Source: an uncultured Bacteroidales bacterium (GTDB lineage: Bacteria > Bacteroidota > Bacteroidia > Bacteroidales > Muribaculaceae). Taken from it: a stretch of DNA of 48,949 nt. The stretch spans positions 1 to 48,949 of the forward strand of contig CAMWNG010000009.1 of assembly GCA_947175575.1 (NCBI GenBank), given 5' to 3'. The notes beneath the pieces are model-generated. The model saw only the letters and a list, made by a program, of their open reading frames with translations. It ran no database searches and was not told where the DNA came from. A program made the translations under genes and the position numbers. Positions 1-48,949 of the stretch are shown one piece after another (positions within the stretch are counted from its first letter, which is position 1; each line of letters opens with the position of its first letter).

Positions 1-108
1 CAATAACGCCGTGCAAATCAGTTTTGTACACACCATCATCTATGTAAATCTTTCTATTTTCTTATCGGCACCCCCCCACGCTTACAAATACTTTAGTAAT
101 AGTCAAAG

Positions 109-147
109 AGAAGGGGGAATGTTGCCCGCGGCAACATTCCCCCTTCT
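109..147 (-). terminator. Perfect 18-bp hairpin downstream of the S9 peptidase
   Basis: Positions 109-126 and 130-147 are exact reverse complements around the 3-nt loop CGC. The hairpin starts 14 nt past the stop of the peptidase gene, as expected for its terminator. The minus-strand sequence after the hairpin is only moderately T-rich, so termination strength is inferred from the stem alone. Confidence 0.75.
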
Positions 148-161
148 ACATAAGGATTGTA

Positions 162-2273
162 TTATTCCTGCGTGTCGGAATCTTTAAGCCATTTGTCAAA
201 CCAGCGGAAGAAGAGGCGTTGCCAGAGTACAGCATTCTGAGGCTTCAGAATCCAGTGGTTCTCATCCGGGAAGATAACCATCTCGGCAGGAATGCCGCGG
301 AGTTTGGCCGCGTTGAACGCCGCCATGCCCTGCGATGCGAGGATACGGTAGTCATATTCGCCGTGCGAGATCATGATAGGTGTGTTCCAGCGGTCTACGA
401 AACGGTGGGGTGAATTTGCGAAAGTGCGCTGCGCAACAGCGTTGTCTTTCTCCCAATAGGCACCGCCCATGTCCCAGTTGGCGAACCACATTTCCTCAGT
501 TTCGAGATATTGCGCCTCCATGTTGAAGATGCCGGCATGTGCAAGCAGAGCTGCAAAGCGGTTTTCATGATGTCCGGCGAGATAATATATTGAGAAACCG
601 CCGTAGCTCGCGCCTGTAGCACCCATGCGGTCGGGATTTATGTAGGGCTTTGTCTTCATGAAATCGGCAGCAGCCAGATAGTCGCGCATGTTCTGGCCGG
701 GATAGTCTTTCGAGATCTGTTCTTCCCATTCGGTGCCGAATCCGGGAACACCGCGGCGGTTGGGTGCTATCACCACATAACCGTTGGCGGCCATGAGCGC
801 GAGGTTCCAGCGGTAGCTCCAGAACTGGCTTACGGCGCTCTGCGGGCCGCCCTGACAGTAAAGGATTGACGGATATTGGTGGGATTCATCAAACTTCTGC
901 GGTTTTACTACCCATGTGAGCATTTCCTTGCCGTCGGTAGTCGGAACCATTACTTTTTCAACCGTTGGCATTTCGAGTTGGCTGAATATTTCGCCGTTCA
1001 CGTCGGTGAGAGCGGTAAGCTTGCCGGGAGCTACGCTGTACACCTCGTTAGGACGCAGCATGGAATGGCGCATTGTAATCACAGTGTTTGCATCCACAGG
1101 TGATAGAGATGTAAAGTCGGCAAGGTCTTCGGCCACTGTCTTCACTTCATGGTCGGCGAGGGTGATTTCGAATACGGGAGCCACGCCCTGATGGTATGCG
1201 ATGAACCACAGACGCTGTGAATCAGGATTCCAAGCGAATTCTTCGATTGTATAATCCCATTCGGCAGTGAGGTCGGTGATCACACCTGATTCCATATCCA
1301 TGACCATAAGACGGTTCTTGTCAGCTTCGTAGCCGTCGCGTTCCATGCTCAGCCACGCCATGTATTTCCCGTCGGGAGAGAAGGCCGGGTTGGTATCGTA
1401 GCCCATCATGCCTTCTGTGAGGTTGCGGGTCGACTTGTCCTCAAGTGAGTAAAGATAGAGGTCGGAGTTGGTGGAAATCGCATATTCCTTGCCTGTCTTT
1501 TTGCGACATGTGTAGACCAGGCCTTTGCCGTCGGGTGTCCATGCGAGCTGTTCCACACCGCCGAAGGGCTTCATCGGCGATTCGTAAGGCTCATCGATCA
1601 TGATGTCGTACGCACCGGAAGCTTTGGTTCCGTCAAAGTCGGCTATGAAGGGGTGGGGGATTTCAGTCACCCATTCATCCCAGTGTTTATACATGAGGTC
1701 GTCTATAACACGTCCGGTGGCTTTGGGGAGGTCGGGATAAAGGTCGCCTGCTGTGCGTGCGTATTTTACTGAACCAATAAGGACAACCTTCGATTCATCA
1801 GGCGAGAACAGGAATCCGGCTATGCCGTTTTCTTCCTCGGATGCCTGACGGCGGTCGGAACCGTCGGCTGCCATGGTCCAGAGCTGAGGCTTTCCATCCT
1901 TGTCGGGATAAAGGAATGCGATCCGATTGCCTCCGTCGATCCACACGGCACTGTTCTCGCTTTTCGGGGTCTTCGTCAGGCGAGTCTTGTTTCCGCCGTC
2001 GGCGTCCATTACCCACAATTCGTTGTTAGACGTATTTTTTTCGAGAGATTCATAGGATACTCCGTAGAGCACCTTTGAACCGTCGGGCGATACCTGTGGC
2101 CCTGACACACGTCCCAGAGCCTCGAGTGCGTCAATGTCAAACACTCCGGTTTCCGAGTGGAAGTCGGGACGCTCGATGATTTCGTCATCCCCGGCGTTTC
2201 CGGCCGATGAGCATGCTGTGATGGCTGCGGCGGTCAGGCACATGAAAAAAGAATTTTTTAATGATTTGATCAT
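162..2273 (-). CDS. S9 family dipeptidyl-peptidase, DPP5-like lipoprotein
   Basis: A 703-residue serine exopeptidase of the prolyl oligopeptidase family. An N-terminal lipoprotein signal ends in the box AITAC (Cys21). A beta-propeller region with repeated SPDG motifs fills about residues 45-430, and an alpha/beta hydrolase domain follows. The catalytic triad can be read as Ser556 (GASYGG), Asp641 (GEYDY) and His673 (DENHW). The Ser-Asp and Asp-His spacings of 85 and 32 residues match, as I recall them, those of Porphyromonas gingivalis DPP5. The likely role is periplasmic cleavage of dipeptides with a hydrophobic penultimate residue, feeding amino-acid catabolism. The start ATG lies 24 nt after the yigZ-like stop, so the two may be co-transcribed. 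The S9 family is secure; the DPP5 subtype is inference. Confidence 0.93.
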   Translation of the reverse strand: MIKSLKNSFFMCLTAAAITACSSAGNAGDDEIIERPDFHSETGVFDIDALEALGRVSGPQVSPDGSKVLYGVSYESLEKNTSNNELWVMDADGGNKTRLTKTPKSENSAVWIDGGNRIAFLYPDKDGKPQLWTMAADGSDRRQASEEENGIAGFLFSPDESKVVLIGSVKYARTAGDLYPDLPKATGRVIDDLMYKHWDEWVTEIPHPFIADFDGTKASGAYDIMIDEPYESPMKPFGGVEQLAWTPDGKGLVYTCRKKTGKEYAISTNSDLYLYSLEDKSTRNLTEGMMGYDTNPAFSPDGKYMAWLSMERDGYEADKNRLMVMDMESGVITDLTAEWDYTIEEFAWNPDSQRLWFIAYHQGVAPVFEITLADHEVKTVAEDLADFTSLSPVDANTVITMRHSMLRPNEVYSVAPGKLTALTDVNGEIFSQLEMPTVEKVMVPTTDGKEMLTWVVKPQKFDESHQYPSILYCQGGPQSAVSQFWSYRWNLALMAANGYVVIAPNRRGVPGFGTEWEEQISKDYPGQNMRDYLAAADFMKTKPYINPDRMGATGASYGGFSIYYLAGHHENRFAALLAHAGIFNMEAQYLETEEMWFANWDMGGAYWEKDNAVAQRTFANSPHRFVDRWNTPIMISHGEYDYRILASQGMAAFNAAKLRGIPAEMVIFPDENHWILKPQNAVLWQRLFFRWFDKWLKDSDTQE

Positions 2274-2297
2274 TGCTTATAATTGATGTTTTGATTG

Positions 2298-2903
2298 TCA
2301 TTCGTTAGAGTCGGAGAGTGTGAGCCCTTCGATTTTGGATAAACGGCCAAGCACCGCGTCGACCTGATCCGCTTCGACATTCAGGGTCATTGCGCACACG
2401 TTGTCGAATGTGTTTGAAATCATTTCCACGCCCGGCATGCGCGTCACTTTCATCACATCGTTCATAACCGTGTATCCGAAAGAGAATTCCAAGCGTCGAG
2501 TCACGTGACACTCGCGTATGCCCGCCTCGTCGAGCACATCGGAGGCTGCCTGACGGTAGGCCTTGATAAGTCCCGGAGTACCTAATTTTATGCCGCCGAA
2601 ATAGCGCACCACGGCCACCAGCACGTCTGTCAGTCCGCGTGAATTTATCTGGCCGAGAATCGGGCGACCGGCTGTTCCGGACGGTTCTCCGTTGTCGTTG
2701 GCGCGGAAAACGTCGGCTGACGGTCCGAGAACGTAGGCCCAGCAGACGTGTCGCGCATCGTAAAATTTCTTTTCAAGCGCACCGACCAGTTCCTTCACCT
2801 CACCGGCAGTCTGTACCGGATAGGCGAACGACAGGAAACGGCTGCGTTTTTCTACGAAAACGGCCTCTGCGGTATGGTCAATTGTGCGAAAAATGTCGGA
2901 CAC
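2298..2903 (-). CDS. yigZ: YigZ/IMPACT family protein
   Basis: A 201-residue cytoplasmic protein of the UPF0029/IMPACT family. The N-terminal half carries family motifs: RSRFLSFAYPV near residue 20, ARHVCWAYVLG near 50, DNGEPSGTAGRPI near 70 and VRYFGGIKLGTPGL near 97. The C-terminal DUF1949-like domain has a ferredoxin-like fold. Eukaryotic IMPACT relatives modulate translational stress signalling, but the bacterial role is unsettled. The start codon is GTG, chosen because the -7 promoter box lies about 27 nt upstream and no in-frame ATG precedes the first conserved motif. It is divergent from the YrdC-like gene. Confidence 0.9.
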   Translation of the reverse strand: MSDIFRTIDHTAEAVFVEKRSRFLSFAYPVQTAGEVKELVGALEKKFYDARHVCWAYVLGPSADVFRANDNGEPSGTAGRPILGQINSRGLTDVLVAVVRYFGGIKLGTPGLIKAYRQAASDVLDEAGIRECHVTRRLEFSFGYTVMNDVMKVTRMPGVEMISNTFDNVCAMTLNVEADQVDAVLGRLSKIEGLTLSDSNE

Positions 2904-2929
2904 AGTGTCGTGATTGTGTTTTACAAGGA

Positions 2930-2937
2930 CAAAATTA
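2930..2937 (-). promoter_or_regulatory. -7 box of yigZ promoter
   Basis: The minus strand reads TAATTTTG, a match to the Bacteroidota -7 consensus TAnnTTTG, about 27 nt before the GTG start. No good TTTG lies at the ideal distance upstream, so this is a partial promoter call. Confidence 0.45.
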
Positions 2938-3001
2938 CGAAAAAACTTTCAATCAAACCAACAAATCGCATTCCGCTCACCGATATGTCGGAAAAATTGC
3001 A

Positions 3002-3009
3002 TAACTTTG
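3002..3009 (+). promoter_or_regulatory. -7 box of the YrdC-like gene promoter
   Basis: TAACTTTG fits the Bacteroidota -7 consensus. It sits 22 nt upstream of the ATG at 3032 and so argues against the upstream TTG at 3014. The -33 element is not clear. Confidence 0.55.
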
Positions 3010-3031
3010 GACATTGAAAAATCAGTTCGTT

Positions 3032-3637
3032 ATGCAGGTTCTACAATTTTTCGGAAACAGCGTGAATCAGCGTCATATCGAAGCGGCGGCGGACGCCCTG
3101 CGCGAAGGTGCGCTGGTTATCTATCCAACCGATACCCATTATGCCATCGGTTGCGATCCGTCTAACCGTCAGGCCGTTCAGGCACTTGTGAAATTCAAGG
3201 GAGGTGATCGCGGCAAGGACACGCTGACGCTAATATGCGGCGACATTTCTCAAGCCTCCACTTTGGCGCGGATAGATAATGTGACTTTCCGGATCCTGAA
3301 GAACAACACACCTGCGCCCGTCACCTTTCTGCTCAACCCAGCCCCACATCTGCTCAAGAATCTGAAAGGACGCACGACTGTGGGGTTGCGTATTCCCCGC
3401 CAACCCGTCACCGTGGAACTTGCGAAGGCACTTGGTTCGCCGATACTTTCCGCTTCGCTCCCACTTGACAGTGAGGATGCCTCGAATCCTGATGCTATTG
3501 CACTGGCTCTTTCTGAGGCTGCCGCGTTTCTGCTTGATGCCGGAGTTACCCCGGCACATTCCTCCACGATTCTTGACCTTACAGATCCGGCCGAGCCGGT
3601 GCTTGTGCGCGAAGGACCTGTTCATCCTCAACTCTGA
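3032..3637 (+). CDS. Sua5/YciO/YrdC-domain protein
   Basis: A 201-residue YrdC-fold protein. The family makes threonylcarbamoyl-AMP from threonine, bicarbonate and ATP for tRNA t6A37 synthesis. Motifs visible are YPTDTHYAIGCD near residue 34, KFKGGDRGKDTLTL near 56, and TTVGLRIPRQPV near 118. The nucleotide-binding segment resembles E. coli YciO more than TsaC/Sua5: the region after the conserved Lys lacks the usual R-P-x-x-x-P-L pattern. The separate Sua5 C-terminal domain is absent. Start ATG 3032 is preferred over TTG 3014 because the -7 box ends at 3009. It is followed after 2 nt by the acetyltransferase gene, suggesting an operon. Whether it is the main t6A enzyme or a YciO-type paralogue is open. 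Confidence 0.85.
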   Translation: MQVLQFFGNSVNQRHIEAAADALREGALVIYPTDTHYAIGCDPSNRQAVQALVKFKGGDRGKDTLTLICGDISQASTLARIDNVTFRILKNNTPAPVTFLLNPAPHLLKNLKGRTTVGLRIPRQPVTVELAKALGSPILSASLPLDSEDASNPDAIALALSEAAAFLLDAGVTPAHSSTILDLTDPAEPVLVREGPVHPQL

Positions 3638-3639
3638 CA

Positions 3640-4524
3640 ATGCCGTTAATTGAAATTAGCCTTGACGATTACGCCGCGATATTTCCGACGGGACATTCCG
3701 TCTACGATTCGCCCGCATTCATCGCACTCAATAGCCATAAGGTCTCTGAAGTTAAGATCATGGCTCTGGTTGACCATGATGGCAGGCCGCTCGTAGCGCA
3801 GACGTTCGGCTTGAAAGCCGACGGCTGGCATGCCCCTTTTTCCGCTCCATTCTCTGCGCCTGTAATCACCCTGAACGGAAGCGAGGCGGATGTAAAGGCA
3901 TTTTATGAATCTGTGCGTGAAGCTTTGCCTGAAGGAGTCGCGCTCACTTTTCCTCCGGAGTGTTATGGAGCGGTGCACATTCCGGAAGGACGGACAGTGC
4001 ATGATTATAACTATCACTATCCCCTTGCTCGACTTGCCGATTATGAAAGTCATCTGAGCCGTTCAGGTCGTTACAGCCATCGTCGTGCGCTCCGCTATCC
4101 CTTTGAATTTACACATACCGAGGACATTCCGCGCGCATACGAGATTATCCGGCTCAACCGTGAGGCGATGGGATATCCGCTTGCCATGTCACTCGCACAG
4201 GTCACTGAGACCGCTCCGTTGACGAGAGCCAAATTTTTCGTGCTGTGCCTCGATGGTGAAGATATGGCTGCAGCTGTGGTTTTTCATCCTGTTCCCGGGG
4301 TAGGGCAGGTGATATATTGGGGCGATGTGCCGGAGGCGCGTCCTTTCCGTGCCATGAACAGCCTGCCCTGGCATCTTTTCAACTGGTATGCCCGGAATTG
4401 TCCGGACATACATACCATTGACATTGGCCCGTCATCGACGGACGGCATCCTCAATCGGGGTCTCGCTGACTACAAACTTTCGATCGGCTGTGTGGAGACA
4501 CCGAAACCAACAGTCATTCTCTGA
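3640..4524 (+). CDS. GNAT/FemAB-like acyltransferase
   Basis: A 294-residue cytoplasmic protein with the look of a FemAB/GNAT-fold acyltransferase. An N-terminal half with APFSAP and FPPECYG segments is followed by a second half with SRSGRYSHRRALRYPF, a central AAAVVFHPVPG strand pair and a conserved DIGPSSTDGILNRGL loop near the C-terminus. The substrate is not evident. It starts 2 nt after the YrdC-like stop. A strong GC hairpin at 4545-4578 ends the unit. The specific reaction is unknown and I would not assign it to peptidoglycan bridging without structural support. Confidence 0.75.
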   Translation: MPLIEISLDDYAAIFPTGHSVYDSPAFIALNSHKVSEVKIMALVDHDGRPLVAQTFGLKADGWHAPFSAPFSAPVITLNGSEADVKAFYESVREALPEGVALTFPPECYGAVHIPEGRTVHDYNYHYPLARLADYESHLSRSGRYSHRRALRYPFEFTHTEDIPRAYEIIRLNREAMGYPLAMSLAQVTETAPLTRAKFFVLCLDGEDMAAAVVFHPVPGVGQVIYWGDVPEARPFRAMNSLPWHLFNWYARNCPDIHTIDIGPSSTDGILNRGLADYKLSIGCVETPKPTVIL

Positions 4525-4544
4525 CTCTCGATTATTTAAAGGAT

Positions 4545-4578
4545 GGCCGGGCCGCGACATCTCGTCGGGGGCCCGGCC
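4545..4578. terminator. Bidirectional GC-rich terminator between convergent genes
   Basis: GGCCGGGCC (4545-4553) pairs with GGCCCGGCC (4570-4578), with inner CGAC/GTCG pairing. On the plus strand a TGTGTTTT tract follows. It separates the acetyltransferase from the converging SGNH esterase gene. Confidence 0.75.
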
Positions 4579-4599
4579 TGTGTTTTAGGTATGTATAGA

Positions 4600-5262
4600 T
4601 TAGTTGTTGACGTAGGGTAGGACGGCGTCTCTCCATATCAGATAGGCTTCGCCTACCAGATGGAGTCCGTCGTTGGTGTATTCCTTTCGCAGGTTACCAT
4701 CCTCATCTGTCATGAGGCTGTGGAGTTCTATCCATGTAGCGCCGAGTTCTTCAATCTGAGGACGCACAAGCGCGTTGATGTCACGGATGGTCTGCTCTTT
4801 GTCTATCATCAGTTTGTAGCGGCCGAATGAATTGTTGATCGGCAGCATTGACTGGAAGTAGAGTTCGGTCTGCGGAGAGGCTTCCCGGATGCGCTTTACG
4901 AGAGCGACGGTGGCTGTCGCGATCGAATCGGCCGTAAGGTCATGGCTCACGTCGTTTGCACCGATCATGAGGAAAATTTTGGCGGGATGTCCGTCAAGGA
5001 TGGGTTGCAGGCGGTTCTGCACGCCCTCAATGACATCTCCCACGATTCCGCGGTTGATGGCGTTCGGGTTGTTGAGGAGTTCGTGCCATTCGCATCCATG
5101 TGTCAGACTGTTGCCGAGAAAGACGATCTTGGTTGAGTCGACCGGCAGTAGTTCGAAGAGAGATGCGCGCTGGCCATATAGTTCATTTCCGGCCTGTGCG
5201 CTCAGCGCCATCACAACCGCGGCTATCACGGTTATGACCGATGTGTAACACTTGCGGAACAT
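4600..5262 (-). CDS. Secreted GDSL/SGNH-family esterase
   Basis: A 220-residue SGNH hydrolase with a signal peptide (hydrophobic residues 7-22, AQA-like cleavage near 24). The four SGNH blocks are visible: LGNSLTHG with nucleophile Ser52, Gly72 in NRGIVGD, Asn103 in GAND, and Asp198/His201 in DGLHL. Asn replaces the Asp of the classical GDSL motif, which is common in this subgroup. Its start lies 2 nt after the murQ stop, at the downstream end of the MurNAc cluster. This makes a role in removing O-acetyl or other esters from peptidoglycan sugars a reasonable hypothesis. Family members also deacetylate hemicellulose, so the substrate is inferred only from context. Confidence 0.88.
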   Translation of the reverse strand: MFRKCYTSVITVIAAVVMALSAQAGNELYGQRASLFELLPVDSTKIVFLGNSLTHGCEWHELLNNPNAINRGIVGDVIEGVQNRLQPILDGHPAKIFLMIGANDVSHDLTADSIATATVALVKRIREASPQTELYFQSMLPINNSFGRYKLMIDKEQTIRDINALVRPQIEELGATWIELHSLMTDEDGNLRKEYTNDGLHLVGEAYLIWRDAVLPYVNN

Positions 5263-5264
5263 AA

Positions 5265-6089
5265 TCAGGCCTGCTGGGTTTCGCGATATGCGTCAACGGC
5301 GTTTTTCACCGAGCCGTGGAGGAGCAGCAGACGCTTGGCTTCTTCGTAGGGAAGGCCGAGTTCGTCCACCACCATACGGGTGCCGCGATCAACGAGTTTT
5401 GCGTTCGTAAGCTGCATGTTCACCATCTTGTTACCCTTGACGCGTCCCATCTGTATCATTACGGAGGTGGTGATCATGTTGCAGATCATTTTCTGGCCTG
5501 TGCCGGATTTCATGCGCGATGAACCTGTAACGTATTCGGGACCTACGACCATCTCGATGGCGATGTCGGCTGCTTCGCTTACCGGGGCATCGGGGTTGGA
5601 AGTGATGGCTGCGGTGAGAATGCCGTGTTCACGGCAGTCCTTGAGTGCTCCGATGACATAGGGCGTGGTGCCGGAAGCTGCGATGCCGATTACGGTGTCC
5701 TTCTCGTTGATACCGAACGGCTGAAGGTCTTTCCATCCTTGATGGGTATCATCCTCGGCGTTCTCAACTGCGTTGCGCAGTGCGTGGTCTCCGCCGGCGA
5801 TAAGGCCGATTACCCATGACGGATCCATTCCGAATGTCGGGGGGATCTCCGATGCGTCAAGCACTCCGAGACGTCCGGATGTACCTGCGCCCATATAGAA
5901 GATGCGGCCTCCGCGTTTCATGCGGGCGACTATTTCGGTGACGAGTTTTTCGATCTGGGGGATGGCTTTTTCGACAGCGAAGGCAACTTTCTTGTCTTCG
6001 TTGTTGATGTCGCGCAGGATTTCGCCTACGCTTTTTTTCTCGAGATTATCGTAGAGAGAGGGCTTTTCGCTGATTTTTTCGAATGCCAT
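5265..6089 (-). CDS. murQ: N-acetylmuramic acid 6-phosphate etherase
   Basis: A 274-residue cytoplasmic SIS-domain enzyme that cleaves the lactyl ether of MurNAc-6-phosphate to give GlcNAc-6-phosphate and D-lactate. The phosphosugar-binding loop GAGTSGRLGVLDASEIPPTFG begins near residue 67. Glu81 and Glu112 lie 31 residues apart, the same separation as catalytic Glu83 and Glu114 in E. coli MurQ. The protein is about 20 residues shorter than the E. coli enzyme, mostly at the ends. It lies 51 nt after murK and 2 nt before the SGNH esterase, in a run of same-strand salvage genes. Family and reaction are secure. Confidence 0.96.
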   Translation of the reverse strand: MAFEKISEKPSLYDNLEKKSVGEILRDINNEDKKVAFAVEKAIPQIEKLVTEIVARMKRGGRIFYMGAGTSGRLGVLDASEIPPTFGMDPSWVIGLIAGGDHALRNAVENAEDDTHQGWKDLQPFGINEKDTVIGIAASGTTPYVIGALKDCREHGILTAAITSNPDAPVSEAADIAIEMVVGPEYVTGSSRMKSGTGQKMICNMITTSVMIQMGRVKGNKMVNMQLTNAKLVDRGTRMVVDELGLPYEEAKRLLLLHGSVKNAVDAYRETQQA

Positions 6090-6140
6090 TGTTGTGATAT
6101 ATGATTGAGTTGTGATTTATAGATATAGTTTTTGCTTTTT

Positions 6141-6983
6141 TCAGGCAGTGTGGAACTTGATGAGGCCCTCCATGGGCGATTTCACGATTTTGCCTACACG
6201 ACAGCCGCATGCCTCGGCAGCTTCCGAGAGCACTTCCTTATAATAGAAGGCGATGGAACCGATGAAGTTCACGCTGAGAGTCTTATAAGAAGGATACTGC
6301 GCGATGTTGCGGATGAAGAATGCTTTGAATGCGTTGAGCACAAGAGCGTGGATTTCAGAACGGTCGATATTCTGGATAAGGAACGGAGTTACGGAAGCCA
6401 GGAAGCGGTTGCCCTGCGGTTCCTTGTACACCCGACGGATTATGGTGAGACGGTCGAGTTCATACTGGTCGAGGAACTTGGCGCAGAGGTCTTCCGGAAG
6501 TTGGTTTTTGAGGATATCGCCGAGCAGAATTTTGCCCAGAACGGCGCCGGAACCTTCATCGCCCAGAATGTAACCGAGCGGAGACACGTTCTCCACAATG
6601 TCGGTGCCGTCATAATAGCATGAGTTTGAGCCTGTGCCCATGATGCAGGCGATACCGGCCTCGCGTCCGCAAAGCGCACGGGCTGCCGCAAGCAGGTCTG
6701 TATGCACTTCCACTGTTCCTGCGTTAGGGAAATTGGCACGGATGGCCCGTTCCACATTGCCGCATACTTCGGGTGAGATACATCCGGCACCGTAGAAATA
6801 AACTTCGGATACATCATATCCTGCAAGTTCGCCCACAAGCTCGTCGGCGATACGCTGGCGCATCTCTTCTTCAGTGAGCATTACGGCATTCATGCCCATT
6901 GTAAATACTTGTTTTTCGACTTTACCGTCGTCAAGCAGGCACCAGTCGATCTTGGTGCTGCCGCAGTCAGCTACGAGAATCAT
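6141..6983 (-). CDS. murK: MurNAc/GlcNAc-type sugar kinase (BadF/BadG family), MurK
   Basis: A 280-residue ASKHA-fold kinase. The phosphate-1 motif VADCGSTKIDWCL starts at residue 4, the phosphate-2 motif is GTGSNSCYYDG near 117, and the adenosine-side segment LGDEGSGAVLGK follows near 140. It resembles eukaryotic GlcNAc kinase and the MurNAc kinase MurK of Tannerella forsythia. In that system MurNAc enters unphosphorylated and is phosphorylated in the cytoplasm before MurQ. Its ATG overlaps the stop of the upstream membrane-protein gene by 4 nt, indicating translational coupling, and murQ follows 51 nt later. The kinase fold is secure. Preference for MurNAc over GlcNAc is inferred from the neighbours. 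Confidence 0.9.
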   Translation of the reverse strand: MILVADCGSTKIDWCLLDDGKVEKQVFTMGMNAVMLTEEEMRQRIADELVGELAGYDVSEVYFYGAGCISPEVCGNVERAIRANFPNAGTVEVHTDLLAAARALCGREAGIACIMGTGSNSCYYDGTDIVENVSPLGYILGDEGSGAVLGKILLGDILKNQLPEDLCAKFLDQYELDRLTIIRRVYKEPQGNRFLASVTPFLIQNIDRSEIHALVLNAFKAFFIRNIAQYPSYKTLSVNFIGSIAFYYKEVLSEAAEACGCRVGKIVKSPMEGLIKFHTA

Positions 6984-8134
6984 ATCTTTATATATATTTT
7001 TTTATTATACAGAATAAGGCCGATGAGCCAGTTCACCATAACGAAAAGTATGGCGAATATTAGCGACGCGAGGGTAGCGTCGTCGCCGCACAGAGGCATG
7101 AGGCAATCGGTGTAAATAACGCCCTTGAGGGAAGTGCCGCCCACCTTGACAGCACCGATTATGATGCTGAGGACGGCTCCGAGGCAGTAGAGGAAGAGCG
7201 GATTGATGCCGAATACTTCGAAGAATCGGCACCAGCGTTTGTGGCCGCGGATGTCGATCACCCAGATCAAAAAACCGAGGAAGGATGAAGCCAGACCGCA
7301 GGTAGTGAGAACGAATGTGGGCGACCAGATTTTCTTATTGATGGGCAGTCCGTAGTCGAGCAGGAAACCGCTGAAAGTGAGAATCACGCCGACGATGAAC
7401 AGATAGTTGATGCGCAGATTATTGTCGCGAGTTGACATGATCAGACCTCCGCAGATGAAGCCGATGAGCATGTGTGCGATGGAGGGTAGGGTGCTCAGGA
7501 GGCCTTCAGGATCGAATTTCAGTGTAACACCGTTGACGGTGTCCGCATACATGTGGTCGGCGCCGAGTATCTTGTGGTCGACTACCGAGATTACGTTGGT
7601 GTCAGCGAATTCGAAACCATTGCCCGTCAGCAGGATTATGGCGTACAGCACGAGGAGCCCACCCGTAAACCACCACAGTCCGCGGCCCTTGATGAGCAGC
7701 GCGCATATTGAACCTACGCCGTAGCAGATGGCCAGACGAGGCATCACACCCAGAATACGGATAGTGGAGAAATCGGTCAAGGCATCCCAGACGGAGCCGT
7801 TGATGGCTCCTCTGAGAATTCTGCCGAACCATACGATCGCGAAACCTATGAAGAAAATCACAACGGTACGGCGCAGGATTTTCCAGCCGGTGCGTGCCGT
7901 GAGTTCAAAATTATAACCTCGCAGGGAGAAGTATGTAGAGATACCCATTATGAACATGAAAAACGGAAAGACGAGGTCGGTAGGTGTCAGACCGTTCCAT
8001 GAAGCGTGAGCCAGAGGGGGATAGATGTGTCCCCATGAGCCGGGATTATTTACCAGAATCATGCCGGCGATGGTTATACCGCGCAGGATGTCCAGCGCCA
8101 GCAGCCTCTGTTTCTTTGGTTTTATTTGGGTCAT
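6980..8134 (-). CDS. HGSNAT-like (DUF5009-type) multi-span membrane protein in the MurT position
   Basis: A 384-residue inner-membrane protein with about ten hydrophobic segments. The N-terminal region has LALDILRGITIAGMILVNN followed by HASWNGLTPTDLVFPFF and FIMG. This is the signature of the heparan-alpha-glucosaminide N-acetyltransferase family, and the His of HASWNGLT corresponds to the catalytic His of human HGSNAT. Transcription order with murK and murQ matches the murTKQ set described in T. forsythia, where the first gene is required for MurNAc uptake. It may therefore be the MurNAc transporter, a transmembrane transacetylase acting on amino sugars, or both. It overlaps murK by 4 nt and starts 21 nt after the D-lactate dehydrogenase stop. 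The family is clear; the function is inference. Confidence 0.85.
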   Translation of the reverse strand: MTQIKPKKQRLLALDILRGITIAGMILVNNPGSWGHIYPPLAHASWNGLTPTDLVFPFFMFIMGISTYFSLRGYNFELTARTGWKILRRTVVIFFIGFAIVWFGRILRGAINGSVWDALTDFSTIRILGVMPRLAICYGVGSICALLIKGRGLWWFTGGLLVLYAIILLTGNGFEFADTNVISVVDHKILGADHMYADTVNGVTLKFDPEGLLSTLPSIAHMLIGFICGGLIMSTRDNNLRINYLFIVGVILTFSGFLLDYGLPINKKIWSPTFVLTTCGLASSFLGFLIWVIDIRGHKRWCRFFEVFGINPLFLYCLGAVLSIIIGAVKVGGTSLKGVIYTDCLMPLCGDDATLASLIFAILFVMVNWLIGLILYNKKIYIKI

Positions 8135-8155
8135 GGTTTTATAGATAGTTATATA

Positions 8156-10975
8156 TTATTTTTGTGTTTTGGGGGTTGTGACCGCGTCAACCAGATACGC
8201 GATGGACTTGTAAGACACACCGCTGTTTGCTGTCAGTCCGATCTCGCAAGTGCGCGAGTTGGAATAGCCTGATTTGACCCCTGCCTGTTCCAGAGCCGGG
8301 CGCAGTTTCCGGAGAGCCCAGCGGTTGAGTTCAGGGATGAAGAATCCTTTATCGCCGGCAAATCCGCAGCAGCCCACTTCGGCGGGGACGGTCACGTTAG
8401 TGCTGCATCGTCCTGCAAGACCGATGATGACCGGTGCGAGACCCATGCGACGCGTAGAGCATGTGACGTGTACCGCAACCGGTTCGTCGGTGGGATGGAA
8501 GTCAAGGTGTGGCACCAGGAATTCCTCGATGAATTCGGCCGGTTCGTAAAGACGCATATCCTTGATTCCGTTGCGCATGCGGTGGAGGCAGGGACTTTGG
8601 TCACACATCACGGGATATTTGCCGTTTTGAGAAGCTTTCCATAGAGCGGTATGGAGCTTTTCAAGCATTTCATCACCTTTTTCGGGCATACCTTTGCTTT
8701 CCCAAATCATGCCGCAGCACAGCGATTTCATGTCCTCCGGGAATATGACTTTGTAACCGGCCTTACGGCAGAGATTAAACATCGTGTCCACAAGCGGAGC
8801 GATCTTCTTGCCCTTTTCTTCCGTAACGCCCATCGTACGGTTGATGCACGAAGGGAAGTACACTACCACGCGCTCCGATTCAGGCATTTTCTCTGCCTCC
8901 CGGACGCTCGACTTGGGATAGAAGCCTTTCGGGAGTGCAGCCGACCATAGCGGTAATCCGATACGGTGCATACCTTTGCCTATTGAGTTCACGGCTTTGT
9001 CGCCTACAACTTTTCGTGCCAGATTGGCCGTATCGAGCATCGGGCGCATTACGGAGAGAATGGATCCGAGATGATCGGCGGCGAAGGCTCCGACCTTATA
9101 ACCGAAAGATCCTTCGGGAATTCCGGCTTCGCGAACCACATGCACCATTTCGCCGGTGTTTATTTTCATCGGGCATGAGGTGCTGCACAGGCCGTCGCCG
9201 GCACATGTAGCGTTGCCGAGGAATCCGAAACTCTTCTTCAGAGCATCAGCAGCCTTGAGTGATTCCGGCGAACCTACTGCTTCAAGGCGAGCGATCTCAC
9301 GCAGGATTACGATGCGCTGACGAGCCGACAGAGTGAAGCCGCATGAAACACAGTTCACCTCGCAGAATCCGCACTCGATACACTTGTCCACGATTTCGTG
9401 TACAGGAGTGAGAGGCTTCATGTTCCGCAGATAACATTCCGGATCATCGTTGAACATCGAACCTCGATTCAGAAGATTATGTGGATCGAATGCTTTCTTG
9501 ACGCGGAGCATCATCTCATAAGCTTTGTCGCCCCATTCCTTGCGCACGAACGGTGCCATATTACGACCTACGCCGTGTTCGGCCTTGAGCGAGCCGTCGT
9601 AACGGTCAACAACAAGTTCTACTATGCCTTGCATGAGCCGTTTGTATCTTTCCACTTCTTCCTCGCTGTCGAAATTCTGCGAGATGATGAAATGATAGTT
9701 ACCGGCAAGGGCATGCCCGTAGATGCAGGCGTCGTGGTAGCCACATTCTTGCAACAAGGCTGCCAGCTCAGTGGTTGCTTTAGGCAGATCGTCGATCTGG
9801 AAAGCGACGTCCTCGATCAGCACAGTGGTGCCTTTGGGGCGTGTGCCGCCCACAGTGGGGAAGATACCTGAGCGGAGGCTCCACCAGGCGGCGGTCTCTT
9901 CGGGGTCGGTGCTGAAATGGGCGGGTATATGCAGTCTGAAGGTGTCGATGACCTTCATGATGGCGTCAATGTTAGCCTGCAGTTCGGTTTCGGTGTCTGC
10001 CTTGGTGTCGAGCAGCAGGGCGGTGAGGCCCGATCCGTTGGGGTCATGAACGGCCTCGAGCGATTTAGAATCAAGCATCTCGCATGAGAATACGGGAGCC
10101 GATTTTTCAAGAGCCACAACGCAGCGGCAGGCCTCCTCCATATAATCGAAGTAGAGTAGGGCAGACGCAGCGAAGGGATACAGATGTTCGGTTTTCATCG
10201 TCACTTCGGCGAGGAAAGCCAATGTGCCCTCCGAACCCACCATCAGGTGAGCGATGATTTCGAACGGATCCGTGTATGTTATGAACGGCAACAGGTTCAG
10301 GCCCATTACGTTCTTGATGGCATATTTGTGTGCAATGCGTTTGGACAGATCTTCGTCAGCACGGATTTCATCGCGGATAGTTTCGATTTCTTTAAGCAAT
10401 TCGGGATGAGATGCGCTGAACGCTTTGCGTGATTCGGGGTCAGCGGTGTCAAGGACGGTGCCGTCGGCCAGAATGATTTTTGCCGAAATGAGCTCGCGGT
10501 CGCTGTTGTATTTTACGCCACAATTCATTCCGGAAGCGTTATTGGCTACAATACCGCCCACCATAGCTGATTTCTTGGAGGCGGGGTCGGGAGAGAACAT
10601 GCGTCCGAGCGGCGCGAGAATCTGGTTCACGCGATCGCCGATGATACCGGGCTGCATGGTTATTGTCATAGCGTCCGGCGAAATATTGTATTTTTCCCAG
10701 GATTTTCCGGCCACGACGAGAACAGAATCGCTGACAGCCTGACCTGAGAGGGATGTGCCTGCGGCACGGAAGGTCACGGGAACACTGTGTTCTGTGGCGA
10801 GGTGCATCAGTCGGCTCACCTCGTCGGGCGTGTCGACCGTAACCACCATTTTAGGAATATAGCGGTAGAAGCCGGCGTCGGTACCCCATGCGAGGAGTCT
10901 GAGCGGATCTGTGAAGATGCGCGACGCGGGAATGAATTCCCTAAGTGAACTTGAAAATTTGTCAAACGATTCCAT
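8156..10975 (-). CDS. FAD- and Fe-S-containing D-lactate dehydrogenase, Dld-II type
   Basis: A 939-residue fusion in the order FAD_binding_4 (about 30-240), FAD-oxidase C-terminal domain (about 260-520), two Fe-S cluster motifs (CIECGFCEVNC and CAGDGLCSTSCP, about 530-630), and two cysteine-rich CCG domains (SLCCGM and GCCGFAGDKGFF, about 650-920). Shewanella Dld-II, a respiratory D-lactate dehydrogenase, has the same architecture and length. Glycolate-type 2-hydroxyacids are the main alternative substrates. I start it at ATG 10975; the upstream TTG at 11014 would add 13 non-conserved residues. It sits between namZ and the murT-like gene, so the obvious substrate is the D-lactate released by MurQ. 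That link is inferred from position. Confidence 0.9.
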   Translation of the reverse strand: MESFDKFSSSLREFIPASRIFTDPLRLLAWGTDAGFYRYIPKMVVTVDTPDEVSRLMHLATEHSVPVTFRAAGTSLSGQAVSDSVLVVAGKSWEKYNISPDAMTITMQPGIIGDRVNQILAPLGRMFSPDPASKKSAMVGGIVANNASGMNCGVKYNSDRELISAKIILADGTVLDTADPESRKAFSASHPELLKEIETIRDEIRADEDLSKRIAHKYAIKNVMGLNLLPFITYTDPFEIIAHLMVGSEGTLAFLAEVTMKTEHLYPFAASALLYFDYMEEACRCVVALEKSAPVFSCEMLDSKSLEAVHDPNGSGLTALLLDTKADTETELQANIDAIMKVIDTFRLHIPAHFSTDPEETAAWWSLRSGIFPTVGGTRPKGTTVLIEDVAFQIDDLPKATTELAALLQECGYHDACIYGHALAGNYHFIISQNFDSEEEVERYKRLMQGIVELVVDRYDGSLKAEHGVGRNMAPFVRKEWGDKAYEMMLRVKKAFDPHNLLNRGSMFNDDPECYLRNMKPLTPVHEIVDKCIECGFCEVNCVSCGFTLSARQRIVILREIARLEAVGSPESLKAADALKKSFGFLGNATCAGDGLCSTSCPMKINTGEMVHVVREAGIPEGSFGYKVGAFAADHLGSILSVMRPMLDTANLARKVVGDKAVNSIGKGMHRIGLPLWSAALPKGFYPKSSVREAEKMPESERVVVYFPSCINRTMGVTEEKGKKIAPLVDTMFNLCRKAGYKVIFPEDMKSLCCGMIWESKGMPEKGDEMLEKLHTALWKASQNGKYPVMCDQSPCLHRMRNGIKDMRLYEPAEFIEEFLVPHLDFHPTDEPVAVHVTCSTRRMGLAPVIIGLAGRCSTNVTVPAEVGCCGFAGDKGFFIPELNRWALRKLRPALEQAGVKSGYSNSRTCEIGLTANSGVSYKSIAYLVDAVTTPKTQK

Positions 10976-11014
10976 GATTGGTTGATTGAGGAGTTGAAGA
11001 GAGAGTTTTGGCAA

Positions 11015-11052
11015 GATTCCAGGGAGCCGGATTAGATACGGCTCCCGGAATC
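11015..11052. terminator. Strong hairpin between namZ and the D-lactate dehydrogenase gene
   Basis: GATTCCAGGGAGCCG (11015-11029) pairs with CGGCTCCCGGAATC (11039-11052), 14 bp with one unpaired base. It lies just after the namZ stop on the minus strand. No T tract follows, so it could be a partial terminator, a processing site or a transcript-stabilising hairpin inside the operon. Confidence 0.5.
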
Positions 11053-11056
11053 AGTG

Positions 11057-12292
11057 TTATTTGTAGAGATAATATTTTGAAGATGCAGTCTTGAAAGCTT
11101 CGTTATCCTTGTTCCAATAGTCGATGATATCGGCTACCTTGTGGTTCTTGGAGAAGCGTTTGCGGATTTCTTTGGAACCGCATACCTTATCGAACATGTT
11201 GAAGCGCTTGGGGTCTGCGTTGCCTTCGAGGAAAGTGGCTTTTTCGGGGTGCATGTCAGCGAGTTCCTGCATTACATAGAACTGTGTCAGCGACAGCGGA
11301 GCAACTTCTTTGTCGGTTACGTAGACTTCGATGCCCTGGAGATTTTCACCCTTTCCAACGCTGTAGAAAGGCTTGATATGGATGGGGCGGAACATCATGC
11401 CGGGGAGATTGAGCGCGTTCATGCGACGAGAGAGTTCCTCAGCATCGACCCATGAAGCTGTGAACAGCTTGAAGGGCTCGGTATAGCCAACACCTATGTT
11501 CATATATCCAAGTTCGCCGAGAATGCCACTGACGGGGTACATTACGGCAATCTCCGGATTGGGTATGTGAGGCGAGGGAAGTACCCAAGGCATGCCGGTG
11601 TCGCGGAAATCCATATCGCGGGTCCAGCCCTGCATCGGTATGACGGTAAGGTCGACCTTGAGGCTGTCGCCTACCAGTCCTTCTTCGTTCAGATAGACTG
11701 CGAGTTCGCCGGGAGTGAGGCCGTAGAGATAGGGGATGGGGAACTGGCTCACAAATGATACACAATCATCTTCGGTGAGGTTGCCTTCCACTTTGTTACC
11801 GCTTACGGGGTTGGGGCGGTCGAGCACCATGAATTCCTTGCCGAGTTCGGCGCAGGCCTCCATGCCGAGGCCCATCGTGCTGATAAAAGTGAATGAGCGG
11901 CAGCCGATGTCCTGTATATCATAGATGAGGACGTCCACGTCTTTGAGCATTTCGGGAGTGGGCTTGCGTGATGAGCCGTAGATGGAGTAGACGGTAACGC
12001 CGGTGGCAGGGTCGACGAAGTTGTCAACGTGGTCGCCTGCGTGTACATCCCCGCGCACACCATGTTCGGGAGCATAGAGTCCTACAAGTTCCACATCGGA
12101 AGCTTCATGAAGGATGTCGATGGTCGATTTTAGCTTGTTGTCTACACCTGTGGGATTGGTGATCAGGCCGACACGTTTTCCTTTCAGAGGCGCGAAGTCC
12201 ATATCACGGAGCACCTCGATGCCGGGTTTCACCTGAGCCGAGAGGCTCATGGCGGTCATAATTCCGAGAGCAACTGCGAATATCTTTTTCAT
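11057..12292 (-). CDS. namZ: NamZ-type exo-beta-N-acetylmuramidase (DUF1343, GH171)
   Basis: A 411-residue secreted protein with a signal peptide (residues 1-19, cleavage after SLSA). It belongs to DUF1343, now family GH171, whose members remove MurNAc from the non-reducing end of peptidoglycan fragments. Motifs are VGLITNPTGVD near residue 41, LYAPEHGVRGD with the conserved Glu76, IYDIQDIGCRSFTFISTMG near 124, and VLDRPNPV near 153. It starts 6 nt after the stop of the AmpG-like permease gene. Released MurNAc would feed the MurT-like/MurK/MurQ route encoded just downstream. Family assignment is firm. Preferred substrate (disaccharide versus muropeptide) cannot be read from the sequence. Confidence 0.93.
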   Translation of the reverse strand: MKKIFAVALGIMTAMSLSAQVKPGIEVLRDMDFAPLKGKRVGLITNPTGVDNKLKSTIDILHEASDVELVGLYAPEHGVRGDVHAGDHVDNFVDPATGVTVYSIYGSSRKPTPEMLKDVDVLIYDIQDIGCRSFTFISTMGLGMEACAELGKEFMVLDRPNPVSGNKVEGNLTEDDCVSFVSQFPIPYLYGLTPGELAVYLNEEGLVGDSLKVDLTVIPMQGWTRDMDFRDTGMPWVLPSPHIPNPEIAVMYPVSGILGELGYMNIGVGYTEPFKLFTASWVDAEELSRRMNALNLPGMMFRPIHIKPFYSVGKGENLQGIEVYVTDKEVAPLSLTQFYVMQELADMHPEKATFLEGNADPKRFNMFDKVCGSKEIRKRFSKNHKVADIIDYWNKDNEAFKTASSKYYLYK

Positions 12293-12298
12293 AAGTTA

Positions 12299-13684
12299 TT
12301 ATACTTCTGTGTCTTCAGCAATGTTTTCTTCGATTACTTTATTGACCTTGCGGCCGTAGTTGGGGTTGATGTGCGGGTAGACGAGTGCGGTGACGGCCCA
12401 TGTTGCAAAAGTGCAGCAAAGAACGTACCAGAAGAAACCGTTGTAACCGAGCTGTTCCTGTACCCAACCGGCAATCATGCCCGGGAGCATCATGCCAAGT
12501 GCCATGAATGCTGTACAAATGGCATAATGTGAGGTCTTGTAGGGTCCGTCAGCAAAATACATCATGAACAGCATGAAAGCTGTGAAACCGAAGCCGTAGC
12601 CAAATTGGTCAACAAAAACACAGGCATATATTGAAATGCCGCCCCAGAGGGTATTCACATCGGGTTCAAAATAGCTCAAGGCGATGTAAACAATAGAGTT
12701 GAGAGAGATGCACAGGGCCATGGGCCAAATCCACTTTTTCAGACCGCCGGCAGATGCGCATATACCGCCGATAATGCCGCCTACTGTCAGTCCGATAACA
12801 CCGATGGTGCCGTAAGCCAGGCCAACCTGCGCGGTTGTCAGACCCAGACCTCCGACACTTTGCGGGTCAACGAGGAAGGGCTGTATGAGCTTGATGAGCT
12901 GAGCCTCGGGCAGGCGGTAAAGCAACATGAACAGTATGGCGATGAAAACATATTTCTTTTTAAAGAATGTTGCAAAAGAGTCGCCGAACGAACGAACAAC
13001 AGCGCCTACACCGCCTTTACCATCGGCATCTACAGTCGGTTTATCGCTTACAGGATATGGAAGGATAAACATGTGGTAGACAGACACTACGCCGAAGAAC
13101 ACGGCCATGCAGGCAAATGTCGTGATCCAGGCTTTCGGAATGTTTGCCATGCTGACTTCGAGATAGCCGGCGAGTGCTACCAGACCACCTTGACCAAGGA
13201 TAGAGGCGCAACGGTAGAATGTCGAGCGGATGCCAACAAACAAACTCTGCTCATTTGTATTAAGAGCCAGCATATAGAAGCCGTCGGAGGCTATGTCGTG
13301 AGTGGCTGAGGCAAATGCCATTACCCAGAAGATGGCCAGACACAGTGTGAAAAGGTTTACCGAGACGTTACCGGCGGCGAGTTCGGCTGCACCGGGAGTG
13401 GGAATGGTGAAAGCTACGCCGGCAAGCGCGAGAGTGACGATTATCTGCATAGCTACTGTCCACCATCGTTTAGTCTTGATTACATCGACAATAGGGCTCC
13501 AGAAAGGCTTGATGACCCATGGCAGATAGAGCCAACCTGTGTAGAGAGCTATGTCGGCATTCGACATACCCAGACGCTTGAACATCATCACAGAGATCAT
13601 ATTCACAGCGAAGTATGGTATTCCTTGTGCGAAGTAGAGAGTCGGTATCCAAGCCCAGGGATTTCTTTTTGTAGGATGTTTCAT
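12299..13684 (-). CDS. ampG: AmpG-like MFS muropeptide permease
   Basis: A 461-residue major facilitator with 12 or more hydrophobic segments. The N-terminal YFAQGIPYFAVN, SNADIALYTGWLYLPWVIKPFWSP and ASATHDIASDGFYM segments match the AmpG/Cmx-like MFS group. AmpG proteins import anhydro-muropeptides or GlcNAc-anhydroMurNAc from the periplasm. It follows the SpoIID/LytB gene by 32 nt and precedes namZ by 6 nt, so it is part of the salvage operon. It is shorter than E. coli AmpG, with only a small C-terminal extension. Membership in the AmpG-like group is well supported. The actual cargo may be muropeptides, disaccharides or free MurNAc. Confidence 0.87.
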   Translation of the reverse strand: MKHPTKRNPWAWIPTLYFAQGIPYFAVNMISVMMFKRLGMSNADIALYTGWLYLPWVIKPFWSPIVDVIKTKRWWTVAMQIIVTLALAGVAFTIPTPGAAELAAGNVSVNLFTLCLAIFWVMAFASATHDIASDGFYMLALNTNEQSLFVGIRSTFYRCASILGQGGLVALAGYLEVSMANIPKAWITTFACMAVFFGVVSVYHMFILPYPVSDKPTVDADGKGGVGAVVRSFGDSFATFFKKKYVFIAILFMLLYRLPEAQLIKLIQPFLVDPQSVGGLGLTTAQVGLAYGTIGVIGLTVGGIIGGICASAGGLKKWIWPMALCISLNSIVYIALSYFEPDVNTLWGGISIYACVFVDQFGYGFGFTAFMLFMMYFADGPYKTSHYAICTAFMALGMMLPGMIAGWVQEQLGYNGFFWYVLCCTFATWAVTALVYPHINPNYGRKVNKVIEENIAEDTEV

Positions 13685-13716
13685 TGATTAAGAAAGAATG
13701 TGATAGTTTATGATTT

Positions 13717-15006
13717 TCAGTAGATTTTGGATAATTCAGCTCCGGGGTAGTAGTGTGCGAGGATCTGCGCGTAGTCGTAACCTTTCTCGCCCATTACAGC
13801 TGCGCCGATCTGGCAGAGTCCGGCTCCGTGTCCCCAGCCTGCGCCGTGCAGACGGAAACCGTCCGCTGTCTTTTCGACTGTGAAAGCCGAGCTATACAGA
13901 TGGCTGGGCGAAAGAGTGCGACGGATTTCGAGTTCTTTGCCGATGATGCGGGTCAGTTTGGAACCGACGATCTTGAGCCGCCAAAGGCGTCCGGATGTGC
14001 CGCGATCCATAGGTATGAGTTCCTTGATTGTGCCGTAGTCGAGACCGCTACGTTCGCGTACGAGTTTTGATAGTTCCTCGGTAGTGTATTCCACAGTCCA
14101 GCGATAGAAATCGGTGGTTTCCTGATCATAGTTGTTAAGAACCTGCGCCAGAATTTTAGCATCTGATGTATTGCAGAATGCGTCGGGACGGCTGTTGATC
14201 CATGCTTCGGCATTGGCTTCGATGCGCAAGTCTTTGAAATCCATCGGTTCCGGGGAATCGCGACGCGCCACGAGGTAGCTCAGAGGACGGTTGTCCCAGC
14301 AATATTGGAATTCCTCAAACACACCGCCGCAGCATTTTGAGAAGCGGGCGTCGCAAAGTTCCTTGTTTTCATCAAGAAGAACTTGTCCGGCTGTCTCACG
14401 GATCGCTTCAGCGACTTTTGGCGTTGACTGGCGTGTCACTCCCTGATAGCGCTGGCAGTGGTCATCGGCGCATACGTCGAAAAGTGTATGATCCTCGCGG
14501 TCGTACCATTTGATCAGTTCCTCCGGAGTGTCGACCATTTCTGATACGGGTTGAGAGCCCGTATGTTTGATTTGTGCAAGGAGCCAGCTGCGCGAAATCA
14601 CGGCATGGGCTTTCAGAAGTTCCAAAGATGCGTGTGCGCTCATCTCGGATGAGATGACGCTGAGCAGATAGTCCTCCACCGGCAGTGTATTTATCACAGT
14701 GAGGCCGTCAGGAGTGGATATTACGCGACAGGCTCCCGAAAAGCGCTGGTTTTCGCGACGTTCCCAGTGGAAATTCACGCCGATCACCACGTCGAAGATT
14801 TCAAATGTAGCTTCGGCGTCGGCGGGGCGGAGAGTCACTTCATCGTGGAGCTCGCCTTGCCAGGCGATACGTCCGTCGGGAGCCTGCGAGAAAGTCTGAG
14901 GACCGCGTACGGGAGTATTGTCAGGCTGGATGTATGTGCCGTGGAAGGTGATTTCGAGGCGATCGGCAGTGAGGATGCCTACGTTTACGTCTGGATGTCC
15001 GTTCAT
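13717..15006 (-). CDS. SpoIID/LytB-domain protein without a visible signal peptide
   Basis: A 429-residue protein whose C-terminal two thirds is a SpoIID/LytB domain. The segment VEDYLLSVISSEM contains Glu121, equivalent to the catalytic Glu of SpoIID, a lytic transglycosylase acting on denuded glycan strands. Also present are CADDHCQRYQGV, a possible metal site, FSKCCGGVFEE, and the typical C-terminal GAGWGHGAGLCQIGA and ILAHYYPG. The first 60 residues form a beta-rich domain and show no signal peptide or membrane segment, unlike most SpoIID proteins. It overlaps the DUF4922 gene by 4 nt. A role on imported glycan fragments in the cytoplasm, or export by another route, are both possible. Confidence 0.9.
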   Translation of the reverse strand: MNGHPDVNVGILTADRLEITFHGTYIQPDNTPVRGPQTFSQAPDGRIAWQGELHDEVTLRPADAEATFEIFDVVIGVNFHWERRENQRFSGACRVISTPDGLTVINTLPVEDYLLSVISSEMSAHASLELLKAHAVISRSWLLAQIKHTGSQPVSEMVDTPEELIKWYDREDHTLFDVCADDHCQRYQGVTRQSTPKVAEAIRETAGQVLLDENKELCDARFSKCCGGVFEEFQYCWDNRPLSYLVARRDSPEPMDFKDLRIEANAEAWINSRPDAFCNTSDAKILAQVLNNYDQETTDFYRWTVEYTTEELSKLVRERSGLDYGTIKELIPMDRGTSGRLWRLKIVGSKLTRIIGKELEIRRTLSPSHLYSSAFTVEKTADGFRLHGAGWGHGAGLCQIGAAVMGEKGYDYAQILAHYYPGAELSKIY

Positions 15007-15941
15007 TTTACGTTTCGGGCTATTTCGTTGATTTCTTCAGCCGACAGGCAGAGTTCATCAAGAATTTCAGTGATTTTTGCTGCATCAAGTGCGTTGAAGT
15101 CTTTTTCGAGGGGAGTTATGAATACTCCGCCCATGTCGACCGAGGCAGGGCTGAGAAGCATGGTGCCTTCGCCTTCGGTGCCGTAGCAGGAAGGACGATG
15201 GCGCTTGCGGGGAATAACTACCAGACGCACACCCGCGGGGGTGGGATAGCAGAGCAGATTCATCATAGGCTCTTTTTCACCTTCGGGCACGGGAATCGCA
15301 TCGTAAAGACGTTTGAAAAGACGTTGACCGGCTTCGGCATCATCTGCCGGTGCATCAATTACGAAAACTTTCAGAGGAAGTGTATCCACAAGAGCGAGAA
15401 CTGCATCGCCGTCGGTGGCAATGGTTTTGAGTTCTGCGTTTTCAAGAGCGTCGGCAAGTGTCAGAAAGTCGCTGTTACCGGCCTGAAAGTGCATGTGGTC
15501 GGGTGCAGAAGCGCCACAACGCGGGCCGTTATAGAAAACTGTGTAATCCTCGAGTTCGGCGGCCAGACGCATCATGTCTGCGATGCGGCCTTCGATGAGC
15601 TGGTCGGTATGGGTTGTGTCAGGAATTGTAAGATGACGCGGGAAGATGGGGAAGGGGTTGATGAGCACTGTGTAACGGTCGGCCCAGTCGATTCCTTCCT
15701 GAACTTCGGGACGGTTGGCCGCGCAGAGGAAACATTTGCGCTCCTTGAGCGATTTTGCATCAACTTTGGCCGATGATGATACGATTCGGGCGGGATTGAA
15801 CTGAACCTTGACGGTCCATCCGGGCAGTTCCACTTCCTTGACTTTAACGCCTTTGAGAGCCTCGAAATTTCCGGCGGCCATAGGCCATACTGCCAGCTGA
15901 GAGGCTATGAAATCAGATATTTGTGCGGAGGACAGAGCCAT
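15003..15941 (-). CDS. DUF4922 protein with HIT/GalT-like nucleotidyltransferase motifs
   Basis: A 312-residue cytoplasmic protein of the HIT/GalT superfamily, DUF4922 type. Visible elements are C70-FL-C73, a possible zinc site; INPFPIFPRHLTIP near residue 94; and YNGPRCGASAPDHMHFQAG, containing H149-x-H151-x-Q153, the active-site triad form used by GalT and GDP-hexose or Ap4A phosphorylases. A second half with LLCYP and VVIPRKRHRP completes a two-domain GalT-like body. It is the first gene of the salvage run after the terminator at 16048-16078 and its stop overlaps the SpoIID gene start by 4 nt. A nucleotidyl-transfer or phosphorolysis reaction on a sugar nucleotide is likely, substrate unknown. 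Confidence 0.85.
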   Translation of the reverse strand: MALSSAQISDFIASQLAVWPMAAGNFEALKGVKVKEVELPGWTVKVQFNPARIVSSSAKVDAKSLKERKCFLCAANRPEVQEGIDWADRYTVLINPFPIFPRHLTIPDTTHTDQLIEGRIADMMRLAAELEDYTVFYNGPRCGASAPDHMHFQAGNSDFLTLADALENAELKTIATDGDAVLALVDTLPLKVFVIDAPADDAEAGQRLFKRLYDAIPVPEGEKEPMMNLLCYPTPAGVRLVVIPRKRHRPSCYGTEGEGTMLLSPASVDMGGVFITPLEKDFNALDAAKITEILDELCLSAEEINEIARNVK

Positions 15942-16047
15942 AATTGCGTATAGATAAAATGATTGGTGGCAGGAGGTGAATGGGGCGCCGGAACTGCAAA
16001 TGCCGGAGGTACACCGCCTTAAAATTGTTTTATTCTGATAAATCCGT

Positions 16048-16078
16048 CTCAGTCGCCCGTCCGTATCGGGCGACTGAG
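16048..16078 (-). terminator. Terminator of the amidase-glycosyltransferase unit
   Basis: CTCAGTCGCCCG (16048-16059) and CGGGCGACTGAG (16067-16078) form a perfect 12-bp stem with a 7-nt loop. On the minus strand it lies 28 nt past the glycosyltransferase stop and is followed by an A/T-rich tract. It separates this unit from the DUF4922-led run. Confidence 0.75.
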
Positions 16079-16106
16079 CGGATGAAGTGTGATTGGAATG
16101 CCTTGC

Positions 16107-17570
16107 TTATTTAGCCTTGTTCATGGCTACACGGGCCTCAAGTTCCCATGTGCGGATACGGTCTTTGTAGAGATTGTTGTTGTTTGTCTTTACAACGTCG
16201 AGTGCGTGATCGGAGTTGTCCTCCCAGCGGCGGCAGTTGTACACCACATCGTAAACACGACCGATCTGATTGCGGCGCGAGAAAGCGAGTCCGAGCGCGT
16301 AGTCTTCACCGTATGAAGTGTTGGGAACGTGAATTTCGCGGAGCATGGGGGTATAGAACGCACGGGGTGCGCCGAGACCGTTGATGCGAAGTGCATTGTT
16401 GCGGCCGTTTTCGGGTGTCCATTCCTTGTGGTCGATTACGCCCGGCGGAATCATGTTCATGTCGATGTCTGTGAGCATGTAAGTGCCCACCACCATGCCA
16501 CAGTTCTGGTCATAGAATGCTTTCACCATCTTGGCAAGGGTGTTTTCATCGGAGTAAACGTCATCGGAATCGAGCTGTACGGCGAATTTACCGCATTTGG
16601 GGTTCTCGACGCCCATGTTCCAGCATCCGCCGATGCCGAGATCATCGCGTTCGGGAATTACGTGAACCACACGGGGATCGGATGTGAATTCTTCGATGGC
16701 TTCAGATGTACCGTCGGTTGAGTGGTTATCGACGATGATGAGGTTGAAGGGGAAGTCGGTTTTCTGGCTGAGTACGCTGCGGATAGCGTCACGGATGGTG
16801 CGAACGCGGTTGCGTACGGGGATGATGACTGATGCTTCGTATTCGAAGTCGCCTTTGTCGAAGTTGATGGTGTCGAATTTGGGTTCGAGGTAGCCACCGA
16901 TAGCTTTGAGGTGGTCGGTGCATGCTTCTTCCATCTCAATCTGAACGCCGCGGTTCTTGGGGTCGACGTAAGAGAAGTGGCTCTCGCCGTCTTCGGTCTT
17001 GGGAGCAGCGATGTCTGTGTACAGGTATTCGTTGATGTGCACGATGGGAGCAATGCGGCTGATGCGGAGTCGGAGATCATAGAGACCGGCAGCCTTGAAG
17101 TCGGCGGTGATGCCTTCAGCTGCTTTCTTGAAATCGGCGGTATTGAAGAAGAGAACTGAGCCGAAGTTAAAGTCATCGCGGAGCGAACCGAACTGATAAT
17201 CGATTACGGGTGCGTTGGATTTCTTGCCGTCAACTACGAGATATGAATCGGCATACATCATGCCGGCTTTCGAGTCGGTGGCGAGACGAACGAAACGCTC
17301 GAGGGCGAAGTAGCCCGGAACGAGAGTATCGTTCTTGGTATAGAGGAGCATGAAGTCGCTGTCGGCAGCGGCGGCGATTGCCTTCATGGTTTTGGACGAG
17401 GTAAGGGTGTCGATGTGGAGGACTTCTGTGCCTTCGATGGCCTCGACATTTTCTTCCGAAGCAAGGAGGAAGATTTTGGTGACCATCGGACATTCACGCA
17501 GTCCGGCGACGGTTGCTTTCACGCATTCGGCATTGCCGTAGGGTACAAAGCAGTTAATAGTCGTTTTCAT
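16107..17570 (-). CDS. Tandem GT2-type glycosyltransferase
   Basis: A 487-residue soluble protein with two GT-A-like halves. The second (residues about 245-440) is a clear GT2 domain: EASVIIPVRNRVRTIRDAI, LIIVDNHSTDGT, and the metal-binding VQLDSDDVYSDE (D334/D336/D337). The first (1-240) has a degenerate version with MLLYTKNDTLVPGY in the place of the DxD region and may be inactive or bind acceptor. No membrane segment is seen. It lies 30 nt after the amidase stop and shares its promoter. The sugar donor and acceptor are not evident; proximity to cell-wall genes suggests an envelope glycan. Confidence 0.85.
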   Translation of the reverse strand: MKTTINCFVPYGNAECVKATVAGLRECPMVTKIFLLASEENVEAIEGTEVLHIDTLTSSKTMKAIAAAADSDFMLLYTKNDTLVPGYFALERFVRLATDSKAGMMYADSYLVVDGKKSNAPVIDYQFGSLRDDFNFGSVLFFNTADFKKAAEGITADFKAAGLYDLRLRISRIAPIVHINEYLYTDIAAPKTEDGESHFSYVDPKNRGVQIEMEEACTDHLKAIGGYLEPKFDTINFDKGDFEYEASVIIPVRNRVRTIRDAIRSVLSQKTDFPFNLIIVDNHSTDGTSEAIEEFTSDPRVVHVIPERDDLGIGGCWNMGVENPKCGKFAVQLDSDDVYSDENTLAKMVKAFYDQNCGMVVGTYMLTDIDMNMIPPGVIDHKEWTPENGRNNALRINGLGAPRAFYTPMLREIHVPNTSYGEDYALGLAFSRRNQIGRVYDVVYNCRRWEDNSDHALDVVKTNNNNLYKDRIRTWELEARVAMNKAK

Positions 17571-17600
17571 GTGTAGAATTTATTGGGTATTGGGTTATTA

Positions 17601-20567
17601 TTACTTTTTTGCTGTGAAGAATTTGAGAGTCTGTCCCATGAAGAGGTCGCGTTCGGCCTGCGATGTGACGGTTTCGAGCGGGAAACCGATCACGACGGTA
17701 CGATATTCTCCCATGTCGGCTGCTATTCCGGCAATGAGGTTATTTTCGGAATAGCGCATCATGGTGCAGCCTTTCTTTGAGTCTGCCGGATAGAAGGAAT
17801 CGGGAGATTCGACAGCGTAGCAGTCTGAATTGAGTTCGCTGTGGAAGGTGAATTTGCCACCGGTGAATTCGCGGAAACGACAGGGCACCTCATAAGCTTC
17901 GCCTGTTACGGCAGCTTGATCGACACGCCAGTGGTAACCGAGCACTTCAGTCGCAAATTTCTGGTCAGCTTCAGCAACGGCCGGAGAGCTATAAGGATTG
18001 TCCCAAAGATCGGAGGCCACGTATGCGCCGCTGATCAGGAAGCTGGTGCCGGCGGCTGCTGCCTCGGTTATTTTGCTTTGCAACTCTGACGGGAACGATT
18101 TGTAGAAAGTGCCGAAGGCTCCGTCGCCTCTCTGAATTTCTTTTTGCTTGCCCAGAATCAGATCGACGATGCGGGGTTGTCCGTCTGCCACCGATTCAGC
18201 GTAAGCTGCTACAGACATGGAGTAGAACGAGTGTCCGGCCTTTACTATGGACTTACCGTGAATGTAGGGATAGTCGAAAGTGTTGCCGGCGATTACCTGA
18301 GTCTCATAGTCGGCGCGTGATGCTCCGAATCCTGCGGCATCGTCATCCATCCAGGGGATGTTACGGCGATATTCAAACTGAGAACCGATGAATGAAATAT
18401 CTTCGATCATCGGAACGCCGTGATCTTTGCGGTCGTAGAATCCTGCGATGTCCTCAGATGCCACGAACCAATCCGGCCCGCTGATGCGGGTGAAGCCGTT
18501 CACCACTAACACAGGTGCCGAACCATTATCGAGGTCAGCGAGAGCGAGAGTCTCGGAGGGGAAGCTTACGCCGCCGCCGTTTGCCGCTACGATGCGGTAG
18601 GAATGTATTTCTTTATCGGTGACGGTGACGGTCCATTCAGGCTCGCTCACTGTGGCAACCTGACGGAAGCCGAGTTCGTCACCCACGCGTTCCTCAATAA
18701 TATATGAGGTAGGAATGGCTGTGGGTTCTGTCTCATCGGGAGTTGGAACCCATGTAAGAGTGTAAGTGCGGTCGCCTGTTTTTGCAATTGCGAAAGTATT
18801 GACCGGAAGAGGCTGGACAATGTATTCACGTCCGTCGCGATTAGCGATGAATTTCAACATACCCTTATATATGGCACGGGAAACGGTGAAGCGGAAAGCC
18901 GGATCGAGGCCGTGGCGCATGTCATAAAAGTTCTGATGGCTGAGCAGCTCCAGAAGCATGGATGGCACCTGAGGGATGCGGGCTTCGGCATAGCTTTTGT
19001 CCCACATGCCGCGACGGCTCCATCGAGGTTCGAACTGGGCGCGTACATCGTTTACGATATTTGTCATCACCAGGTCTGTGAGGTCGCGGGATGCAGACCG
19101 GCTGTCTCCGTTGCCGAGCTTATCGCCTTTGGTGCAGTAGATGCCGAGTGTGCCGACGATGGAGTCTGTCAGGAATGTGCCGGCATCGGTGTGGAAAGCG
19201 AAGGAGAGGTCGATTGGCAGTCCGAGACCTTCCTGATCGGGGAGCATTGAGGATCCGCCGGTGAGCCAGTTGACCCAAAGACCTCGCGAAAGATAGTCAT
19301 CGTTATAATCTTTGACGTAATCTGTCGGGGTGAATACGCTGTCAGGAGCACCTGCCCACTGGAGGAAGTAACGGGCACCCTCGGTGAACTTGGGGTATCC
19401 GCTGCCAACATATTGATAGTCGATGTCGTCGAGAGGCTCTTTGACGATACGTTCTACAATGCCCATGCCACCGCCGATTTTAACAGCGTCGGCACTTACG
19501 ACGGCGTTCGGATCAGAAGAAATGTTGGAGAGAGTCACAACATCCTGCTTGCCGGCCTTGAGGGGGAAATGGCCGAGATAGATCCATGTGCCGCCGGCCA
19601 TGTTCTGGTTGATGGTGAACTCGCGGTCGCCTGTGGCTGTATGTACGGTGTAATGAGCATCGGCGGCACTCTTGGGTGTGGACTGATAACTTACATATAC
19701 AGCATATGTATCATCTTTCGGGATATTGGCGCTCCACACTGCGACCGAGGGCTCGGTCCGGGAGCCGCTGTGGATAGTGCCGACCTGACGGTTGTCCCCT
19801 TCGTTGAAAGGATGTGAGCCGTTGATGAGCGGAGAACCGTCCCATGCGAAGCCTCCTTCGACGTTTTTCCAATCCTTGGCGCCGTTGTGAGTCGAAAAGC
19901 CGGGAGTGGCCGAATTGTCGGCGTCAATGATTATCTCAGTGAGGTTAGTGTCCCGTTCGCGCGGACTGAGCACGTATGCGCCTGCATTGCTGAGCATAGG
20001 CATCAGGAAAGGCATCACATAACTTTGAGTATAAAGATCCTCGACAGTCTGCATTACACGTGCGCGTTGCCACTCCCAACGGTTGAGTTTGGGCTCGAAA
20101 TACCATCCGTGGCTTTGCCAGAGGGCGATGTTGGCGCCATCAAGGCCTGCGGGAGCTGGGACAGCCGAATGGTCGGTGAAAAAACGATCACGTTCGGCTG
20201 GAGCTGTAGGCTTTTTACCGGCGAAGAGAGCGAGAGAGTCGAGAGTCTTTCCTCCAGCTGTGATATTAACCTTGTATCCGGCGTATTGAGCGCCAAGTGA
20301 TTTTACAATCTGAGATTTGATTTCAGCAACCTGATCCTTAGTCAAAGGTATATAGGAAGTGTTTTCATTACACTTCACACTGACAGTCTTTCCTGAAGGA
20401 TTGATCGTTACTTTTTCAACTTTGACAGGCCCGAAGCCGGTGGTTCCGGGGAGATATTGTGTAAGAACATTTTCGATTGCTGTTTCGCGCTGGCCGGCAT
20501 GGGTGCATATGGCACAGCCTGCCGATAAGGCGATGATTGCTGAAAAGGCTAAGATTCGGTTTTTCAT
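17601..20567 (-). CDS. Secreted N-acetylmuramoyl-L-alanine amidase with inserted golvesin-like domain
   Basis: A 988-residue exported protein, often labelled xanthan lyase in related genomes. After a signal peptide (about residues 1-25), Amidase_3-type zinc and catalytic residues can be placed at His153 (QSHGW), Glu164 (RWEWQRA), His459 (AFHTDAG) and Glu540 (SMLLELLSHQN). Between Glu164 and His459 lies a domain of roughly 165 residues (212-375) that looks like a golvesin/carbohydrate-binding beta-sandwich. A fibronectin type III domain (about 590-690) and a glutamine-amidotransferase-like domain (about 700-988) follow. ATG 20567 is chosen because a full promoter lies at 20602-20633, inside the alternative longer reading frame. 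It should cleave stem peptides from MurNAc. Residue equivalences are by eye. Confidence 0.82.
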   Translation of the reverse strand: MKNRILAFSAIIALSAGCAICTHAGQRETAIENVLTQYLPGTTGFGPVKVEKVTINPSGKTVSVKCNENTSYIPLTKDQVAEIKSQIVKSLGAQYAGYKVNITAGGKTLDSLALFAGKKPTAPAERDRFFTDHSAVPAPAGLDGANIALWQSHGWYFEPKLNRWEWQRARVMQTVEDLYTQSYVMPFLMPMLSNAGAYVLSPRERDTNLTEIIIDADNSATPGFSTHNGAKDWKNVEGGFAWDGSPLINGSHPFNEGDNRQVGTIHSGSRTEPSVAVWSANIPKDDTYAVYVSYQSTPKSAADAHYTVHTATGDREFTINQNMAGGTWIYLGHFPLKAGKQDVVTLSNISSDPNAVVSADAVKIGGGMGIVERIVKEPLDDIDYQYVGSGYPKFTEGARYFLQWAGAPDSVFTPTDYVKDYNDDYLSRGLWVNWLTGGSSMLPDQEGLGLPIDLSFAFHTDAGTFLTDSIVGTLGIYCTKGDKLGNGDSRSASRDLTDLVMTNIVNDVRAQFEPRWSRRGMWDKSYAEARIPQVPSMLLELLSHQNFYDMRHGLDPAFRFTVSRAIYKGMLKFIANRDGREYIVQPLPVNTFAIAKTGDRTYTLTWVPTPDETEPTAIPTSYIIEERVGDELGFRQVATVSEPEWTVTVTDKEIHSYRIVAANGGGVSFPSETLALADLDNGSAPVLVVNGFTRISGPDWFVASEDIAGFYDRKDHGVPMIEDISFIGSQFEYRRNIPWMDDDAAGFGASRADYETQVIAGNTFDYPYIHGKSIVKAGHSFYSMSVAAYAESVADGQPRIVDLILGKQKEIQRGDGAFGTFYKSFPSELQSKITEAAAAGTSFLISGAYVASDLWDNPYSSPAVAEADQKFATEVLGYHWRVDQAAVTGEAYEVPCRFREFTGGKFTFHSELNSDCYAVESPDSFYPADSKKGCTMMRYSENNLIAGIAADMGEYRTVVIGFPLETVTSQAERDLFMGQTLKFFTAKK

Positions 20568-20601
20568 TGGTATAGGAGTATCCGTGTAATAGGATTCTCC
20601 A

Positions 20602-20633
20602 CAAAGGTAAACACAATTTATGAAGTAACCAAA
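20602..20633 (-). promoter_or_regulatory. Promoter of the amidase-glycosyltransferase unit
   Basis: On the minus strand TTTG (20630-20633), a 20-nt spacer and TACCTTTG (20602-20609) match the Bacteroidota primary-sigma consensus. The predicted transcript starts about 30 nt before the ATG at 20567. Confidence 0.75.
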
Positions 20634-20674
20634 CAATTTAACTTACATTAAGGATTAAGTACATAATTTTATAC

Positions 20675-21835
20675 TTATACTCTCGTAAGTGCCATTTTCA
20701 TTCTGTCAAGTGCTTCGGAGAGAACACATTTCGGGCAGGCGAGATTCATTCGGACGAAATCTTCGCCCCCCGGGCCGTACATGGAACCGGAATTGAGTCT
20801 TACGCCTGCACGGTCAATGAGGAAAAGTTCCAGACTGTCGCCGTTCATTCCTGTTGCTGAACATTCTATCCATGCAAGGTATGTGCCTTCAAGGGGCACG
20901 GGTTTCAGGTCCGGGATGTTTTTTCGGAGATAGTCAGTCAGGAAATCCATGTTTCCACGTATATATGTCAACAGCTCTTCAAGCCAAGACTCTCCTTCGT
21001 TGTAGGCAGCGATAGTGGCCGTGACTCCGAAGGGATTGACGTCGCATACCTCGTTGTCGTTTATGGCACGGTCGATGCGTGCGCGAATGTCGCTGTCGGG
21101 AGCAACGATGTTGGCGATCTGAAGGCCGGCTATGTTGAATGCTTTCGACGGTGATATGCAGACGACACCCTGCCGGGCGATTTCCTCGCCGAGTGAGCCG
21201 TAAGGGGTGTAACGGATGGTGTCGTAGACCAACTCGCAGTGAATCTCGTCCGATATGACAAAGACATTATTCCGGAGACAGATGTCTGCAATCCGAAGGA
21301 GTTCATCGCGGGTCCAAACGCGTCCGGATGGATTGTGAGGGTTGCAGAGAATGAGTACGGTGGCCAACGGGTCGGCAGCCCGTCTTTCAAGATCTTCCCA
21401 ATCGATGGTGTATCCATCCGGATGATAGATCAGGCGATTCGCTGACAGTTCGCAGCCGTTGTTGCGTATAGAGGAGAAGAAGCAGTTGTATGCCGGAGTC
21501 TGGACGATGACACGGTCGCCTGGTTTGGTGAGAGCCTTGAGGCAGGCAGACACGGCCGGAACTACTCCGGAGGTGTATATGACGTGCTCGCGGTTTACAG
21601 ACCAACCGTGACGGCGGGTGAACCATTTGTCCACTGCCTGATAATATTCGTCGGGAACGCTGACATAGCCGAAAACTCCGTGCTCGACACGTCGGCGCAG
21701 GGCGTCGATAATGCATGGCGCGGCCTTGAAGTCCATATCGGCGACCCATAGGGGAAGCACACCATCGGGCGTGGTGTCCCATTTGTAGGACATGGAGCCG
21801 TGGCGATCGACCGGGGTGTCAAAGTCGTAACTCAT
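20675..21835 (-). CDS. MalY/PatB-type PLP-dependent C-S beta-lyase or aminotransferase
   Basis: A 386-residue fold-type I PLP enzyme. The N-terminal DRHGSMSYKWD and PLWVADMDF segments are characteristic of the MalY/PatB cystathionine beta-lyase group. NPHNPSGRVW near residue 172, SDEIHCELVY near 204 and SPSKAFNIAGLQ near 239 carry the PLP-binding Asn, Asp and Lys. The C-terminal RMNLACPK supplies the carboxylate-binding Arg. It probably cleaves cystathionine or cysteine conjugates to pyruvate, ammonia and a thiol. It lies 6 nt after the DUF3737 stop and is probably co-transcribed with it. Family is firm; physiological substrate is not. Confidence 0.92.
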   Translation of the reverse strand: MSYDFDTPVDRHGSMSYKWDTTPDGVLPLWVADMDFKAAPCIIDALRRRVEHGVFGYVSVPDEYYQAVDKWFTRRHGWSVNREHVIYTSGVVPAVSACLKALTKPGDRVIVQTPAYNCFFSSIRNNGCELSANRLIYHPDGYTIDWEDLERRAADPLATVLILCNPHNPSGRVWTRDELLRIADICLRNNVFVISDEIHCELVYDTIRYTPYGSLGEEIARQGVVCISPSKAFNIAGLQIANIVAPDSDIRARIDRAINDNEVCDVNPFGVTATIAAYNEGESWLEELLTYIRGNMDFLTDYLRKNIPDLKPVPLEGTYLAWIECSATGMNGDSLELFLIDRAGVRLNSGSMYGPGGEDFVRMNLACPKCVLSEALDRMKMALTRV

Positions 21836-21841
21836 GGCGGT

Positions 21842-22684
21842 TCAGCGTATGAGAATCTCGCAATCTGCGGGAGCCTTTATGTTTTTATCAATAATAATTT
21901 CGCCGTAGCTGTCGGCAACGATTCGGCCGGAGGTAGGATTCTTGACACTTGTGACTGCGCCACGGATGTCGGCATGCAGAGTGGATTCCTCGAAAGCGAG
22001 GTCGGCGTCGGCATCAAACGTACAATCCTCAAGAATCAGATTTTTGCAGTAGCACAGGGGTTGAGTACCGGAAATGTGGCAACGTACGAGGTGCAGATTT
22101 TCGGAATGCCATCCGAGATATTCCCCGTTGAGGCGGGAGTCGTAGACGGTTACGTCCTTGGTGTTCCAGAAAGCGTCTTTGGAATCAATGTCGGCGTCGT
22201 GAATCTCGACATTCTCACAATACTGGAAGGAGTAGTTGCCCTGCTGCCGATAGTTGCGTATGTAGATATTCCGGGAATGCATGAACAGATAATCTGCATG
22301 TGCGACTTCTACATTTTCGAGATTGACATCGCTTACGTGCCACATGGTTTCCTGTGCGTCCGGAATCCGGACGTTACGTAGTGAAAGACCGGTCATCTCG
22401 CGGAACATTTTCGGGGCGTCGACCTGTGTGTCGGTCATAACAAGATTTTTCGAATACCATAATGCGGCTCGAGCACCGGGGGTGAACAGGCAATTTTCGA
22501 TGCGGAAGCCGTCAACGTGCCAGAACGGATATTTGCCTTCAAACTTACAGTTTCGAGCCATAATATTTGAGCAGCATTTCAATGCGCTTTCGCCTGCGTG
22601 TATGGTTACGTTCTCAAGTTCGAGATTTTTTGACGCGAAGAGCGGACGCTCGCCGCCAAATTCTGTATCTTTAATCAATTCCAT
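21842..22684 (-). CDS. DUF3737 right-handed beta-helix protein
   Basis: A 280-residue soluble protein built of about ten imperfect repeats of 20-22 residues, each with a pattern like (S/K)-N-(L/I)-x-(L/I)-x-(N/D)-(V/C), beginning with LIKDTEFGGERPLFASKNLELENVTI. Many turns contain HVD, HVSD, HSRN, WNTKD or HSEN, giving a regular ladder. This is DUF3737, related in fold to pectate-lyase-like and pentapeptide-type helices. No signal peptide is seen and no catalytic site can be assigned. It precedes the C-S lyase by 6 nt. The biochemical role is unknown. Confidence 0.88.
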   Translation of the reverse strand: MELIKDTEFGGERPLFASKNLELENVTIHAGESALKCCSNIMARNCKFEGKYPFWHVDGFRIENCLFTPGARAALWYSKNLVMTDTQVDAPKMFREMTGLSLRNVRIPDAQETMWHVSDVNLENVEVAHADYLFMHSRNIYIRNYRQQGNYSFQYCENVEIHDADIDSKDAFWNTKDVTVYDSRLNGEYLGWHSENLHLVRCHISGTQPLCYCKNLILEDCTFDADADLAFEESTLHADIRGAVTSVKNPTSGRIVADSYGEIIIDKNIKAPADCEILIR

Positions 22685-22710
22685 GTTTCAGTGGTTATTT
22701 TATTCGTACA

Positions 22711-22718
22711 CAAAGTTA
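22711..22718 (-). promoter_or_regulatory. -7 box of the DUF3737-lyase operon
   Basis: The minus strand reads TAACTTTG 27 nt upstream of the DUF3737 start. A matching -33 element is not obvious. Confidence 0.5.
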
Positions 22719-22952
22719 ACAATTCCGTGACTTACCGGATAGGAATAAAGATGTAAATTAACAAAATTTATTATAATACGTAATAGTGGATGCAAGTCTT
22801 AGATTAAATGCGCGTCTTTTCAGCGGGCGTCAACCTGTGTGAATCTTTGACCATTCAGCGTTTTGTGGGCGTTCGTTCTATTATCGGTTTTGTAACACAA
22901 TCGCAGCCTGTAGTGCATCTATGGACATGAGCGGCTTGTTAAGATAAAATTC

Positions 22953-22977
22953 CTTAGTCGGTCGGATTTAGACTAAG
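22953..22977. repeat. 7-bp inverted repeat upstream of the orphan promoter
   Basis: CTTAGTC (22953-22959) and GACTAAG (22971-22977) are exact reverse complements around 11 nt. It lies about 40 nt upstream of the -33 element at 23019 and could be an operator or a weak hairpin. Confidence 0.4.
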
Positions 22978-23018
22978 TTTATAATTACCGTGATATATTT
23001 AATTTTCTTGTGAACATA

Positions 23019-23050
23019 TTTGGATATAAGTTGAATAATTACTAATTTTG
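23019..23050 (+). promoter_or_regulatory. Canonical promoter in a gene-free region
   Basis: TTTG (23019-23022), a 20-nt spacer and TAATTTTG (23043-23050) match the Bacteroidota consensus as well as any promoter in the window. No protein gene starts within 390 nt. Transcription would begin near 23057 and run into a structured region ending in a terminator at 23376. Confidence 0.7.
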
Positions 23051-23242
23051 TGACCGAAAACGTCTTGCAGAAGTCTCGCAAGGGACAGTGGGACGGGATC
23101 TATTAGTAGGGTATATTAACTCTACAAGACATATTATGAAGCGTTTACTTGACGCTCTTTCTTGACAATTGGAAACTTCGCAACTTTCTTAGGTTAGTCA
23201 AGGATGAAGCAACGGTAGATGCCTGGTGGATATGAATAATGT

Positions 23243-23274
23243 CATTTTGTCATTAAATACGTAGTGACAAAATG
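23243..23274 (+). repeat. 13-bp inverted repeat inside the candidate RNA
   Basis: CATTTTGTCA (23243-23252) and TGACAAAATG (23265-23274) are perfect complements. One G-T wobble and two A-T pairs extend the stem inward to a 6-nt loop. It could be an RNA hairpin or a DNA operator just upstream of the terminator rod. Confidence 0.55.
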
Positions 23275-23288
23275 TATAATCATATTCT

Positions 23289-23382
23289 GCGTGAGGCTTC
23301 TGCGTTGTTCGTTCAACTAACCGGGCAATGCGAAGGCCTCCAATTGTGGAACGAACAACAAGTACGGCACTCACGCTTTTTT
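23289..23382 (+). terminator. Rod-like terminator or attenuator hairpin
   Basis: GCGTGAG (23289-23295) pairs with CTCACGC (23370-23376), and GTTGTTCGTTC (23304-23314) pairs with GAACGAACAAC (23349-23359). The two stems are separated by an 8/10-nt internal loop. Six T residues follow directly (23377-23382), the form of an intrinsic terminator. The apical 34 nt can form a further small GGGC/GCCT helix. Confidence 0.7.
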
Positions 23383-23442
23383 CGTTTAATAATCAATTAT
23401 TATTGATCAAACCAGGAGAGCCATAGATCGTTCTTAAAAATC

Positions 23443-23805
23443 ATGAAAAAATTCATGCTTCCCTGCGCTGTCTGCTTGGCTTTACTTTGCAGCAGCTGTG
23501 GTGTTTCCCGTCAGGCGACCGGAAATACGAACATCACGCAAACCGAAGTGGTTCTTGCAAAAAAGAACTATCGTGTAATCGGAACAGTGAGTGGCGAATC
23601 AAGCCAAAATTATTGGTTTGGAATCGGTGGTCTCTCAAAAAAATCTTTGGGTGAATCAGCAATGTCCGATATGTACAAAAACGCAAATCTCACTGGCGCC
23701 CAGGCAATCATAAATGTGAATGTCTCTTACAAAAACAAGTTCATTCTTATTTATACGGGAGCAAAAGCCATAGCTACCGGTACCATTATCGAATACACTG
23801 ACTGA
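23443..23805 (+). CDS. Small lipoprotein of unknown function
   Basis: A 120-residue protein with a lipoprotein signal ending in LLCSSC (Cys19). The mature part has a conserved-looking core: VVLAKKNYRVIGTVSGES, a Gly-rich WFGIGGLSKKS loop, SAMSDMYKNANLTGAQAIINVNV and a C-terminal beta strand ending ATGTIIEYTD. The Gly-Ala-rich helix and alternating strands recall small Bacteroidales lipoproteins (DUF6567-like or TRL-like), but I do not recognise it firmly. No promoter is seen in the 60 nt before the ATG, so it may depend on read-through from 23019. A strong terminator follows at 23837-23870. Confidence 0.8.
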   Translation: MKKFMLPCAVCLALLCSSCGVSRQATGNTNITQTEVVLAKKNYRVIGTVSGESSQNYWFGIGGLSKKSLGESAMSDMYKNANLTGAQAIINVNVSYKNKFILIYTGAKAIATGTIIEYTD

Positions 23806-23836
23806 TTAAGGTCTTATTCCGGTTAAACTTTTAATA

Positions 23837-23875
23837 TTCCGGAGGGTGAAGGTAACTTCACTCTCCGGAACTTTT
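23837..23875 (+). terminator. Terminator of the small lipoprotein gene
   Basis: TTCCGGAG-G-GTGAAG pairs with CTTCAC-T-CTCCGGAA across a GTAA loop (23837-23870), 14 bp with one mismatch, followed by CTTTT. Confidence 0.85.
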
Positions 23876-24216
23876 AGTTCGCCCGACATGGACATAATCT
23901 AACGGGTGAAGACGAGACGGTCGCGCACTGATAGCGGGAAGCGTATATCAGGCCGCAAGGGTGTCCGAGATGTCCGTTGCTCTTTTGGAGGTAAAGATAC
24001 GGCGCGAGATAGGGAAATTGGCGATAATCGGATGGATTGTGCGTAATTTTGACGGGTTGGTAGCGCAGGGACGTCTGCGGATCCCTTGCTTAAGGTGGCC
24101 GTTAAGACTGTTGAGCAACCACAGCGGAGACTGTCGTGGTTTGGGGCGGTTTTGTCTGGATAGAAGAACCGCCATGGATGGTTCCGGTGTGGTTTGGTGG
24201 ATTTTGGGGATTAAAT
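23876..24216. other. Intergenic stretch without recognisable content
   Basis: About 340 nt between the lipoprotein terminator and the Crp/Fnr promoter. A 93-codon frame on each strand runs through it, but neither encodes anything recognisable, nor has a promoter. No repeat or RNA was identified. Confidence 0.5.
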
Positions 24217-24247
24217 TTTGTAGCGTCAAAAAAATAAGCTAACTTTG
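24217..24247 (+). promoter_or_regulatory. Promoter of the Crp/Fnr regulator
   Basis: TTTG (24217-24220), a 19-nt spacer and TAACTTTG (24240-24247). The predicted start of transcription near 24254 rules out the GTG at 24247 as start codon and supports ATG 24301. Confidence 0.8.
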
Positions 24248-24300
24248 TGCCATATAATTATGTTACACAACATCGAATTTTTAAGGAGTCAACTGCCATC

Positions 24301-24999
24301 ATGATAAAATCTGCAATTGAAAAGGTAATCAATGAGGATATGGCTGAAATCTGGTCGCTGCTGAGCGGCGAGGAGAAGCGTCTCATTGTGGAGAATTTTC
24401 ATATACAGAACTTCAAGAAAAATCAGTTCATTTATGCAGAGGGAGACGCTCCGGAACATCTGTGGTGCCTGCTGAAAGGTAAGGTTAAGAAGTTCAAGGA
24501 GGGTGTCGGAGGCCGTGTTCAGATCCTGCGGTTGATACGTCCGGTGCAGTATTTCGGTTACCGGGCTTATTTTGCGGGTGAACCGTATGTGTCGTCGGCA
24601 GCGGCGTTCGAACCTTCAACGCTTGGTGCTCTGCCATTGAAACTGGTGAAGGAGATGATAGACAATAACCGTGAGTTGGCATGGTTCTTTATCCGTGAGC
24701 TGTCGCGTAACCTCGGTGGCGCAGACACCCGCGTGGTGAATCTGACACAGAAGCATATACGCGGACGTCTGGCAGAGGCTCTCATGGTGTTACGCGAGAA
24801 TTACGGTCTGGAGGAGGATGAGGCGACTCTCAAGATATATATGTCAAGGGAGGATCTGGCCAATCTGTCGAACATGACGACGGCCAACGCCATACGCACA
24901 TTGTCGACTTTCGTGGACGAGCATCTGATAACTGTGGACGGACGCCGCATAAAGATTCTGAACGAGTCGATGCTCCGGAAAATCAGTAAGTTCGGTTAA
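24301..24999 (+). CDS. Crp/Fnr family transcriptional regulator
   Basis: A 232-residue regulator with an N-terminal cyclic-nucleotide-binding beta-roll (residues about 15-130: FKKNQFIYAEGDAPEHLWCLLKGKVKKF, then QILRLIRPVQYFGYRAYFAGEPY) and a C-terminal winged helix (about 155-225: YMSREDLANLSNMTTANAIRTLSTFVDEHLI). The cAMP-binding Arg-Ser of E. coli Crp is not present in a recognisable form, and there is no N-terminal Cys cluster as in Fnr. The effector is therefore unknown. It is a single-gene unit with its own promoter and converges on rpsA through the terminator at 25079-25108. Confidence 0.93.
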   Translation: MIKSAIEKVINEDMAEIWSLLSGEEKRLIVENFHIQNFKKNQFIYAEGDAPEHLWCLLKGKVKKFKEGVGGRVQILRLIRPVQYFGYRAYFAGEPYVSSAAAFEPSTLGALPLKLVKEMIDNNRELAWFFIRELSRNLGGADTRVVNLTQKHIRGRLAEALMVLRENYGLEEDEATLKIYMSREDLANLSNMTTANAIRTLSTFVDEHLITVDGRRIKILNESMLRKISKFG

Positions 25000-25078
25000 G
25001 ATAAAAAGACGGACGTAAATCGTCGCGTCTTCATAGTGGAATATTTTTGACTGATAACTCTTATTGAGTTATTAAAAG

Positions 25079-25108
25079 AAAAGGCCATCCCGTGAGGGAC
25101 GGCCTTTT
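25079..25108. terminator. Bidirectional terminator between the Crp/Fnr gene and rpsA
   Basis: AAAAGGCC-A-TCCC, loop GTGA, GGGA-C-GGCCTTTT. The A and T tracts on either side make it function in both directions for the converging genes. Confidence 0.85.
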
Positions 25109-25125
25109 CAGATATTAGGACTAAA

Positions 25126-26904
25126 TTATTTGCCTGTGAGTTTTTCCTTGAGAGCAGCAAGAGCCTCGAGGTCGCCGAGAGTGGCTTTTTCGATAGCGGG
25201 AGTAGCCGGAGCTGCCTCTTCCTGCTTGCGGGGAGCACGTTTAGCTTTGCGTTCTGCAGCTTTTTCAGAGCGAACTTCGTCTTCGAAGATACGGCTGTGA
25301 GAAAGGATGATGCGTTTAGCGTCCTTGTTGAATTCGATAACCTTGAAGTTGAGTTTTTCATCAACCTTGGCCTGAGTGCCGTCTTCCTTAACGAGGTGTT
25401 TGGGAGTAGCGAAACCTTCCACGCCGTAGGGGAGAGCAACGACAGCGCCTTTTTCAAGAAGCTCGACAATGGTGCCTTCGTGAACGGAACCAACGGTGAA
25501 GATGGTTTCGAAGACGTCCCAGGGATTCTCTTCGAGCTGTTTGTGTCCGAGAGAGAGACGACGGTTGTCTTTGTCGATAGCGAGAACTTCAACCTCGATG
25601 TCGTTGCCGACCTGAGTGAATTCGCTGGGGTGTTTGATTTTCTTTGTCCAAGAAAGGTCAGAGATGTGGATGAGGCCGTCAACGCCTTCTTCGATTTCAA
25701 CGAATACGCCGAAGTTGGTGAAGTTACGCACACGAGCGGTGTGACGGCTTCCAACGGGGTATTTTTCTTCGATATTTTCCCAGGGATCGTTCTTGAGCTG
25801 TTTGATGCCGAGTGACATCTTGCGGTCTTCGCGGTCGAGGGTAAGGATAACGGCTTCAACTTCGTCGCCGACTTTCATGAAGTCCTGAGCTGAGCGGAGG
25901 TGCTGGCTCCATGACATCTCGCTGACGTGGATGAGGCCTTCGACACCGGGAGCAACTTCGAGGAATGCGCCGTAGTCTGCCATAACCACTACGCGGCCTT
26001 TGACATGGTCGCCGACGTTGAGGTTGGGATCGAGAGCATCCCAGGGATGAGGCTGGAGCTGCTTGAGGCCGAGAGCGATACGTTTTTTCTCATCGTCGAA
26101 GTCGAGGATAACGACGTTGAGTTTCTGGTCGAGTTCGACAACTTCGCTGGGTTTGGATACGCGTCCCCAGGAGAGGTCGGTGATGTGGATGAGACCGTCA
26201 ACACCGCCGAGGTCGATGAATACGCCGTAGGAGGTGATGTTCTTAACGGTGCCTTCGAGAACCTGACCTTTTTCGAGTTTAGAGATGATTTCGCGTTTCT
26301 GCTGTTCGAGTTCAGCTTCGATGAGAGCTTTGTGCGAGATAACGACATTCTTGAATTCTTCGTTGATCTTGACAACTTTGAATTCCATAGTCTTGCCGAC
26401 GTACATGTCGTAGTCGCGGATGGGTTTCACATCGATCTGAGAACCGGGAAGGAAAGCTTCGATGCCGAAAACGTCGACAATCATGCCGCCTTTTGTACGG
26501 CATTTGATGAAACCTTTGATGATTTCGTCGTTTTCGAGGGCAGCGTTGATGCGTTCCCAAGAGCGGGAAGCGCGAGCTTTCTTGTGAGAAAGGATGAGCT
26601 GGCCTTTTTTGTCTTCCTGGTTTTCGATGAATACCTCAACAGTGTCGCCGACCTTGATGTCGGGGTTGTATCGGAATTCGCTCATGGGGATGATTCCATC
26701 GCTCTTATAACCGATGTTAACCACAGCTTCGCGCTTGTTGAGAGCGATGATGGTACCTTCGATTACTTCCTGATCCTTAACGGTGTTAAGCGATTCGTCA
26801 TAAGTGCGGGTGAGTTCTTCGCGGCTTTTCTCACCTGCGGTTTCGCCGTTTTCATAGGCATCCCAGTCGAAATCTTCGATAGGGCTTTTGGTTAATTCTG
26901 CCAT
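25126..26904 (-). CDS. rpsA: 30S ribosomal protein S1
   Basis: A 592-residue protein with six S1 (OB-fold) RNA-binding repeats from about residue 45 to 545. The four central ones are marked by recurring (V/Y)GVF(I/V)(D/E)x(G/E)-GV(D/E)GLIH(I/V)(S/T)(D/E)(L/M)SW units near 228, 313 and 399. It binds mRNA on the 30S subunit and promotes initiation, important in a phylum with little Shine-Dalgarno use. An acidic N-terminal segment (about 1-40) and a Lys/Ala-rich tail (about 550-592) flank the repeats. It has its own promoter at 26991-27022. It is single-gene and highly biased in codon use, which explains the long antisense frames over it. Confidence 0.96.
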   Translation of the reverse strand: MAELTKSPIEDFDWDAYENGETAGEKSREELTRTYDESLNTVKDQEVIEGTIIALNKREAVVNIGYKSDGIIPMSEFRYNPDIKVGDTVEVFIENQEDKKGQLILSHKKARASRSWERINAALENDEIIKGFIKCRTKGGMIVDVFGIEAFLPGSQIDVKPIRDYDMYVGKTMEFKVVKINEEFKNVVISHKALIEAELEQQKREIISKLEKGQVLEGTVKNITSYGVFIDLGGVDGLIHITDLSWGRVSKPSEVVELDQKLNVVILDFDDEKKRIALGLKQLQPHPWDALDPNLNVGDHVKGRVVVMADYGAFLEVAPGVEGLIHVSEMSWSQHLRSAQDFMKVGDEVEAVILTLDREDRKMSLGIKQLKNDPWENIEEKYPVGSRHTARVRNFTNFGVFVEIEEGVDGLIHISDLSWTKKIKHPSEFTQVGNDIEVEVLAIDKDNRRLSLGHKQLEENPWDVFETIFTVGSVHEGTIVELLEKGAVVALPYGVEGFATPKHLVKEDGTQAKVDEKLNFKVIEFNKDAKRIILSHSRIFEDEVRSEKAAERKAKRAPRKQEEAAPATPAIEKATLGDLEALAALKEKLTGK

Positions 26905-26990
26905 TAAAAAAGTTAATAAATATGGTTAATTATAAGCGCGACCTTTGTGGTCAACGCACAGCATTCCCAAAGATGGGTTTAACTGCGGTG

Positions 26991-27022
26991 CAAAGGTACA
27001 AAGTTTCTTCTTGATTTCCAAA
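26991..27022 (-). promoter_or_regulatory. Promoter of rpsA
   Basis: On the minus strand TTTG (27019-27022), a 20-nt spacer and TACCTTTG (26991-26998). A leader of about 80 nt precedes the ATG at 26904. Confidence 0.75.
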
Positions 27023-27059
27023 CACATCCGGAAATTTTTGTATAAAATATAAAAGAAAA

Positions 27060-27089
27060 AAGAAAATCCCCGCGGAGGGGGATTTTCTT
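27060..27089 (-). terminator. Terminator of the greA-HIT-thioredoxin-like operon
   Basis: AAGAAAATCCCC (27060-27071) and GGGGATTTTCTT (27078-27089) form a perfect 12-bp stem. On the minus strand a long T-rich tract follows, giving an intrinsic terminator 16 nt past the stop. Confidence 0.85.
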
Positions 27090-27105
27090 GGCTATGAATG
27101 ATGTA

Positions 27106-28197
27106 TCAAATGTATTTCTTAACGGCCGCGGGGAGGTCGGCGGGATCGACTACGCGTTCGCGGATGGTGCCGTTACGGTCGATAATGAATGTGGTGGGAA
27201 GTACGCCGACATTGTATGATGTCAGAGGCTGGAAATCGTCGGTGGTGGAGTTCCACACGGTGATCCAGGGCAATTTGTCGGCAGTCTGACGCCACCAGGT
27301 CTCGTCAGAGTCGAAAGCGATCTGATAAATCTCGAGACCTTTGTCGTGATTCGCTTCGTAAATGTCTCCGAGCACCACGTTATAAGCCGGAGAAGATTCT
27401 GCGGAGTAGTTTGTGAAACTCAGAAGAAGTACGCCTCCTTTTGCGGCAGCTTCCTGAAGTGAGCGGGCCACGCCTTCGCGGTCGATGCGGTTGATTTCAA
27501 GAACACCTGTTTCAGGAACGGTGATCTGGCGTGATGGCTGAACTCCGGCCGCGAGTGCCCGTCCCTGAAGGAACTGGTGGGAGATGAACTTGCCGCGGAT
27601 ATCGTCGGGACGATCGGTGGTGAAGCGTTGAGCCACGGCGCCAAACATGCGCAGGTCGGCCTTACGGGAAGGGTCGAAAAGTCTGTGCGGGCCGACGGTG
27701 CGGTTTAGGAGGTAATAACCGGGCAGAACGGAGGGGTCGGCAAAGGCGCGGGCAAAGAGTTCTTTCTTGAAATTATCATCGGAGATGACATTCAGGGCGC
27801 CGTCTTTAGCTGTCTGCACCCGTATCAGACTGTCGAGAGCCGAGATGGTTGAAGCGGAGAGGGTGCCGGTGAGGGAATAATTCATGCCACCGTCAGAAAG
27901 AACGTGTATGGCGTCGATTGAATCTACGGGGAAGTAGATGTAATTACCCTCGAAGGCGAGACGCATCACATCGGGATATGGTGCGGGCGCGGAAGCCTGA
28001 TATTTGAACGATCCGTCGTGAATATGTACAGTGTCGACGGTGTACCAGCGACCGTTGTTGCCGGCCTCGACAAGCATAAGGGCAGAGTCGGGGAGATTGA
28101 CAGTACCTTCGATACTCCAGCCCCTGGGCGATTCGGAACAGGAAGCGAACGCGGAGGCCAGAGACGCGGCTGCGATTATCTTCAGGAAAGTATTCAT
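27106..28197 (-). CDS. DUF4369/thioredoxin-like lipoprotein lacking the CxxC motif
   Basis: A 363-residue lipoprotein (signal ending AFASC, Cys20). The N-terminal region (25-115) fits DUF4369: WSIEGTVNLPDSALMLVEAG and VDTVHIHDGSFKY. A TlpA/AhpC-like thioredoxin fold occupies about residues 255-363, with a cis-Pro segment VGVLPTTF (Pro334) and FIIDRNGTI. The usual WCxxC active site is replaced by FTNYSAESSPAY near 261-272, so no redox cysteines remain. It is probably a periplasmic binding or scaffold protein derived from a thiol oxidoreductase. It overlaps the HIT gene by 4 nt. Confidence 0.88.
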   Translation of the reverse strand: MNTFLKIIAAASLASAFASCSESPRGWSIEGTVNLPDSALMLVEAGNNGRWYTVDTVHIHDGSFKYQASAPAPYPDVMRLAFEGNYIYFPVDSIDAIHVLSDGGMNYSLTGTLSASTISALDSLIRVQTAKDGALNVISDDNFKKELFARAFADPSVLPGYYLLNRTVGPHRLFDPSRKADLRMFGAVAQRFTTDRPDDIRGKFISHQFLQGRALAAGVQPSRQITVPETGVLEINRIDREGVARSLQEAAAKGGVLLLSFTNYSAESSPAYNVVLGDIYEANHDKGLEIYQIAFDSDETWWRQTADKLPWITVWNSTTDDFQPLTSYNVGVLPTTFIIDRNGTIRERVVDPADLPAAVKKYI

Positions 28198-28601
28198 GCC
28201 TGTTCGGATTTGATGAATGCGGAGATGGATTGGGCTATCTCAGTCATGCGTTCGGCAGGAAGAGAGAGCTTGGGGCGGTGGAAGTTCATGTCGGCCTCGG
28301 TTTCCATAGGAACAAGATGGATGTGGGCGTGCGGCACTTCAAGGCCGATCACGGCCATTCCTATCTTGCGGCAACGTATGGCTTTCTTCATGGCGACGGC
28401 AACTTTTTTGGCGAAAAGGTGCAGGGCTGCGAGTTCATCGTTGTCGAGATCGAAGATATAATCCACCTCGCGCTTTGGAATCACAAGGACGTGTCCGGGT
28501 GCCACAGGATTGATGTCGAGGAAGGCGAAGTGTTTGTCGTCTTCGGCAACTTTATAGGAAGGAATCTCGCCTGAGGCGATCATAGAGAAAACGGTGGGCA
28601 T
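28194..28601 (-). CDS. HIT family nucleotide hydrolase
   Basis: A 135-residue histidine-triad protein of the Hint/HinT type. FSMIASGEIPSYKVAEDD opens the domain, HVLVIPKREV is near residue 38, and the catalytic triad HAHIHLVP is near 91-98. HIT enzymes hydrolyse nucleoside phosphoramidates or adenylated intermediates. The gene starts 8 nt after greA and overlaps the thioredoxin-like lipoprotein by 4 nt, so the three form one operon. The zinc cysteines of some HIT proteins are absent. Confidence 0.94.
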   Translation of the reverse strand: MPTVFSMIASGEIPSYKVAEDDKHFAFLDINPVAPGHVLVIPKREVDYIFDLDNDELAALHLFAKKVAVAMKKAIRCRKIGMAVIGLEVPHAHIHLVPMETEADMNFHRPKLSLPAERMTEIAQSISAFIKSEQA

Positions 28602-28609
28602 GGCAGATA

Positions 28610-29080
28610 TCAGAAAGAGATTTCGACAATTTCAAATTTCATGAGTCCGGACGGTACGCGAATTTCAACGATATCGCCAACCTTGTGACCGATGAGCCCC
28701 TGGGCGATAGGAGTGGAAGATGCGATCTTTTTCTCTTTCAGGTTTGCCTCGGAATCGGCCACGATGGTGTACTCCATCTCCATTCCGTTAGTGAGATTCT
28801 TGATCTTCACGCGGTTTAGTATCTGAACTTCATCGCAATTGAGACGGGTTTCGTCAAGGATGCGAGCATTGGCAACGAGGTCCTTGAGCTGTGCGATCTT
28901 CATTTCGAGCATACCTTGAGCCTCTTTAGCGGCATCGTATTCGGCATTCTCCGAGAGGTCGCCTTTGTCGCGGGCTTCGGCAATAGCACGGGATATTTCA
29001 GGACGCTTAACACTTTCGAGATAAGCGATTTCTTCCATTTTCTTTTTGTAACCCTCCTGGGTCATGTAAGTAATAGCCAT
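28610..29080 (-). CDS. greA: Transcription elongation factor GreA
   Basis: A 156-residue GreA: N-terminal coiled coil (MTQEGYKKKMEEI to about residue 75) with the DLSENAEYDAAKEAQ tip motif carrying the acidic residues that reach the RNA polymerase active site, followed by a C-terminal FKBP-like domain (ISSTPIAQGLIGHKVGD). It rescues backtracked polymerase by stimulating transcript cleavage. ATG 29080 gives the normal family length; an in-frame start at 29152 would add 24 unrelated residues. A -7 box at 29208-29215 implies a leader of about 120 nt. Confidence 0.95.
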   Translation of the reverse strand: MAITYMTQEGYKKKMEEIAYLESVKRPEISRAIAEARDKGDLSENAEYDAAKEAQGMLEMKIAQLKDLVANARILDETRLNCDEVQILNRVKIKNLTNGMEMEYTIVADSEANLKEKKIASSTPIAQGLIGHKVGDIVEIRVPSGLMKFEIVEISF

Positions 29081-29207
29081 AGTGTCGTTATAGTCAGGCG
29101 CGGGCCTGAATGTTTTAGGTGTTACGAATAAAGGTAATTGGGCTGGTAACAAAAAAATGAGGAAACTCTGCTAATGCCGAGTTCCTGCACTGATGTTATC
29201 ACGGGTG

Positions 29208-29215
29208 CAAAGTTA
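29208..29215 (-). promoter_or_regulatory. -7 box of the greA operon
   Basis: The minus strand reads TAACTTTG about 130 nt upstream of the greA ATG. The -33 element is not clear. Confidence 0.45.
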
Positions 29216-29255
29216 ACCCAAAAAGTGAAATAAACCGAATTTGGGAGCTTTAAAA

Positions 29256-30698
29256 TTAGTTAAATATTGCCGACGCGTTTTCGGCCGGTACATCCGGGGG
29301 CGACTGAGGAATCCACTTGCCGGAGAACATCCGCCAAAGAAAAATAGCACCGCGGAAGGACAATTCGACAGCCATGGCTATCCACACGCCGGGCAGACCC
29401 ATCGATCCGGCGAGAATAGCCGCAAGGGGGATGCGTACGGCCCATATTGATCCGAAGTTCATTATTGCCGGCAGGGTGGTATCGCCGACGCCGATGAAGG
29501 CGCCGTAGGCCACGATTGATGCGGCGTAGAGCGGTTCGGCGAACGCTTCAATGCGGAGGACTTTCGCTCCAAGTTCGGCAATTGCACTGACATCGGTCAT
29601 GATGTCCATCATCACCGGAGCCGCGAAATAAAGTATAACACCCATGACAGTCATGACAACGATACCGAGTCCTACTGTGAGGTGACAGAAGCGTTTGATT
29701 AGATCGCGACGGCCTGCTCCGAGGCTCTGCCCTACAAGGGTAGTGGCGGCGTCGCCGATGCCGAAGCCCGGCATGTAGCAGAGGCTTTCTGCTGTGACAG
29801 CGAATGCGTTGGCTGCGATGGCGACTACTCCGAGGGGGGCGACAATCACGGTTATTGTGACTTGTGCGCAGCAGAAAATGGCGTGTTCGAGCGCCATAGG
29901 CATGGAAATCTTCAACGCTTTTCGCAAAACCGGTTTCGTCGGCCGGAAGCTTTCGCGCGGGTGTCCGGCGATGCGCGTGTCGGTTTGTCGGCAAAGCATA
30001 TACCACATAAGGACAGCGGCCACGATGATTTCGGCACCTACAGTGCCGAGTGCCGCACCGAGCACCCCGAGACCCGCGCCGGGCATCATGATGTCGGCAC
30101 CCAGAATGTGAATGTCGCGTGTCGGGAAAATCAGGAACCAGTTTAAGATGACATCCAGCAGGCACATGCCGATGTTGAGCACTGTGGGCACCTTCATGTT
30201 TCCCGCCGCGCGGAGTACACCCCCGGCGAGATAACTGAGGGTGAGCAAGGGCAGGGCGCTCATCCATACAGCGAAATAGAGTCCGGCCGAGGGACTGATG
30301 GCATCATTACCGCCGAGCCAGTAAGGGAGCGGGGCGGATATGGCGAGCCCGACGATCATCATGAAAATACTGACAACGAGGACAGAGGTTATGCCCTGGC
30401 GTACGACTCGACGTGCCTCATCCGGTTTCTTCCCGCCGAGGCGATGAGCCACCTGCACAGAAAAACCGGTGGTGACTGCGGAGCATATTCCCCAGAAAAG
30501 CCAAAGCGAACTGCTCATGAGACCCACAGACGCTGCGCCATCGGCTCCGATACGTCCCACCATAGATGCGTCGATGTACTGCATGAGAATGCTGGACATC
30601 TGGGACAGAATAGCCGGGACGGCAAGCTGTGCCGTAAGCGAGATCTGCCGACCCAGGGTGAGTCGCTCACCGTTCTGGATGGGGCTAAGGTCAGCCAT
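29256..30698 (-). CDS. MATE family efflux transporter
   Basis: A 480-residue inner-membrane protein with about 12 hydrophobic segments in two similar halves, opening QISLTAQLAVPAILSQMSSILMQYIDASMVGRIG, a typical MATE start. The second half repeats this around ALKISMPMALEHAIFCCAQVTITVIVAPLG, and GFGIGDAATTLVGQSLGAGR is a conserved family segment. It is likely an Na+ or H+ driven exporter of cationic drugs or metabolites. It overlaps the OstA-like gene by 8 nt as the last gene of that unit. The substrate is unknown. Confidence 0.93.
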   Translation of the reverse strand: MADLSPIQNGERLTLGRQISLTAQLAVPAILSQMSSILMQYIDASMVGRIGADGAASVGLMSSSLWLFWGICSAVTTGFSVQVAHRLGGKKPDEARRVVRQGITSVLVVSIFMMIVGLAISAPLPYWLGGNDAISPSAGLYFAVWMSALPLLTLSYLAGGVLRAAGNMKVPTVLNIGMCLLDVILNWFLIFPTRDIHILGADIMMPGAGLGVLGAALGTVGAEIIVAAVLMWYMLCRQTDTRIAGHPRESFRPTKPVLRKALKISMPMALEHAIFCCAQVTITVIVAPLGVVAIAANAFAVTAESLCYMPGFGIGDAATTLVGQSLGAGRRDLIKRFCHLTVGLGIVVMTVMGVILYFAAPVMMDIMTDVSAIAELGAKVLRIEAFAEPLYAASIVAYGAFIGVGDTTLPAIMNFGSIWAVRIPLAAILAGSMGLPGVWIAMAVELSFRGAIFLWRMFSGKWIPQSPPDVPAENASAIFN

Positions 30699-32349
30699 CC
30701 TCGCCTTCCTCCATAAGGCGGTCCATGGCCGGGGGTATAATCATCACGTCGGAAGGAGAGAGAGGGCGGATGCCTTTGAAAAGCCGGAATTTCGGGAGGA
30801 AAAGCTGAGACCGGCGCAACATGAAGAGTGGTGTGGCAGTGCCGGGTGTATCGGGCCACATCCTGATATATTCCGGGTAGTTGTCGGCAAATCTGGCGGT
30901 GAGGAAGGAACTCTGGGCAGTGACCATCTTGTTGAATGTGGAATCGGCCTCTTCCGGATACATTATCATCTCCACATTTCCGTTGATGTCAAGTTGGCGA
31001 AGGACGCCGTCGTGCAGGCGCGCCACGATCTGCTTGCCGGCGAGCTGATTGTAATATGTGTCGTAAATCTGCTGTGAGATAAAACCGTATTGTGGCAACC
31101 GGGCTTCGTCGATGGTGCTGTCGTTGAAATGCAATTCGATGAGATTGCCGAAAATCTGCTGCTCGGCATTCCATACCACCGGATGGATGTACATGCGCAG
31201 AGTTGAGTCGGCCGATGTGGCGCGCATGGAGTCGCAGACACCCTGCATGTCGGAACGATAGAAACGTACACGAGGCCATAGGTCGGCGACATGGGAGGTG
31301 TCGACGCGGAATGACTCCGGAATTTCTGGTGTGCCGGTAATTGTGTCGGCAGGTATGGCAGGAATGGTTACGGTGTCGAACAGACGGCGCGCGTCGATCT
31401 GTCGGGCATGGAGATATAGGGTATCCCCCTTGCCGTATTCTTTGACAAGGAGCCGACCGGTTGCATAGGCAGAGTCAGTCAGCTGATTGAAGAATCCGTA
31501 ATCGGCGCTGAGTGATGCTTGGCGCGCAGAGTCGGTCATAATCATGGCACCGAAACATGTGCCGAGACCATCGCGTCGGTTATAATAGATTGTATCGGCA
31601 GTCAGGGTACGACCGTTGTCGCTGACCACGACCGAGCGACGGTAGAGGGCGGCGGTGTCTATATCGGTGTCGTATAGACCGTCCGAGGTGAAGATTGTAC
31701 CACGACGGTTGATGATGCGTCCCGGGGAATTGATCCGGGCGATATGGGTGACTGTGTTGTAGAAGAGTGAATCAGTGAAAATGTCAAGGGTATCCTCACG
31801 CTCCAGAGATTTGAGGTGTACGTCGATGTAGAAATTCGCATCCTTGAGTGCGGGCAGATATTCTCCTTCGAGGCTGACGAGACGGTTATGGGAATCGTAG
31901 AGTACACCTCCTGTGCTGTATGAGCCGATATCGTATGCTACATCGTAGCGGAACACATCAGTCTCAAGGGTAACGTCGCGATTGATCATCTTGACTTTTT
32001 TGCCCGGATCGGCATAGAGGAAAGCGACTTCGCCGGGGGCGTCGTAGTCGAGTTCATCTGCATATATAAATAATGTGTCGCCCTGCTCCATGGAGATATT
32101 GCCGAAGGCGAGGAACGATCCTGTCTCGGGATAATAATGTGCGCTGTCGCACAGCATGGTCATTCCGTCTTTGAGAAAGCGGACGTTCCCGCTGACTATC
32201 ATGAATGAATCGCGATCCTGTTTGTGGAGGAGATCGGCACGGTCAAGAACCACCACGGCGGATCCGGAACGCGCAGGTGCCGAAAAGGTCACGGCAGCCT
32301 GTACAGAGGCTACCGCGACAATAGCTGAGACAATGGTCTTGCGCAACAT
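30691..32349 (-). CDS. OstA-like (LptA-type) envelope protein
   Basis: A 552-residue exported protein with a signal peptide (residues 1-18 or 24). It has several OstA/LptA-like beta-jellyroll stretches, read from repeated units such as FMIVSGNVRFLKDGMTMLCDSAHYY near residue 50, and later DTLFIYADELDYD, RTLTADTIYYNRRDG, and LHARQIDARRLFDTV. Proteins of this type are thought to act in lipopolysaccharide transport across the periplasm. The length is about three times that of E. coli LptA, as usual in Bacteroidota. It is 18 nt downstream of the SurA-like gene and overlaps the MATE gene. The LPS role is family inference. Confidence 0.88.
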   Translation of the reverse strand: MLRKTIVSAIVAVASVQAAVTFSAPARSGSAVVVLDRADLLHKQDRDSFMIVSGNVRFLKDGMTMLCDSAHYYPETGSFLAFGNISMEQGDTLFIYADELDYDAPGEVAFLYADPGKKVKMINRDVTLETDVFRYDVAYDIGSYSTGGVLYDSHNRLVSLEGEYLPALKDANFYIDVHLKSLEREDTLDIFTDSLFYNTVTHIARINSPGRIINRRGTIFTSDGLYDTDIDTAALYRRSVVVSDNGRTLTADTIYYNRRDGLGTCFGAMIMTDSARQASLSADYGFFNQLTDSAYATGRLLVKEYGKGDTLYLHARQIDARRLFDTVTIPAIPADTITGTPEIPESFRVDTSHVADLWPRVRFYRSDMQGVCDSMRATSADSTLRMYIHPVVWNAEQQIFGNLIELHFNDSTIDEARLPQYGFISQQIYDTYYNQLAGKQIVARLHDGVLRQLDINGNVEMIMYPEEADSTFNKMVTAQSSFLTARFADNYPEYIRMWPDTPGTATPLFMLRRSQLFLPKFRLFKGIRPLSPSDVMIIPPAMDRLMEEGEDG

Positions 32350-32367
32350 CAGGGTAAAACGGGACGA

Positions 32368-33717
32368 TTATTTCGACTTAATCCATCCGTCGTGCTTGAA
32401 ATCGCAGCCACGCCATCCGTCCTCGATGCGAACATAGGTGCTTCGGATCTTATCCTCAAGCCATTTGTCGACGATTTTGTTTTTGGCGGATTCTTCGTAC
32501 ATCTGTTTGATGAGCTGGTAGTCGTCAGAAAGGTTGGCTCGATGTGCCGGGATACGGTTGGAGAGGCGGGCAATAGCGACGACTTCGCGGTCAGATGCCC
32601 CGTGCATGATGAATGGTGCGGAGATCTCCCCGGGCTCAAGTGTTCCGACAGCTTTAGCCACTTCCTGAGGCAGTTGGGACATCTCGAAACGGGTGGTGCC
32701 GTTGGCACTGTTGACCATGACGCCGTTGGAGTTTCTGGTGTCCTTGTCCTGAGAAATGTAACGTGCGGCTTCTTCAAACGTGAATTTCTTGTCGTTGATG
32801 TCGGCGCGTACGGAGTCGAGGCGGTGTGTGGCGTCAATAAGGTCCTTCTCGGCCACTTTCGGGCGCAGGAGGATATGACGGGTGTTGATACGGTCGCCAC
32901 GTTTCTCGATGAGCTGTATGATATGGTAGCCGTATTCTGTCTCGACGATTTTGGAGACTTTCTTTGGATCGTTGAGGTTGAATGCGACGGCTGCATACTC
33001 AGGCACGAGCTGTCCGCGGCCCATGAAACCGATCTCGCCGCCACGTATGCCTTCCGGAGCCTCGGAATAGAGGATGGCAAGGGTGGAGAAGTCAGACTCG
33101 CCACGATTGACGCGGTCGGCATAGTCGCGCAGACGTGCTTTCACATCGTCAATCTCCTGTTGCGGAATCTTGGGATTAATGCTTACGATCTGCACCTCGA
33201 CCTGGAGGGGAACGAAGGGAATGGAATCGGCCGGGAGTTCGGCGAAATAGCGGCGTACGTCGCTGGGAGTGACCTTGAGATTCTTTGTGAGCGAGCGGCG
33301 CACTTCGTTGATGCGGTATCTGTTTCGCATCTGTGTGGCATACTGTTCGCGGAGGTCGCTGAATGGTTTGTTGAAGTATTGCTCGACTTTTTCGCGGGAG
33401 CCGAGGTTGGCGACGAGGAAGTTCATCTGGCCGTCGGCACCCTGCTGCACCATGGCTTCCTGGACCTCAACGGTGTCAAGATCGGCCTGATGCAGGAAAA
33501 GGCGTTCGATAGCGATCTGTTCCGGAATCACGCAATAAGGGTCGCCCTGTATGTTGATGCGATCCTGAAGCGCTTCCTGATAAGCCTGCTCGATTTCAGA
33601 TTTGTAGATGGGTTCGTCACCGATAATCCATGCAACTTCTTCGATTATGTTGTTCTGAGCCGTCATCCAGAGTGCTGAGGCAAGAATACCGGCTGTGATT
33701 AGCTGCTTGACATTCAT
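32368..33717 (-). CDS. SurA-like periplasmic peptidyl-prolyl isomerase
   Basis: A 449-residue exported chaperone-isomerase. A signal peptide (1-20) precedes a SurA-type N-terminal helical domain (EEVAWIIGDEPIYKSEIEQAYQEAL). Two parvulin-type regions follow: about 170-270 (VQIVSI, SDFSTLAILYSEAPEGIRGGEIGFMGRGQLVPEYA, GYHIIQLIEKRG) and about 275-385 (INTRHILLRPKV). It should assist folding of outer-membrane proteins. It heads a unit with the OstA-like and MATE genes, fitting an outer-membrane assembly theme together with the adjacent porin. Confidence 0.93.
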   Translation of the reverse strand: MNVKQLITAGILASALWMTAQNNIIEEVAWIIGDEPIYKSEIEQAYQEALQDRINIQGDPYCVIPEQIAIERLFLHQADLDTVEVQEAMVQQGADGQMNFLVANLGSREKVEQYFNKPFSDLREQYATQMRNRYRINEVRRSLTKNLKVTPSDVRRYFAELPADSIPFVPLQVEVQIVSINPKIPQQEIDDVKARLRDYADRVNRGESDFSTLAILYSEAPEGIRGGEIGFMGRGQLVPEYAAVAFNLNDPKKVSKIVETEYGYHIIQLIEKRGDRINTRHILLRPKVAEKDLIDATHRLDSVRADINDKKFTFEEAARYISQDKDTRNSNGVMVNSANGTTRFEMSQLPQEVAKAVGTLEPGEISAPFIMHGASDREVVAIARLSNRIPAHRANLSDDYQLIKQMYEESAKNKIVDKWLEDKIRSTYVRIEDGWRGCDFKHDGWIKSK

Positions 33718-33743
33718 AAAGCTGTGATTGAGGTCTTATGGCG

Positions 33744-33751
33744 CAAAGGTA
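33744..33751 (-). promoter_or_regulatory. -7 box of the SurA-like gene
   Basis: The minus strand reads TACCTTTG about 27 nt upstream of the ATG. The nearest TTTG is 26 nt further upstream, longer than the usual spacer. Confidence 0.45.
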
Positions 33752-33806
33752 GTCAAATAGCGCGAAATATCTGTTATCAAACTTTTTAAAAAAGATTAAA
33801 ACCGTG

Positions 33807-35798
33807 TCAATTCGCAAAATCGACGCAGAGACCGATTTGGAAACGACGGGGATTGAGTGGGTAATCAACCACCGAGAAGTAGTTTTTGGAGAACCAACCC
33901 TGATTTATGTGCGACATCATGACATAGAAGCGGACCTTGGATAGCTTGAGGTTGGCGTAGACGTTGGCGAAGGGGTAGTTGCCGAGTTTTATCTCGTTCT
34001 GGTTGGCGAAGGATGCGAGTGCGGGCTGGTATTTCGGAGCATAATAGCGTGTGTACCAGTCGCAGTCGAGTCCTAACTGTACTTTCAGAGTGGCGATGTT
34101 GAATTTGAAATAGAGGTTGGAGTAGACGGCGAGTGCAGGCAGGGGGATGATATTGGCATCGGACGATGTCTGATAGGTGACGGTGTTATCCCAATTGAAC
34201 CATCCGAGGCGAATATTCTGCTGCAGGCGCAAAGAAAAAATCTGAACCGAACCGCCGTACTGAACCGGGAGGTATACCGGACCGAAATACACATGGTTCT
34301 GTACATTGTCGACTTGTATGGAGGCGGTGGTACCTGTGCGCCGGGATGTGACGGCTCCGCCAAGGGAGAGACGGCGCTCTTTGCCGAAATCATTCTGCCA
34401 GATGAAATGGTTGGAGAGGTAGTTCCGGAGCAGATAAGAGGGTTTCTCATTGGTGAAACGTGCGAAAGCATTGACTTCCACGGAGTCGAAGCGTAACGGA
34501 ATACGGGTGTCGATGTTTCCGATGATGCGTACGTCGCCGGCGGCCGCTCCGACTATTCCGAGTTCGCCTGTGGCCGAATATCGGAGTATGGCACCCTGTT
34601 GTTTGGTGAGTTGTGCGCCTATGCGCGCGTGGTTTTCAGTGGCTGTGGGGGCGATACTCACACCCTGAGGCCATTCGCTTAGATTTTCGGACGCCTCGGT
34701 CTGATAGTCAGTCTGTCTGAAGTGACGGAGTTCATGGGTGAAATATGCGGCAAGCCCGAATTTGGCATATTTGTGAAATCCTTCAAGCAGCGAGACTCCG
34801 ACGGTGTTCTGAAGTTGCCACCAGGAAGTGTGGTCGACCGTGGCTCCGGGAGTGATATAGGTGTTGTCAAAGAAACCGGCAGCTTCGCCCGGGGCATCGT
34901 TGCGGAAGGTGTGAGAGTTGTCCCGAAAATCGAGCGTATAGATGAATGAAGTGACAGGTATATATGTGCTGCTTACAATCGAATCCCCTTCGGTCTCGTG
35001 GTGCCAGTAGCCCACTTTGTAACGGTTGTTTATCCAGAGGTGTCGCCCGCGCACGCGCGTGTGCGCGGAGCTGAGCCTGACCGGAATGGTTTTCGGATCC
35101 ACACTCGTTACGCCACCTTGCACGAGGGCCGGATCGGTGATATACAATGTGTTTGTCAAACCTCCGTTTTCTTTGTTCAGCGAGTTGTACTGGTTGAAAA
35201 AGGCCTGCATCTCATAGCGGTCGCCAAGATATGAGCCGCTAAACCCCCAGATGAGGTTTTTATCGGCCTGATTCTGATAACATCCTTTGGAGTAGATGTA
35301 ATCGAGGTATGCTCCGACCTGAGCCTTGGCGTTTATGTTGCCGGAAAATATGGCGGATAGGCGTTCTTGTGCGTTGTCGCGGCCCCCGGCGGTGTTGTAG
35401 CTCAATAGGGTCATGGGTACGCGGGTATTGTAGAACCGCATTTTCGACAGAGACGGAGTCCATGCCTTGAGTGCGTCAGCGAAGAAGAACGTGGAGCGTT
35501 CGGGGCGGGTCATCCATATCATGTCGATGCCTTCGGCTCCGTAGTTTCCGGTAGTGGCATAGGCGTCGGTCTGGGCCGAGGGAACGAATCGTTGCGCATA
35601 GTTGTCGGGAAGGGTGTCCACGGGCTGATCGGTGCGCAGACCGAGCGGCGAATCGACACTCCAGGCCACGGGAGGAGCCAGCGGGGGCAATTTAGTCTCA
35701 TGCTCCTGAGCGTGGTTCTGGGCGGATGTCGACACGGCGCAGAGTAATATTAAAGCCGTAATCAGTTTTTTCACTATGCGTGGAGTAGGGCGATTCAA
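33807..35798 (-). CDS. Putative outer-membrane porin (Porin_10 type)
   Basis: A 663-residue exported protein with an N-terminal signal (hydrophobic residues 10-25, cleavage after STSA). The remainder is rich in alternating hydrophobic strands with aromatic girdles, ending VDYPLNPRRFQIGLCVDFAN, with a terminal aromatic/Asn typical of outer-membrane beta-barrels. It resembles the Bacteroidota putative porin family, PF14121. Its start overlaps the DUF6155 gene stop by 4 nt. The SurA-like chaperone downstream is a plausible assembly partner. Barrel architecture is inferred; the pore substrate is unknown. Confidence 0.86.
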   Translation of the reverse strand: MNRPTPRIVKKLITALILLCAVSTSAQNHAQEHETKLPPLAPPVAWSVDSPLGLRTDQPVDTLPDNYAQRFVPSAQTDAYATTGNYGAEGIDMIWMTRPERSTFFFADALKAWTPSLSKMRFYNTRVPMTLLSYNTAGGRDNAQERLSAIFSGNINAKAQVGAYLDYIYSKGCYQNQADKNLIWGFSGSYLGDRYEMQAFFNQYNSLNKENGGLTNTLYITDPALVQGGVTSVDPKTIPVRLSSAHTRVRGRHLWINNRYKVGYWHHETEGDSIVSSTYIPVTSFIYTLDFRDNSHTFRNDAPGEAAGFFDNTYITPGATVDHTSWWQLQNTVGVSLLEGFHKYAKFGLAAYFTHELRHFRQTDYQTEASENLSEWPQGVSIAPTATENHARIGAQLTKQQGAILRYSATGELGIVGAAAGDVRIIGNIDTRIPLRFDSVEVNAFARFTNEKPSYLLRNYLSNHFIWQNDFGKERRLSLGGAVTSRRTGTTASIQVDNVQNHVYFGPVYLPVQYGGSVQIFSLRLQQNIRLGWFNWDNTVTYQTSSDANIIPLPALAVYSNLYFKFNIATLKVQLGLDCDWYTRYYAPKYQPALASFANQNEIKLGNYPFANVYANLKLSKVRFYVMMSHINQGWFSKNYFSVVDYPLNPRRFQIGLCVDFAN

Positions 35799-36307
35799 TG
35801 TCTGAACGGTAATTCTAAATTGTCGGCCAGATATCTCATGAATGAGTTTCTATGAGCCGGATTATGCATGAATTCTTCAATTTTTGGCGCGATTTCTGAA
35901 AAGATCATGGCCGAGTCAGCGCAGTCGACAACCTTTTTCAGAATCCATACGCCGAGCTTTTTTTGAGCTTCGTTAAGTTCGACGAATTTGTCGGTGAGAG
36001 CGAGTCCGGAAAGTGCGAGCATAAGGGCGTCAATAACCACCGCCGGCCCCGGATTCAGAGTGATGACATCATTCAGGCAGCGCTTGATTACAGTTGTCCT
36101 GACTTTTGAACGGCCCCATTTGGTGCGTTGGTATTCTTTCTGTAATCTGGCTTCGAGGCGGCTCAAGAGCCTGTCGACATCGGGATTCAGAAAAAACTCG
36201 AAATACTCTTTGGTCTCGGGACGCGCGTCGTAGGCGTCCAGAATAATCTGGCGCAACTGATCGTCCGTCATCAGGGCGAGTTCTTTCTTTAGCGTTGTCC
36301 GGGACAT
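35795..36307 (-). CDS. DUF6155 family cytoplasmic protein
   Basis: A 170-residue, mostly helical soluble protein. It opens SRTTLKKELALMTDDQLRQIILDAYD, followed by KEYFEFFLNPDVDRLLSRLEARL and a basic stretch WGRSKVRTTVIKRCLND; the C-terminal half is predicted helical. This matches the Bacteroidota DUF6155 group. No function is known. Its stop overlaps the porin gene start by 4 nt, which ties the two translationally. Confidence 0.8.
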   Translation of the reverse strand: MSRTTLKKELALMTDDQLRQIILDAYDARPETKEYFEFFLNPDVDRLLSRLEARLQKEYQRTKWGRSKVRTTVIKRCLNDVITLNPGPAVVIDALMLALSGLALTDKFVELNEAQKKLGVWILKKVVDCADSAMIFSEIAPKIEEFMHNPAHRNSFMRYLADNLELPFRH

Positions 36308-36318
36308 TTATAAGAGCC

Positions 36319-36358
36319 GAAATTCGGGAGTCGAAAGAAAAACCGGCTCCCGAATTTC
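36319..36358 (-). terminator. Hairpin after prs
   Basis: GAAATTCGGGAG (36319-36330) and CTCCCGAATTTC (36347-36358) form a perfect 12-bp stem, 17 nt past the prs stop and just before the DUF6155 start. Minus-strand T residues lie in the loop and after the stem. It may terminate or attenuate prs transcription. Confidence 0.55.
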
Positions 36359-36375
36359 AAGGTTTTCCTGATTAA

Positions 36376-37320
36376 TTACTTGAAGAGATACTGCGACGAG
36401 ATTGATTCATGCGAGTGAACGCGATGAATGGTATCGGCGAACAGACGCGCCACCGAAATCACGGTGACCTTGTCGCAAGAACCCTTATATGGAATAGAGT
36501 TGGTGAAAATCATCTCGGTGAGCGCGCAATTCTGCACATTGTCTGAAGCAGGATCGGACATGATGGCGTGTGACGCGAGTGCGCGTACGCTCTTGGCGCC
36601 TTTGCTCATCATGAGGTCGGCGGCCTTGGTGATGGTACCTGCTGTGTCTACCATGTCATCAACAAGAATCACGTTCTTGCCTTCCACATCTCCGATTACG
36701 GTCATTTGTGCAACGACGTTAGCCTTGGCACGCTGCTTGTGGCAGAGCACGAGGGGCACGTTGAGATATTTCGCATACGAGTTGGCACGTTTTGCACCGC
36801 CCACGTCGGGTGTGGCGATCACGATGTCCTCAAGTCCGAGACTCTGGATGTACGGAATGAAAACTGAAGATGCGTAGAGGTGATCGACGGGAACATTGAA
36901 AAAGCCCTGAATCTGGTCGGCGTGGAGATCCATAGTGATCACACGATCGACACCGGCAGCCATAAGAAGGTCGGCCACAAGCTTTGCGGCGATGGACACA
37001 CGGGGTTTGTCCTTGCGGTCCTGACGCGCCCAGCCGAAGTAGGGTATTACGGCGATGGTTGTCTTTGCTGATGCGCGTTTTGCGGCGTCAATCATCAGCA
37101 GCAGTTCCATTAGGTTGTCGCTATTGGGGAAAGTGGACTGTACCAGATAAACTTCACAGCCGCGCACTGATTCCTCGAAAGATACCTCGAATTCACCGTC
37201 GGCGAAGTGCTGGATGTTCATTTTACCGAGTTGTACACCGAGGTTATCGCAAATTTCCTGAGCCATGTACTGCGACTTGGTTCCGGAGAACACTTTGAAT
37301 GGGGGGAGCGAATGATCCAT
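36376..37320 (-). CDS. prs: Ribose-phosphate pyrophosphokinase (PRPP synthetase)
   Basis: A 314-residue class I PRPP synthetase. It makes phosphoribosyl pyrophosphate from ribose-5-phosphate and ATP for nucleotide, His and Trp synthesis. Motifs are FSGTKSQYMAQEI at the start, FADGEFEVSFEESVRG near 41, the flexible Mg-ATP loop YFGWARQDRKDKPR near 96, MDLHADQIQGFF near 131, and the PRPP-binding VILVDDMVDTAGT near 217. It starts 46 nt after the GH13 stop. Length and motifs are normal. Confidence 0.96.
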   Translation of the reverse strand: MDHSLPPFKVFSGTKSQYMAQEICDNLGVQLGKMNIQHFADGEFEVSFEESVRGCEVYLVQSTFPNSDNLMELLLMIDAAKRASAKTTIAVIPYFGWARQDRKDKPRVSIAAKLVADLLMAAGVDRVITMDLHADQIQGFFNVPVDHLYASSVFIPYIQSLGLEDIVIATPDVGGAKRANSYAKYLNVPLVLCHKQRAKANVVAQMTVIGDVEGKNVILVDDMVDTAGTITKAADLMMSKGAKSVRALASHAIMSDPASDNVQNCALTEMIFTNSIPYKGSCDKVTVISVARLFADTIHRVHSHESISSQYLFK

Positions 37321-37366
37321 GCTTTATTATGATGTGTATGATGGTTTTCTTTGTTGATTATGACAT

Positions 37367-39079
37367 TTACATCGGTTTGACGCTATCCTTATTGAATTTC
37401 CACATCACGGCTCCGTGCGGGGGAATGTGAGTGGTGAATGGCGTGATGTCCGAAAGTGTCTTGAGCGAAGTTTGTCCGCTGAGAAGATCCACGGCTTCGG
37501 CGTGTCCGCGCGGCATTCCGAGATACTCGAACGCGTGGTCAGGAATGTTGACGGCCACATGAGCTTCAGTGTCGCTGAAATTCACGAGTATGACGATGTA
37601 TTCGTCCTCATGTGAGCGGATGAACGCAAAATGGCGATGAGGATTGAAGGAGGGGTTGTCGTAGTTGACATACATCAGGTCGAACATCTTTCCTTCGGAA
37701 ATAGCTTTCTCGGAGTTGCAAAGACCGAGGATGCGGCCGTACATTGCGCGCAGGCGCATATTATCTTCATTTATAGGTCCGTCACATTTGCCACGATTCA
37801 GCCAAAGCCGCAGAGTGGGGATTGACCAGTAATCGAAGATGGTGGTGCGGCCGTCTTTGCCGCTGTAGCCCTCGGCATCGGCCGCCGGTTCGCCCAGTTC
37901 CTGTCCGGCATAAATCATGAACGGTCCGGTGCCGAGCATTGCACTCACGACGAGTGACGGTACCACGCGCCAGGGATCCGTCGCATATTGTTCGGAAGCG
38001 AATCGCTGCTCATCGTGATTCTCCAGAAAATTGAGCATGTGATCGCCGATGCCGTCCACTGTCTGCCAACATGATGTCAGGGTTGCAGCCGAGTGGTTGG
38101 AGGTTTCGATCGCACGGAGGGTGTCATATAGATTTACTTTGTCGTAGAGATAATCGAAACCGGCGGTGTAGATGTATTGCCGATAAATTCCCACATCATA
38201 CAATTCGGCTATAAATATGATGTCAGGATTTATTTCCTTTACCTGCGGTATCGCCCATCGCCAGAAATCGACAGGGACCATGTGAGCCATATCGCATCTG
38301 AAGCCGTCGACACCTTTTGCTGCCCAGAAACGCAGTATGTGGAGCATTTTGAGCCATGTGGAAGGCACGGGATCATAATGACGTGAGCCGTCGCCGTAAT
38401 CGTAGCCGTAGTTAAGTTTTACAGTGTCATACCAGTTGTATTTGCCCGGGAATGCCGTGAAGCAATCATCGCCGGAGGCCCTGGCGGGAAATTCAATATA
38501 AGCGTCTGCGCCCGAGCCGAGATCAACTTCGTTCGGAGAGAACTGCTGGCGTGTGATATAATAGAAATTATTCGCCGGAGAGAAGAACATTTCCTTATTG
38601 TCGCCTTGTCCCAGATCCTCCACTCCGGAGGGCGCGGCGTCGCTGTGATATTCGCGACCTACGTGGTTCGGAACGAAATCAATAATAACTTTCAGACCGG
38701 CACGGTGTGTGCGGGCTACAAGTTTTTCGAATTCCTCCATTCGATGGGGGACATCAACGGCGAGTTCGGGAGCGATGTCGTAATAGTCTGTTATGGCGTA
38801 CGGGCTGCCTGCCTTGCCCTTCACGATATGAGTGTTATGTCGGGGTATGCCATAGCGTGTAAAGTCGGATGCTGTGGCATGTTCAAGCACGCCGGTATAC
38901 CAGACATGAGTGGCTCCGAGTTCGCGGATATTCTTAAGAATCGTGGGTGAGATGGAATTTAGTTTGCCGGAGCCGTTAGTTTCCAAAGAGCCGTCAACCT
39001 CGGGAGCCGGATTGTAGTTGGCGAAGAGGCGTGGCAGCATCTGGTATATTATAGGTTTAACCTTTTTCTCAGTTTTCAT
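37367..39079 (-). CDS. GH13 alpha-amylase family glycoside hydrolase
   Basis: A 570-residue cytoplasmic GH13 enzyme without a signal peptide. The (beta/alpha)8 barrel carries the four GH13 regions: VIIDFVPNHVGRE, GFRCDMAHMVP with the nucleophile Asp, IFIAELYD with the acid/base Glu, and FLENHDEQR with the third Asp. A beta-sandwich domain C ends the protein. It probably acts on internal alpha-glucans or maltodextrins. ATG 39079 is chosen; the longer frame to 39169 reads through the 3' end of the patatin gene. It overlaps the patatin stop by 11 nt. Confidence 0.9.
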   Translation of the reverse strand: MKTEKKVKPIIYQMLPRLFANYNPAPEVDGSLETNGSGKLNSISPTILKNIRELGATHVWYTGVLEHATASDFTRYGIPRHNTHIVKGKAGSPYAITDYYDIAPELAVDVPHRMEEFEKLVARTHRAGLKVIIDFVPNHVGREYHSDAAPSGVEDLGQGDNKEMFFSPANNFYYITRQQFSPNEVDLGSGADAYIEFPARASGDDCFTAFPGKYNWYDTVKLNYGYDYGDGSRHYDPVPSTWLKMLHILRFWAAKGVDGFRCDMAHMVPVDFWRWAIPQVKEINPDIIFIAELYDVGIYRQYIYTAGFDYLYDKVNLYDTLRAIETSNHSAATLTSCWQTVDGIGDHMLNFLENHDEQRFASEQYATDPWRVVPSLVVSAMLGTGPFMIYAGQELGEPAADAEGYSGKDGRTTIFDYWSIPTLRLWLNRGKCDGPINEDNMRLRAMYGRILGLCNSEKAISEGKMFDLMYVNYDNPSFNPHRHFAFIRSHEDEYIVILVNFSDTEAHVAVNIPDHAFEYLGMPRGHAEAVDLLSGQTSLKTLSDITPFTTHIPPHGAVMWKFNKDSVKPM

Positions 39080-39917
39080 TATTGTGAGAACTATTAGGTG
39101 TGTTTCGCTTCCATAGTCCGGCATCGCGCAGAACCTTCCGAGTGTTGAGATATCCGGAGAGGTAGACATTTTCTATCGATCTGAGGTCGAAAGGCTTGTA
39201 TGAGGAAATTTCGGATGTCTGAATGTTAAGGTCGCACAAAGCCATATCCTCAGCCTGATTGGCCTTGGCCATGAGATGATAGCTGCGCATGGCTATAGAG
39301 AGTAGGGTATCGTCCTTCTCCTTACGGTTCAGAGGGCTTACGTTTATTCCGATCAGGAAATCGCATTTGTCGCGCAGAATCCATGCAGGATGATTGCGCA
39401 ATACTCCTCCATCTACATATTGTTCGCCGTCAATTACAATGGGCTGGAAAACGATCGGAATGCAGCACGATGCCATGACTCTGGGAGCGAGATCGCCGGA
39501 GTTGAACACCACTGTACAACCACGGTCGAAATTGGTTGTACCGACATAAACAGGAATCGGAAGCTCCTCAAGACGACGGTAGCGACCGGCGTGGTGCTGG
39601 ACAAAACGTCCGAATGGCGACATGTCGAAAAGTCCGGTGCTCTTGGGATGGATTTTTACAAAATCTCTGAAAGAGTGTTCCGAGAAAATTTTGGTGAACC
39701 TTTCCGGTGGCATCCCGGCCGAATAGAGAACGGCGACCACGCTGCCGGCACTTACACCGGCCAAAACATCCGGACGCAGGCCGGCTTCTTCGATGGCGGC
39801 CAGAGCACCGGCATGGGCGAAACCGCGGGCGCCTCCGCCGGAGAGCGCGACACCGATGCGTACACCGGGGTCTCCGGGCAGGGCTTTGACGGCCGATATT
39901 TTGTTCTCAGAATCCAT
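39069..39917 (-). CDS. Patatin-like phospholipase
   Basis: A 282-residue cytoplasmic patatin-fold lipase. The oxyanion motif LSGGGARGFAHAG starts near residue 26, the nucleophile lies in AGVSAGS (G-x-S-x-G) near 55, and the catalytic Asp in the DGGVLRNHP (DGG) motif near 167. It is similar to the E. coli RssA/YchK group. It likely hydrolyses acyl esters at the inner membrane. It has its own promoter and its 3' end overlaps the GH13 start by 11 nt, indicating coupling. Confidence 0.93.
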   Translation of the reverse strand: MDSENKISAVKALPGDPGVRIGVALSGGGARGFAHAGALAAIEEAGLRPDVLAGVSAGSVVAVLYSAGMPPERFTKIFSEHSFRDFVKIHPKSTGLFDMSPFGRFVQHHAGRYRRLEELPIPVYVGTTNFDRGCTVVFNSGDLAPRVMASCCIPIVFQPIVIDGEQYVDGGVLRNHPAWILRDKCDFLIGINVSPLNRKEKDDTLLSIAMRSYHLMAKANQAEDMALCDLNIQTSEISSYKPFDLRSIENVYLSGYLNTRKVLRDAGLWKRNTPNSSHNNEN

Positions 39918-39936
39918 AACAGCGCGATTATGTGTG

Positions 39937-39968
39937 CAAAGGTAGCAATTACGCGGCGAATGACCAAG
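39937..39968 (-). promoter_or_regulatory. Promoter of the patatin-GH13 unit
   Basis: On the minus strand CTTG (39965-39968), a 20-nt spacer and TACCTTTG (39937-39944). It is divergent from the valS promoter. Confidence 0.6.
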
Positions 39969-40016
39969 CGTTTCGTGTGTATTTTATGTGGCGGAGTAAC
40001 TTTTTCTATTTAAGTG

Positions 40017-40046
40017 TTGCCGTTACAACTTTATTTTGTACCTTTG
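40017..40046 (+). promoter_or_regulatory. Promoter of the valS operon
   Basis: TTG (40017-40019), a 19-nt spacer and TACCTTTG (40039-40046). It lies inside the longer in-frame extension of valS and supports ATG 40120. Confidence 0.65.
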
Positions 40047-40119
40047 CACGATAATACGGGCGTTCGTTTCATGTCGCGCCTTGTTTAACCGTCATTATTC
40101 TATTCTACGTTCATACGCT

Positions 40120-42816
40120 ATGAAAGAACTCGCCAAGGTATATTCACCTGCTGAGGTTGAAGATAAATGGTATCAATACTGGATGGGACACAAACTGTTC
40201 CGGTCCGAACCCGACGCCCGAGAGGCATACACCATAGTAATTCCGCCGCCAAACGTCACCGGTGTGTTGCATATGGGACATATGCTGAACAACACAATTC
40301 AGGATATTCTGGTGCGTCGCGCCCGTATGATGGGCAAGAACGCGCTGTGGGTACCCGGAACCGATCATGCCTCCATCTCCACCGAAACCAAGGTGATAGC
40401 GAAACTGGCCGCAGAAGGTATCAAGAAAACTGATCTCACCCGTGAACAGTTTCTCGAACATGCCTGGGAGTGGACACGCAAGCATGGCGGCATCATTCTC
40501 ACGCAGCTTCGTAAGCTCGGCGCATCGTGCGACTGGGACCGTACGGCATTCACAATGGATGAAAGCCGAAACAAGGCTGTAACCAAAGTGTTCTGCGATT
40601 TATATGACAAGGGATTGATTTACCGTGGGTTGCGTATGGTGAACTGGGATCCGGCCAACCGTACCGCAATCAGCGATGACGAAGTATTCTTCGTAGAAGA
40701 GCAATCCAAACTATATTATCTCCGCTACTATCTTGCCGATGATGATTTCAGCGGCGAGACCGGTTCTGACGAGGAAGTGGTGCACCGGGATGCCGATGGT
40801 CGCCGCTATGCTGTGGTAGCCACCACCCGCCCCGAGACCATAATGGGAGATACGGCCATGTGTATCAATCCAAAAGATCCCAAAAACACCTGGCTTAAAG
40901 GTAAGAAAGTCATTGTTCCCCTTGTCAACCGTGTGATTCCCGTAATCGAGGACCGGTATGTCGAAACCGACTTCGGCACCGGCTGTCTCAAAGTCACACC
41001 TGCGCATGACAAGAATGACTATATGCTCGGCAAGACTCATAATCTCGAGACAATCGACATCTTCAATGAAGACGGAACTGTGGCCGAAATTGCAGGAATG
41101 TATGTCGGCATGGATCGTTTCGACTGCCGCAAGGCGATATCCAAAGATCTGACCGACGCCGGCCTGATGGAGAAGGTCGAGGACTATACGAACAAGGTCG
41201 GAACATCCGAACGTACCAAAGTCGCTATCGAACCGCGTCTGTCATTGCAGTGGTTCGTGAGCATGAAACATTTCGCCGATATATCGCTTTCGCCCGTAAT
41301 GGATGATATAATCCGTTTCGTGCCGGAAAAATATAAGACAACATACAGGGTCTGGCTTGAAAACATTCAGGACTGGTGTATCTCTCGTCAACTCTGGTGG
41401 GGACATCGTATACCGGCATACTATTATACGGATCCCACGGAAGGTGAGGAAAAAATCGTGGTCGCTCCATCGCGTGAGGAAGCTCTTGCGAAAGTGCACG
41501 CTATGCCCGGGTGCGGGAACCTTGCGGATTGTGACCTCCGTCAGGATGAGGATGCGCTTGACACATGGTTCTCTTCATGGCTGTGGCCTATAACACTGTT
41601 CGACGGCATCAACAATCCCGGCAATGAAGAGATCAACTATTATTATCCCACCGCCACGCTCGTCACGGGTCCGGATATTATCTTCTTCTGGGTGGCCCGC
41701 ATGATTATGGCCGGCTACGAATATGTCGGGGAAGAGCCTTTTAAGAACGTATATTTCACCGGCATCGTACGCGACAAGCTTGGCCGGAAGATGTCAAAAT
41801 CGCTCGGCAATTCGCCCGATCCTATCGACCTCATAAACACATACGGCGCCGATGGCGTGCGCATGGGTATGATGCTCGCCGCTCCGGCAGGCAATGACAT
41901 CATGTTCGACGAATCGCTCTGTACTCAAGGTCGAAACTTCTGCAACAAGATATGGAATGCGTTCCGTCTTATTCAGGGTTGGGAGGCGGATATAGACTCC
42001 GAGATGCCGGCTGTGAATCGTCTGGCGGTAGAATGGTTCCGTGCGCGCCTCGACGCCACAATCATCGAAATCAACGATCTGTTTGACAAATTCCGTATCA
42101 GCGAGGCCCTCATGGCCGTTTACCGTCTTTTCTGGGATGAATTCTCGTCATGGTATCTCGAAATGGTCAAGCCCGCTTACGGTGAAAAGACAGATCGCAA
42201 GACACTTGAAGCTACCAACGAATTCTTCGATGCCCTGCTGCGACTTCTTCATCCTTTCATGCCCTTCATTACGGAAGAGCTGTGGCAGCATCTCGCTCCC
42301 CGAGCAGAGGGTCAGTCGATAATGTATGCTTCAATGCCTCGCGCAGGCCATCCCGACACCGTGATACTGGACAATGTGGAAGTGGCGAAGGAAGTGGTTT
42401 CGGGTGTTCGAGCCGTGCGTGCCAAGAAAAACATGTCGCCCCGCACCGAGCTTCAGCTCAATGTACTTGGCCGATTCGATGATTCGGTTGTTGACCTTGT
42501 CAAGAAACTCGGGAATGTCAATGAGGTGAACTTCGACGCTGTCAAGGATCCCGCCGGAGCTTCGTTCATGGTAGGAACTCTTGAACTCAACATTCCGCTT
42601 GCATCTAACATAGATGTAGAGGCGGAAGTGGCCCGTCTTACCAAAGAAATCGAATATCTCGAAGGATTCAAGGCTTCGATCGACAAGAAACTTTCGAACG
42701 AGCGTTTCGTCAACAACGCTCCGGCAGCCGTAGTAGAAGGTGAACGCAAGAAACTCGCCGACACCTTGCTCAAACTTGAGGCCAACCGCGCCTCGCTCAA
42801 TGCGCTCAAAAATTAA
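40120..42816 (+). CDS. valS: Valine-tRNA ligase
   Basis: An 898-residue class Ia synthetase. It has a HIGH-type motif HMGH at residues 51-54, an editing CP1 domain (about 190-400, with [15 protein letters not shown]), a KMSKS motif at residues 557-561 in [14 protein letters not shown], an anticodon-binding helical domain (about 630-760) and a C-terminal coiled coil (about 825-898). All are normal for ValRS. ATG 40120 gives the family length; the frame to 40036 overlaps the promoter. It is followed 3 nt later by the DHH phosphoesterase gene, an operon start. Confidence 0.97.
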
Positions 42817-42819
42817 TTT

Positions 42820-43872
42820 ATGATAAAACCTCTTGACGCCGATAAGGAGATAGCTCGGCTCGGGCAACTGATAGACCAGTCCGAAAACATCGTTGTGGTG
42901 ACACATATGTCGCCGGACGGCGATGCGATAGGGTCGTCTACAGCCTTCCGCGGCGTTATGGAGACTCTGGGCAAAGATGTCCGGATAGTTATTCCGGACA
43001 TGATGCTCGAGAGTCTGCGAAAAGTTCCCGGCTCAAAGGAAGTAATAGATGCCAAGCGGTATCCCGACTTCGCCCGCAAACTCATCGCGGATGCCGATCT
43101 CATCGTCTGTCTTGACTTCAATACACCCGAACGTGTGGCTCAGTTGGGAAAACATATTCTCGAAGCTCAGGCTCCAAAAGTGCTGATCGACCATCATCTG
43201 CATCCTGCAGACTTTGCCGAAGTAACAATATCGCGGCCTGAGATGTCATCGACCTGTTATCTGCTCTTCAAGGTATTGTGCGCGCTCGGGCTGTTCCCGA
43301 ATCTCGACAGAGATACGGCGACAGATATACTTACCGGCATGATGACCGATACAGGTAATTTCTCTTATAACGCGTCGGATCCGGAAATCTACGTCGTAGT
43401 ATCCGAATTGATGAAGCTTGGCGCGGACAAAGAGGGTATATACCGACATCAGTTCAACACCGATTCTCTTGATGCCATCCGTCTGAACTCGTTTGCCCTG
43501 CTCGAACGTATGAAAGTATGGCCTGAGTACGGTGCCGCCTTGATCCGACTCACCCGTGAGGAGCTGAACAGATTTCACTATACCAAGGGCGACACCGAGG
43601 GGCTTGTGAACCGGCCTCTCGCAATTCCCGGCATAGTGTATTCAATGTTCATGCGAGAGGAGGATGATTATGTTAAGGTCTCGATGCGATCATTAGGCGA
43701 AGTGCCGGTGAACCGCATGTGCGCCGACCATTTCGGCGGAGGCGGCCATCTCAACGCTGCCGGCGGTGAATACCGTGGCACTCTTGACAGCGCTGTCGAA
43801 CTGTTCAAATCTCTTCTGAAGCCAAATCTGAAAAAATATTCCAAAGAAATTCACGACGCCAAGAAACTCTGA
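42820..43872 (+). CDS. DHH/DHHA1 phosphoesterase, NrnA-like
   Basis: A 350-residue cytoplasmic protein with the DHH motifs VTHMSPDGDAIGSS near residue 26, DLIVCLDFN near 88, KVLIDHHLHP near 121, GMMTDTGNFSY near 173, and the DHHA1 substrate loop HFGGGGHLNAAGG near 304. NrnA-type enzymes degrade nano-RNA dinucleotides and dephosphorylate pAp. It lies 3 nt after valS and 7 nt before the DUF4827 lipoprotein. Family is secure; preference between oligonucleotides, pAp and cyclic dinucleotide products is not readable. Confidence 0.93.
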   Translation: MIKPLDADKEIARLGQLIDQSENIVVVTHMSPDGDAIGSSTAFRGVMETLGKDVRIVIPDMMLESLRKVPGSKEVIDAKRYPDFARKLIADADLIVCLDFNTPERVAQLGKHILEAQAPKVLIDHHLHPADFAEVTISRPEMSSTCYLLFKVLCALGLFPNLDRDTATDILTGMMTDTGNFSYNASDPEIYVVVSELMKLGADKEGIYRHQFNTDSLDAIRLNSFALLERMKVWPEYGAALIRLTREELNRFHYTKGDTEGLVNRPLAIPGIVYSMFMREEDDYVKVSMRSLGEVPVNRMCADHFGGGGHLNAAGGEYRGTLDSAVELFKSLLKPNLKKYSKEIHDAKKL

Positions 43873-43879
43873 TAAACCA

Positions 43880-44449
43880 ATGCGCCTAACCGATATTCTC
43901 TCCGTCACCGCTTTAGCAATAGCCGCAGCAGCCGTCACAGGATGCAGCGACAGCAAGACTTACGCCGAATTGCTCAATGATGAAAACGCATATACCAATG
44001 CGTTCCTTGCAGATCATCGTGTAGTGAACTATGTTCCCGAAAACAATGAGTTTGAAACCGGGCCTGACGCTCCATATTACCGCCTTGACGAAGACGGGCA
44101 AATGTACATGCAGGTCATTGATGCCGGAACGCCTGACAACATGGTCAAGGCCGACGAACTTATATATTTCCGGTACACGCGTTATCCACTCTCGACGTAT
44201 TCCAACGGTGAATTCACATACAGCGACGGCAATGATGACGCGCTGGGGGGCAATTACTCTTTCCGCTACGGCAATTACGAGACCAATTCATCGTATTCGG
44301 CCGGGCCGGGCGTGCAGGCTCCTCTGGAGTATCTGCCGGTGGACTGTCAGGTCAACCTGGTAATAAAAAGTCAGTACGGAAAGCCCGGCGAAATAGCGAA
44401 TGTTCAGCCGTATCTCTACTCATTGAGATATTTCCGCCCCAAGATATGA
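43880..44449 (+). CDS. DUF4827 lipoprotein
   Basis: A 189-residue lipoprotein with the box AVTGC (Cys22). The mature part matches DUF4827: KTYAELLNDENAYTNAFLADHRVV, a YYRLDEDGQMYMQVID strand pair, and LEYLPVDCQVNLVIKSQYG. The fold is FKBP-like by family description, but no isomerase activity is established. It follows the NrnA-like gene by 7 nt and precedes glmM by 88 nt. Its envelope location next to glmM may reflect a link to cell-wall supply; that is inference only. Confidence 0.88.
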   Translation: MRLTDILSVTALAIAAAAVTGCSDSKTYAELLNDENAYTNAFLADHRVVNYVPENNEFETGPDAPYYRLDEDGQMYMQVIDAGTPDNMVKADELIYFRYTRYPLSTYSNGEFTYSDGNDDALGGNYSFRYGNYETNSSYSAGPGVQAPLEYLPVDCQVNLVIKSQYGKPGEIANVQPYLYSLRYFRPKI

Positions 44450-44537
44450 CGATGCGGCCGAACACTTGAATCAGACCTTGAATCCCACCTATATACACAT
44501 TCGATAATAACCTTAAAACACAAACATACCGGACCCT

Positions 44538-45923
44538 ATGTCTTTAATCAAATCAATCTCAGGCATCCGCGGCACCATCGGCGGACGTCCCGGCGAGGGA
44601 CTTTCCCCAATCGATGTGGTGAAATTTACTGCCGCCTACGCGAAATTTATAAAACAAACTACAACCAAAACCTCACGCATCATCGTGGTGGGACGTGACG
44701 CACGTCTTTCCGGCCACATGGTCTCCGACCTCGTGTGCGGTACACTCACCGGCATGGGCTTCGATGTGGTGAATATCGGCATGGCCTCCACCCCCACGAC
44801 AGAAATCGCTGTGGTGAAGGAAGGCGCATGCGGTGGTCTGATCATCACAGCGTCACATAACCCTCTGGAGTGGAACGCTCTCAAACTGCTGAACGAACGA
44901 GGCGAGTTCCTCACTGATGTGGAGGGTAAGCAGGTGCTCGCATTCGCGGAATCCTGCGACATCGAATTCGCTGATGTCAACAATCTCGGACATGTTTATT
45001 TCAATGACACATATAACAGACGTCATATAGATGATGTTCTGGCTCTCGATTTCGTTGACCGTTACGCAATCGCGGCTGCCAATTTCACTGTGGCAATCGA
45101 CGCGGTAAACTCTGTGGGCGGCGTTGTCATCCCGCAGCTGCTGCGTGCGTTAGGTGTACGTAATATCCGCACGCTCAACTGTGACCCGACAGGTAACTTC
45201 GCGCACACCCCCGAGCCTATTCCCGAAAATCTCCGGGATATTGCCGCTCTGGTGAAAGCTTCGAATGCCGATGTCGGTTTCGTAGTGGATCCCGACGTGG
45301 ATCGTCTGGCGATCATTCAGGACGGTGGCGAGATGTTCGGCGAGGAATACACTCTTGTCTCTATAGCTGATTATGTCCTCGCGCATAAACCCGGTCCGAC
45401 GGTTTCAAACCTCAGTTCGTCGCGTGCGCTGCGTGAGATTACCGAAGCTCACGGATGTCTGTATTCGGCATCGGCCGTAGGCGAAGTGAACGTCACCACG
45501 GAAATGCGCCGTACGGGTGCTGTAATCGGTGGTGAAGGCAACGGCGGCGTTATCTATCCAGCGCTTCACTATGGCCGCGACGCACTGGTAGGCGTGGCCC
45601 TCTTCCTCACAATCATGGCCAAGACCGGACTGAAACCTTCCGAAATCCGCGCTAAACTGCCCAACTATGACATTTACAAGACGAAGGTCAAACTGAGTCC
45701 CTCGCTTGATGTAGACGCACTGTTCGAGAAAATCAAAACGAAATATGCGGGTGAGAAGATCACCACTATCGACGGTGTCAAAATTGATTTCGCCGACTCA
45801 TGGGTACATCTTCGCAAGAGTAACACCGAACCTATCGTCCGCGTGATCGCCGAGGCCCACACGGCCGAAGAAGCCAAAGAACTCGCTGAATCAGTAAAAT
45901 CAGTGATTCTGGCAATGGTCTGA
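44538..45923 (+). CDS. glmM: Phosphoglucosamine mutase
   Basis: A 461-residue alpha-D-phosphohexomutase. The phosphoserine loop is TASHNP with Ser106, the metal site DPDVDRLAI near residue 252, the sugar-binding GGEGNGGVIYP near 333, and the C-terminal phosphate loop LRKSNTEPIVRV near 423. It converts glucosamine-6-P to glucosamine-1-P for UDP-GlcNAc and hence peptidoglycan and LPS. The active site resembles GlmM, but phosphomannomutase specificity cannot be excluded from sequence alone. Its presence suggests de novo amino-sugar supply beside the salvage route. Confidence 0.88.
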   Translation: MSLIKSISGIRGTIGGRPGEGLSPIDVVKFTAAYAKFIKQTTTKTSRIIVVGRDARLSGHMVSDLVCGTLTGMGFDVVNIGMASTPTTEIAVVKEGACGGLIITASHNPLEWNALKLLNERGEFLTDVEGKQVLAFAESCDIEFADVNNLGHVYFNDTYNRRHIDDVLALDFVDRYAIAAANFTVAIDAVNSVGGVVIPQLLRALGVRNIRTLNCDPTGNFAHTPEPIPENLRDIAALVKASNADVGFVVDPDVDRLAIIQDGGEMFGEEYTLVSIADYVLAHKPGPTVSNLSSSRALREITEAHGCLYSASAVGEVNVTTEMRRTGAVIGGEGNGGVIYPALHYGRDALVGVALFLTIMAKTGLKPSEIRAKLPNYDIYKTKVKLSPSLDVDALFEKIKTKYAGEKITTIDGVKIDFADSWVHLRKSNTEPIVRVIAEAHTAEEAKELAESVKSVILAMV

Positions 45924-45943
45924 TTTACTACTGACATTACATA

Positions 45944-45979
45944 AAACGGACGGAAGCCGAGTAAAGCTTCCGTCCGTTT
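45944..45979. terminator. Bidirectional terminator between glmM and the ABC-F gene
   Basis: AAACGGACGGAAGC (45944-45957) and GCTTCCGTCCGTTT (45966-45979) form a perfect 14-bp stem with an 8-nt loop between two converging genes. Confidence 0.85.
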
Positions 45980-45989
45980 ATATATGATA

Positions 45990-47954
45990 TCAGTTGTTCT
46001 CGATTTCTTCGAGTTCCATGCCGGCGAGTTCCCAAACGCTCATGGCGTTCTCGAGGTTGCGGGTAGCGGCTGCATGTTCGTTGTAGATGTCGCCTCCCTC
46101 ACCGGCAGCTATGCGTGATTCGATATCCTTGAGGTTCTGTTCAAGACGACCTATCTCTGCTTCGGCTTCCTCTACGCGTTTACGTGCCTTACGCACCATC
46201 TTATCATGTTCGCGCTGCTCGGCATACGATCTCTTTCTTGTGGATTCCGGGGTGGGAGGAGTATCGGATACCTTACCTTTCGGTTCCGCTTTGGGTGTGG
46301 CAGGGGTTTGCGTGGGCGACTTGCTGAGTTCGAGTTCCTGTAATGAATTGAGCCGTTTTTTCTCAAGGAAATCATAAATTCCGCCGAGACATTCACGCAC
46401 CTGCCCTCCTCCGAACTCATAAACTTTCTCGACCAGGCCGTCGAGAAATTCACGGTCGTGGCTGACAACTATAACGGTGCCGTCGAAGTCCTTGATGGCC
46501 TGCTTGAGCACGTCCTTGGTAGCCATGTCTAGGTGGTTGGTCGGTTCGTCGAGAATCAGGAGATTGACAGGCTGTAAAAGCAGACGTATCATGGCAAGGC
46601 GTGTGCGCTCCCCGCCTGAAAGTACCTTGACCTTTTTGTCAGAAGCTTCGCCGCCGAACATGAATGCACCGAGTATGTCTCTGATTTTCGTGCGGATGTC
46701 TCCTACAGCCACGCGGTCGATGGTGTCGAACACTGTTAGCTCTCCGTCGAGCAGAGAAGCCTGATTCTGGGCGAAATAGCCAATGCTTACGTTATGTCCT
46801 ATCTTGAGATTGCCGGTGAAAGGAATCTCGCCCATGATACATTTGACAAGAGTTGATTTTCCTTCGCCGTTTTTTCCAACGAACGCCACTTTCTCGCCGC
46901 GACGGATGGTAAATGTGGCGTGATCGAACACCTGATGCGCGCCGTATGCCTTGCCGACTTCCTCAGCGATGACGGGGAAGTCGCCGGATCGCGGAGCCGG
47001 CGGAAAACGCAGGTTCAGGTGTGAGGTGTCGACTTCATCCACTTCGATACGATCTATTTTCGCAAGCTGTTTCATGCGGCTCTGCACCTGAACGGCCTTA
47101 GTGGCCTTGTATCGGAAACGCTCGATGAACGCCTCGGTGTCGGCAATCTGTTTCTGCTGATTGTTGTAAGCGCGCATCTGTTGTTCGATGCGTTCACGTC
47201 GGAGCTCTACGAATTTTGAATAATTTACGGCATAATCGTAGATTTTTCCGAGTGATATTTCGATGGTCCGGTTTGTCACATTGTCAATGAAGGCACGGTC
47301 GTGACTTACGAGCACCACGGCTTTTGCTTTCTGAATCAGGAAGTTCTCAAGCCATTGAATCGATTCGATGTCGAGGTGGTTGGTGGGTTCGTCGAGCAGC
47401 AGCACATCGGGGCGCGTGAGCAGCAGCTTGGCCAGTTCGATACGCATGCGCCACCCTCCTGAAAACTCGGATGTGAGACGGTTAAAATCATCGCGGACAA
47501 AGCCGAGACCCAGAAGAGTCTTTTCAATTTCCGCCTCGCAGTTTTCCGAAGCCTGAAAGGCGATTTTATCTGTCAGAACCGTGACCTTGTCAATCAAGGC
47601 ATGATATTCCGGAGACTCGTAGTCGGTGCGTGATGAGAGTTCGGCGCTAAGACGTTCGAGATTCGCGTTCATTTCGGCTACATGTGAGAAAGCCTTGCGA
47701 ACCTCTTCTATGACAGTGCTGTCGTCGCTCGTCGTCATGTGTTGCGGCAGATATCCGACAGTGACGTCCGCCGGCACGGAAACGCTTCCCGAGGTAGGGT
47801 GCTGTAGGCCCGCGATAATTTTCAGCATCGTGGATTTCCCGGCACCGTTTTTACCAACCAACGCAATTTTGTCCTTGTCGTTTATTACGTAATTTATATT
47901 GTCGAACAGCGACTTGGCGCTGAATTCCACTGACAGATTGTTAATCGAAATCAT
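45990..47954 (-). CDS. ABC-F family ATPase
   Basis: A 654-residue soluble protein with two ABC cassettes and no membrane segment. Walker A motifs are GKNGAGKS near residue 35 and GKNGEGKS near 358; signatures are SEFSGGWRMR and LSGGERTRL; the linker (about 240-310) is rich in charged and Gln residues, and a basic coiled coil ends the protein (about 585-650). ABC-F proteins act on the ribosome, as housekeeping factors or in antibiotic resistance. This one has the Uup/ABCF3-like length with a long C-terminal extension, so a housekeeping role is more likely. It is a single gene with its own promoter. Confidence 0.93.
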   Translation of the reverse strand: MISINNLSVEFSAKSLFDNINYVINDKDKIALVGKNGAGKSTMLKIIAGLQHPTSGSVSVPADVTVGYLPQHMTTSDDSTVIEEVRKAFSHVAEMNANLERLSAELSSRTDYESPEYHALIDKVTVLTDKIAFQASENCEAEIEKTLLGLGFVRDDFNRLTSEFSGGWRMRIELAKLLLTRPDVLLLDEPTNHLDIESIQWLENFLIQKAKAVVLVSHDRAFIDNVTNRTIEISLGKIYDYAVNYSKFVELRRERIEQQMRAYNNQQKQIADTEAFIERFRYKATKAVQVQSRMKQLAKIDRIEVDEVDTSHLNLRFPPAPRSGDFPVIAEEVGKAYGAHQVFDHATFTIRRGEKVAFVGKNGEGKSTLVKCIMGEIPFTGNLKIGHNVSIGYFAQNQASLLDGELTVFDTIDRVAVGDIRTKIRDILGAFMFGGEASDKKVKVLSGGERTRLAMIRLLLQPVNLLILDEPTNHLDMATKDVLKQAIKDFDGTVIVVSHDREFLDGLVEKVYEFGGGQVRECLGGIYDFLEKKRLNSLQELELSKSPTQTPATPKAEPKGKVSDTPPTPESTRKRSYAEQREHDKMVRKARKRVEEAEAEIGRLEQNLKDIESRIAAGEGGDIYNEHAAATRNLENAMSVWELAGMELEEIENN

Positions 47955-47973
47955 ACCGTATTAATGAGGATTA

Positions 47974-48004
47974 CAAAGGTACGAAATCTCTCCGACATGG
48001 CAAA
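47974..48004 (-). promoter_or_regulatory. Promoter of the ABC-F gene
   Basis: On the minus strand TTTG (48001-48004), a 19-nt spacer and TACCTTTG (47974-47981), a full consensus match. The 5' leader would be only about 13 nt. Confidence 0.8.
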
Positions 48005-48011
48005 CAAGCTT

Positions 48012-48042
48012 TTTGTAATCACAGAAATTATGAGTAACTTTG
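48012..48042 (+). promoter_or_regulatory. Promoter of the AlkD-like gene
   Basis: TTTG (48012-48015), a 19-nt spacer and TAACTTTG (48035-48042). It places the start of transcription near 48049 and fixes ATG 48069 as start. Confidence 0.8.
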
Positions 48043-48068
48043 CCACGTCACACCATAATTCAAACCCT

Positions 48069-48827
48069 ATGGAAAAGGATGTCACGGCTGCCGATCTGGA
48101 AGCCACGCTGAATGAGATGCAGAATGACGCGCAACGCGATGTGTTGATGCGTTTTTTCAAGACCGCGCCGGGTGAATACGGCGAAGGCGATATGTTTCTT
48201 GGACTGAAAGTGCCACAGACGCGGGCTGTGGTCAAGGCGGCGCGTGGCCGGGTACCACTCGGCGAGATTGAGAAATTGCTTTATTCGCCATGGCATGAGG
48301 CGCGACTGTGCGGTTTTCTTCTGCTTGTGGAAGAAATGAAGTCGAGCATGCCCGCAAGAAAAGGTGATAGTTCACAGCGGAGAGCCGCACGTAAGGAAAT
48401 ATACGATTTTTACGTCCGGCATGCCCGGCAAGCCAATAACTGGGATCTTGTTGACCTTTCGTGTCCATATATTGTCGGGCCGTACCTTAGGAATCTCCCT
48501 GAGCCGGATTACAGGGTGCTTTATGCCCTGGCAGACAGTGACAATCTTTGGGAACAACGTATAGCCATAGTGTCAACCATTGACCTTATCCGATGCGGGA
48601 TTTATGAACCGACACTGATCCTTGTTGATAAGCTTATCGCCCATCCTCACGACCTGATTCACAAAGCAATGGGGTGGATGCTGCGTGAGTTAGGTAAGAA
48701 AGATTTGGATACCATGCTGGATTATCTTGAAAGACGCTACGACCGCTTGCCGAGAACTACGCTGCGATATGCCATAGAGCGTCTTCCTGAATCTCAGCGC
48801 CAATTCTGGCTCAAAAGAAAACGATAA
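48069..48827 (+). CDS. AlkD-like DNA alkylation repair protein
   Basis: A 252-residue all-helical HEAT-repeat-like protein. Segments MFLGLKVPQTRAVVKAARG, SPWHEARLCGFLLLVEEM, NNWDLVDLSCPYIVG and LWEQRIAIVSTIDLI follow the DNA alkylation repair family pattern, with Trp and Asp/Arg residues on the concave face. AlkD-type glycosylases remove N3- and N7-alkylpurines without base flipping. ATG 48069 follows the promoter at 48012-48042; an earlier in-frame ATG at 47964 lies upstream of the start of transcription. Function in this exact subfamily is inferred. Confidence 0.9.
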   Translation: MEKDVTAADLEATLNEMQNDAQRDVLMRFFKTAPGEYGEGDMFLGLKVPQTRAVVKAARGRVPLGEIEKLLYSPWHEARLCGFLLLVEEMKSSMPARKGDSSQRRAARKEIYDFYVRHARQANNWDLVDLSCPYIVGPYLRNLPEPDYRVLYALADSDNLWEQRIAIVSTIDLIRCGIYEPTLILVDKLIAHPHDLIHKAMGWMLRELGKKDLDTMLDYLERRYDRLPRTTLRYAIERLPESQRQFWLKRKR

Positions 48828-48849
48828 AATCGAAGGTTGCCGCAGAAAA

Positions 48850-48892
48850 GAGTGAATCGGTTGTAAATTATTGATTTACAGCCGATTCGCTC
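48850..48892. terminator. Bidirectional terminator between the AlkD-like gene and tRNA-Pro
   Basis: GAGTGAATCGGTTGTAAA (48850-48867) pairs with TTTACAGCCGATTCGCTC (48875-48892), 18 bp with two G-T wobbles, flanked by A and T tracts. It serves both the AlkD-like gene and the minus-strand tRNA. Confidence 0.85.
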
Positions 48893-48896
48893 TTTG

Positions 48897-48949
48897 TCGG
48901 GGTGACAGGATTCGAACCTGCGACCACCTGGTCCCAAACCAGGTGCGCT
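48897..48949 (-). tRNA. tRNA-Pro(TGG), 5' end cut by window edge
   Basis: On the minus strand the anticodon arm CCTGG-TTTGGGA-CCAGG, the T arm GCAGG-TTCGAAT-CCTGT, the acceptor 3' strand CACCCCG and discriminator A are visible. The anticodon TGG is at 48934-48936. The 3' CCA is not encoded (CAA follows). The D arm and 5' acceptor strand lie beyond the window. Confidence 0.93.

Follow-up and report, generated by a model that had tools for sequence, protein, structure and literature searches.

A probable Muribaculaceae version of the Tannerella forsythia peptidoglycan-salvage operon, with a predicted D-lactate-oxidising step after MurQ

Does the run of same-strand genes in this stretch of Muribaculaceae DNA (48,949 nucleotides, called the window here) encode a new pathway for MurNAc, or a known one with additions? 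An earlier note on the DNA had described a tightly spaced nine-gene cluster for salvage of MurNAc and muropeptides, ending in the murTKQ order of Tannerella forsythia; it assigned no roles to the DUF4922, SpoIID and HGSNAT-like genes.

Layout of the locus and its counterpart in T. forsythia

Our list of open reading frames in the window and our profile scans confirmed the nine genes, all on the minus strand from 15941 to 4600, at the positions reported and with family matches for most of them. The nine-gene run therefore stands as described, but not its end: two further genes, for a glycosyltransferase and a golvesin/amidase-like protein, lie 5' of it on the same strand (16107-17570 and 17601-20567) and had been missed. 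The features of the locus, in the direction of reading, are as follows.

20602..20633, minus: predicted Bacteroidales promoter, TTTG-N20-TACCTTTG (pattern match)
17601..20567, minus: secreted golvesin/Fn3 protein with a divergent Amidase_3-like stretch (Golvesin_C, 98 bits)
16107..17570, minus: GT2 glycosyltransferase (Pfam PF00535, 82 bits)
16048..16078, minus: 12-bp perfect GC-rich stem with a 7-nt loop, between GT2 and DUF4922 (folding)
15003..15941, minus: DUF4922 protein, Ap4A-phosphorylase-like, with HxHxQ (PF16269, 220 bits)
13717..15006, minus: SpoIID/LytB-like protein without a signal peptide (TIGR02669, 171 bits; Pfam SpoIID, 88 bits)
12299..13684, minus: AmpG-type muropeptide permease (TIGR00901, 159 bits; NCBIfam cut-off 350)
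11057..12292, minus: NamZ exo-beta-N-acetylmuramidase, secreted (NamZ_N 279 and NamZ_C 130 bits, both above cut-off)
8156..10975, minus: FAD and Fe-S D-2-hydroxyacid, probably D-lactate, dehydrogenase, D-LDH (FAD-oxidase_C 162 bits, FAD_binding_4 110 bits)
6980..8134, minus: MurT orthologue, HGSNAT/NagX-type transmembrane protein (NagX_SO_3504, 104 bits, below the cut-off of 480)
6141..6983, minus: MurK MurNAc kinase (PDB 8oqw/8ow9)
5265..6089, minus: MurQ MurNAc-6-phosphate etherase (TIGR00274, 305.4 bits, above the cut-off of 302)
4600..5262, minus: SGNH/GDSL esterase, secreted, the final gene (PF13472, 68 bits)

The DUF4922/SpoIID and MurT/MurK pairs overlap by 4 nt, and the remaining gaps within the nine genes are 2-81 nt (computed with the D-LDH start shifted to the ATG at 10975); gaps are mostly small in the clusters of relatives too. 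The -7 box of the predicted promoter lies 34 nt from the first ATG. We take the TTTG/-7 box pattern to be the Bacteroidales promoter consensus; TTTGN{18,22}TANNTTTG has 8 matches in the window against 0.36 expected from shuffles, and the match before the first gene is the only one on the minus strand between 26990 and 4600. A scan for sigma-70 promoters and terminators gave matches no more numerous than in shuffles. Because a promoter match precedes the first gene, none lies inside the cluster on the minus strand, and gaps are mostly small, the eleven genes, from about 20595 to 4600, are probably read as a single unit. The gap between GT2 and DUF4922 (about 165-169 nt) could split it, because it folds strongly (z -3.9) around the hairpin listed above, a possible processing or attenuation site that is followed by no U run and whose 23-nt core has no second copy in the genome, even with up to 2 mismatches allowed.

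T. forsythia is a mouth bacterium. Its genes Tanf_08345-08385 form a nine-gene peptidoglycan-salvage operon read as a single transcript, according to the available text of PMC5388701, and experiments on that species have shown the role of AmpG, import by MurT together with MurK, and the activities of MurK and MurQ (available text of PMC5790795, PMC7670621 and PMC5388701). We found counterparts of all nine genes in the window, with order and strand conserved; in T. forsythia ATCC 43037 (locus L026) the order is amidase-like, GT2, DUF4922, SpoIID, AmpG, NamZ (named ybbC there), MurT, MurK, MurQ. Seven of the nine genes of the run first noted match this operon in order, which bears out both the proposed salvage function and the murTKQ order. 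The T. forsythia operon lacks a D-LDH between namZ and murT and an SGNH esterase at its 3' end, both of which the window has. Judged by gene content, the cluster is thus of a type already known, and these two genes are its only additions; the suggestion of a pathway wider than the T. forsythia set holds for them and not otherwise, since that operon already has nine genes.

The MurNAc enzymes and the D-lactate dehydrogenase

NamZ fits its family by both domains, and its export signal is a hydrophobic N-terminus, judged by hydropathy alone. MurK falls below cut-off in Pfam and NCBIfam, but its match to the T. forsythia MurK of known structure has E 1.6e-95. The alignment shows that it retains T94, D95, N119, S133-P134-L135 and D141; in the available text of PMC10465942, T94 and S133-P134-L135 make room for the lactyl group and D95 is catalytic. 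With these specificity residues present, the gene by its sequence belongs to the MurNAc kinases MurK.

The golvesin/Fn3 protein, whose T. forsythia counterpart is named 'xanthan lyase', is predicted to be a peptide-stripping amidase. All 10 aligned members, the window protein included, match Amidase_3 (maximum E-value 1; best E 2e-4), the window protein at E 0.099 and 13 bits, under the Pfam cut-off of 27. Phmmer and profile searches of the PDB return golvesin and Fn3 matches, with an amidase appearing, in the profile search, only as a 34-residue match (E 0.24). The N-terminus is hydrophobic by hydropathy; H458 and E539 are invariant and E175 nearly invariant in the family alignment, and we take these three to be the metal or catalytic residues.

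The dehydrogenase carries FAD_binding_4, FAD-oxidase_C, CCG (21.4 bits, cut-off 20.6) and a 4Fe-4S domain just under its cut-off (Fer4_8, 26.2 bits against 27). Among its relatives in the PDB are glycolate oxidase, LctD and mitochondrial D-LDH, and it is the one match in its genome at E<=1e-20. We collected 98 MurQ loci; 11 with less than 6 kb upstream were left out, giving counts over 87 loci (86 distinct, because L082 and L126 are one contig). Full-length MurQ was present in 24 genomes, the window's own included, and the loci of the 23 others were taken, leaving out G109, G137 and G175 with partial, split or weak matches; a MurK scan took in the top 80 among 567 confirmed loci, with a bias in favour of T. 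forsythia MurK. The dehydrogenase gene is flanked by namZ and murT. Counting the window, 39 loci (38 of them distinct) carry NamZ-D-LDH-MurT-MurK-MurQ as an uninterrupted series, a linkage far from chance. The SGNH esterase tends to occur where the dehydrogenase does, being present in 38 of the 42 MurQ loci with D-LDH and 3 of the 45 without (87-locus count).

Among 59 genomes of the same family, all 31 with MurQ have a D-LDH orthologue, compared with 2 of the 28 without MurQ; two of the latter group carry a 35-38% homologue. On a tree built from GT2 of 21 loci, just 2 changes account for the combined MurQ and D-LDH state, one of which is a cut contig (L145, whose genome has MurQ and D-LDH on other contigs), so the 31/31 match is close to a single event and we rejected it as independent evidence. 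Across Bacteroidales, 17 of the 58 MurT-bearing MurQ loci have no D-LDH within the range examined. Of 12 genomes chosen for a cluster without D-LDH, 7 (T. forsythia included) had no D-LDH at E<=1e-20, by a search that detected the gene in 4/4 genomes with a cluster copy. The dehydrogenase is therefore not required wherever MurQ occurs.

We infer that its substrate is probably the D-lactate released by MurQ. It might instead be a bystander, or use another 2-hydroxyacid such as glycolate or D-2-hydroxyglutarate, its place in the operon then saying nothing about MurNAc. The glycolate oxidase (GlcD) and YdiJ models do match it, below cut-off, several MurQ genomes do without it, and two genomes from other classes (L183, L185) have distant kin beside DUF4922-GT2, with no MurQ in the 20 kb covered. 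However, the gene is kept beside MurT-MurK-MurQ in records from Bacteroides, Mediterranea, Barnesiella and Muribaculaceae, and its orthologue is absent from 26 of the 28 same-family genomes without MurQ, and we find this alternative, bystander or other substrate, quite improbable. If D-LDH burns D-lactate, the lactyl half of MurNAc would become usable electrons and pyruvate. Our literature search, mainly of papers outside subscription journals, gave among the matches listed no D-lactate dehydrogenase in a Bacteroidales MurQ operon and no DUF4922 in peptidoglycan use; DUF4922 by itself led to two plant papers.

We put at about 0.82 the probability that the cluster is the Muribaculaceae version of the T. 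forsythia operon, with a D-lactate-oxidising step after MurQ. In its favour are the gene order, single transcript and gene tests in T. forsythia cited above, the MurK specificity residues, the D-LDH contiguity in 38 loci, the distribution of D-LDH among same-family genomes, and the promoter match and small gaps. What our sequence comparisons show directly is orthology, gene order, retention of active sites, linkage and fusions. Outside the inner membrane, the amidase-like protein would strip stem peptides, NamZ would free MurNAc at the ends of glycans, and the SGNH esterase may take off acyl groups, perhaps a 6-O-acetyl that blocks phosphorylation. AmpG would import disaccharides or muropeptides, and free MurNAc would be brought in (or prepared) by MurT. 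MurK would then phosphorylate MurNAc at C6, and MurQ would cleave MurNAc-6-P to GlcNAc-6-P plus D-lactate. The FAD/Fe-S dehydrogenase would oxidise this D-lactate to pyruvate and pass the electrons on. GT2, DUF4922 and the signal-less SpoIID would act in the cytoplasm on material imported by AmpG.

The same genes could serve to recycle the bacterium's own wall, with no feeding on foreign peptidoglycan. Every step is compatible with this, and AmpG is a recycling permease in E. coli, but T. forsythia depends on AmpG for its use of foreign peptidoglycan (both in the available text of PMC7670621). Export of NamZ, the amidase-like protein and the esterase, together with the D-lactate step, is more suggestive of catabolism, and we give recycling alone somewhat less than even odds. 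In Muribaculaceae and Bacteroides, both common in the gut, the salvage operon would be a likely way of exploiting the walls of other bacteria.

MurT as importer or acetyltransferase

The gene before murK had been called an HGSNAT-like protein in the earlier note. That kinship is real, and the identity is more specific: the protein is 54% identical to T. forsythia MurT, its counterpart, and we rejected its reading as a non-MurT gene. It matches human HGSNAT at E 1.7e-18 over two long stretches, and its kinship to NagX is full-length. All 25 orthologues, T. forsythia MurT among them, keep D15xxR18, N29 and H43 unchanged, and the conserved His aligns with His297 of human HGSNAT; Asn29 is presumably the conserved functional residue of TmAT/HGSNAT proteins. 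MurT therefore has both the DxxR in TM1 and the catalytic His of that superfamily (motifs from the available text of PMC12423673 and PMC9007349). The label 'sodium symporter superfamily' given to MurT in the available text of PMC5790795 does not fit this sequence, for which Pfam gives nothing at E 0.001, SSF included, and which matches HGSNAT instead; we rejected an SSF symporter on these grounds.

MurT might then be a transmembrane acetyltransferase of the HGSNAT/NagX kind and not an importer, passing acetyl from cytosolic acetyl-CoA to periplasmic glucosamine or muramic acid of an N-deacetylated wall, so that more substrates become usable for the kinase and etherase. The kinship, the invariant DxxR, Asn29 and acetyl-carrying His, and the ill-fitting symporter label all speak for this. 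A transacetylase role has been suggested for NagX, of which TfMurT is called a distant relative (PMC9007349), and no DUF5009 protein is credited with an experimentally confirmed function (PMC12423673; available text of both). Nevertheless, E. coli without MurP needed MurT and MurK together for growth on MurNAc (available text of PMC5790795). SSF/CitMHS transporters, counted on both strands from 12 kb upstream to 6 kb downstream, also accompany 12 of the 29 MurQ loci without MurT and 4 of the 58 with it, as expected if MurT is an importer, although the SSF/CitMHS models were built from loci chosen for MurT absence. In six loci (L065, L070, L077, L087, L103 and L105; three of the six have flanks too short for the 87-locus count) such a transporter directly precedes MurK. 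Mutual exclusion of MurT and SSF is weakened by the 4 loci with both and by 17 of the 29 MurT-less loci with neither. We lean against the acetyltransferase reading while taking it seriously: that a published MurNAc transporter should resemble an acetyltransferase, in sequence and in conserved residues alike, is a testable gap.

A core around DUF4922 and comparison with known systems

The DUF4922 protein is predicted to be a nucleotidyl transferase or phosphorylase. Ap4A_phos_N matches 36 of 37 members and ATP_transf 11 of 37 (E<=1), most Ap4A-phosphorylase Pfam matches of the window protein itself being below cut-off; the family profile finds Apa2 in the PDB at E 4e-8, H149, H151 and Q153 are invariant in 37 members, and the AlphaFold model has a mean pLDDT of 92.9. 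Both domains and the HxHxQ of Ap4A phosphorylases in the HIT superfamily are thus recognisable. We took the CFLC motif as a hint of a GalT-type enzyme, an idea that went unsupported, with no GalT in 13 genomes and Pfam favouring an Ap4A phosphorylase.

In SpoIID, E121, C179, H183 and C184 are invariant in 26 sequences, matching the transglycosylase residues; we take E121 to be the catalytic Glu and the others a metal site. By hydropathy it has no signal-peptide-like N-terminus, with 15006 the earliest possible start codon and none further upstream, and 42 of 48 relatives likewise fall below threshold (6 pass). We therefore predict that it acts in the cytoplasm, outside the extracytoplasmic setting of SpoIID transglycosylases. 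Score and position both make AmpG the counterpart of Tanf_08365, and GT2 has DSDD, ED and RRW motifs invariant in 4 sequences.

We examined DUF4922 neighbourhoods of 10-20 kb for 20 of 53 matches, and outside the class for 20 of 21 strong matches. DUF4922 is fused to a glycosyltransferase or to SpoIID in relatives, the GT2-DUF4922 fusion occurring in 7 loci. Because the GT2-DUF4922-SpoIID-AmpG core also occurs in genomes without MurQ and D-LDH, the core probably has a separate function of its own, as yet undescribed. A combined reading, which we think unlikely, is that GT2, DUF4922 and cytoplasmic SpoIID form a module acting on glycan imported by AmpG through a new nucleotide-dependent route, for instance by reopening or re-activating sugars with anhydro or MurNAc ends where bacteria lack AnmK, and that MurT has the fold of a transmembrane acetyltransferase, either adapted to sugar import or wrongly credited with it. 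The reaction of the GT2/DUF4922/cytoplasmic SpoIID module, which occurs across Bacteroidota, is a second testable gap.

Set against known systems, the window differs from T. forsythia, beyond its two added genes, in the hairpin-containing gap after GT2, and the DUF4922 gene is by position Tanf_08355, labelled a glycosyltransferase in the T. forsythia description. With the E. coli AmpG-NagZ-AnmK-MurQ recycling pathway and MurP it shares AmpG import and the MurQ etherase, but it has the ATP kinase MurK in place of the PTS MurP; AnmK was found in 3 of the 59 same-family genomes and not in the window's (91.8% complete). Shewanella NagX and human HGSNAT of the TmAT superfamily are related to MurT in sequence and share its DxxR, Asn and His, whereas the window gene precedes a MurNAc kinase and etherase and its T. 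forsythia orthologue is reported as a MurNAc importer. For DUF4922 the closest known enzymes are Ap4A phosphorylase (Apa2), both of whose domains it matches in Pfam and whose HxHxQ it has, and the plant GGP type, a plant GGP-group protein being annotated DUF4922 in the available text of PMC9871823; it differs from them in its linkage, and in relatives its fusion, to GT2 and SpoIID.

Extent and transcription of the salvage gene run

The nine minus-strand genes that an earlier note had described as a MurNAc salvage cluster (DUF4922, SpoIID, AmpG, NamZ, D-lactate dehydrogenase, MurT (HGSNAT-like in that note), MurK, MurQ and SGNH esterase, from 15941 to 4600) are present in the window, and Pfam and NCBIfam searches confirmed all nine families, although AmpG, MurK and MurT fall below curated cut-offs and were identified by comparison with Tannerella forsythia and PDB proteins. 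Two further minus-strand genes lie upstream of 15941, where the run had been proposed to begin. Features added or revised by our analysis are:

20602-20633, minus strand: predicted promoter, a match to the Bacteroidales -33/-7 pattern just before the ATG of the golvesin-domain gene
17601-20567, minus strand: secreted golvesin-domain protein, the first gene, upstream of GT2
16107-17570, minus strand: GT2, preceding DUF4922
16048-16078, minus strand: perfect 12-bp GC-rich hairpin in the GT2-DUF4922 gap (z -3.9)
10975, minus strand: ATG start of the D-lactate dehydrogenase gene (not TTG 11014)

The -33/-7 pattern, which we take to be the Bacteroidales promoter consensus, has 8 matches in the window versus 0.36 expected, with no second minus-strand match within the cluster. 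DUF4922 overlaps SpoIID, and MurT overlaps MurK, by 4 nt. The whole run is likely, but not certainly, read as one transcript. The hairpin, which occurs once in the genome and is not followed by a U-run, was unexpected: the GT2-DUF4922 gap is 165 nt in the window but mostly a few nucleotides in relatives (median 6 among 61 pairs; 60 nt or less in 50 of them).

MurQ scores above its equivalog cut-off. Window MurK shares 55% identity with its T. forsythia counterpart and in the alignment retains T94, D95, N119, S133-P134-L135 and D141, which are reported to bind MurNAc or make room for it (PMC10465942). In two genomes of one genus (loci L124 and L148) MurK and MurQ are fused in a single frame of 553-554 amino acids. 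Four loci (L120, L126, L127 and L128) carry another MurK-like kinase beside the cluster, which may correspond to T. forsythia K1058.

Dehydrogenase and SGNH genes

Among 59 genomes of the same family, 31 have MurQ and 35 have a dehydrogenase match at E ≤ 1e-20, two of these (G036 and G050) being just 35-38% identical. A dehydrogenase orthologue is present in all 31 MurQ genomes versus 2 of the 28 without MurQ (G029, assembled in 220 contigs, and G048, in 340). In a set of 20 loci anchored on DUF4922 (out of 53 hits), all 8 with MurQ also have both MurT and the dehydrogenase, and all three genes are missing from the stretch seen in the other 12; L145, among the latter, is a cut contig, and its genome carries MurQ and the dehydrogenase elsewhere. 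A GT2 tree of 21 sequences indicates that this co-occurrence is essentially one event.

We also compared 87 Bacteroidales MurQ loci (86 distinct) with at least 6 kb upstream, after dropping 11 shorter ones. AmpG is near MurQ in 67, MurT in 58, the dehydrogenase in 42 and SGNH in 41. The dehydrogenase and SGNH co-occur: both are present in 38 loci, the dehydrogenase alone in 4 and SGNH alone in 3, kinship being ignored. Counting the window, 38 distinct loci show the contiguous order NamZ-dehydrogenase-MurT-MurK-MurQ. Among 12 genomes whose cluster lacks the dehydrogenase, 7 (including T. forsythia) have none at E ≤ 1e-20 and 5 carry a copy elsewhere (45-56% identical); the same search recovered the cluster copy in 4 of 4 genomes known to have one. 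Because MurQ is reported to release D-lactate (PMC5790795), the simplest role for the dehydrogenase would be to oxidise this presumed substrate.

MurT as importer or acetyltransferase

T. forsythia MurT has been described as a transporter and assigned to the sodium symporter superfamily (PMC5790795), a label that the sequence does not bear out. Window MurT is kin to human HGSNAT (E = 1.7e-18) and scores 104 bits against the NagX model, under its cut-off. D15xxR18, N29 and H43 are invariant in 25 orthologues, and H43 aligns with human H297, the acetyl carrier of HGSNAT (PMC9007349). The same paper proposes NagX as a transacetylase and notes TfMurT as distant kin; according to a 2025 study, function has not been confirmed by experiment for any DUF5009 protein (PMC12423673). 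On this evidence MurT could transfer acetyl groups, a reading that we hold only tentatively. The neighbouring genes rather favour import: of 29 MurQ loci without MurT, 12 have an SSF or CitMHS transporter nearby, versus 4 of 58 with it (Fisher P = 2e-4, ignoring kinship and with both transporter models derived from loci selected for lacking MurT). Such a transporter lies directly before MurK in six loci, three of them outside the 87-locus count for their short flanks; 17 of the 29 MurT-less loci have neither type nearby. We put the probability that MurT is an importer at about 0.65.

The GT2-DUF4922-SpoIID core and the Tannerella forsythia operon

DUF4922 has a confident AlphaFold model (mean pLDDT 92.9) and resembles Ap4A phosphorylase, matching solved Apa2 in a profile search (E = 4e-8). 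At E ≤ 1, Ap4A_phos_N matches 36 of 37 members and ATP_transf 11; H149, H151 and Q153 are invariant. GalT (PF01087) has no match in 13 genomes (G000, plus 12 relatives). Seven loci have DUF4922 fused to GT2, and five have it fused to SpoIID. SpoIID keeps its putative catalytic Glu and Cys/His site, and has no signal-peptide-like start by hydropathy and no upstream start codon; 6 of 48 relatives exceed the hydropathy threshold. GT2, DUF4922, SpoIID and AmpG stay together in 9 of the 12 DUF4922 loci without MurQ (of the other three, L134 and L140 lack AmpG and L145 is cut). Searches of these 9 genomes found neither MurQ nor the dehydrogenase; MurT is absent at the locus. AnmK occurs in 3 of the 59 same-family genomes. 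Together, the DUF4922 matches and fusions, the signal-less SpoIID, the core without MurQ, its recurrence in other classes (below) and the rarity of AnmK point to a putative separate cytoplasmic step on imported glycan.

In other classes, 148 genomes gave 21 strong DUF4922 hits, and 20 of these loci were compared. GT2 immediately adjoins DUF4922 in 14 of them, is separated from it by a single gene in 3 and is missing from 3; SpoIID is near in 7 and AmpG in 6. At L184 a clear Amidase_3 lies between SpoIID and AmpG. In L175 and L180, from other Bacteroidota classes, the DUF4922-GT2 pair adjoins a response-regulator SpoIIE phosphatase, joined at L175 by a histidine kinase and a sigma-54 activator; L178, L179, L182, L192 and L193 show ORFs of similar size. 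Several unusual neighbours and fusions were seen: a single open frame joining an SSF symporter to SpoIID, immediately upstream of MurK and MurQ (L056:7123-9963); in a Paludibacter MAG, glucosamine-6-phosphate isomerase and PIG-L deacetylase domains sharing a frame that adjoins GT2, with DUF4922, SpoIID, MurK and MurQ close by (L094:7837-9825); a metallophosphatase with a PQQ-type beta-propeller directly before GT2 in three salvage operons (L110:73-1926, L117:14468-16342 and L062:2609-4459); and, in two Paludibacteraceae, a lipoate-ligase-type protein (LplA/B) taking the place of DUF4922 between GT2 and SpoIID (L100:5436-6155 and L102:5222-5950).

The MurK scan of the genome collection recovered contig 82 of T. 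forsythia ATCC 43037 (L026), with the order amidase-like, GT2, DUF4922, SpoIID, AmpG, NamZ, MurT, MurK, MurQ. This is operon Tanf_08345-08385, reported as one transcript controlled by GppX (PMC5388701); AmpG, MurT with MurK, MurK, and MurQ are reported as tested for T. forsythia (PMC5388701, PMC5790795, PMC7670621). The cluster is a real, well-conserved salvage operon of known kind. This known part is ordinary; it is the contradiction over MurT and the GT2-DUF4922-SpoIID core that deserve experiments. Compared with the T. forsythia operon, the window has two additional genes: the dehydrogenase, which separates NamZ from MurT and is probably lactate-oxidising, and SGNH, which follows MurQ and is probably deacylating.
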